This document shows positions 1 to 36,974 of a stretch of 36,974 bases of DNA, piece by piece. A program made the position numbers and the translations under genes. The notes under the pieces are model-generated. The model was not told where the DNA came from. It saw nothing but the letters and a program-made list of their open reading frames with translations, and ran no database searches. Position 1 is the stretch's first letter. Each line of letters begins with the position of its first letter. The stretch covers positions 1-36,974 of the forward strand of contig JABZFO010000040.1 in NCBI GenBank assembly GCA_014237405.1. The letters are read 5' to 3'. Source of the DNA: Desulfosarcina sp. GTDB taxonomy: Bacteria; Desulfobacterota; Desulfobacteria; Desulfobacterales; Desulfosarcinaceae.

Positions 1-89
1 TAAATTCACTATGCTGGGCATTTATAAGAAAGCATGGCTGCTATTTGCGTACGTAATTACATTTAAATACGTAACACAATCAAACCTAA

Positions 90-428
90 TGGATCATTGA
101 GAACTTTGGACTCTCAAGTGAATCAAATTATCAGTATTTTAAACACCTTCAACTGAACCAGGGGCTACAGTCCGTACTTTGCCAACTTGTCATTGCCCCT
201 GCCCTGGTATGCGTTTTGGAACAGATGATGAGGAAGGACAATGATGAGGATTTCATATTTGATGAGCTCCGTTGGTACAAGGTGCTGTCAAAAAAATTAA
301 GGGGGTTGGGTATTGATCCCGATAAAGATTCATGGCCTAAATCATCCGTCGATTTAGCGCAGAAACTGATTTCCGGCCCATTAACGAAATCGTTAGAGGC
401 AATTAGCATAATGGAGGAACCTTCATAA
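90..428 (+). pseudogene. Left-edge remnant ORF upstream of the DUF6339-like gene
   Basis: The frame is open from the TAA at 87-89 to the stop at 426-428, about 112 codons of plausible coding sequence with no good start at its beginning. The first usable starts are TTG at 216 or ATG at 225/228, which would give a 66-70 aa protein. The stop overlaps the next ATG by one base (TAATG), so it was probably translated with the following gene. The upstream sequence has stops in this frame (72-74 and 87-89), so this is either the C-terminal remnant of a longer gene or a small protein with a late start. I do not recognise the family; the C-terminal part is mixed-charge and helical-looking. Confidence 0.4.
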
Positions 429-1186
429 TGCCGAATCTTCGTTACATCAGGGAGACGCATTTAGATGACCTTAGGAGCCATCTTTTAGATAATGTACAGC
501 GCTATACAGAGGACAATCCGTGGATCGAGAGCTTTTTTAATGAGAGCAGCTGGCAATTGTCTTCAAAAATTTCTTATGATGAAATTGAGCTGGTAATGCC
601 TGAAAGCCCTACAATCCATCATGATTTAGAAAACACGAAAAGACTCTACAGCGCAATGAAAGCCATGACCTTGACGCAGGCCTGCGATGAGAGGTTGTGG
701 GCTATGATGGCTCATTTTACCTTTTGGGAATATATGCGGGCAAGGTGGCCTGCTGAGCGATATTTGAAAAGTCCCCAAAAAAAACTAAGAGACACTATGA
801 TAGAGCGCTACTTCGTTTTACCAAACCGAAGTAGGGGGCTCATTAGAAATGGGATCTCCAGGCTTTGGTGGTATGGACATGTCTCTTACGACGAAGCGAG
901 GGATGACCCCTTTGAATTGACTGCAGTATTGTTAAAAAAGTTGGATGTTGCTGAGACTCTTCTCGGCCGTGCTTTTTCCTACAATGAAAAAGTCACCAAA
1001 ACTATCTTGTCCATATTGGTGGACTTGGAAAAATCTGGAAAGCCTTTTGACAAAAGAGACCCCTTTAGAGACCTTATGAAGTTTGTAAACCAAGTCGGTG
1101 GTGTAACTATATTAGATGCTCTGGCTCCCAATGAACTTAAAAGCATCCTTTACAACAAAATCAGCCAGCTCGCGGCTGCGATTTAG
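428..1186 (+). CDS. DUF6339-like protein of restriction/repair loci
   Basis: This 252-aa protein starts at an ATG overlapping the preceding stop, with a strong GGAGG Shine-Dalgarno at 413-417. It has no signal peptide or membrane segment and is rich in Trp, Arg and acidic residues, with an RLWWYGH motif near residue 147. The overall pattern resembles DUF6339, a family of unknown function often found beside Vsr endonucleases and cytosine methylases in restriction-modification loci; this is recognition by pattern, not a search. The vsr gene follows after 10 nt, consistent with an operon. No methylase lies in the visible part, so it may be left of the window or lost. A direct biochemical role cannot be assigned. 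Confidence 0.6.
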   Translation: MPNLRYIRETHLDDLRSHLLDNVQRYTEDNPWIESFFNESSWQLSSKISYDEIELVMPESPTIHHDLENTKRLYSAMKAMTLTQACDERLWAMMAHFTFWEYMRARWPAERYLKSPQKKLRDTMIERYFVLPNRSRGLIRNGISRLWWYGHVSYDEARDDPFELTAVLLKKLDVAETLLGRAFSYNEKVTKTILSILVDLEKSGKPFDKRDPFRDLMKFVNQVGGVTILDALAPNELKSILYNKISQLAAAI

Positions 1187-1196
1187 GGAAATTATC

Positions 1197-1625
1197 GTGG
1201 CTGACCGGATGACAAAAAGCCAGCGCTCCTATACAATGTCTCGCATCAAGTCCAAAGGGAATCAGAGCACTGAACTGAAGACGGTCGCCATATTCAAAGA
1301 GTACGGGATCAAGGGGTGGAGACGGAACCAGAAGGTAGAAGGCAACCCCGATTTTATTTTCCGCCAACAAAAAGTAGCAATTTTTATCGATGGGTGTTTT
1401 TGGCACGGTTGCCCAAAGTGCTATATACCACCTAAATCCAACATCGCATATTGGGAGACGAAAATAGCACGAAACAGAAAGCGTGACAGAACAATTACCA
1501 AGGTCCTTACAGGAAAAAATTGGACGGTATTGCGTTTCTGGGAGCACTCCCTCATGAGACCAAAGTATGTGGCCAATAAAGTACTTCATGCCTTGAGCGC
1601 CATAGAGCCGATCGACAAAAACTAA
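1197..1625 (+). CDS. vsr: Very short patch repair (Vsr) endonuclease
   Basis: Vsr nicks DNA beside T:G mismatches formed by deamination of 5-methylcytosine and normally accompanies a Dcm-type methylase. The GTG at 1197 gives 142 aa, the usual family length, beginning ADRMTKSQRSYTMSRI, which matches the typical N-terminus ending in MSRI; AGGGA lies about 8 nt upstream. Recognisable blocks are the MSRIKSKGNQSTE region, the catalytic NPDF (Asp of the nuclease fold), the FIDGCFWHGC block with zinc-ligand Cys/His residues, and the late WTVLRFWEH block. An earlier ATG at 1116 in the same frame would overlap the upstream gene and lacks family similarity. It is convergent with the integrase remnant, whose stop is 31 nt away. 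Confidence 0.92.
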   Translation: MADRMTKSQRSYTMSRIKSKGNQSTELKTVAIFKEYGIKGWRRNQKVEGNPDFIFRQQKVAIFIDGCFWHGCPKCYIPPKSNIAYWETKIARNRKRDRTITKVLTGKNWTVLRFWEHSLMRPKYVANKVLHALSAIEPIDKN

Positions 1626-1656
1626 TTTTCTGCTATCGTTCAAAAACAACACACAA

Positions 1657-3370
1657 TTATCGCTTCATTACCCACTGGCCCCCTTTCAAGTGGCCCCAAT
1701 CCAGCGGGTATTCCAACTTAGAAACAGCCTCGTCATACAACACTCTCGGGGGATATTTCTTACCATACCGGGCCATGGTCATTCCCTCCAAGGCATGCCC
1801 ATGGAGTTCATGTAAGATGCTGATATTGACAACCTTGTGCTTCATTGCGGTGATGAAGGTATGCCGGAAGCTATGAAAGGTTTTCTTCGGGCTGTCCACC
1901 CCACAGCGCACCCGGTATCGGCCAAACCACTTGCTGACAGTCTGGCTGTAGCCGTCACGCTGTTGCTTAAGATTAGGAAACAGCCGAGTGTGACCATTTG
2001 ATCTGAGTGACTTGGCGTAATCCGGCAGCTTGAGTTCATCAACAAGCACCGGGTGTAGCGGGACCAGTCGCTTAGATGACAAGTTCTTAAGCTTCTTTTC
2101 GTCGTCGTCATTGATGTCCAGCAACCATAGGCCGTCCTCCTGCCTGATATCATCCATGGTGCAGTTGGCAGATCTCCTCTATCCGGCAGCCGGTATAAAG
2201 GGCAATGATGGGTGTCCAGAACTGGTAGCCCCGCTTGAAGCCATCCTGGCGGTACTCCTTTGAGTCAAACAGGGCCTTGAGGTCCTCTGTGTCAAAGGCA
2301 TCCCGGAACTCATCTGGGCGCTTCTTAACGGCGAGTTTCAGGTTATCCGCCGGGTTAACGGTGATAAAGCCGTTCTTCACGGCATAGTTAAAGAAGGCGC
2401 TCACCTGACCCAGTAGCTTGTTGACTGTGCCCAATGCCACTGTCTTGGGGTGACTCATAGCAAGGAGTTCCTTGATAGTTTTATCCCTGTATCGAGGAAT
2501 CTTTGACATGTTAGGCGGCAGCTTCAGAAGGGTTTCTTTGAACTCCCGGACATCGGGCCGGTCAATGGTGCTTATCGGAATGTCACCCATGACTCTCACG
2601 AACAGACCAAGGCTTGCTGTGATCTCCGCTTGGCTCTTGGCAGTCCACTGGCCCACGGCCTCAGCCTCCCGGATATAATGCTGGATAACCTCTGTGAGCT
2701 TCTGCCCGGGGTCAAGGGTATCCTCGGCAGCACGATCGGAAGCCCCGGGAGCGGCATTAACGGAGGCCTGTGCCTCATCAAGGAATCCCAACTCGTCGCT
2801 GTAATCGCCTTGTTCACGCCTCCTGAAGACCTCAATAAATCGCAGATATACCTTGAGATAGTCCCGGTTGAGTTTTTTATACGCCAGAGAATCCTTGTCG
2901 GCTGTTAGGCCGTGGCGGTTTAAAATGTGCTCTTCGACGTCCTTTTTGTGCGTGCCCTCTAATACAGGGTGCATACCCACCAGTTGGTCCTTGGTGAACT
3001 GCTCCAGCACATCAAGATTCCTGAGGCGCTCCTTTATGGTGTTCTGTGGTGGCTCTTCGATTCGGCGCTCTTCGGCGGTATCCAAGGCCCACTTCAGCCA
3101 GTCCCTCAGCAGGCTGTGAATCTGGTTTGTCTGCAGCTCAGGCATATTGCCTCTCCTTATTCTGGTGATGATCCGGTGGGTTGCCGTGGCCATGGCTCTG
3201 GCCCTGACCTTGGCTAAACCCAGTTTTCCAGTCCGGAGGGAATACCTTAGTTCCGTCCGTTTAACAACCGCCTGGACGTCTTTGGGGACGCAGTATCTGA
3301 AGATGTAGCCGGATGGATGGCGCTTGAGGTAGGTGGGTGAGGTGTGGGTTCCTGCGGTACGAGCAGCCAT
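1657..3370 (-). pseudogene. Tyrosine recombinase/integrase (DUF6538 N-terminus), broken by a one-base frameshift
   Basis: The N-terminal part (3370 to about 2152) has a DUF6538-like arm-binding domain, a core-binding region and the first catalytic Arg in the TGCRIEEI box. It then runs into TGA in QLH-HG-stop. The rest (from the ATG at 2157 to 1657) continues in another frame with the HSFRH box, the LHGH box and the tyrosine in MARYGKKY. Removing one C from CACCATGG at about 2154 joins the halves as QLHMDDI. All catalytic residues are therefore present but split, so this copy is probably inactive unless the shift is a sequencing error or is recoded. I set the start at 3370 because a perfect AAGGAGG precedes that ATG by 5 nt; 3406 is upstream of it. 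Its 5' end faces the attachment repeat at 3486, so it belongs to the element extending left. Confidence 0.85.
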
Positions 3371-3441
3371 GTCAGCCTCCTTGGATCGGATAACAGGTTC
3401 GGACAAAGAGTCCGTCTGTCATTGTCCAATCCAAGTGGCTT

Positions 3442-3468
3442 AAAAAATAAAAGCCCTTAATAACGGGC
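3442..3468 (-). terminator. Rho-independent terminator-like hairpin on the minus strand
   Basis: Read on the minus strand, GCCC and GGGC arms with an 8-nt AT-rich loop are followed by TTTTATTTTTT. It lies just left of the tRNA-derived repeat at 3486 and mirrors the hairpin left of the intact tRNA-Ala (32682-32710), so it probably once ended tRNA transcription at this integration site. Confidence 0.5.
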
Positions 3469-3485
3469 CTTTAGAGAGGTATTGA

Positions 3486-3499
3486 TGGTGGAGGTGAGG
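3486..3499. other. Left attachment site (att) repeat of the island
   Basis: TGGTGGAGGTGAGG is identical to 32742-32755, the reverse complement of the last 14 nt of tRNA-Ala including its CCA. The two sequences diverge immediately after it. It separates the left integrase remnant from the island. Confidence 0.7.
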
Positions 3500-3562
3500 T
3501 CTATCAAATAATATGAAAATAAATAACGATTACAGTATGATATAAATATTATTTCTATTGCC

Positions 3563-3580
3563 TACCCCCAAAATTACCCC
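3563..3580. promoter_or_regulatory. Putative integrase arm-type sites, left end
   Basis: On the minus strand this reads GGGGTAATTTTGGGGGTA. TTTTGGGGGTA recurs exactly at the right end of the island (from 32577), upstream of the integrase. Matching motifs near both ends fit integrase arm-binding sites. Confidence 0.45.
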
Positions 3581-3624
3581 TTAAATTTTAATCCTCTATC
3601 CAACTACCAGCTACAAAAGGACAT

Positions 3625-3674
3625 GCACCGGACTCCAAATTCGGGGTTGGGCCCGGGTGACTTCTGGCCTGCCA
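3625..3674 (+). pseudogene. Degenerate 3' half of a tRNA-Trp (CCA anticodon)
   Basis: An anticodon arm is clear: stem 3628-3632 pairs with 3640-3644 around loop CTCCAAA, with CCA at 3635-3637. The segment ends in TGGCCTGCCA, like the acceptor 3' side of tRNA-Trp. The T-arm lacks a normal TTCGA loop and no matching D-arm or 5' acceptor strand lies upstream, so this is a fragment and not a working tRNA. It may be a former attachment site carried in the island. Confidence 0.45.
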
Positions 3675-3821
3675 ATATAAAATGGGGTCCAGCTTCACGG
3701 TTGCATCCCTTGTCTCTTTGAAGACCATCCGTTCACATCAAACCAGCTCATCGATCAAAGAACCAGTTATGTGAGTTACAACGGCCGGTCACCGTAGCGC
3801 TGAAGGTAGGTACAAACCTAT

Positions 3822-3945
3822 CGATGGGCCTGTCGCTTCGCTCCAGGTCCATCGGGCGCAGTTGAGTCGTGGCGGGTTCGCGAAGCGCAGCCCATCAACG
3901 CAGTTCGAGCAGACAAGCAGAGTTTGCTCCTCAACTGCACCCGAT
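3822..3945. repeat. Cluster of inverted and direct repeats in the island's left non-coding region
   Basis: CGATGGGCCTG (3822-3832) pairs with CAGGTCCATCG (3844-3854). ATCGGGCGCAGTTGAG (3851-3866) pairs with CTCAACTGCACCCGAT (3930-3945) with one mismatch. A related copy of CCATC..GCAGTT.GAG lies at 3891-3909. The segment has the nested imperfect symmetry of a folded recombination site and slightly resembles integron attC sites, but there is no clear GTTRRRY core. No gene is visible in 3675-4677 apart from this and the hairpin at 4418. Confidence 0.5.
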
Positions 3946-4417
3946 AGATTACATGCACACTGAGTTGGCTAAAAGTTTGTTGGAGAGTCGGAGCGGCTCC
4001 GCGAGCTACAACCTACGGGCTCACTAGCCTCCCCAACATCTATCTGCGGGAAAGGTACCAGTAATCACAGTTTTCGGTGGGGTTCGTTTTCGTAGGTTAG
4101 CCATTACTAGTCTGTATATTGCTTTGAATTTCTGCCAGTTAAGCTATGGCAAGTAAACCCACGTTTTTTAGCGACCCGTTTTCCGTGCGATATGCACAAT
4201 TATTCTGAATTTGGATTTAGGTTTTGCAGAGATAGGCTATATCCTATTTTTAGCCCTTGACCATCGGTACAATTCCATCCTATATTTTAAATATTAGCAT
4301 TCATTCACAGCACCCTCCTTTTACTATATCGAAGCGATATTTGCGACTGAATGTTCGGTCAACTCTGATGGGTGTTTCTTCCTTAAGAGGTATATGATCA
4401 GAAGTAAAGAAATCACT

Positions 4418-4465
4418 TGAATCGGATTATCCACGGCCATAGGCTGCGGCCTTTCGCCCGATTCA
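4418..4465. repeat. Long imperfect hairpin in non-coding DNA
   Basis: TGAATCGG (4418-4425) and CCGATTCA (4458-4465) form perfect 8-bp arms, and GGCC repeats within the loop can form an inner stem. There is no U-tract, so it is not an ordinary terminator. It lies 210 nt upstream of the three-gene operon; the rest of 4470-4677 is AT-rich and shows no gene. Confidence 0.4.
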
Positions 4466-4677
4466 TGGCTTTCGGTCACTGGGATTTCAAGAACATTTTA
4501 CATGCATATCCCATAAGCTCTGACCACGCCCAGAGGGTGTGGATTTCTACGGCACATTAAAAAGGGCCAAAAAGAATATCATAAAAAAATCATCTGGTTA
4601 ACTGTAACTGAAAAACAGGATTTACTGAAATTGTTTAACCGTTTTTTTCTGAATGCTTAATTACACCCTGAAAGACC

Positions 4678-5634
4678 ATGATGGATAAGTCAATGAATGC
4701 TGGTTGGGCGATGTCGAATCTGGCAGCCCTCATCGTCTCCGGATTGTCTGTTTCGTGGTGGGTACTCTACCATACCGATCTTTTTCCTGTGGTCGGCGGT
4801 CTGCTGGGTCTAGGCGGATTCTTTGCTTGGATTGCGTTTGTTATCAATATCCTCAGCGATACCCGCAAGAAACAGATTCAGGACTGTTTCGACAAACACT
4901 TCCTCCAGCAGCGCTGGCTTTGTTTGTTACTTGCGGGATTGTTGGTCATTGGATGGTTGATTCTCGCCCCTAACAGGGGAACGCTCCTCGTGGATAGCCT
5001 AGAGACCATGGCCAGCCATCTCGTTAAGGTAAGTGATATTCACGAGGGCATGCCGGTGACGGATACCCCAGTCCAAAGAGTGGTACTTGCACCTCGCAGT
5101 TCGGCCAAGATCCTACTCCCAACCTCTTGGTTCGGAAGCAGGAAATACCACGTGAAAATTTCGGGCTTGCCTGCCAGAAGCGTAACAGTAAGCGGGCTTC
5201 GTCGTCAATCTCTGTTGGTTCCTGATATGTTGATCGAACGGCCGGTTCTTCTCGCCCGTCCGTCCGCGAAGCTCAGCGGACCTGTGTCGGATGGCTTCAG
5301 CTTGCAGGTTCTCTTTGACGGAGAGGAAATCGGCGTCATTGATGAGTATAAAGGCGAAGCTGTATGGATAGGTGCGGACGACGACGTGAAGGTACCTGAG
5401 GAATTGGTCGCGGAGTGGCGTCTTGAGTTCACGGGGTTGGATTCGAAAGGTCTCAACCGCTGGCTTCGTCCGGTGGCCTTAGCCTCGACTCTCGATATAC
5501 CACCCTCGACCAAGGTCACTGTTAATCTACTTCGTCGCGAGGACCAAACGGTTATTTATTCAAAGGCTCTCTATATCTCAAAGTCGGGCAAAGCCCGCCG
5601 GTTTCCCGAGGAGGTGGTGCTGGATGTGCCATAA
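4678..5634 (+). CDS. Membrane protein of unknown function, first gene of a three-gene operon
   Basis: The protein is 318 aa. Hydrophobic segments lie at about residues 15-58 (two helices, LIVSGLSVSWWVLY and GGLLGLGGFFAWIAFVINIL) and 79-97, followed by a soluble region of about 220 residues rich in beta-type Val/Leu/Ser patterns and ending in LDVP. The soluble part is probably on the outer face of the membrane. ATGs at 4678, 4681 and 4693 are all possible starts; a weak GAAAG precedes 4678. Its stop overlaps the next gene by 11 nt, suggesting coupled translation. I do not recognise the family. It is the first gene after about 1.3 kb of non-coding DNA, so its promoter probably lies there. Confidence 0.75.
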   Translation: MMDKSMNAGWAMSNLAALIVSGLSVSWWVLYHTDLFPVVGGLLGLGGFFAWIAFVINILSDTRKKQIQDCFDKHFLQQRWLCLLLAGLLVIGWLILAPNRGTLLVDSLETMASHLVKVSDIHEGMPVTDTPVQRVVLAPRSSAKILLPTSWFGSRKYHVKISGLPARSVTVSGLRRQSLLVPDMLIERPVLLARPSAKLSGPVSDGFSLQVLFDGEEIGVIDEYKGEAVWIGADDDVKVPEELVAEWRLEFTGLDSKGLNRWLRPVALASTLDIPPSTKVTVNLLRREDQTVIYSKALYISKSGKARRFPEEVVLDVP

Positions 5635-6499
5635 AAAGGGGATTTTCGCACTGTGTGTGTTGGCCGTTTTCGCAGGGTGGGCCCAGGCGGGGTTTACCGC
5701 TGAGACCGTGCCCATCGGCGTTGACGTCGGTTTCGAAGTCGACGTTATCACTCACACTTGGACCAACGAGATGAGGGAAAAGGTTTTTGCCGAATCGCGA
5801 CAGGAGCTTGCCCTCTATTTGAAATCCGTATACCCGCACTGGGACTTCCGCCACGATAAACAGCCCCGCAACCGGTCTATGTCGCTGCGAATTGTCGATC
5901 CGGATCAGGACGACAATCTGATTGAAGCCGAACTTCAACTGGATGTGCGTTCCGGCGGTCGGCTTGATCGACAATGGACCGCGTCCTGGCTTCTCGCAGT
6001 TGACATTCAGTATCGACGATATCCCAAGGCAAAAAAGATGGCAAGCAGCTTAACGCATCTTTTTAAAAAGCGTTTCATCGATGACCGAAATGTGAAGTTT
6101 CGAGAATGGCTCCATGAAAGAGTCCCTGTGGCAAGAGATGGTGTTTGGCTGAATGTAAGCGCCCAGTATCCTGGGTTTTGGATCGTCCTTTCGATGTCTT
6201 ACGAGGCCTTCCACGAACTGAGTTCATCGGTTTTCGAGATCGCGGGCAAACCTGTGACTGGTTTGTCCGAAAAGCTTGAAGCCCACGGCATCGGCCAGGC
6301 CATGCCGTATCCTCCAGTTCCCGCGGTGGCCAAGAAATATGACGGTCTAGTCGTTCAGGCAGTTCGTCGTGTTGTCGCCGGCCAGTTCCAACCGTTGGCA
6401 TCCCGTGTGCGTGCGCTTACACTAGGTCCTGTTTACCTCATCAAGGAGGTACCCCCCACCGACCAGGATGTATATCTATTCGAGGAGGACACACAGTGA
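5624..6499 (+). CDS. Exported protein of unknown function, second gene of the operon
   Basis: The protein is 291 aa, starting MCHKKGIFALCVLAVFAGWAQA, a clear Sec signal peptide with cleavage probably after AQA or slightly later. The mature part is soluble, mixed alpha/beta by appearance, with many aromatic and charged residues and no recognised catalytic motif. It overlaps the upstream gene by 11 nt and the downstream gene by 4 nt (GTGA), so the three proteins are probably made in fixed ratio and may form an envelope complex with the membrane protein and the TPR protein. Function is unknown. Confidence 0.75.
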   Translation: MCHKKGIFALCVLAVFAGWAQAGFTAETVPIGVDVGFEVDVITHTWTNEMREKVFAESRQELALYLKSVYPHWDFRHDKQPRNRSMSLRIVDPDQDDNLIEAELQLDVRSGGRLDRQWTASWLLAVDIQYRRYPKAKKMASSLTHLFKKRFIDDRNVKFREWLHERVPVARDGVWLNVSAQYPGFWIVLSMSYEAFHELSSSVFEIAGKPVTGLSEKLEAHGIGQAMPYPPVPAVAKKYDGLVVQAVRRVVAGQFQPLASRVRALTLGPVYLIKEVPPTDQDVYLFEEDTQ

Positions 6500-8247
6500 G
6501 AAGTACTTTACAACTCTTGGTGTGGTGTGTGCTTCTGAGTAGTGTGAGCGCCTTTGGTAGTGAGCCCGTGATGTTGGAGCCCGCCCAAGACACGATACAG
6601 CCGGAACTCCCCGCCGATACGGGACACCGGTCCGCACCTATCAAAAACGCACTGAGCCCCCCCGTCACCGTAGTCCCAACTAGGCACAAGTTCGATCTGA
6701 GGCATTCGACTCCGCCGGTAAGTAAGGACTGGAAATCCCGTATGGACCAAGCCGATATACTGATCAAGGCAGGCCACACACACGAGGCAACCGCCTATTT
6801 CGAGAAAGCAATCTACGCTGCGGATACGCTCGAACTGAAAACACAGACTACGGTCACGTGGGCCAACGCTCTAAGCCGCGCTTCGCGAGTCCGCAATGAC
6901 GACCCGGAGCTTCAAGTGAAAGCCGCGGAGCTATACCATTCTGCCCTGCCGCGAGTCACCGGCGATCTCAAGCGGCTCACATTCAACAACTATGGCAGTC
7001 TGCTTCTCCGACAGGATAATCCAATGGAGGCTCTGGCCGTTCTACGGGCGGTCGAGGAGGATTACGCCCGTGAGTCAGAGCCAGTAGAGCGGTCGCGCTA
7101 CCTCTACAATCTTGCGAGAGCTTTCGAGAAAAATGACGAATTAGCAGCCGCAAAGGACCGGTACCAGAAATCGGCGGTTGCCGACCCGAAGTTTACGCCG
7201 GCTTCACGCGCTGTGTCTCGCGTGCTTCTGAAACTGATTGCCCGACCGGACTTGGTAAAGGAGACAGCTCAGTGGCTAGACACTGTCGTGGATCACGGAG
7301 ACCTCTCTCTGACGCAGGAGACCATTCGATCTGTTCTGACACGGTCGGATTGGGTGAGTCAACCGGGATTCGAAAAGGTGCTTATCTCGTTGATGCGCTA
7401 CCTGACGGTGACACGAGTAGGACCGCAGGAGTTTAAAAAGCAGTGGCAAAAGAATCTTACAGTCACCGGCGAAGCACATCAAGACACCCGTCTGGTCGCC
7501 AGGGAAATGGTTGCGGCTTACTACGAAGATTTTCCGATCGCATTTGAACCGGAGCGCGGGCATTCTCGCTTCGTAGCTTCTCTGCGCGCTGCAGGCCAAC
7601 CGGACGCGGAGCGCGTCGTTTCCGCGTTTATGAAAATAATCGGTGACGGCTACCTGGCTATAGAGCAGGAAGATCAAGCTCTGCAGCGTTACGCGTTGGC
7701 TTGGACCTTGGATACAACAAATATGGAAGCAGCTCTTTATGCGGCAGACGTCTTGCTCAAGCGCCGAGAAAAGATTGATCAGAGCAATGATCTGCTCAAT
7801 CAATTTATCTTTTTCCTGTTCGAAGGAAAGGGTCGGGCCTATTTAGGGAAGGATTGGGAGAACATCCTCCGGTTCCACATGGTTCTTGGCACAATTTATG
7901 TGCAGCGAGGTGAGTGGGGTTTTTCAGGCAATCCGCAGAGCGCAATCTTCCAACTTGAGCACGCCATCGAGGCGCATAAAAGGCTTTTCTCTCAGGTCCA
8001 GGAAGATGCTGGACCGATCGCTGGGGTAAAGGCCGAATTGGCCTATTCCTACGAAGAGGCTGGACACTACCGTTCTGCCGGCGCCACATACGTTGATGCT
8101 GCCGAAACTGCAATGGTGGAGGGAGATCACGAACTTACAAGAACGGTCGTGGAAAAGATCAGCCGAGCGACCGGGCGTCTGGATTTAAGCGAGCAAGACG
8201 ATCGACGGGTCGAGCACATAAGGAAACTCCTCAAGGCGCCGCAGTAG
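6496..8247 (+). CDS. Exported TPR-repeat protein, third gene of the operon
   Basis: The protein is 583 aa with a GTG start inside the stop of the previous gene. The N-terminus has a signal peptide (hydrophobic LLVWCVLLSSVSAFG, about residues 5-20). From about residue 85 it is helical and Ala-rich with TPR-like units, for example AGHTHEATAYFEKAIYAAD, NPMEALAVLRAVEEDYA and ELAAAKDRYQKSAVADP, and further helical units near residues 395-430 and 510-550. TPR proteins act as scaffolds for protein-protein contacts, so this is likely the partner-binding part of an envelope complex with the two preceding products. A GC-rich hairpin (CCGACCTTCGGCCGG, about 8265-8280) lies just after the stop and may contribute to termination. 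The pathway is unknown. Confidence 0.75.
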   Translation: MRSTLQLLVWCVLLSSVSAFGSEPVMLEPAQDTIQPELPADTGHRSAPIKNALSPPVTVVPTRHKFDLRHSTPPVSKDWKSRMDQADILIKAGHTHEATAYFEKAIYAADTLELKTQTTVTWANALSRASRVRNDDPELQVKAAELYHSALPRVTGDLKRLTFNNYGSLLLRQDNPMEALAVLRAVEEDYARESEPVERSRYLYNLARAFEKNDELAAAKDRYQKSAVADPKFTPASRAVSRVLLKLIARPDLVKETAQWLDTVVDHGDLSLTQETIRSVLTRSDWVSQPGFEKVLISLMRYLTVTRVGPQEFKKQWQKNLTVTGEAHQDTRLVAREMVAAYYEDFPIAFEPERGHSRFVASLRAAGQPDAERVVSAFMKIIGDGYLAIEQEDQALQRYALAWTLDTTNMEAALYAADVLLKRREKIDQSNDLLNQFIFFLFEGKGRAYLGKDWENILRFHMVLGTIYVQRGEWGFSGNPQSAIFQLEHAIEAHKRLFSQVQEDAGPIAGVKAELAYSYEEAGHYRSAGATYVDAAETAMVEGDHELTRTVVEKISRATGRLDLSEQDDRRVEHIRKLLKAPQ

Positions 8248-8359
8248 CCGCTTTTAGAAAAAACACCGACCTTCGGCCGGGCACGTTGGTTTTCTTTGGT
8301 TATTTTGCGGCTGGTTGCACGAATGTTGGGTTTACCTCTTATTGCGAAGCTCGGGTTAA

Positions 8360-8382
8360 TACCCCACTGCTTGCGGCGGGGT
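8360..8382. repeat. REP-like palindrome
   Basis: TACCCC and GGGGTA arms enclose CTGCTTGCGGC, resembling the short palindromic repeats common in intergenic regions of proteobacteria. It lies between the three-gene operon and the small ORF at 8406. Only one copy is visible here. Confidence 0.4.
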
Positions 8383-8405
8383 AGTTCATTCAAGAAAGGT
8401 TTCCC

Positions 8406-8507
8406 ATGGGTACGCTGACCATTTACGGAACACTTACCGAGCTCTCCACCAACCAACCGGCGTCAGGGTTCACTGTGGAGGTTGCCTCTATCGTTGACGG
8501 GGCGTAA
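8406..8507 (+). pseudogene. Short, probably decayed ORF
   Basis: An ATG with AAGAAAGG 8 nt upstream opens 33 codons (MGTLTIYGTLTELSTNQPAS...) ending in TAA at 8505. Downstream, coding-like fragments continue in shifted frames, including LTRAEARIVEAL directly after the stop and FSALAYAAAIETFVTIVRKIL ending at about 8718. This suggests a gene of about 100 codons broken by a stop and frameshifts. The family is not recognised. Confidence 0.35.
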
Positions 8508-8985
8508 CTGACCCGCGCGGAAGCTCGAATCGTAGAAGCGCTGTCAGCGCCGGCACCGCCGCGCAGGTGATCGGCAAAGGAAAATGGGCCGCAGGTTGCT
8601 CTGTGGGTAGGAATTCATCGAGCAGACCGCACGCTCCCCAAACTTCTCGGCTCTGGCCTATGCGGCTGCCATAGAGACGTTTGTGACAATAGTCCGCAAA
8701 ATTCTGCGTGAGCTGTGATTACATATCAAAACGTTTATATATCATATTATTCTTGTATGTTATAGTTTAATTGAGAGTACATCAGTAAATAGGCTCATGT
8801 CAAAACTGGTACTATTTGCCAGGTACATGGAACCAACGTAAAGGCCAAAAGATGCTTAATCCCATTACCTACGAAGGTTCGAACCCCCTTGGTTATATGG
8901 CAGGGCATCATCCGGTTCCGAGAGGTTGGAAAAATCGGGGAGACTCCCTTGAGATACATGCGAGCAACCGGGAGATGTGAGGACA

Positions 8986-9099
8986 TTGAAAGCAGCATTG
9001 ACGAAAAACGAAGCCGGTAGCCTGGTTTTAACTGTTGAGTATCATGGCAATGATTTCAATGCGACTATTGCAACCGATATGTTCCCCCATCTCCAATAA
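8986..9099 (+). CDS. Possible small protein or gene remnant
   Basis: A TTG start with GTGAGGA 5-10 nt upstream gives 37 aa, KAALTKNEAGSLVLTVEYHG followed by a short hydrophilic tail and TAA. The amino-acid pattern is protein-like, but the length gives little support and it may be the tail of a lost gene. It is convergent with the DUF499 gene. Nothing else is visible in 8720-9165. Confidence 0.25.
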   Translation: MKAALTKNEAGSLVLTVEYHGNDFNATIATDMFPHLQ

Positions 9100-9165
9100 G
9101 ACGGAATGGAATCTTCCAATTTGATCTGTTTGATCTGTGTTTCCTGCATAATAATAAACCTCAGT

Positions 9166-12100
9166 CTATTCCTCTTCAAAGCCAAAGGTGTCAAAGCGTA
9201 GTGTGCGGCAGTTTTCAGTTACATCGCGAACTGTTTTATCGGATGCGCCATCCTGCAGTTGGGCTTGAATCTCGATCGTCACTTCAACGTTTGCGCCAAC
9301 GAGTTTCGTCAGGTGTTGGATCACCTCGTCGGCAACACGGCCGGCATCACGACCGACACGGAGAGAATCCAGCTTAACTGCTCCGTGGAACCGGCGATAG
9401 ATCGGTGGTTCAGGAAAGGCCGTTCTTCCCGATTCTTGATAGCCTGATTGTTTACCTCCCGCTGACTGATCCTGATCATTTGTCTGTTCAGTCGATGTTT
9501 GGTCTTCGCCGTTCGCCGCCTCTTGCTGTGCCGCCTCTGTTTCCTCTCGGCGTTGTTGTGTTGCCACATTTGACTTAACCAGAAGCGTCCCACCTTCCGC
9601 CTGGATGTTCGCGATACTGCCCGCGTCCAAACCCAGATACCGTCCGGTCTCTTCATCTTTCCCCTGGGCGTAGGCAAACGTATCGACTTCCCATGTTAAC
9701 CGAGAGATCCCCTCATGGATCGACGCCACAAGGACATCAGGATCACGCAGACGCGGCAGGTACATGTACGTTGCGAAATCTTCGATGAGTTGTTTCACCG
9801 GCACATCATCACCCCGCCATAGAGGAACACGATCCAGTTCCAGGCGGAGCCGGATACCCCCCATCTGGACGAGAAGCATTTCCTCGTTCTTTAGCTTCTT
9901 GCTGGCCCTCAAACCAAGAGATTCCGCGCCCTGCATGCGGATCTCCGACCATTCCAACGCTCCCCGAGATTCCGGTTGCCCCGGTACAAGCAACCACTGG
10001 TAAGTTTCCGGGATTCGAGCCCTGACGGTATCTTCCGCACCCTTACGCTTCGCGTCGGCCTGTTTTGACTGGAAAGGGTCGAGATTCAGTTGTTCCTTCT
10101 CATTCCAGATAGACTTCCACGCCAAGTATTGACGAATCGCAGCCTGCAACTCACGGAGACGAATTGCATCTCCCGCCAAGAAAACGAGAGTGTTTTTATA
10201 GGTGCGCGGGCTGTTGCCGCGATTGTCCAAAATGGCTTGAGCTTCTTTTCTGGCTGCACTGTCTGCTTGCCCCTTTGTGTGCGTATGTTCTGGCCCAAGG
10301 ATGACCAATCGTGCTTCATGCTCGTCCGGTATGTCACTGCTTTTCAAGCAGGCATGCACTCGATGGAAATTGCCTCGGCTTCGGGCTTCCTCACGAAGCC
10401 GTCGTACAATTTCATCGAAAACGTCATGTTCATGAAGCTGATTCGCCCTATCTTCCGCCAAGCGTGTTACTGTTGGTTGAGTTGAATACCAGAAGCGGTT
10501 GCCGTCCATGTAGAGGTAAGTTGCTTTGTCGGTCAAGCGGCGGATCGAATCCCCAAACGTCGCCACCGCTTCGCCCGGCTGTACGCAGCCGAGCTTGATC
10601 TGACGATCATCGATACCACGATTGGCCGCTCGCTGTGTCGGTGCTGAACCGATATAGATGGTCCTGGCTACGCGACGGCATGCTGAATACCGACCCAGGT
10701 TTGGCACTTTCTGATCCAGCCTCAAAGGAAGCGATTGTTTGCCGTCCACATCTTTGGCGATAACCGGCGTCCACTGGTCATCCAGGTAACGCGTCAGTTC
10801 AAACTGCACGGCCGGATCATCGATGGGTACGGTCGCCGGCATGATCAGCAGATTTCCATCCTGGCGCTCCCACAGTGAGTGAATCACTGCAGCCATTAAA
10901 CGAAGCACACCACGCGTCCGTTGGAACTTGTCCAGTGTTGACCAGTCATTGTAGAGCCTATCGAACAATTCCGGGTGAATCGGATAGGCCAGCTTGATGC
11001 GTCTCTGATACTCCGCCTCGCGGCACTCAGAGGGGAATTCGTTATGCTGCGTGCCGTACATATCCACGAACGCACGGGCGACGGCGTCAAGGGCCACGAA
11101 GGCTTTTTTGTCGGTAATCGGCTCGAACAAACGCCGGCGTACGATCTCAAAGCCTTCATCCGGACTGGCCGGCCGCCAACTTGCCTCAACCCGGCCGATT
11201 GCGTTCTTCAGGCGAGACAAAGCGCGCTGTCCCCAGTCGCCGCCGATCTCATTATCGGAGGCCGGAATACTGACCATCAGCAGTGTATTCTTCGCGGCCT
11301 TGGCCGCTTCACTCAGTGCTTGAGTAAAGGTGAACTGCGTATCAAAAGACCCGGCAGGCAGGTCGCTGCCTTCGTGTAATTGTCTTGCGTAGGCCACCCA
11401 TTCGTCGATAAGAATCAAGCAGGGTGAAAACCGGTTAAACAGCTCCTTGAGCTTATCGCCGGGATTGGTGGCGTTTTCATCATCGGCTCGGACCATTTCA
11501 AAGCCCTCTTTGCCGCCAAGTTGCCAGGCGATCTCTCCCCAGATGGTCCGAACGACTGTGCCGTCTTCTTTCGTACTCGGATTCCCGGGTGAAATCTTCG
11601 TGCCCACAATAACCACGCGATTCACGATTGAAGGCACTTCACACTGAAGGTCCTTAAGAATTAGCTCTAAGCCGGGTAGTTCTGAGGCTGTGGTCCCCGA
11701 AAACATGTGGTACAGCGCCAGCATGCTGTGGGTTTTGCCGCCGCCAAAATTGGTCTGTAATTCAATTACAGGGTCACCGCCTTGGCCCGTAAGTCGGCGC
11801 ACGGCGTTGCTCAATAGTTTATGCAAGCCTTCCGTGATGAAGGTCCGATGGAAAAATTCAGTCGGGTGCTGGTATTCTGCCGCTGCCTCACCCAGATACA
11901 CCTGCCAAAGATCGGCTGCAAACTCCGCCTGCTGGTACTTACCGCTAGCCACATCCTGGTGGGGTGTGACAATCTCGCGCCAAGGTTTTAATCCCCCCTT
12001 GGGATTACTTTCAGTTGGCTGGAAGGCGTCCTTGCGCATCTCGTTGCGACGTTGTTCGTCAAACCGGAGGCGCAACAGGGCCTGCTTCTGCTTTTCCAGA

Positions 12101-12474
12101 TCTTTGGCCTGGGGGGCGGACACGGCGGTAAGCAAACGCCCAATACTGTCAAACACACGATAGGCATCATCACTGGAAAACGCAGCCTGGTGCGCCCAAC
12201 GGTTGCGGATGTCGCGCAACTCGCTGACCAGTGACCGTTCGGCATGCCCCAGAGTGTTGCGGAAAACAGCATTCCACAAATCCCACAACACTTTCAGTAT
12301 GGCCGATGTATCCCAATTGACCTTGTCATACGAAGAAACGGGAAATAACTGCGCGACCTGCTCTTGCCAGTTGTCTTTGTAGATCGCCTGAAGTTCTCGT
12401 TCGATGAAGGGTTTTAAGCCCTTGTTGAGCAGTTCCAGGGCCTCGCCGACTTGTACGTGATTGCTTTTAGCCAT
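9166..12474 (-). CDS. DUF499 AAA+ ATPase with N-terminal HEPN-like domain (Hma-type defence)
   Basis: This 1102-aa cytoplasmic ATPase is of the DUF499/COG1483 type. Walker A is FGGGKTHS at residues 243-250 and Walker B is LILIDEW with D357-E358. Before the ATPase, residues 1-125 resemble a Swt1-type HEPN domain with the RX4H motif R90-N-R-W-A-H95, the signature of HEPN ribonucleases. Near residues 980-1015 is a Gln/Glu/Asn-rich linker before a C-terminal domain. The ATG at 12474 has GAGGA about 9 nt upstream, and the gene starts 29 nt after the methylase stop as the last gene of the operon. DUF499 proteins pair with DUF1156 methylases in defence islands; here it is probably the motor or sensor of the system. 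Whether the HEPN motif cuts RNA is an inference. Confidence 0.85.
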   Translation of the reverse strand: MAKSNHVQVGEALELLNKGLKPFIERELQAIYKDNWQEQVAQLFPVSSYDKVNWDTSAILKVLWDLWNAVFRNTLGHAERSLVSELRDIRNRWAHQAAFSSDDAYRVFDSIGRLLTAVSAPQAKDLEKQKQALLRLRFDEQRRNEMRKDAFQPTESNPKGGLKPWREIVTPHQDVASGKYQQAEFAADLWQVYLGEAAAEYQHPTEFFHRTFITEGLHKLLSNAVRRLTGQGGDPVIELQTNFGGGKTHSMLALYHMFSGTTASELPGLELILKDLQCEVPSIVNRVVIVGTKISPGNPSTKEDGTVVRTIWGEIAWQLGGKEGFEMVRADDENATNPGDKLKELFNRFSPCLILIDEWVAYARQLHEGSDLPAGSFDTQFTFTQALSEAAKAAKNTLLMVSIPASDNEIGGDWGQRALSRLKNAIGRVEASWRPASPDEGFEIVRRRLFEPITDKKAFVALDAVARAFVDMYGTQHNEFPSECREAEYQRRIKLAYPIHPELFDRLYNDWSTLDKFQRTRGVLRLMAAVIHSLWERQDGNLLIMPATVPIDDPAVQFELTRYLDDQWTPVIAKDVDGKQSLPLRLDQKVPNLGRYSACRRVARTIYIGSAPTQRAANRGIDDRQIKLGCVQPGEAVATFGDSIRRLTDKATYLYMDGNRFWYSTQPTVTRLAEDRANQLHEHDVFDEIVRRLREEARSRGNFHRVHACLKSSDIPDEHEARLVILGPEHTHTKGQADSAARKEAQAILDNRGNSPRTYKNTLVFLAGDAIRLRELQAAIRQYLAWKSIWNEKEQLNLDPFQSKQADAKRKGAEDTVRARIPETYQWLLVPGQPESRGALEWSEIRMQGAESLGLRASKKLKNEEMLLVQMGGIRLRLELDRVPLWRGDDVPVKQLIEDFATYMYLPRLRDPDVLVASIHEGISRLTWEVDTFAYAQGKDEETGRYLGLDAGSIANIQAEGGTLLVKSNVATQQRREETEAAQQEAANGEDQTSTEQTNDQDQSAGGKQSGYQESGRTAFPEPPIYRRFHGAVKLDSLRVGRDAGRVADEVIQHLTKLVGANVEVTIEIQAQLQDGASDKTVRDVTENCRTLRFDTFGFEEE

Positions 12475-12503
12475 GATTGTACATCCTCATGAATCAATTA
12501 TCC

Positions 12504-15500
12504 TTACTCGAATAGATCCTGTTGTTCACCGGTGCCTGCCGGCGTCTGTCGGGCCAACTTGCTGATCTCCGACCAGGCGAGGATCAGGCTGTTGTAGGCG
12601 ACTGCCTCACTGGCCCAGCCATTGCGCTCGCAAATGGTGTAAAGGCGATACGACAGGCCACGGGCTCTTTCGCCATAGTCGCCACCCAATTTTTGCAATA
12701 AATCGGAGGCTCCCGTTTCTCCCTGCTGGTCCAGAGCCCGAATCAGATGTTGAACGGCTTCCCATTCGGTCAGTCGGTCATCGATAGTCGGGTCCCAGTC
12801 GTCCGGGAGCGAATCACGCCCCAGAAGTTGCACCACACCAGAACGATTGCTGACGACTCCGGCCTCAACCAGTCCCTGAACCGACGTGTTTTTCGCTTTA
12901 CTGAGTGTCTCGGCGACACCGTAATCCCCTTCCTCCGTGCCGTATTGTTCGAACCAGGCGACCGCCCAGCGAGTATCGCCATCGAACTCGCCTTCCTGCT
13001 CGGCCAGCACTTCGTCCAATACTTGATTGATCAGCATGAGCGCTGCACGAACTGTCATCGGATCGCCATCCGCTTCAACAACCTTGGCGTACCGGCTGAA
13101 GATGGCCATGCCGGGACCGATGGCCGCCTGGGCCAGGTCCACCGGTGCAATGTTGCCGCTTTGCAGATTCCGCAGTGCGTCGGGCAGTTCTCGTTTGAGG
13201 GCGTTCAGGAATTCTCGCCGTGTGGCGAGCGAGGCATCATCGGAACGGGGAACGCAGACGAGGACGACCGAGGAGGCGAGAGCCGCGACCTTCTTCTTCA
13301 GATTCCCTGTCAACTCTGTCCGCATCGGCCACGTTCCTGTAATAGTAAACCCATGATCGATCACCCCGGTAAGGAATGTTTCCCATCCGGTGGAAGCCGT
13401 CCCATATCTATCGGTTTCGGCCTGCTTGAAGGCGTAGAAAATAGTCGTGGGATAATCGGCATTGCCGTGCTTGCACCATTTGCCGATTGCCGAGCCGAGT
13501 CCCGTTTCGAAGAACTCGGCGGCCTTTTGTTTGCTGCCATTGTGCCGATGGGGGCTGGCGATCAGTTCTTCCGCCTTCGGTGTCAGCATCGTCGAAAGCA
13601 GACTGGGATAAACCTTGTGGAGAGAACGCCGTAGCCAGGTATAGAAAAAATCGCTCAAATCAGCGTAGCCGATGTTATCGTAGTAGGGCGGATCAGTGGA
13701 GATAATTTCATCGGAGTAGGCATCATCGGCGGTGGCATCAAGTTGACTCACAACCGCTTCGCCTGATGCAACCGCATTTTCAAGGCAAAGGGTTGGATAC
13801 TTTAGTTGGCCAATCCAATTCCCAGATGAATCACTAAACGGACTTGCCTCGCAATAGTCCCAGGTCATCGGCAACGCTTGACGTCCAAATGCTTGCTGCA
13901 CCCCTTCTCGCGTTTGATCCCAAAAGGAAATGGTCGATAAGCGATTTGCTTGGCGACTTACCCCAAACGCCAAATACGTGTCGACAGCATCAGCGTAGGC
14001 TTGGGGGCCGGTGCCGCCTTCGGCGATGCCACGGCTGTCGGCGGGAAGTGCGCCGGTGGCTTGAGCGTCCTTCAGTACCTGCTCCCGAGCATCTTTCACC
14101 AAATCCGAAAACGTCGTAAGCGCCGTGAGCTGACGGGGCGTGAAGAGTTTCCAGTGTTGGTTCATGCCATAGAGCTGAACGCGAAAACCCAAGGCCTTTT
14201 CCGGGATATCTGTGACTGGGTAGTCTTCTGGCAATCCAGAATCAGCAATGCCTTCCTGTTCTTGAGATGGCGGGAGATAGACACGACCCCGTGTTCCTTC
14301 ACACACAATAGCCATCAACTTACTTTTCATCTCGCCTGCTCTTCCAGCTTCGCGGGCATGATCGAAGGGAATGGGTGAGTGCGTAATTAGGCATTTTGCA
14401 CCGGTTCTAACAACCGTCCCCTCATTCGGATCAAAGCCATCTGTCGGCTTCCCAACCTTCACCTTGAATTCATACGTTCCATTTTGCCGGTCAACCACCG
14501 GCCGGACGTATGTTTCCTTGCCTTTCTTCTTGCTGAGCCAGAAGGATCGCACCAAGGGCACGTGTTTGCTCTGGACCGACGGATCCGGGCTGGCGACCGT
14601 TCGTGCCCACAGCCAAGCAATAACGGTCAGTTCCTGGTTTTTGTTCTGTTCCAAGTCGGGACGGCCGTCGTCGATCATCACCTGTGTGATCTTGACCTTG
14701 GGATACAGGTGGCCGATTCGTTTTTCCGCTTCGTCCCGCATCCACTGGCCATAGTAGCGCACATCTTCAGCCAGGCCTCGCGCACCCTGCCACTGACGTT
14801 TGAACAGTTTCTTCTGTTTCCTGTTGCCTTCCTCCTGTCTTCTATCTCCTGGATTAACCGGCGGCAACCCGGCAAACTTCGGCGGAATCTCGATCAGAGC
14901 CTTGGTGATCAGTACCGGCACCGGGTTTAGGTCCGAGGCATGGGCGCGCAAACCGAGCCGCTGCGCCTCGAGCGGAATCGAACCACCTCCGCAAAACGGA
15001 TCGAGCACCGGCGGGGCATGTTCGGCAAGAAAATAATTCACCGCCTCGGCCGGGGCCAGACGGCAATTCACCTGCCACGCGGTATAGCGACCATCATTGG
15101 GAAGCGGACCGCCAGGATGCGTTTTTCCTTCCTCACGGCCAAAGACAATGGTCTTTTTGTTCAATTCGCCCCGTTCGATCATTCGTGAGGCAACACAACG
15201 GGCGATCTCGGCCCGGGCTTTGTTGATCACATTCGGGTTGTTGGAGTTTTCCCACCTGACGAGTTCCTCTATCAGATTAAACAGTTCGGCCCGCTTGATG
15301 CCGGCTCGCTCCTCATCCACGCTTCCATCAAGTTTCCTGTAAGCGGGATCGCTGGAAGGGTCGTCCACCAGTTGTGCAAAAAGTACGGCCCGGCAGGCCG
15401 CCAGCGGCCGCCGCGCCCACCAAAGATGCAGCGTCGAAGGATGCCCATGTCGTATCGACTTTTCGCGTGCCGCTTCCTTGTTAATGGCCGCCAACGGCAG

Positions 15501-15536
15501 GGCAACTTCAATCAGTTTTTTTCTATATTCAGCCAT
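12504..15536 (-). CDS. DUF1156 adenine-specific DNA methylase (Hma-type defence)
   Basis: This 1010-aa protein starts with a DUF1156 domain (residues 1-60, with SIRHGHPSTLHLWWARRPLA). SAM-binding motif I is LDPFCGGGSIPLEA at 178-190, and the catalytic motif IV is DPPYYDN at 615-621, typical of N6-adenine methylases. It probably marks host DNA so that the helicase/nuclease partners spare it. The spacing between the motifs (about 430 residues) is long and holds a specificity-like region. Residues 231-246 (DRRQEEGNRKQKKLFK) are encoded by a purine-rich repeat-like stretch that looks like an in-frame insertion. The ATG at 15536 is 17 nt after the TOPRIM gene stop, with GGGAAG about 10 nt upstream. 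Confidence 0.88.
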   Translation of the reverse strand: MAEYRKKLIEVALPLAAINKEAAREKSIRHGHPSTLHLWWARRPLAACRAVLFAQLVDDPSSDPAYRKLDGSVDEERAGIKRAELFNLIEELVRWENSNNPNVINKARAEIARCVASRMIERGELNKKTIVFGREEGKTHPGGPLPNDGRYTAWQVNCRLAPAEAVNYFLAEHAPPVLDPFCGGGSIPLEAQRLGLRAHASDLNPVPVLITKALIEIPPKFAGLPPVNPGDRRQEEGNRKQKKLFKRQWQGARGLAEDVRYYGQWMRDEAEKRIGHLYPKVKITQVMIDDGRPDLEQNKNQELTVIAWLWARTVASPDPSVQSKHVPLVRSFWLSKKKGKETYVRPVVDRQNGTYEFKVKVGKPTDGFDPNEGTVVRTGAKCLITHSPIPFDHAREAGRAGEMKSKLMAIVCEGTRGRVYLPPSQEQEGIADSGLPEDYPVTDIPEKALGFRVQLYGMNQHWKLFTPRQLTALTTFSDLVKDAREQVLKDAQATGALPADSRGIAEGGTGPQAYADAVDTYLAFGVSRQANRLSTISFWDQTREGVQQAFGRQALPMTWDYCEASPFSDSSGNWIGQLKYPTLCLENAVASGEAVVSQLDATADDAYSDEIISTDPPYYDNIGYADLSDFFYTWLRRSLHKVYPSLLSTMLTPKAEELIASPHRHNGSKQKAAEFFETGLGSAIGKWCKHGNADYPTTIFYAFKQAETDRYGTASTGWETFLTGVIDHGFTITGTWPMRTELTGNLKKKVAALASSVVLVCVPRSDDASLATRREFLNALKRELPDALRNLQSGNIAPVDLAQAAIGPGMAIFSRYAKVVEADGDPMTVRAALMLINQVLDEVLAEQEGEFDGDTRWAVAWFEQYGTEEGDYGVAETLSKAKNTSVQGLVEAGVVSNRSGVVQLLGRDSLPDDWDPTIDDRLTEWEAVQHLIRALDQQGETGASDLLQKLGGDYGERARGLSYRLYTICERNGWASEAVAYNSLILAWSEISKLARQTPAGTGEQQDLFE

Positions 15537-15553
15537 TTATTTTCGCTTCCCAC

Positions 15554-16180
15554 TCATGATAGGAGTTGTTTGACCCATTCCACGAATACCACGGCTTGAG
15601 CGTGCTCCGGATCGAGGTACTTTTTTTTGAATGTCTCACCCATCTTTGTGCCGGGCTCTTCCTGCCATGCCAGCCAAGTGTGAACCTGAGCTTTCGAGAG
15701 ATAGGTTGCCTTAAAACGCCGGTTATCCGCTGGGATGCCGTTGACATCCGCTTGTGCCTTCGGCCAAAGATTGTCCTCTTCGCCGATCAGCTTCCCTACG
15801 AAATCTTCCAGAGCCCCTGCACTCTGATTGTCCGGCATGACCCAGATTCCAATGCGTTTACCGTCTCTGGTCGCAACGATAGTTCCGTTAGCCGTGGGTT
15901 TATGGGGTACGTCGTCACAACCGTATTCTTCCAGCACGCGGGTCACTCTTGCCCACTGGGCGTCTAAATTGGTATCGGCATCGAGAATAACGCCAAGCCT
16001 TCCAAGGTCGGTTGCCCCGATCTCTTCTTTTAATGTGTCGATCAGGTGATCAACGCCCCCCTTTACCCTCTCATTGAAATGATCGCACAAAGGTTGACCT
16101 TGGTGTTCATGGTTGAACAGGAGATTCATGACGACATGTTTGTCGTCGGGGCCTTCAAATATGATTCGGTTAACCATCAT
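15554..16180 (-). CDS. TOPRIM-domain protein (DUF3226-like), partner of the upstream ATPase
   Basis: This 208-aa protein carries TOPRIM-type acidic residues: Glu9 in IIFEGPDDKHV and Asp67/Asp69 in VILDADTN. The TOPRIM fold coordinates metal in OLD-family and related nucleases. Its length and pattern fit DUF3226. The gene overlaps the ATPase gene by 4 nt (ATGA), and an ATPase followed by a separate TOPRIM protein is the layout of two-gene OLD-like and PARIS-like anti-phage modules; in PARIS the TOPRIM partner is DUF4435, so this is a different subtype. The expected role is an effector nuclease held inactive or activated by the ATPase. Nuclease activity is inferred. Confidence 0.75.
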   Translation of the reverse strand: MMVNRIIFEGPDDKHVVMNLLFNHEHQGQPLCDHFNERVKGGVDHLIDTLKEEIGATDLGRLGVILDADTNLDAQWARVTRVLEEYGCDDVPHKPTANGTIVATRDGKRIGIWVMPDNQSAGALEDFVGKLIGEEDNLWPKAQADVNGIPADNRRFKATYLSKAQVHTWLAWQEEPGTKMGETFKKKYLDPEHAQAVVFVEWVKQLLS

Positions 16181-17328
16181 CGGATTTCTATGGCCTCCTT
16201 CGTGATCACGGCGAGGCGGCTCTCGTCGAAGATCTCTACGCCGAACTCGCCGTTCCTCTTTTCAATCCGAACGGCAACCCCGGCCATCTCCTCATCGTCT
16301 TTGGTGCCGACATGGAACGCTCGCAGGCAGTCATTGCTGTGGGTAGTCGCGAACACCTGGACATTGAGACGCTTTGCAACTTTGACGACGAATTTCCAGA
16401 CCTCTGGAAGCGCGGACCAATGGATTCCATTTTCAATTTCGTCGACAAGCAGAATTCCGTCCTTGGCGCAGGCCAGAGCCATGCCAAGACCGAATAGCCG
16501 ATTCATGCCATCGCCCATGCTTTTGAGCGGAACGGGATCGCTGCTGCCCTTTAGCCGAAGGCGAATCGATGATGCGCGGTTGCCGAGGAGGGCGAAGTCA
16601 TCCGTCTCCGGAGCAATGATTCGCAAGGCATCAATGACATCATCTTTGGCGTCTGAAAGAACGACTTTTTCCCACAAAGACTGGAGGTAGACCTCATCCA
16701 GGCCGACATGGCTGACGAGGACGCAGGGAGTCGATAGGCCCCTGTTGGAGCGCATCTGTAAGTTCCATCGGCGACAAACATCTTCATACGCATCGTCCAA
16801 TTGCAAAACGCGTCGAATGGACCCGTATTTAACCACCATCGCAGGAAGGGGGCCGTCACCGTCGATGGTGCTCGACGGTCCAACCTCTACAAACTCCTGG
16901 CTCGCACTAATAATGCCTCCGTCATAACCGGCAGCCTCATAGAAGACGCCGGAGGCATCCATCTCACTGGTCCTGCGAAGCCATGTGATGGAAAGAGATA
17001 AGGTGCTGTCCGGCGCGCCGATGCGTCCGATTTGAATCGAGGAGGAAATCCATTCCAATGGTGGGTGGCCGTGAAAAAGACTCCAGGCAGTCGGTTCGGC
17101 GCTGGTTCCGTGACGGAGCTCCCCCGGCTCGTCACGGCCTTCGAGAATAGCCTGGATCACTTCCGGCGAACCGATATTCGCAAAAAGCCAGAGGGCTTCG
17201 AGCAATGTGGATTTCCCAACGTTATTTTTGCCAAGAATAAGATTCACGTTACCGAGCTGTTCAATTTTCAAGTAGTCAAATGCTCGGAACTGTCTGATCT
17301 CAAGGCTGTCAAAAAGAGTTTTAGCCAT
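16177..17328 (-). CDS. AAA (ABC/OLD-type) ATPase paired with the TOPRIM protein
   Basis: From the ATG at 17328 the protein is 383 aa; GGAG 6 nt upstream supports this start over the ATG at 17361, which has no good ribosome site. Walker A is GKNNVGKST near residue 34, a signature-like SMGDGMNRL lies about residue 268, Walker B is ILLVDEIENG near 291, and a switch His is in TTHSND near 326. This is the AAA_15/AAA_21 layout of OLD and related anti-phage ATPases. The gene is 45 nt after the GHKL ATPase stop and overlaps the TOPRIM gene. It probably senses infection and controls the TOPRIM partner. Its place between the large ATPase and the methylase suggests it is part of the same operon. Confidence 0.85.
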   Translation of the reverse strand: MAKTLFDSLEIRQFRAFDYLKIEQLGNVNLILGKNNVGKSTLLEALWLFANIGSPEVIQAILEGRDEPGELRHGTSAEPTAWSLFHGHPPLEWISSSIQIGRIGAPDSTLSLSITWLRRTSEMDASGVFYEAAGYDGGIISASQEFVEVGPSSTIDGDGPLPAMVVKYGSIRRVLQLDDAYEDVCRRWNLQMRSNRGLSTPCVLVSHVGLDEVYLQSLWEKVVLSDAKDDVIDALRIIAPETDDFALLGNRASSIRLRLKGSSDPVPLKSMGDGMNRLFGLGMALACAKDGILLVDEIENGIHWSALPEVWKFVVKVAKRLNVQVFATTHSNDCLRAFHVGTKDDEEMAGVAVRIEKRNGEFGVEIFDESRLAVITKEAIEIR

Positions 17329-17373
17329 AATTTGCTCCAAATCAGTGTATTGGTTTTCCATCCAGATTCATCA

Positions 17374-20300
17374 TCATGCATCCTTATCGCTATCTAACAC
17401 GAGCCGATAGTTTGCCGGGAACAGGGTCAGCCGACCGCTATTGCGCAGTTCCCGAATCCGGTGACCCGAGTATTCAACCGGCGTTCCATCGGGGCCAGCC
17501 AACAACAGGGTGTACTTTTCCGGGTGCTTGTCGCACAGTTCCCACACGTCGGCTTCCAACTGCAGCGGCTCACGCTCAATGCAATGATCCTTGGTCCAGT
17601 AACACTGCTGTAGCTCTCCGGATGATGAATATCGTTCCCAGGGGAAGCTGGCCCCGCTAATGCGCTCAATCCAGCCACCGTCTTCGTGGTAATATCGGCC
17701 TTCGCCGTTGTCCTTGATGAACCCACGAGTTTTGGCGTAACGTTCGATCAATTTGGGTTTCGCCGGTCGTTTTGGTCGGTTGGGCGGCGCGGGGGCATCG
17801 CCACCATGTTCTTCTTCATCCGAATTGGGCTCACCTTGGTCATCGGAGGAAACATCGTCCGTGGCTTTGGAATCATCAGCATCCGGGATAGGCTGTGAGC
17901 TTTCGGTGGCTTCGTCTGTGGATTGCGCTGCATCGCATGTTTCAGAATCCGTGGGCGTGGTGACAACAGTCTCTTCAGATGACACATTGGCATCTTCTTG
18001 ATTTGGTTTGCTGGATTCCTCTGCAGTGACCTCTTCAGGTGGCAGAAGTTTGAAATTCGCCTCCATGTATTCGGTGACAAACGCTGGGTCACGTTCTAAG
18101 CAGAGTTTGATCGAATCGACGATGTCCACTCGACCGAAAGCACGTCCCAATTCCTGGGCCACGGCCTTGGCCATTGTCGCTATGGACTTGCTCTTGACGT
18201 ACAGCGTCGTGTCCTTCCAGAGCACATCAATGCGTCGCGGAGTTCCCGATGGCGTTCCGTCGATATAGGGTGTGGTTTCAAGCGCTGCAACAACCTGCCA
18301 CTGAGTATGCATCAGACGGCGGCCAAGCTCCCGCGTCCGCTGGCTATCGACCTCATTATCAAGTACAACGCGGGCGAGACCACTCCCCAGGGAGGCAAGC
18401 CACTGCTTTGCTATGGCGTCCTCCAATTCGACAATCTTGTCTTCAAATCGATCCTCGATACTGGCGACAAGCGTCGGCAATTTCGCGAACGGATACTGTC
18501 CGCACATTTCAGCGGTCAGCTTCTGAAAATCCGCGGTCTTCTGCTTGATAGGCCTGAACAAATTGGCCCAGGGAATGAGAGTCTGCATGGTAAGCTTGTA
18601 GACCAGTTCCTCCACTGGAGCCCACACGCCGTCCAAGTTGAGCCAATGCCTGCATTCCAGCCAGATCCGCTCCGCATAACGGGGCAGGAGAGCACGAACG
18701 CGCCGGAGTTCATTTTTGGAGAGCTTCCTGTTGGATGGGATTCCGGCCAGCCACTTCAGCGCAAGATCACCCGTAGGGCGCTCGGCAACACCAACCTTGC
18801 GCCAAAGAGCCAGATCTTGAATCGCCGAATGAACCACAGCTGCGCAGGGAGCATCCTCTTCGTCCGCATTCAGAAACACCTCAGACGTGTATACCCACTC
18901 AGAGTCAGTGGTAAGGATGAGCTTTTCGTGAGTGAATACTCCTCTAATCTCTTGAAATTCATCGGTCGAACACCTGGCCGAAATATGATCGAGACGACGG
19001 CACCATTTCTCCACTTCGTTGACCGGTGGGTCGTCAACGGTTGATAGTGCCCGGAGACGGTCCAGGAGACGGTCCGGCCCCGTCGGTGTGTCTCGGACCC
19101 CGAGCATGACCAACAGCTGCCGAGTAGTCTCGGTGTCGAGTTCGGCACGCACGAAAGGCTCCACGTCTAGCAGGGACTCGGTATCTGGCGTGCGTCGAAG
19201 CAACTCGGCAGGATGCCGATAGTTGCCGCGTGTGTCCTGCAGGCAAGGTAAGTCACTGAACTTGATGATCCAGGAAGGCATAAGGACTTCATGTGTGACG
19301 GATTGTCTATATTTATTCCCATTCTGCCATACTTTAGCAGAGAGTGACTTTATCCAATATTCCTTTGGTTGAGCCAGTATACGTGTAAAAATGCGGCTCC
19401 AGAATTCTGGATCATCCTTCGCAGACAACATCCAAAAATTAAGATGTTCCTCGTCAAAGTCCCAATCTTTGATTGTAAAATTATCGCTTTTATAAGGGAA
19501 TAGGGGAACACCATCAAAACCACGTTCGCGCAACAACCTTCTAATTTTATTACGATTCCATACGCGATGCTCTGTTTTAATCAGAGGCACGAATGTCAGA
19601 AGTCTGCTCCGACCCGATGCCACCCATTGTCGCCATTCTTCTTCAGTACAGGACAAAAGAACACGATAATCCTCGTGAAGCACGTGCCCTTTGTACCAGT
19701 GGTCAGGGACGATTACATCAAGGTCATTGTGGATATCAGCAACGATGCAATCGCTGACTGGTTTGCGGTAACCATCCCAGGTTACGAACTGGAATTTCTC
19801 TGACGCTGATGCACCCAAGGACGCCGCTATTTGTGCCAATCGAATGCAGTCTTCAATATCGCAATCCTCTTGTCCGAAGAACTTATTAGCAACTTGCTGG
19901 ATCACCTGACTAACATCACCAGCCTGGCCAAGGCCAAGATCATCGAGAACCTTGTAGGCTGCTTTCACCTTCCTTTCCAAACTCCAATTTTTGTCTTGTT
20001 CCGCTTTTCGCCTCTGTTCTGCAAGGTACCGTGGCCAGTTCTGATTCAACACCAACAGATAGTCATCCAGAAACTGCCAATCCTCCTGTGACTGGAGCAG
20101 TTTCTTCTCGCCCAGACGCACAACCTTGGAGGCAGAGAACAGAATATCTTTCCCCTGTACAGGAAAAATCTGAACATTTTTATATTTACGGTTAAAAGGA
20201 TAACCAACTATGTCATCGGCTATGTAGTCCCACAACCAAAGAAGCTTGGCCCAGGACTCCGGTTTGGGTAAGTGCTTTGATATAAGCGTATCCAACACGT

Positions 20301-21618
20301 ATTCTTTGCCAAATTCATCACAACAGTTCAGATTGATAAGCTTGCGCCGATGCGCCGATATCACGTATCGGGAGAGAATCGGGCGGGCACCCTCGCTAAA
20401 CAATTGCACCACCTGATCCAATGACCATACGTCAAGAAGAACGCTTGGAAGAGCAATGCAGCCTTTTTCCTTCTCAAACGATCCGTCTTCTGTAATTAAA
20501 TATGGCTTGTTCGCTAAAGTGGTTTCGCAAGATTCCTGGACAATGCGCCCACAGTTTCCTTCGATAGAATGGTCCTCTCGATTTAAGTCAGAGAGCAGTG
20601 CGTAGGCTTTGCACCGTTGTTTGATGTCCAGATCGTTACGGCCTAGCCATTCAAGCATGGCCTTCGTTGCCAGCTTTCCCACTCGTTTCAGAATCCACCG
20701 GTTGGTAGGTGATGTCTCTGGGTCCTTTATTTTTACACGGGCCGGATCCTGAATAAACGGCGCATTGCATGCAAAGGGAAGCTCAGTCTTGACCCCCGTT
20801 GGAAGAATCACGAACAGTCGACCTTCCAAACCGAGAACGATTTCGATCTTACACGGCGGAAAGGATGTCTCTTCATCCACCGCAACCATACGTTCTTGGC
20901 GAATTTCCTCCAGCGCTTCCTCGGGGAAGGCTTCGGGGCTCGATTGAATCAGTAGGAACTGCCGATCCGAATCGCTTGCCAGTGCCATCCAGTGCGAGTC
21001 AGCGATCGGCCCGGGAGACTTCGCCTCCCACCGGATTTCCTGCCTGCGAACGATCAGACAACGGATGGATCGAAAGAAAAGCAACGATGCTGGGCTTTTC
21101 GTCCAGTCTTCAAGATTCTTTTCCAATTCACGAAGACGGTGATCATCTCGGATTGCCACACGAATTTCAGTGTGGGAGGCAGGCATTCCATTCCGCGTCT
21201 GCCACACGGGTTCCGTGAAGCGCTCCCGACAGAAGGCAACAGATAACGAGGGCGTATTGAGGCGAACTTCATCGCCGAGGCTGAAAGTGCTCTTAAACCC
21301 GACCCCACGAAAGCCGATGGTGTGAAGCGCCCGCTTATTGGAGTAACCGAAGCGGCACAGAGACGTGAAATGTTCCTCGATAAAATCCTCACCGTTATGA
21401 GTGAAGACAAAGTCTCCATCCTGAATGCCTACTGACGCCATGGTTGCTCCGGCATCGTCGGCATTCTGAAGAAGCTCCGAAACGACATGTCGCGGACTCT
21501 GGACCTGCTTGAACAATTGATGCCAAGGCCCCGCAAGCACGGGGTCTTGTTCCAGTTGCTCCCAGCGTCTGGCCGCGCGACAGCGGACCTCTTCGAAATA
21601 GACGGGAACATCTGTCAT
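17374..21618 (-). CDS. Large sacsin-like GHKL (Hsp90-type) ATPase
   Basis: This 1414-aa protein has an N-terminal Bergerat ATP-binding fold like that of sacsin/Hsp90: N-box ELLQNADDAGA at 48-58, HNGEDF at 74-79 and the lid GFRGVGFKSTF at 102-112. The long middle part has no recognised domain. Near residues 1195-1295 is a Ser/Glu/Asp/Thr-rich disordered linker, followed by a basic PKRPAKPK stretch and a C-terminal domain of about 110 residues with several Trp/Tyr. Its start overlaps the helicase stop by 4 nt (ATGA), suggesting coupled translation. Proteins of this type occur in defence operons beside helicases; a role as a conformational regulator or sensor is inferred. It is unusually large for a GHKL ATPase in bacteria. 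Confidence 0.82.
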   Translation of the reverse strand: MTDVPVYFEEVRCRAARRWEQLEQDPVLAGPWHQLFKQVQSPRHVVSELLQNADDAGATMASVGIQDGDFVFTHNGEDFIEEHFTSLCRFGYSNKRALHTIGFRGVGFKSTFSLGDEVRLNTPSLSVAFCRERFTEPVWQTRNGMPASHTEIRVAIRDDHRLRELEKNLEDWTKSPASLLFFRSIRCLIVRRQEIRWEAKSPGPIADSHWMALASDSDRQFLLIQSSPEAFPEEALEEIRQERMVAVDEETSFPPCKIEIVLGLEGRLFVILPTGVKTELPFACNAPFIQDPARVKIKDPETSPTNRWILKRVGKLATKAMLEWLGRNDLDIKQRCKAYALLSDLNREDHSIEGNCGRIVQESCETTLANKPYLITEDGSFEKEKGCIALPSVLLDVWSLDQVVQLFSEGARPILSRYVISAHRRKLINLNCCDEFGKEYVLDTLISKHLPKPESWAKLLWLWDYIADDIVGYPFNRKYKNVQIFPVQGKDILFSASKVVRLGEKKLLQSQEDWQFLDDYLLVLNQNWPRYLAEQRRKAEQDKNWSLERKVKAAYKVLDDLGLGQAGDVSQVIQQVANKFFGQEDCDIEDCIRLAQIAASLGASASEKFQFVTWDGYRKPVSDCIVADIHNDLDVIVPDHWYKGHVLHEDYRVLLSCTEEEWRQWVASGRSRLLTFVPLIKTEHRVWNRNKIRRLLRERGFDGVPLFPYKSDNFTIKDWDFDEEHLNFWMLSAKDDPEFWSRIFTRILAQPKEYWIKSLSAKVWQNGNKYRQSVTHEVLMPSWIIKFSDLPCLQDTRGNYRHPAELLRRTPDTESLLDVEPFVRAELDTETTRQLLVMLGVRDTPTGPDRLLDRLRALSTVDDPPVNEVEKWCRRLDHISARCSTDEFQEIRGVFTHEKLILTTDSEWVYTSEVFLNADEEDAPCAAVVHSAIQDLALWRKVGVAERPTGDLALKWLAGIPSNRKLSKNELRRVRALLPRYAERIWLECRHWLNLDGVWAPVEELVYKLTMQTLIPWANLFRPIKQKTADFQKLTAEMCGQYPFAKLPTLVASIEDRFEDKIVELEDAIAKQWLASLGSGLARVVLDNEVDSQRTRELGRRLMHTQWQVVAALETTPYIDGTPSGTPRRIDVLWKDTTLYVKSKSIATMAKAVAQELGRAFGRVDIVDSIKLCLERDPAFVTEYMEANFKLLPPEEVTAEESSKPNQEDANVSSEETVVTTPTDSETCDAAQSTDEATESSQPIPDADDSKATDDVSSDDQGEPNSDEEEHGGDAPAPPNRPKRPAKPKLIERYAKTRGFIKDNGEGRYYHEDGGWIERISGASFPWERYSSSGELQQCYWTKDHCIEREPLQLEADVWELCDKHPEKYTLLLAGPDGTPVEYSGHRIRELRNSGRLTLFPANYRLVLDSDKDA

Positions 21619-24600
21619 CGCGGCGATTCCCCTTTGGCGAGCAACTCTGCCAGTTTGTAATTGACGCTGGTTACGCCGAAATCGGGTTCTCGGCCAAAGG
21701 GCTCGCGTATATAGGTGATCTTCGCCGCATCCTCGCCATCGACCTCCACGACGGCCAGTATGAATTGCTCCGGCTTGTTCAATGCGGTGAGAATCTCGTT
21801 CTTGGTGATGGTGACGGTGTCGGCTCCTTGGACCCGCCCCTTAACCTCAACGAAGCGAAGTCGGGCGTTCCCATTGGGATCGCGGGACTCCACGTCATAG
21901 CCGCACTTATCTGCTGATACATCACGGGGATCGAATCCCAGTTCTCGTTCGATCTCCATCACAGCCTTCATTGCGATCATCTCAACACGTTTGGTTTCCT
22001 TTGCCTGGAGAGCAGGAGCAATGGATGAATCAGAGATTTTATTGAGCAGGCCAATCGGAATGATCATCGCGCCGGCAATGACATTAGGGGGAAGTGGAGA
22101 GATTCGGCGTTCCTGCTGAAGATCTTCCATGCGCTTTTGAAGACGCATCGTCAGTTCGTCGGCACGCTGACGCGCTTTTTCTGAATTGATCTTGGCGTTT
22201 ACCTTTCCCGCAAGTTCCTCCTGCTTGAGTTGCTCGGCACGATGATCCCAATGATTGATTTCAACGGTAAGACGATCCTTGACCGCTGCCATCGTTTTGT
22301 CTACCAGTTCCTCTTTGCGCGATTTCACCTCCAGAAGGTGGTTTGGCACCAGAGTCTGAACGGCATACCCGAGAGCACAAGTCTCGATTTTATCTCGTAA
22401 CCAACCCGGCTGTTCCATTTCCTGGACCAGTTTACGTTCCGAACCCGTGGGAGGCCGGTAATCAAGGTAAGGAGCATATCCAGCCCGGCGAACCTGGTCA
22501 CCTTCTGTCACCTCGGCGAACTGAATCTGACGAGAGACAATTCTCCGGTTGCCAGTGTGGTCAGTTCGGGCATCTTGAATAGAGTGCTCAAGGAAGACGA
22601 GCGCACGAACTTCCTCCCCTGGGTCACCCTCATCGATCAAAATCGCACCTTGTTTAAGAAGGTCACGGTGCCTTTCAAGGATCAGATCAAGTGTAGCTTC
22701 AAGCAGTGGATGTCCCGGACAGACAAACTCAGCCATAGGCTTTCCAGGCTCACTGATCAGGTCTTTTTCAAAGGACAAGCGTTCGTATCGTGTGAGCACG
22801 GGGTCGCGCATACCGATAATGCGGTCCCGGTTACGAATGACAGCGGGGACATGAGTGGCCTCGTATCGTTTAGGCTCCCTTTCCCTTAATGTGCCGCCAA
22901 GCCGTTTGAACGCCTCGTTGAAGAATGAAGCAACAAAATGCGGCTGAAGCCTTCGCGCTTCAGCACGCTCCATGTCTTCTCTAATTTCCTGAACACGAGA
23001 GGCATCCATCGAGTCATGGGCAAGCGCATGCTCTTCGATCAGATCACGAAGCTTGTCGCGATCCATTGCAATATCAACGACTTCATTGAGGCGGGCGCGC
23101 ACCTCCGGTCGATCGCCGTAGCGAATGGCTTCCATCAGCAGTTTCCGAAGAGGCTTATCGTCAAAAGTAAGCTTGCCCAGAATATCGAAAACTTTGCCGC
23201 CAAGCGCCTTACGTTCCTCGTCCAACTTTTCCAATAGGCGACGATAGACATCGCCTTCTCTCGTCTTTGATGCAACGAGATTCCAGCAATGGCAAACTTC
23301 GGTCTGACCGATTCGGTGAATACGCCCAAAACGCTGTTCGAGACGATTGGGATTCCACGGCAGGTCATAATTGACCATCAAGTGGGCGCGTTGGAGATTG
23401 ATACCTTCTCCAGCGGCATCCGTGGCCAATAACACTTCCGTTTCCTTGTCCTGCGTAAACAGCGTTTCCGCCTTCTTACGTTTTTCACGACCCATTCCAC
23501 CATGAATGGTCACGATGGCTTCCGGTTTTCCGATCACGGAGCCGATACGTTCCTGAAGGTAATTCAGGGTATCTCGGTGCTCGGTAAAAATAATGAGCTT
23601 CCGGCGGTGGCCATGGGCGTCGAACATCTCTGTTTGATTCTGAAGAAGCCGGGACAGTTCATCCCATTTGCGATCCGATTGCGATTGTCGGACACGCAGC
23701 GCAACTTGCGCCAGATCCTTTAGTATCTCTATTTCCGCCTTCAGTTCGGCGATGGTCTGGGCTGCAGAAGCCAGGTCGACGACACGCTCTTCGGTGTCTT
23801 CAACCTCCTCATCCGGCGCATCCTCAAAGTCTTCAAGGTCGTCTTCGGAAAAAGCAGGTAGGTCGTTCTGCCAATCGATACAAACCTCTACACCCCGCTT
23901 AAGAAGCTCCTCTTCCCGGCACCGTTTTTCGAGACGCTCCCTACGTCTTCGGAGCGACTGATAAATGGCCTCGGGAGAGGATGCGAGGCGGCGCTGAAGG
24001 ACGGTGAGAGCAAAACCGATAGTGCCCCTGCGTCCATTGTTTGCGAGTTGTTCGGCTCTGTTGAACTCCTCACGAACATACTCTGTGACACGCTGATAAA
24101 GATGGGCCTCTCCATCAGAGAGCTCGTATTTAACGGTGTAGGCTTTCCGTTCGGGGAACAGCGGGCGACCATCGAACTTCAGTAGGTCTTCTTTGACCAT
24201 TCGGCGCATCAGATCTGACGCATTTACCGAATGAACGCCATCCCGAAATTTTCCCTCGAATCGGTCCCCATCAACCAGGGCCATGAACAGTTGGAAATCT
24301 TCTTCCTTACCGTTATGCGGAGTTGCTGTCAGAAGCAGGAAATGCCTCGTCAGTGTGGAAAGTAGTTGGCCCAACTTGTAGCGTTTGGTCCGGCGAATCT
24401 CACCGCCCCAGAACGAGGCACTCATTTTATGGGCTTCGTCGCAGACCACGACGTCCCAATCGGTGGTCTTGAGTTTTTCCTGCACGTCCTCATTGCGGCT
24501 GAGCTTGTCGAGACGACAAATCGAGAGTGGATTTTCCGAGAACCAGTTCCCGGTCCGTGCCGCCTCGTACTTGTCATTCGTCATGATCTCGAAGGGTAGA

Positions 24601-25127
24601 TGGAAGCGCCGATAGAGTTCGTCCTGCCACTGTTCGACCAGATTGCCCGGGCAAACAATCAGGCACCGTTGCAGATCGCCGCGCGCAATCAGTTCTTTGA
24701 TCAGCAACCCAGTCATAATGGTCTTTCCGGCACCAGGATCATCTGCAAGTAAAAAACGAAGCGGTTGGCGCGGAAGCATCGTCTCATAAACGGCAGTAAT
24801 CTGGTGCGGCAGCGGATCCACGAGCGAGGTATGAACGGCTAACAGCGGATCAAAGAGGTAGGCAAGGCGGATGCGGTGCGCCTCGGAAACAAGCCGGAAC
24901 AGGTCAGGATCACCGTCGAAGCTCCATGGCTTTCCGGATTCCAAGATTTCGAGATCGTCCTCACGATCCCGATAAATCAGTTCGTTCGCCAGTTTTCCCT
25001 TACTGTCTTTATATGTGAGTTCGATGGCAACGGAGCCAATCCATGACACATCGACAACGGTGATGAACCCATCGGGTAGGATGCCTTTAACACTCGCTCC
25101 GCGTTTCAATTCTTCAAGTCGGGCCAC
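21615..25127 (-). CDS. SNF2/DEAH superfamily 2 helicase with C-terminal DUF3883
   Basis: The protein is 1170 aa with a GTG start at 25127. Motif I is LADDPGAGKT at 127-136, motif II DEAH at 230-233, motif III TATPHNG from 267, and the second RecA domain has DAAGEGINLQ and QRFGRIHRIGQ (motifs V-VI). The C-terminus is DUF3883-like, with GYDVES and FVEVKGR (D1078, E1094, K1096), a PD-(D/E)XK-type nuclease-like pattern. It is thus a DNA translocase with a possible nuclease tail, the helicase of the helicase-methylase-ATPase set. It is the first large gene of the operon; its start overlaps the stop of a small HTH ORF by one base. Confidence 0.9.
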   Translation of the reverse strand: MARLEELKRGASVKGILPDGFITVVDVSWIGSVAIELTYKDSKGKLANELIYRDREDDLEILESGKPWSFDGDPDLFRLVSEAHRIRLAYLFDPLLAVHTSLVDPLPHQITAVYETMLPRQPLRFLLADDPGAGKTIMTGLLIKELIARGDLQRCLIVCPGNLVEQWQDELYRRFHLPFEIMTNDKYEAARTGNWFSENPLSICRLDKLSRNEDVQEKLKTTDWDVVVCDEAHKMSASFWGGEIRRTKRYKLGQLLSTLTRHFLLLTATPHNGKEEDFQLFMALVDGDRFEGKFRDGVHSVNASDLMRRMVKEDLLKFDGRPLFPERKAYTVKYELSDGEAHLYQRVTEYVREEFNRAEQLANNGRRGTIGFALTVLQRRLASSPEAIYQSLRRRRERLEKRCREEELLKRGVEVCIDWQNDLPAFSEDDLEDFEDAPDEEVEDTEERVVDLASAAQTIAELKAEIEILKDLAQVALRVRQSQSDRKWDELSRLLQNQTEMFDAHGHRRKLIIFTEHRDTLNYLQERIGSVIGKPEAIVTIHGGMGREKRKKAETLFTQDKETEVLLATDAAGEGINLQRAHLMVNYDLPWNPNRLEQRFGRIHRIGQTEVCHCWNLVASKTREGDVYRRLLEKLDEERKALGGKVFDILGKLTFDDKPLRKLLMEAIRYGDRPEVRARLNEVVDIAMDRDKLRDLIEEHALAHDSMDASRVQEIREDMERAEARRLQPHFVASFFNEAFKRLGGTLREREPKRYEATHVPAVIRNRDRIIGMRDPVLTRYERLSFEKDLISEPGKPMAEFVCPGHPLLEATLDLILERHRDLLKQGAILIDEGDPGEEVRALVFLEHSIQDARTDHTGNRRIVSRQIQFAEVTEGDQVRRAGYAPYLDYRPPTGSERKLVQEMEQPGWLRDKIETCALGYAVQTLVPNHLLEVKSRKEELVDKTMAAVKDRLTVEINHWDHRAEQLKQEELAGKVNAKINSEKARQRADELTMRLQKRMEDLQQERRISPLPPNVIAGAMIIPIGLLNKISDSSIAPALQAKETKRVEMIAMKAVMEIERELGFDPRDVSADKCGYDVESRDPNGNARLRFVEVKGRVQGADTVTITKNEILTALNKPEQFILAVVEVDGEDAAKITYIREPFGREPDFGVTSVNYKLAELLAKGESPR

Positions 25128-25282
25128 TATGACTCTCGTTTTCTGGTTTCTGGGTTTTCATTATTTTTTGGGGAAACGTTCGCTCCGCCGCTTATCACCC
25201 ACTCGTCGACTTCCCTTTTGTTGAACTTCCAGAGTCGACCAATTTTGTGTCCTGGCATCGGTCTTCCATCATTCGTCTCCAT
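25127..25282 (-). CDS. Truncated excisionase-like (HTH_17) DNA-binding ORF
   Basis: The ORF gives 51 aa beginning METNDGRPMPGHKIGRLWKF, followed by NKREVDEWV. GHKIGRLWKFNKREVDEW is the conserved recognition-helix/wing end of excisionase-type HTH domains (usually 60-90 aa). The N-terminal HTH half is missing: an in-frame TGA precedes the ATG, and 25283-25460 shows no matching sequence. The TAG stop shares a base with the helicase GTG (TAGTG), so the intact gene was probably the operon's regulator. The IS1634-like element begins 180 nt upstream. It is either a remnant or a mini-protein; the tail (NNENPETRKRES) comes from a purine-rich repeat-like sequence. Confidence 0.55.
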   Translation of the reverse strand: METNDGRPMPGHKIGRLWKFNKREVDEWVISGGANVSPKNNENPETRKRES

Positions 25283-25461
25283 TCATGCTTGGCCTCATGG
25301 GTTGTCGTCTTTCAACGGCCTCTTACTATCGGTTCATGGATAGGTTTGCCAGGATTCAGCCTTTCAGGTCTTTCATCCTAACAAGCAAAAATAAAAGATA
25401 TCAGAGAAAGATCGATTGTTAAACCGTTTTTCAGATTGTATTCAGTTTTAACCCATTTTAA

Positions 25462-27336
25462 CTTGGGTTTGCGGCGAGTAGGCAGAAAATCACTTCAAAA
25501 TGAGCTATCCGCGATACCCGGGTTCTATAAATTCAAGGGGTTAATTCCTCCGCCTCACTTTTCGGCGCCCAAAACTTGTAGGCACACGAAATAGCACTTT
25601 ACACTTGCATTAAATAAGGATACACGCTATACATGTAAGCATGTATCTGCGATCCACAAAGCGCAAGAACAAGGACGGCTCGGTAGTCGAGTATTACCAG
25701 CTGGCCCATAACGAGCGCCACCCCGATACACGCAAACCCGTCGCCAAAATCATCCACAACTTCGGTAGAGCCGATCAACTGGACCGGCAACAGTTGGTGC
25801 GGCTTTGCCATTCCATCGCCCGCGTCTGCGGATTGACCGTCATCGATCCTCGTGTAGCGTCCATCGAGTCACCTGCGATGGGGGATCCTTCTTTTGCCGA
25901 AGGCCTCAAGATCAAGCAGACCCTTGCCTTGGGCTGCCCCATGGTCATCGAAGCCCTTTGGGAGCAACTGGGGCTGAAAAAGACGCTGCAAGATATTGAG
26001 AAAGCCGCGGGCACCCAGGCGCCTTACGAGCGTGCCTTGCTGGCCATGGTGGCCAACCGGTTGTGTGAGCCCGAGTCAAAGCTTGGCGTCTGGGGTCGCT
26101 GGTTGTCCAAGGTCTACCTGCCTTCGTGTAAGGGACTGAAGCTCAGCCATATGTACGACGCCATGGATCTGCTCCATGCTCATGCCGAGAAGGTGGAAAA
26201 GGCCGTGTTCTTCCAGACGGCCAACCTGTTCAACCTGGAAGTAGACCTGATCTTCTACGACACCACCACGGCCTCCTTTAGCGTGGACTATGAAGACGAT
26301 CCGGAGCGCCACGCCAATGCGACCCTTCGCAAGTTCGGTCACGCCAAGGAAGGGTTCTGGGCGCCGCAGGTTGTCGTCGCCTTGGCCGTCACCCGCGAGG
26401 GCATCCCGGTGAGAAGCTGGGTGCTGCCCGGCAACACCGCCGATGTCAGCACGGTGGAGAAGGTCCGCGCCGATCTGCGAGGATGGAACCTGGGCCGCGC
26501 CATGTTTGTGGCCGACTCGGGGATGAACTCCGAAGGCAACCGCAGCGAACTGGCCAAGGCCTGCGGCAAATACCTGCTGGCCTGCCGCATGGCCAATGTC
26601 GCCGAGGTCAAACGCGATGTACTTGCCAAGCGCGGTCCTTACACCGTCTTCCAGGGTAACTTGCAGGCCAAAGAGGTCATCGTCGGCGATGGTGAACGGC
26701 GCAAGCGCTATATACTGTGCTACAACCCCAAAGAGGCGAAACGGCAGCAAAGGCACCGTCAGATGATCGTAGAGCTTCTGGAAGCCGAACTGGGCCGCCA
26801 TCAGAACCAATCTACAAAAGCCCAGTGGGCCATTGAGCTGTTGGCCTCGCGGCGCTTCAAGCGCTACCTGCGCACCACCAAATCCGGCCAGGTGCGCATG
26901 GATCGAGGCGCCATCCGTGAAGCCGCCAAGTACGACGGCAAGTGGGTGATCGAAACCAATGATGACACCATCAGCCTGGAAGACGCCGCCCGCGGCTACA
27001 AGGGCTTGATGGTGATCGGACGCTGCTTTCGCTCTCTGAAGCGCACCCAGATCAAGATGACGCCAATGTACCACTGGGCAAGCCGGCGCATTGAGACCCA
27101 CGTAAAAATCTGCGTGCTCGCTCTGATGATCGAACGTAGTGCTCATGCGTAACGAACTGCCCTCTGGAGCACGCAAGATCTTTAAATCCTTAAAGATCAC
27201 CCCTCCCAAGCAGGTCATCCACCTGGAAGAAAACAGTTAAAATCCGTAGACACACGCTGAATTTCATTCATTTTTGAAAATCCGCGACTGGCGCACGTCT
27301 GCGCGAATTCGTTAACTTGCTCGCCGCAAACCCAAG
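25462..27336 (+). mobile_element. IS1634-like insertion sequence
   Basis: The ends carry the inverted repeat CTTGGGTTTGCGGCGAG (25462-25478) and its reverse complement (27320-27336). TTTAA directly flanks both ends (25457-25461 and 27337-27341), consistent with a 5-bp target duplication. The element is about 1875 bp with one full transposase gene. It sits upstream of the defence operon and may have removed or displaced that operon's promoter region. Confidence 0.8.
25641..27152 (+). CDS. IS1634-family transposase (DDE)
   Basis: The protein is 503 aa with the family N-terminus MYLRSTKRKNKDGSVVEYYQ, the first Asp in LIFYDTTTASF near residue 211, the second in FVADSGMN near residue 290, and a late Glu-containing helical region. 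It cuts and pastes the element through the ends described. The frame appears intact, so it may be active. Its GC content is higher than that of the flanking phage-like region. A long antisense frame (27218 to 26076) is a shadow of this gene. Confidence 0.9.
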   Translation: MYLRSTKRKNKDGSVVEYYQLAHNERHPDTRKPVAKIIHNFGRADQLDRQQLVRLCHSIARVCGLTVIDPRVASIESPAMGDPSFAEGLKIKQTLALGCPMVIEALWEQLGLKKTLQDIEKAAGTQAPYERALLAMVANRLCEPESKLGVWGRWLSKVYLPSCKGLKLSHMYDAMDLLHAHAEKVEKAVFFQTANLFNLEVDLIFYDTTTASFSVDYEDDPERHANATLRKFGHAKEGFWAPQVVVALAVTREGIPVRSWVLPGNTADVSTVEKVRADLRGWNLGRAMFVADSGMNSEGNRSELAKACGKYLLACRMANVAEVKRDVLAKRGPYTVFQGNLQAKEVIVGDGERRKRYILCYNPKEAKRQQRHRQMIVELLEAELGRHQNQSTKAQWAIELLASRRFKRYLRTTKSGQVRMDRGAIREAAKYDGKWVIETNDDTISLEDAARGYKGLMVIGRCFRSLKRTQIKMTPMYHWASRRIETHVKICVLALMIERSAHA

Positions 27337-27409
27337 TTTAACCGATTGATATTATTTAAACTGAAGAATAATACTGTTTCGGACCATGATATTTTATAAA
27401 GTTTGATAT

Positions 27410-27598
27410 TCAATTCATGCCACCAATTTCCTTATGCAAGGCACAAAGCTTGTCCTTAACCCGCTTGCCGTCGACGTTCTCGGCCACCCTCCGGACCAGG
27501 TCAAACAGCTGATCAATAAAAACTTCGGTACCGCCGGTGTCCAAGATCTCATAGGTTCGATCAACGAAGGTGCACAGCGGATTGTCACATGACCGCAC
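27410..27598 (-). CDS. Short ORF of unknown function, probably a gene fragment
   Basis: A GTG start gives 62 aa (MRSCDNPLCTFVDRTYEILD...). The same frame stays open and coding-like upstream to about 27679 (LSVYRTESQISDTLVRRV), but without a good start, so a longer gene may have been cut. It contains a CDNPLC pair of cysteines and ends KEIGGMN. It diverges from the antirepressor remnant. The family is not recognised. Confidence 0.4.
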   Translation of the reverse strand: MRSCDNPLCTFVDRTYEILDTGGTEVFIDQLFDLVRRVAENVDGKRVKDKLCALHKEIGGMN

Positions 27599-27688
27599 CC
27601 GTCGAACCAGGGTGTCTGATATCTGGCTTTCAGTTCGGTAAACGGACAGATTGCCGCCGCTGGCAGCCGCACAGAGGGCATTTCATTT

Positions 27689-27931
27689 ATGAGGACCAAT
27701 GACCTGCATGAGTTTTTGGAGAGCAAACAAGAATTCATCTCATGGCTCAAAGACCGGGTTGAACAGTACGATTTCAATTAAAAACAGTACTTTGTAGTTT
27801 TCCCCGAAACGGGGGAAAATTCCCACAGGGGCCGACCGAAAAAGGAATGCCACATTTCCCTTGATATGGCTAAAAAAGAGGCCAAAAATTTAGTATCGCA
27901 ATCTGCGATACCAACAGGTCCGCCCTCTTGA
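27689..27931 (+). pseudogene. Phage AntA/AntB antirepressor remnant with an in-frame stop
   Basis: The ATG at 27689 (AGAGGGC upstream) reads MRTNDLHEFLESKQEFISWL, then KDRVEQYDFN, TAA at 27779, then KQYFVVFPETGENSHRGRPK and ISLDMAKK, to TGA at 27929. LHEFLE.K.EF..W.KDR...YDF and SLDMAK are the conserved blocks of the AntA/AntB antirepressor domain, which phages use to counter repressors. The TAA replaces a likely CAA (Gln), and the region after SLDMAKK is lost. Only the N-terminal domain survives. Confidence 0.65.
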
Positions 27932-27933
27932 CC

Positions 27934-28720
27934 TTACGACGGCACCGCAGTAAATTTATATGTCTCCGCTCCCATGACGGGTCGAAAACGTGTAGTCCCG
28001 CCATGCGTAGAAACCGGTTGAATCGTACACTTCGCCGGTCTCATCGGATTAGCCTCGTCACAGGCCCGGTCGGTGCGGCTCTTTGCAGCTACCCACGGAA
28101 ATACTGAGGTGGTGGGGAAGCGGTGCTGGCTGGCTATTCTTCGATTGTGGGGTAGTTTTTTAGCACCGTCGGTTTTTTTAGGCGAACGGACGGGACGTTT
28201 ATCTTGCAGGGTGTCGTCGGATACGAAACCCCTTGTGGCGTTGAGATAATTATCAATTTTTTCTTCGAGGGCTTTTCCTTCATGGTATGACTCATAACGA
28301 TAGGTTTTAATCAGGTCGCCGAGCTGGTCGGCAATGACCGACCGGACCTGGGAAACGGCCTCGGATAGTTGTTTTTCTTTTGGCTAAGGCTATCTGTGAG
28401 GCCTTAGTAACGCCAGCATCTGTTAACCGGATTCCCCGGCTTGGTATTCGCTCAACGAAGCCCTTTTTTTCAAGTCTTTTGAATGCTTTAACGGTGGCCA
28501 CGGTAGCGGAATTATATCTTCGCAGCCCGATTTTTTCCTTCCTGAAAACTTGAGGGCTCCCGCTTGTCGAAAAGGGAGAGGGGGCGTGATGGGGAAAATC
28601 ATAGTAGTTTATCAAAATATCTCTATGACGAGCATGAGTACGATAACAACGCCTTTTTTTTCTATTGGCTGCGGCTATTAACAGAATAGTTTTTTGCAAT
28701 TTTGATAAATAACCCGACAT
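27934..28720 (-). pseudogene. Winged-helix-like regulatory gene broken by a frameshift
   Basis: From the start at 28720 a winged-helix-like segment is seen (TVATVKAFKRLEKKGFVERI followed by RGIRLTDAGVTKASQIALAK). At about 28380 in an A-rich run the frame shifts; the other frame is open from 28383 to 27934 and continues naturally as EKQLSEAVSQVRSVIADQLG, then a basic tail. Removing one A would give about 260 aa. The family resembles DNA-binding proteins of phage replication and regulation modules, but I cannot name it. A perfect 6-bp inverted repeat lies 40 nt upstream of the start (28760-28776) and may be its operator. Confidence 0.6.
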
Positions 28721-28759
28721 TTTGTCATTTCCTTTATGGGGTCTTAGAATTAGCCAATC

Positions 28760-28776
28760 GGTAAACCGTTTTTACC
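28760..28776. promoter_or_regulatory. Putative operator (GGTAAA-N5-TTTACC)
   Basis: GGTAAA and TTTACC form a perfect inverted repeat separated by CCGTT, 40 nt upstream of the winged-helix gene start. It could be an autoregulatory site. Confidence 0.35.
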
Positions 28777-28942
28777 TTAACGTTTGTGCCTTAACACAAG
28801 GGAAATATTATATATCCACTAGGTGGAGAGTGCCCCAGCGTCTATATAAATGTATGGCTTCGTTACAATTCGGAACCAACTTCTATTCACACGATAATGG
28901 ATCACATGTGACGCGCCCCCTTCTCGTGAGGCTATTCCGTTA

Positions 28943-29068
28943 TCATTGGTTCAAGTCTTTTTCCTGAAATCCCCCGTTGACATCAAGGATCTGCACTCCC
29001 GATTGTCTGCAGCTTGCATTTGTTGCCCACCCGGTCCGTGTTGCAAAATCAAGTGCGAGTATCTTCAC
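28943..29068 (-). pseudogene. RuvC-like resolvase, N-terminal fragment
   Basis: A GTG at 29068 with AAGGAG 7 nt upstream gives 41 aa beginning MKILALDFATRTGWATNA, then CRQSGVQILDV. The LALDxATxTGWA block with the first catalytic Asp (residue 7) and the SGVQ block are typical of phage RuvC-like junction resolvases, usually about 170 aa. The rest is missing; the end overlaps one copy of a 22-bp direct repeat (28961-28984). It lies directly after an SSB tail, as in phage replication modules. Confidence 0.6.
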
Positions 29069-29079
29069 AGTAAGGCTCC

Positions 29080-29124
29080 TTAAAATGGTATGTCGTCATC
29101 GATTCCTGAGGGGGTACAGTGCAA
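29080..29124 (-). pseudogene. C-terminal tail of a single-stranded DNA-binding protein
   Basis: Just upstream of the RuvC-like fragment, the frame reads LHCTPSGIDDDIPF and then TAA. An acidic tip ending DDDIPF is the signature of bacterial and phage SSB proteins, which recruit other replication proteins through it. The rest of the gene is missing or unrecognisable. The 14 residues are short, but position and motif agree. Confidence 0.55.
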
Positions 29125-29314
29125 CTAAAACTGAAACCAAATCAGGTTTCCAAGGTTGTCACCCCAACGCGGAGGCTAAAAAAGAAATCGTTGCCGATAA
29201 ATGTTCGATTGTTTTGCCGGGCCAAAATCGAGCCGTTGCGTTTTCCCCTATTTTCCCTGCCTTTTAAGAAGCATGTTCCGGCCCCGTTTGACTGGGGCCA
29301 TGGTATATCATGTT

Positions 29315-29490
29315 AACGCACACGCCAGCGTTGCCCACCCCCTAAAACTGACAAAATATCTGTGAATGCATATGTCTGTAGGGTATATTTCATTTCGAGC
29401 CGGATTTGACCTGTGCAACGTTGACGTGTGTGTCCTTGGAAGGGGTGGGCAACGTCGGCGTGTGTGTCCCTGTGCAACGTTGGCGTGTGT
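29315..29490. repeat. Iteron-like repeats
   Basis: Three direct copies of GCAACGTTGGCGTGTGTGTCC occur at 29415-29435, 29449-29469 and 29474-29490 (17 nt of the unit), with few mismatches. An inverted copy at 29315-29341 pairs with 29442-29468 over about 27 bp, including GGGGTGGGCAACG. Such clusters beside replication-type genes usually bind an initiator or repressor. The next AT-rich stretch is at 28800-28830. No gene is visible in 29125-29314. Confidence 0.6.
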
Positions 29491-29495
29491 TGAAA

Positions 29496-29966
29496 TTATT
29501 TTTGAACGGCCCCCAACCCCTTTCCCTGAAATCCCCTTTTGACATCCTTTTGCCTTATCCTCACCGACGGATCTCCCGGTTTCCATTTTATCCAATCCTC
29601 CACCAGTGAATAAACTGTTTTGTGTTTGTCGAAAGCACCACCAGGTTCAACAACACCCACGAAACCCTTTGCCAGCAGTTCATCGATTGCCCGTGTTGCT
29701 GCGGGTTGGGTAATCCCATGGGAGGCCAACTCTTTGTATGTGAGGTAGAAACGATTATCATCGGACCGGACCTGTTTCTTTTGCCCCTTGTGCTTTATTT
29801 CAGCGAATTTCCGTTTGCCCAGAAACATCATCAGCATTGGGCTTGAATACGACGAAACCGTATCGCTCGAACCTCGTTTTCCAAGGGAGATGAACGCTTT
29901 TGAAAGAAACATTTTTGTTTCAATAAATGTTCCCTTGCCGTATCCGTTGCCGTTTCTCTTTCCCAT
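29496..29966 (-). CDS. Winged-helix protein, possible replication or regulatory protein
   Basis: The protein is 156 aa with an ATG preceded by AGGGGC. A winged-helix-like core runs from about residue 45 to 120: LMMFLGKRKF, FYLTYKELASHGITQPAATR and AIDELLAKGFVGVVEPGG, with ITQPAATRAIDELL as the likely recognition helix. The C-terminus is basic. It follows a gap with inverted repeats and lies directly upstream, in transcription order, of the iteron-like repeats, so it may bind them. It resembles small helix-turn-helix proteins of integrative elements in this lineage; the exact family is not recognised. Confidence 0.6.
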   Translation of the reverse strand: MGKRNGNGYGKGTFIETKMFLSKAFISLGKRGSSDTVSSYSSPMLMMFLGKRKFAEIKHKGQKKQVRSDDNRFYLTYKELASHGITQPAATRAIDELLAKGFVGVVEPGGAFDKHKTVYSLVEDWIKWKPGDPSVRIRQKDVKRGFQGKGLGAVQK

Positions 29967-30074
29967 GCTGCCCCTGTTGGTGTGGCCGATGGTTTAACGG
30001 GGCAATGTCGAACCATTTTTTCACGGTGCCTATACCGCGTCGGCCAAGCTTGATTTTCTCTCAGTCCATACTCA

Positions 30075-30157
30075 GGGTATACCCTTGGAAACAACCACCC
30101 AATGATGCAGACCTGAGACACCCCTGAAACGGGTATAAAAACTATCCGGTTGTTTCC
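30075..30157. promoter_or_regulatory. Inverted repeats upstream of the winged-helix gene
   Basis: GGGTATACCC (30075-30084) is a perfect palindrome, and GGGTATA recurs at about 30131. GGAAACAACC (30087-30096) and GGTTGTTTCC (30148-30157) form a 10-bp inverted repeat. The group lies in the promoter region of the gene starting at 29966. The rest of 29967-30270 shows no gene. Confidence 0.35.
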
Positions 30158-30270
30158 ATCTGTTACCGGTTCCATACACAACCGATAACATCCTGTTCGA
30201 AAAAGTAATGGACACTGGATTCTTCAACGAATTTCAGACCGCCCTGATCCAGTTTGACAACTGACGGCTT

Positions 30271-30519
30271 CTACCGGATTTGGTCACGGGAAGGTCCCCA
30301 CGCATGTGAGGCTATGAATGCGCGGATGTCCTCTACCCGCCAGGCGGTAATCCGTGGTCCGAGTTTTACAGGCTGGGGATAAAGACCGTTTTTTACACCG
30401 AGCCAAAAGGTCGATCGTGATACGGGAATGATTGGCGGGATTGGAGGATTGGATTTGGGGTTACCGATAATCTGCGAGAGCCGAACATAACCTGTTTCTG
30501 GAAGTGGATTGTTTTTCAA
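30271..30519 (-). CDS. AlpA-family phage/island regulator
   Basis: The protein is 82 aa with a TTG start and GGAG about 9 nt upstream. The pattern YVRLSQIIG, PPIIPVSRSTFWLGVKNGLYP and PQPVKLGPRITAWRVEDIRA is that of AlpA-like MerR-type helix-turn-helix proteins, which act as excision regulators next to P4-type integrases. The PQPVKLGxRxxAW block is the family hallmark. It lies about 830 nt downstream of the island integrase and probably controls excision. Confidence 0.85.
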   Translation of the reverse strand: MKNNPLPETGYVRLSQIIGNPKSNPPIPPIIPVSRSTFWLGVKNGLYPQPVKLGPRITAWRVEDIRAFIASHAWGPSRDQIR

Positions 30520-30616
30520 TTGACTGTCTCCGTCTTATGTTGTTTGAGACAATCTTAAAGCGAACTTTGGTCAGTTGTCTATATCAATAAAGTCATAGGT
30601 ATTTTATTGATATCAA

Positions 30617-31252
30617 TTAATTCTTACAGTTTTTTTTGTTGTCCTTCTCGTAATCATCAATATCTTTTGAAAGTTTAAGATTAGAATCCTCTATAAAGTT
30701 AATATCATCCTCCTCGTAAGCATGATAATACTCTTTAAAATATGCAATCTCGTCTTCAGAAGCTTCACCTTTTCGCAGCCTTTTAATTAAATCCAATTGT
30801 GATTGGATTCTTTTTTTTAAAATTTTAACGCCTCGATTGACCGCCATGTAAAACGTGCTTTCTCCAGGAGGCAAATCGTATTCTTTTATAAGCTTTTCTC
30901 TTAATATATTTGGTTTATTTCCATTTTTTTTCTTTTCAATTATATATTGTAAGGCAAGATAAAAATCCCTTCCAGATGTCGAGGGTCGGCCTCTTTTTGG
31001 GCGTTGCACTGGCCTGCCTGTAAGAAGGTAAAATATTTCTTGCCTCTCGAACATAGCAAGCTTATTACCATTTAAAATCATTCGTGCTAGTTGCTCACGC
31101 CGGAACTGAGAATTAGGGTTAACAATGAATCCATAGTCATCTAAAAAGTCTATAGCGTTATCTATCCAAGCAAAAGGATCCCCTCTAGTAGTTAAAGCAT
31201 TGTAGTCTGGTTTAATTTTTTTAACTGTAGTTTTAATTCCTTTTCGTCTCAA
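30617..31252 (-). CDS. AT-rich gene of unknown function
   Basis: A TTG start preceded by AAGGAG (7 nt) gives 211 aa. The protein is Lys/Asp/Glu-rich and mostly helical-looking, with GRPSTSGRDFYLALQYIIEK in the middle and an acidic-basic C-terminal tail (SKDIDDYEKDNKKNCKN). The DNA is much more AT-rich than its neighbours, a sign of recent transfer. It lies between the AlpA regulator and the integrase, on the same strand as both. I do not recognise the family. Confidence 0.7.
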   Translation of the reverse strand: MRRKGIKTTVKKIKPDYNALTTRGDPFAWIDNAIDFLDDYGFIVNPNSQFRREQLARMILNGNKLAMFERQEIFYLLTGRPVQRPKRGRPSTSGRDFYLALQYIIEKKKNGNKPNILREKLIKEYDLPPGESTFYMAVNRGVKILKKRIQSQLDLIKRLRKGEASEDEIAYFKEYYHAYEEDDINFIEDSNLKLSKDIDDYEKDNKKNCKN

Positions 31253-31349
31253 GAGGTGTCTCCTTTATCTTTCTGATGGCTTGAATAAGCGAGGGGATTG
31301 CTCCTGGAAATACTGCTTATCGGGTAGTCGCTCAATCTCCTGAAATCTA

Positions 31350-32564
31350 TCAAGCTTGCTGTTTGAACGGAATCACCCTTGCTCCGTCTTTCAATCCATC
31401 AAGGTAATTGGCCCAAGTCTGCATCATCTCTCGGCGTTCAGGTAAAAACGCCGTTCTGTTGTAAGCCCGCCCGTTGGGGTCGCGGACCTCATGGGCAAGC
31501 TGATGTTCGATGAAATCAGGGCGCACATTCAACACTTCATCAAGCATTGTACGGGCCATCGCCCGGAATCCATGGCCAGTCATTTCACCTTTTTCAAAGC
31601 CCATGCGACGGAGGGCAGCAAGCACCGTGTTGTTGCTCATGGGCCGTTGCAGGGTCCTCGCACTTGGAAAAACGTATCGGTCGCCACCGGTCAGGGGCTG
31701 TATCTCCTTCAAAACTTCAACGGCCTGGCGGGAGAGTGGGACAAGATGAGGTTGCTTGGTCTTCATCTTTTCTTGGGGAATATTCCACTCCGCGGCTTCA
31801 AGGTCGATTTCGGTCCATTCCATATGCCGGAGCTCACCAGGACGAACAAAAAGCAAAGGGGCGATGCGAAGCGCACACTTGGTCACGAAAGACCCCTCAT
31901 AACCGTCTATTGCCCTCAAAAGGCCTGCTACTTTTTTTGGATCGGTGATGGCGGGTAGATGCTTTGATTGAGCTGGCGGTAGGGCTCCGCGAAGATCTGC
32001 AGCCGGGTCTCGTTCAGCACGACCTGTAGCCACGGCATAGCGAAAAATCTGGCTGCATGTCGTTCTTGCCCGGTGTGCAGAGTCGAGAGCCCCACGAGAT
32101 TCGATCCGGCGCAATACCATAAGCAACTCAGGGGCCTTTATTTCGAGGATCGGGCGAGCACCAATATAAGGAAATACGTCGTTTTCCAGGCGTCCCTTAA
32201 TTTTTACTGCATGGCCTGGCGCCCAATTTACTTCAAACTTGCCATACCATTCCCGGGCCACAACCTCGAAGGTGTTGTCAGTGCTCTCACGGGCTGCTTT
32301 TTGAGCCTTTCTTACCTGTCCTGGGTCGATGCCATCGGCAACCTGTCTGCGTGTTTCGTGGCGCCGCTCTCTGGCTTGGGCAAGGGTAACTTCGGGGTAA
32401 GTCCCAAGAGACAGCAATTTTTCTTTACCCCCAAACCGATACTTGAAACGCCACCACTTTCCACCAGATGGGGACACCAGCAAGAAGAGGCCGTCTCCGT
32501 CAAAAAGCTTGTACTGTTTGAATTTTGGCTTTGCATTGCGGATCTTGGTGTCTGAAAGGACCAT
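31350..32564 (-). CDS. P4-type tyrosine integrase of the island
   Basis: The protein is 404 aa with GGAGGT 5 nt before the ATG at 32564. The N-terminus MVLSDTKIRNAKPKFKQYKL is the DUF4102 arm-binding domain, followed by a core-binding domain (about 100-195). In the catalytic domain the first Arg is in FVRPGELRHMEW (about 240), then HGFRAMART, HQLAHEV and the Tyr in RAYNRTAFL. It inserts and excises the element at the 3' end of a tRNA gene; the tRNA-Ala is 178 nt upstream of its start. The frame is intact and all key residues are present, so it may still work. Confidence 0.92.
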   Translation of the reverse strand: MVLSDTKIRNAKPKFKQYKLFDGDGLFLLVSPSGGKWWRFKYRFGGKEKLLSLGTYPEVTLAQARERRHETRRQVADGIDPGQVRKAQKAARESTDNTFEVVAREWYGKFEVNWAPGHAVKIKGRLENDVFPYIGARPILEIKAPELLMVLRRIESRGALDSAHRARTTCSQIFRYAVATGRAERDPAADLRGALPPAQSKHLPAITDPKKVAGLLRAIDGYEGSFVTKCALRIAPLLFVRPGELRHMEWTEIDLEAAEWNIPQEKMKTKQPHLVPLSRQAVEVLKEIQPLTGGDRYVFPSARTLQRPMSNNTVLAALRRMGFEKGEMTGHGFRAMARTMLDEVLNVRPDFIEHQLAHEVRDPNGRAYNRTAFLPERREMMQTWANYLDGLKDGARVIPFKQQA

Positions 32565-32580
32565 GGCTGACCTCCATTTT

Positions 32581-32636
32581 GGGGGTAACAGATTTTGCGC
32601 GGGGGTAATTCTGCTTAAATCTACCCCCGTTACCCC
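32581..32636. promoter_or_regulatory. Putative integrase arm-type sites, right end
   Basis: GGGGGTAA occurs at 32581-32588 and 32601-32608, and inverted copies (ACCCCC, TTACCCC) lie at 32623-32636. TTTTGGGGGTA also occurs inside the island's left end. The cluster sits between the integrase start and the tRNA. Confidence 0.5.
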
Positions 32637-32681
32637 TGGATGTCAACGGTTTTTACTGGTCTTGGTTGGACAACAGAAATG

Positions 32682-32710
32682 AAAAAATGCCTTTAAATTA
32701 AGGGCTTTTT
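32682..32710 (-). terminator. Rho-independent terminator downstream of tRNA-Ala
   Basis: On the minus strand, GCCCTT and AAGGC arms around an AT loop are followed by ATTTTTTC. It lies about 32 nt beyond the tRNA 3' end and probably ends its transcript. A similar hairpin lies left of the other att copy. Confidence 0.55.
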
Positions 32711-32741
32711 GTACTGCATCGTACTGTATTGGATTGTGATT

Positions 32742-32755
32742 TGGTGGAGGTGAGG
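32742..32755. other. Right attachment site (att) repeat
   Basis: TGGTGGAGGTGAGG, the last 14 nt of tRNA-Ala, is identical to 3486-3499. It marks the integrase-proximal end of the island. Confidence 0.7.
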
Positions 32756-32817
32756 GGGCTCGAACCCCTGACCTCAGCGTTGCGAACGCTGCGCTCTCCC
32801 AGCTGAGCTACACCCCC
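32742..32817 (-). tRNA. tRNA-Ala (anticodon CGC)
   Basis: A full cloverleaf of 76 nt: acceptor GGGGGTG pairs with CACCTCC, D-arm GCTCAGCTGGGAGAGC, anticodon stem CAGCG/CGCTG with loop TTCGCAA (anticodon CGC), T-arm with GGTTCGAGCC, and an encoded CCA end. The integrative island is inserted at its 3' end, which is rebuilt by the element's att sequence. Confidence 0.95.
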
Positions 32818-32887
32818 ATTGCAATACGGTGTTTTTAAACTATCGACACGGCTTGTTTAGGTCTTTTTTACGATGGCGTCAAGAGAA

Positions 32888-34147
32888 TCAGTTGTCGCGG
32901 ATCAGCATCACCAGACTGGTTTTTTCCTTCAACAGGTTTTCCACCAGCAGCCGCCGCTCGTTTACCGTTTTATTAAATGCGGCCAGCAATTCGGGTTTCA
33001 GCGGCTTGCCCCGGCTTTTTTTCACCTTGATGGGATTGATGGGTTTTCCGTTCACACGGACTTCGTAGTGAACGTGGGGGCCGGTAGACAAGCCAGTCGA
33101 GCCCACCCTGGCGATCACCTGGCCTTGCTCCACCAGCTGCCCCGGTTTCTTCAGCAGCCTTCTGCAATGCCCGTAATAAGTCTGGTAGCCATTGGAATGT
33201 TTGACGATGATCAGTTTGCCGTACCCGCCCTTCCAGCCCGAAAAGGTGACCCGGCCGTTGGCCGTGGCAAAAATCGGAGTGCCCATGGGCGCCCCGTAGT
33301 CGATGCCGGTGTGTGCCCGGTAGCGTTTCAAGACCGGATGGAAACGCCGAATAGAGAATGAGGAGGTCATCCTTCCGAACTTCAACGGGATTCGTAAGAA
33401 CATCTTTTTAAGCGGCTGGCCGGTTTCGTCATAGTACCCGTCAAACTGGCCGTTGTTGAATAAAAATGCGGAAAAGGTCTTCTGCTTGCCCACATAACGG
33501 GCGGCAAGGATATCCCCGTACTTTACGAACGCGCCGTCTTTGTAGCAGCGCTCGTAAACGACGGCGATGCGATCGCCCTTTCGCGGATAGAGATAAAAAT
33601 CGATATCCCAGGCAAAAATTTCTGCCACCAGACCGGCGATCTGCTGGGTTTCACCGCTGTCTACCACGGCCTGGTACAGTGAGGATTCGATGGTGAACAC
33701 CTTGGCCACCACCTGTCGGTCCAGCACAATTTCCCGCTTGTGAACGGTATAGCCGCCGTTGTCGTCCTTGACGGCCTCGTATTCGTCCAGCGGGCTGGTC
33801 TTGTAGATAAACTTCCGAATCAGGTTCTGGTCGTCGACGCTGGCCTGGTAGTAGTCTTTCGGCCGGGAGCAACGGAAGTCAAACACCGGCTTAAAGGATT
33901 TGGAGAGGGCGAGAATCTCCGCCGGCGGAATATCGCAGGCCGCCAGCGCCTCGTATAGCGTACGGTTGCGAATTTGCCCTTGTACAACACTGACACTTGC
34001 CGATTGCGGCGCTTCAAGCGCAAGCGGCGCATTGGCAGGGGGTGCTGCCTGAAGACCTGAAGCCGCACCTGGCAGGGGAGCTAAAAGAAAGATAACCCCC
34101 ATGGCGACATATAATAGTCTTGCAAGCAATGTACATTTCAAGTGCAT
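32888..34147 (-). CDS. M23 family metallopeptidase (LytM type)
   Basis: The protein is 419 aa from the ATG at 34147, which has AAGGAAAG 6-7 nt upstream and begins a signal peptide (MHLKCTLLARLLYVAMGVIF). An earlier frame start at 34489 would run into the gspB-like gene and lacks a signal. The N-terminal part resembles OapA/LysM-like regions of envelope peptidases. The C-terminal LytM domain has the zinc ligands in HTGIDYG and HVHYE. It cleaves peptidoglycan peptides in the periplasm, probably to make room for envelope machines. It follows the GspB-like and ExeA-like genes by 133 nt. Confidence 0.88.
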   Translation of the reverse strand: MHLKCTLLARLLYVAMGVIFLLAPLPGAASGLQAAPPANAPLALEAPQSASVSVVQGQIRNRTLYEALAACDIPPAEILALSKSFKPVFDFRCSRPKDYYQASVDDQNLIRKFIYKTSPLDEYEAVKDDNGGYTVHKREIVLDRQVVAKVFTIESSLYQAVVDSGETQQIAGLVAEIFAWDIDFYLYPRKGDRIAVVYERCYKDGAFVKYGDILAARYVGKQKTFSAFLFNNGQFDGYYDETGQPLKKMFLRIPLKFGRMTSSFSIRRFHPVLKRYRAHTGIDYGAPMGTPIFATANGRVTFSGWKGGYGKLIIVKHSNGYQTYYGHCRRLLKKPGQLVEQGQVIARVGSTGLSTGPHVHYEVRVNGKPINPIKVKKSRGKPLKPELLAAFNKTVNERRLLVENLLKEKTSLVMLIRDN

Positions 34148-34280
34148 CTTAGACTTTCCTTTCGATCGTTCAGCCAATCTCAGGATATTTTCGGTCGGTT
34201 CTCTTGATAACTTTAGCTTGAATGATGGCCCCTTAACAAATGCGCCGCCGGTAATCAACCGTTTTTCAAGCATTTTATAG

Positions 34281-35060
34281 CTAACGGACTTTAAATTTTT
34301 CATACCACCGATCAGATCCTTCGGACAGCAGCACATCGTCCTGATTAATTTGTACCACGACGATATTGTCCACAAAACCGCCTTCTTTAACGAGACGGTT
34401 GTTGATGACGACAAACCGCGCGGCTGATTCCGGCGCCCACACCAGGGCCTGCAGCTCAATTCGCGGGTCGCTCCTGAAAATTTTATCACTGTCCGGGGGC
34501 TCAGTCATGGGTTTGCCGGCTGTCTCCGCCGGGCGGGGGTTCGGCTCTTCGGGGGGGGCAATCACCGGTTCGGGTTTCGGAACGGCAGACTGCCGATTCG
34601 TTTTCTCCAGCGGTAAGGGTGGCGGCGGCACCATCGGCGCTGCTGACGGCGTGGTGGCGCGCGGTGGTTCTTTTACGGGTTGAACCGGCGGTGCCACAGC
34701 CATCGGGGCGCGTGCCTGAATCAGTGTCGTCGCGGATTGTTCCTGCTTTTTTTCGGCAATCGGCACATTGGGCTTCGGAGTCTCGGCAACTGAAGGCGGC
34801 GCACTGTCATGGGTTTTGTGTGACGGCAGTGCCGCTTTAACCGAAGCCGAAGGCCGCGTGGTGTCAGGTCGTCGGGCCTGCCAGAAAACCGCACCGGAAA
34901 CACATAAAACAACAACGATACCAAGGGGCACCCACCACCGACGGGCGCTTTGCCGGTAGGGCGATTGCGCGGGCAGAGGGGCCGACCATGGGGCACCCAC
35001 CCCACGATCCGTGGTGGATTCCTGCTCGGCCTTTTTCAGTGCATCCAGAATAGAACTCAA
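34281..35060 (-). CDS. GspB-like general secretion assembly protein
   Basis: The protein is 259 aa, starting MSSILDALKKAEQE, the typical N-terminus of GspB-like proteins. A membrane helix lies at about residues 42-60 (WWVPLGIVVVLCVSGAVFW), followed by a Pro-rich periplasmic linker and a C-terminal domain (about 195-259) with RIELQALVWA and RFVVINNRLV, the GspB hallmark. With ExeA/GspA it helps place the type II secretion secretin through peptidoglycan. It overlaps the ExeA-like gene by 4 nt (ATGA). Confidence 0.88.
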   Translation of the reverse strand: MSSILDALKKAEQESTTDRGVGAPWSAPLPAQSPYRQSARRWWVPLGIVVVLCVSGAVFWQARRPDTTRPSASVKAALPSHKTHDSAPPSVAETPKPNVPIAEKKQEQSATTLIQARAPMAVAPPVQPVKEPPRATTPSAAPMVPPPPLPLEKTNRQSAVPKPEPVIAPPEEPNPRPAETAGKPMTEPPDSDKIFRSDPRIELQALVWAPESAARFVVINNRLVKEGGFVDNIVVVQINQDDVLLSEGSDRWYEKFKVR

Positions 35061-36874
35061 CGCTTCCGCTCCTTACGATCACCATCACCCATACGGGCTG
35101 CCGCCAAGCGGGGAATATTCAGCAATTTATCTTCATTGTAAAGGGCAATCTTCGTCAAGGGTCCCACCATCCCGTCCACATCCAGGCCGTTGCGGGCCTG
35201 AATCACCTCAACTGCCAACCGCGTAGTGGTATCATAGGCAGGGGTCATCTCTTCGATGGGGAATCCCAAGGCTTTCAGGTGCACCTTAAGGGATAAAATC
35301 ACTTCTCCAGGTGACGAAATCGGAATCACCCCCGCGTAGTTGTAATAGTTTTTCCAGAAGATATGGGCCACACCGTTCCACAGTCCCGCCAGAGATACCG
35401 GCGCGACTGAAAAGGTGTCGTCACCGTCAGACAGCTGGATTTCATCATCTGCAAGGCCCACCACGGCCAAAAATCGGGGGCCGCTGCCGTCCGGATGGGA
35501 AAATTCTAGTATGGCCGGCAGGTTCAGATTTTTGATCAGGATCAGATTGCCCTGAACCCGAAGGGCCTCCAGATCGTTATGCCGAGCTGAAATCCGGAAA
35601 AAGGTGTCGCTGTCCACCACCTCCATCGGACCGGAGCCCAGGAGGCTTAGTGCATTCCATTCCTTCAAAACGGCCGTCAGTGCCCCGATGCGGGAATTCA
35701 GGGTATCCTTGGATTTGATCACTTGTTCAAGGTCACGGACAGGTGGCTGCGGGACCAAAGCCACGGTTGCTGCCATGGCGGTTGGCGCTGTGGCCTCCAC
35801 GGTTGAAGGTTCTGCTGCAGGCGATTGGGGTTCCGGCGGCAGGCTCGCAACATCCGGGGCCGGTTCTTTGGCGGCCTCGGATAAAATAGCGGTCGTTGAT
35901 GGTGAAGGCAATTTTTCAATCTTATGGTGTGCGATCGGCGAAACAGATGTCCCGTTGGTCCGTTCCAATAATGTCTGGCCGACGAATAGCCCAGCCACCA
36001 GAATCACCAGGACCGTCAGCAGGCCGATGATCAGCATTTCCCGATAAAACAGTGGTATTAGGCGGCTTCTTTTCCCGTCCAACTCACGAATGGCCCGCTT
36101 TACGATACGGTTGGTGATGTGGTGTTTGCCCAGGGTAAAGGCGGTAAGCAGCGCCCGGTCGCAGGCGATGTTGATAAGCCGGGGGATCCCGCCGGTATAT
36201 TTAAAGATGGACCGATATGCACTCGCCGAAAACGCCAGTCCCGGTTTTTGGGAGGCGACATGGATGCGGTGGCGAATGTACTCCCGGGTTTCTGAAAAGC
36301 TCAGCGGAATCAAATGGCAGCTCAAGGTAATACGCTGGTTCAGCTGGCGAAGCGCATCGGTTTCCAGCAATTCTCCCAGCTCCGGCTGGCCCACGAGAAT
36401 GATCTGAAGCAGCTTGCTGGTGGTGGTTTCCAAGTTGGACAGCAGCCGCAGCTGCTCCAGCACATCGATGCTCAAGTTCTGGGCTTCGTCCACCAGCAGG
36501 ACCACCCGCTTGCCCTGGGCTTTTTTCTCCAGGAGAAAGGCATTGAACCGGTCGATGAGGGTTTTTACCGATTCGGTGTCCGTCGGGATGCCGAACTCGT
36601 CGTTGATGGCCTTGAGCAGCTGGAGGGCGTCGAGCTTGGGGTTGAAAATGTAGGCCGCTTCAGTGTTCTCGTCCAGGCTCTCCAGAAACATGCGGCACAG
36701 GGTGGTTTTGCCGGTTCCCACCTCGCCGGTGATTTCGACGAATCCCTCGCCATAGCCCACGGCGTAGTTCAGGTGGGCCAGCACCTCTTCGTGAATCCGG
36801 GACAGGTAGAGGAACTCCGGGTTGGGGACCAGCTTGAACGGTCTCTCTTTGAAGCCAAAAAAACGGTTATACAT
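35057..36874 (-). CDS. ExeA/GspA-like AAA ATPase with peptidoglycan-binding domain
   Basis: The protein is 605 aa from the ATG at 36874. That start gives the family N-terminus MYNRFFGFKERPF; the GTG at 36892 would add six residues. Walker A is GEVGTGKT at 50-57, Walker B VVLLVDEAQN near 129, and an Arg-finger region lies near LNQRITL. A membrane helix lies at about 280-305 (MLIIGLLTVLVILVAGLFVG), followed by a Pro/Ala-rich linker and a C-terminal PG_binding_1 domain (about 520-590, with FPIEEMTPAYD and GLDVDGMVGPLT). It couples ATP hydrolysis to envelope assembly for secretion, with GspB as partner. Confidence 0.9.
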   Translation of the reverse strand: MYNRFFGFKERPFKLVPNPEFLYLSRIHEEVLAHLNYAVGYGEGFVEITGEVGTGKTTLCRMFLESLDENTEAAYIFNPKLDALQLLKAINDEFGIPTDTESVKTLIDRFNAFLLEKKAQGKRVVLLVDEAQNLSIDVLEQLRLLSNLETTTSKLLQIILVGQPELGELLETDALRQLNQRITLSCHLIPLSFSETREYIRHRIHVASQKPGLAFSASAYRSIFKYTGGIPRLINIACDRALLTAFTLGKHHITNRIVKRAIRELDGKRSRLIPLFYREMLIIGLLTVLVILVAGLFVGQTLLERTNGTSVSPIAHHKIEKLPSPSTTAILSEAAKEPAPDVASLPPEPQSPAAEPSTVEATAPTAMAATVALVPQPPVRDLEQVIKSKDTLNSRIGALTAVLKEWNALSLLGSGPMEVVDSDTFFRISARHNDLEALRVQGNLILIKNLNLPAILEFSHPDGSGPRFLAVVGLADDEIQLSDGDDTFSVAPVSLAGLWNGVAHIFWKNYYNYAGVIPISSPGEVILSLKVHLKALGFPIEEMTPAYDTTTRLAVEVIQARNGLDVDGMVGPLTKIALYNEDKLLNIPRLAAARMGDGDRKERKR

Positions 36875-36922
36875 GGGCTTTTGCCGAATCACCTACCACC
36901 CGTGGAACGGATGGTTTGATGA

Positions 36923-36941
36923 AGACCCCTCGAAGGGGTCT
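36923..36941. repeat. Inverted repeat upstream of the ExeA-like gene
   Basis: AGACCCCT and AGGGGTCT form a perfect 8-bp hairpin with a CGA loop, about 50 nt upstream of the start. On the minus strand the T-run precedes it, so it is not a standard terminator for that strand; it could be a leader structure or an operator. Confidence 0.35.
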
Positions 36942-36974
36942 AAAAACATCGCTATTCATGCAGATTACTATCCA

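Follow-up and report, generated by a model that had tools for sequence, protein, structure and literature searches.

Does the six-gene defence operon on this Desulfosarcina contig encode a single composite machine, or a known system with further genes lodged in it? A preliminary description favored the former, with all six genes acting as one previously undescribed system. In the window (the whole 36,974-nt stretch of DNA analysed), the operon does consist of six minus-strand ORFs (9166-25127), in the order hmaA, GHKL, OLD-ABC, TOPRIM, hmaB, hmaC, and both of the 4-nt overlaps claimed for it are present, between hmaA and the GHKL gene (21615-21618, sequence ATGA) and between the OLD-ABC and TOPRIM genes (16177-16180). 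Its proposed extent of 9166-25282 was too long, the first start codon of the hmaA frame being at 25127 rather than 25282. Upstream, and outside the system, is a plus-strand insertion sequence (25457..27341), with a DDE transposase (25641-27152; Pfam DDE_Tnp_1) flanked by a pair of 22-nt inverted repeats. A search for island ends with 20 bases from the 3' end of tRNA-Ala, allowing up to three mismatches, matched only the tRNA itself, so no attachment-site pair was demonstrated.

The core of the operon is of the Hma type, as had been proposed for its helicase, DUF1156 and DUF499 genes: all three are on the same strand, and each matches the corresponding PADLOC profile at high score. HmaA (21615..25127, minus strand, 1170 aa; 1740.7 bits over residues 1-1169) is an SNF2/DEAH helicase with a C-terminal NOV_C (DUF3883) nuclease domain of the PD-(D/E)XK type (Pfam NOV_C, 78.5 bits at residues 1048-1140; SNF2/Helicase_C also matched), and contains the motif patterns GAGKT, DEAH and GYD..VEVKG. 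HmaB (12504..15536, minus strand, 1010 aa; 1261.7 bits) is a DUF1156 N6-adenine methyltransferase with motif I (DPFCGGG) at residue 179 and DPPY at residue 615; a target-recognition insert is expected between the two, a nested domain of this kind being described in PMC12839542. HmaC (9166..12474, minus strand, 1102 aa; 1151.6 bits over residues 162-1101) is a DUF499 AAA+ ATPase fused to an N-terminal Swt1-type HEPN domain (residues 12-119; Pfam HEPN_Swt1, 123.8 bits; RNRWAH motif at residue 90), which the preliminary description lacked. The domain labels given there are otherwise borne out, by matches to SNF2/Helicase_C, NOV_C, sacsin-type GHKL, AAA_21/AAA_15, DUF1156 and DUF499; the fourth gene, labelled TOPRIM, matches Pfam DUF3226, presumably itself a TOPRIM fold.

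The gene directly behind hmaA (17374..21618, minus strand) encodes a 1414-aa protein that is, from its sequence, a sacsin-type ATPase with conserved ATP-binding boxes. It matches NCBIfam NF047352 at 71.7 bits, above the cut-off of 50, and Pfam SACS at 29.3 bits, below the cut-off of 32.8. All three ATP-site boxes are present (ELLQNADDA, HNGEDF and GFRGVGFKS, which we take to be the N-, G1- and G2-boxes). Among 12 aligned full-length copies, the window's included and all of them in Hma loci, the N- and G2-boxes are found in every one and a G1-like pattern in 11; a C-terminal stretch at about residues 1285-1411 is also conserved. In PADLOC-DB 2.0.0 only the N-terminal part is matched, by models of TmtA (taken here to be Tiamat): the best match, at 168.1 bits, covers residues 40-328 of 1414 and profile positions 73-370 of 1486, and the best stretches of all TmtA matches end by residue 345. 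Three remote relatives, chosen by annotation from seven partial matches (H4, H8 and H10; the others are H5, H6, H7 and H9), combine a sacsin-type GHKL part with a nuclease domain in one chain, NOV_C in two and HNH in one. Likeness to four Orc1 sequences of solved structure (E 0.25-0.27) was taken as noise, and AlphaFold2 models from four sequences each were too poor to serve as structural evidence (mean pLDDT 42.3 for residues 1-1195, 55.9 for the last 140).

Is this gene an accident of one genome? Collecting loci for the association proposed earlier gave 13 distinct ones with the GHKL gene (the window, L004-L008, L011 and L059-L064; a second Bradyrhizobium record, L090, is taken to be locus L007 again), from bacteria, archaea and one viral contig, and all 13 are Hma loci, 12 of them having been found by GHKL rather than Hma queries and the 13th being the window. 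The gene lies downstream of hmaA and in the same orientation in 13/13, and hmaB follows it in all 12 loci whose contig extends far enough. Seven share the 4-nt overlap with hmaA (window, L004, L005, L011, L059, L060, L061); in the remaining six the two are separated by a gene (L006, L007, L008, L062) or an 86-aa ORF (L063, L064). Other genes in the hmaA-hmaB interval vary from locus to locus, and in nine of the 13 they accompany the GHKL gene. Distances between GHKL proteins correlate with those of HmaA, HmaB and HmaC (Mantel r 0.65, 0.54 and 0.68; as high in 2, 0 and 0 of 9999 permutations, respectively). The NOV_C motif pattern of HmaA is present in 10/10 GHKL-positive loci (L007 with G for D) and 12/20 GHKL-negative ones, counts that are not independent because the HmaA sequences are related.

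Within Hma, the GHKL gene is an optional, minority element, rare and patchy. In the class sample it was found in 4/16 hmaB-positive genomes and 0/331 others, and without the centre genome in 3/15 (p = 6.6e-5); in the sample of the window's own phylum it was found in 1/48 and 0/347 (p = 0.12, not significant). None of the other 394 genomes in the phylum sample or 202 in the order sample had it; the samples partly overlap, the phylum, class and order sets sharing some genomes; the known positives are the two centres, G395 and G396, and G397, and the order figures omit the latter two. G397 has the GHKL gene but no hmaB match, on a 4-kb contig that ends inside GHKL. These searches used an E limit of 1e-20 (one phylum search) or 1e-30 (the others), so that remote GHKL relatives fall outside the counts. 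Three of 81 plasmid records covering at least 80% of HmaB have the GHKL gene. A scan of genome contigs by exact short peptides gave three hits, a lower bound; the viral contigs were scanned by the same approach, giving lower bounds again, and five scans yielded one locus (L011), found twice, with one HmaC and two GHKL scans returning no match.

Changes in GHKL presence number five on the HmaA tree, six on the HmaC tree and four on the HmaB tree. These trees include only proteins from one ORF covering more than 55% of the query; L006 is left out, and rows are missing for L004 and L060 (HmaA), L005 (HmaB and HmaC) and L061 (HmaC), while the HmaB row of L011 is the first piece only of a split gene. 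The window's nearest neighbor by HmaA and HmaB (L059) has the GHKL gene; its two nearest by HmaC (L070, L072) do not, and hold in the slot a Schlafen-type gene of the type that adjoins GHKL in L006. The second Hma locus of the window's own genome (L009) lacks it as well, with Septu in the slot. The GHKL proteins of L007 and L008 group with that of L011 but their HmaA proteins do not, so the gene has probably moved.

The other two additional genes behave differently. The first (16177..17361, minus strand, 394 aa) encodes an ATPase matching Pfam AAA_21/AAA_15, with PADLOC PDC-M38A as its best PADLOC match (282.3 bits); the second (15554..16180, minus strand, 208 aa) encodes a putative DUF3226 nuclease (Pfam DUF3226, 194.7 bits; PADLOC PDC-M38B, 164.9 bits). 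A search of solved structures gave no match for the TOPRIM protein (E up to 0.1) or the OLD protein (E up to 0.001). The label OLD/ABC follows the usage for such pairs in PMC12839542. A first comparison of loci used ORFs of at least 200 aa; when the question was repeated by tblastn over all 34 loci other than the window, the pair was found in 1/35 Hma loci and 1/13 GHKL loci, with weak partial OLD matches in L065 and L078 (31.6 and 33.9 bits) left out of the count. Since 21 of these loci (L065-L085) were chosen as GHKL-free from hmaB matches, 8 from the phylum and 13 from a list of 60 plasmid rows (out of 108 records), and three GHKL-positive plasmid rows already included were not taken again, the frequency of GHKL is not readable from the 35. 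Nine plasmid copies of the ATPase-DUF3226 pair were found; the four examined are free of Hma genes over the stretches retrieved, and two (L087, L088) have the same 4-nt overlap as the window. Being in 1/35 Hma loci and free-standing on plasmids, the pair looks like cargo in the Hma operon, an autonomous defence pair of a known candidate type, rather than a Hma component.

How, then, should the operon be divided? That all six genes form one machine, as first proposed, is now highly improbable: the shared strand, short gaps and overlaps favor it, but the pair's near-absence from other GHKL and Hma loci and its stand-alone copies, two of them with the very overlap seen here, count against it. The part of that proposal that survives is the recurrence of GHKL in Hma, and as GHKL recurs and the ATPase-TOPRIM pair does not, the three additional genes resolve into one extra Hma component and one separate cargo pair. 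Novelty divides likewise, holding for GHKL as far as PADLOC-DB 2.0.0 and the main text of PMC12839542 go (the words GHKL, Hsp90, MORC and Tiamat are absent from the latter) and failing for the pair, already the PADLOC candidate PDC-M38. Another possibility, rather unlikely but deserving more weight, is that GHKL too is cargo, an autonomous single-gene defence remotely like TmtA that favors the hmaA-hmaB slot as Septu, PARIS-like, Schlafen and other modules do. The variety of modules in that slot, the patchiness on the Hma trees and the N-terminal TmtA matches are consistent with this; however, those matches cover less than the first quarter of the protein, GHKL stands beside other slot genes rather than in their place in most of its loci, and no full-length copy was found outside Hma on plasmids (the three records with one all hold Hma loci, and two of them represent a single strain's plasmid), in phages (no match) or in the phylum, class and order samples. 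Compared with plasmids by megablast, the operon as a whole gave no match.

GHKL therefore looks, from its genomic distribution, like a recurrent partner and overlooked part of Hma, and it is proposed here as the fourth component of a Hma variant. The explanation considered probable is a four-gene variant of the restriction-like Hma (Type-1 BR) defence system, hmaA-GHKL-hmaB-hmaC, with an autonomous PDC-M38 pair inserted between GHKL and hmaB. It is preferred because of what the genes encode, the fixed position of GHKL behind hmaA in bacteria and archaea, its absence from the other settings searched, the conservation of its ATP-binding boxes and the independent occurrence of the OLD-TOPRIM pair. 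In such a system, HmaB would mark self DNA, HmaC, an AAA+ protein with a HEPN RNase, would assemble a scanning complex, and HmaA would translocate and cut unmarked DNA with its NOV_C nuclease. GHKL may act as a clamp powered by ATP and probably dimeric, which would respond to the target or to the complex and so permit the HmaA nuclease to cut. A separate, back-up abortive effector might be provided by the OLD-TOPRIM pair, with the operon as its carrier.

A sub-case of this four-gene explanation, sharing part of its probability and in itself unlikely, is that GHKL reads specificity, its central region and the HmaB target-recognition domain recognising the same sites and diversifying together. 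It is suggested by two operons of one archaeal genome (L063, L064) whose hmaA and hmaC genes scarcely differ in DNA sequence. Divergence in HmaB is greatest between motif I and DPPY (residues 321-400 and 481-560, pN about 0.4) and that in GHKL in the middle of the protein (residues 321-480 and 641-800, pN about 0.2), whereas GHKL residues 1281-1440, between the two patches, are near-identical. This is one pair only, and chance gene conversion could yield the same pattern; over 9-10 loci the co-variation is unsupported, the partial correlation of GHKL-middle with HmaB-TRD distances being -0.20 with HmaA held constant (9 loci) and 0.22 with HmaC held constant (10 loci; reached by 521/4999 permutations), a value equalled or exceeded by other blocks of GHKL. 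The fullest form of the idea is more doubtful still: a four-part restriction system in which the variable middle of GHKL would read DNA sites or methylation set by HmaB, ATP-driven clamp closure would switch on the HmaA nuclease, and HmaB/GHKL pairs would diversify together on a constant HmaA/HmaC chassis. For the four-gene variant, an ATP-driven switch for the HmaA nuclease would be the likelier function of GHKL, with a specificity reader less likely. A large ATPase kept beside a helicase-nuclease in archaea and bacteria would offer a concrete handle on target recognition and nuclease control, and would connect restriction with ATPases of the sacsin/Hsp90 type. The operon also illustrates how a likely component (constant in place, not found elsewhere) can be told from cargo (variable, free-standing elsewhere).

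Among known systems, the OLD-TOPRIM pair resembles PDC-M38, a PADLOC phage-defence candidate, in both proteins and in its adjacent, overlapping genes; it differs in being embedded in Hma, unlike the four plasmid copies examined. PARIS (AriA/AriB) likewise combines an ABC-type ATPase with a TOPRIM-type gene behind it, but this assignment was rejected: the AriA profile (92.6 bits) is outscored by PDC-M38A, and the second gene is DUF3226, with AriB absent among its matches. Septu (PtuA/PtuB) is also an ATPase-nuclease pair in the hmaA-hmaB slot, as in L009, but the L009 pair matches PtuB/HNH profiles rather than DUF3226. GHKL shares with Tiamat (TmtA) an N-terminal sacsin-type part, but does not match it over the whole protein and stands beside Hma rather than alone. 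As a specificity reader, it would resemble HsdS of Type I restriction in being the diversifying part, and differ in being a chaperone-like ATPase. BREX (Type-3 BR) requires a PglZ gene; neither the six operon proteins nor the ten ORFs of the window compared with Pfam gave a PglZ match. Hma (PADLOC 2021), the same published system as Type-1 BR (NAR 2026, PMC12839542), is widespread, with 26 phyla (PMC8565338) and 2446 taxa (PMC12839542); in the passages covered, target recognition and nuclease control by the complex are proposals only. The window shares with it the HmaA helicase-NOV_C nuclease, the HmaB DUF1156 N6-methyltransferase and the HmaC DUF499 AAA+ protein with HEPN, a fusion seen in a subset of these systems, and differs from the described form in its extra 1414-aa GHKL gene behind hmaA.

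Six co-directional ORFs fill 9166-25127. The preliminary description had proposed a six-gene operon, and the two 4-nt overlaps it reported (helicase-GHKL and ATPase-TOPRIM) are both present. Its assignment of the helicase, DUF1156 and DUF499 genes to Hma also stands: these match the PADLOC profiles for HmaA (1740.7 bits), HmaB (1261.7 bits) and HmaC (1151.6 bits), with a NOV_C (DUF3883) domain at the end of HmaA and a Swt1-type HEPN domain at the start of HmaC. The second gene encodes a sacsin-type GHKL protein of 1,414 aa (NCBIfam, 71.7 bits, above cut-off; Pfam SACS, 29.3 bits, slightly below), and the two genes after it score 282.3 and 164.9 bits against the PADLOC candidate pair PDC-M38. 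The further claim that all six form one composite, previously undescribed system is partly right: it holds for one extra Hma component not listed in the profile libraries or literature searched, the GHKL gene, which in all 13 distinct loci (window counted) sits downstream of hmaA in the same orientation, and fails for the OLD-TOPRIM pair, found in one of 35 Hma loci, that of the window itself.

These loci come from a census with the GHKL protein itself as query, which gave at least three loci on genome contigs, at least one in IMG/VR, no match in phages, and ten matching plasmid records, three of them with a full-length copy (two from one Bradyrhizobium strain). GHKL was present in 1/395 genomes sampled from the window's own phylum, 1/203 from its order, 4/347 from the class of a Phycisphaerae match, and 4/149 (one with two copies) from the order of a Methanosarcinaceae match. 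Wherever the contig extends far enough, hmaB follows GHKL (12/12). The 4-nt hmaA/GHKL overlap is found in 7 of the 13 loci; a gene intervenes in four and an 86-aa ORF in two. In the class sample GHKL occurs in 4/16 hmaB-positive genomes vs 0/331 others (p = 3.1e-6), or in 3/15 without the known-positive genome around which the sample was built (p = 6.6e-5); in the Methanosarcinaceae-order sample minus two known genomes the figures are 2/6 vs 0/141 (p = 0.0014), and in the own-phylum sample 1/48 (the window's genome only) vs 0/347 (p = 0.12). Distances between GHKL proteins track those of HmaA, HmaB and HmaC.

GHKL is nevertheless not a fixed part of Hma: only 3 of 81 plasmid records covering at least 80% of HmaB carry it. 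On trees of 30 HmaA, 31 HmaC and 33 HmaB proteins, in which GHKL loci are over-represented because they were sought, its presence requires 5, 6 and 4 changes and is clustered (3, 19 and 0 of 500 shuffles equally low), though with several gains or losses. The window's nearest HmaA and HmaB relative is a GHKL-positive locus, L059; on the HmaC tree its nearest rows are L070 and L072, both without GHKL and with a Schlafen-type gene between hmaA and hmaB, that of L070 being 54% identical over 539 residues to one adjoining GHKL in L006. The GHKL proteins of L007 and L008 group with that of the IMG/VR locus L011, while their HmaA proteins do not. The second Hma of the window's own genome (G000:C112:31000-50999) lacks GHKL; its hmaA-hmaB interval encodes a 124-aa protein together with the Septu proteins PtuA and PtuB.

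As to what GHKL does, the full-length proteins keep what we take to be the N- and G2-boxes of the ATP site (12/12) and a G1-like pattern (11/12); fold prediction gave no help on role. In three remote relatives, chosen by annotation from seven partial matches, a nuclease domain (two NOV_C, one HNH) shares a single chain with a sacsin-type GHKL. Here HmaA, encoded directly before GHKL, itself ends in NOV_C; we infer that GHKL may be an ATP-driven switch or clamp acting on the HmaA nuclease. A second idea is that GHKL shares a specificity role with the recognition region of HmaB. This would give the pattern seen between L063 and L064, two Hma-GHKL operons of one archaeal genome: at the DNA level their hmaA and hmaC genes are nearly identical, while divergence peaks in the recognition region of HmaB and in the middle of GHKL, with near-identical GHKL sequence separating these two regions; however, distances over 9-10 loci give shared specificity no support. 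L063 and L064, which are on two contigs, look like separate loci, since their DNA can be aligned only from about 170 bp upstream of hmaA to 1 kb past hmaC.

The hmaA-hmaB interval is a cargo site. Five loci (the window, L004, L059, L060, L061) carry extra genes behind GHKL and four carry them before it (L006, whose far side is not visible, L007, L008, L062); L063 and L064 have only the 86-aa ORF before GHKL, and L005 and L011 no extra genes. Cargo proteins of several kinds occur, among them a PLD-type nuclease, one of Schlafen type and a weak ASCH-like match. In L062 the cargo is flanked by stray fragments of an hmaB start and an hmaA end, as expected if cargo arrives via recombination between Hma operons, of which they are likely a footprint.

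One two-gene cargo recurs behind GHKL (L004:6043-7523; L060:7347-8824, minus strand; L061:12898-14393), encoding proteins of 321-324 and 169-175 aa, the smaller a membrane protein by eye; the cargo is 61-72% identical, though GHKL there is only 38-53% identical. The larger L004 protein is weakly DUF6731-like (below cut-off) with no PADLOC match, and the smaller one matched only RexB (E 0.009); the two genes are possibly an unlisted defence module. A GmrSD_N-type gene between hmaB and hmaC (L061:17405-19186) shows that Hma has a second cargo site. In L011, inspection by eye places an integrase and a WYL-like gene ahead of the hmaA-GHKL-hmaB-hmaC run, and a transposase-like ORF in the insertion that interrupts hmaB.

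The window region looks like a mobile island, given a tyrosine integrase beside tRNA-Ala (31350-32817) and integrase pieces (1657-3406); a 20-base piece of the tRNA-Ala end has no second copy within the window. An insertion sequence with 22-nt inverted repeats and a DDE transposase (25457-27341) lies about 330 bp upstream of hmaA. A further defence gene encodes a DUF6339 protein (428-1186; PADLOC candidate PDC-M33C, 274.9 bits), and three overlapping plus-strand genes (4678-8247; 318, 291 and 583 aa) have no PADLOC match, the first two also no Pfam match, the third having TPRs.

Hma was named in 2021 (PMC8565338) and is treated in PMC12839542 as Type-1 BR, a relative of Type-3 BREX, with HEPN-fused DUF499 ATPases in 1370 taxa and with 79% of Type-1 taxa having the helicase fused to a nuclease; the main text of that paper contains no occurrence of GHKL, MORC, Hsp90, Tiamat or DUF3226. 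Operons joining HEPN-DUF499 proteins and SNF2-DUF3883 helicases were described in 2013 (PMC3710099). The same paper noted that paraMORC GHKL ATPases near restriction genes can be fused to Ymh HEPN domains. Searches combining GHKL, sacsin or Tiamat with Hma, DUF499 or anti-phage returned no paper on this GHKL gene.

The OLD-TOPRIM pair is an independent module carried in the hmaA-hmaB interval. Two further Hma loci gave weak partial matches to the ATPase only (31.6 and 33.9 bits). DUF3226 is present on nine plasmid records; the four opened (one Plesiomonas, three Acinetobacter) all hold ATPase-DUF3226 pairs, one with its ATPase annotated as two pieces, and no Hma genes occur in the fetched stretches round them. 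Defences embedded in other systems, Hma included, are the subject of a 2024 preprint cited in PMC12255303 and PMC12988326, and in BREX and BR loci OLD-ABC/TOPRIM pairs are described as back-up effectors (PMC12839542): the window's pair is of this known, hitch-hiking kind.
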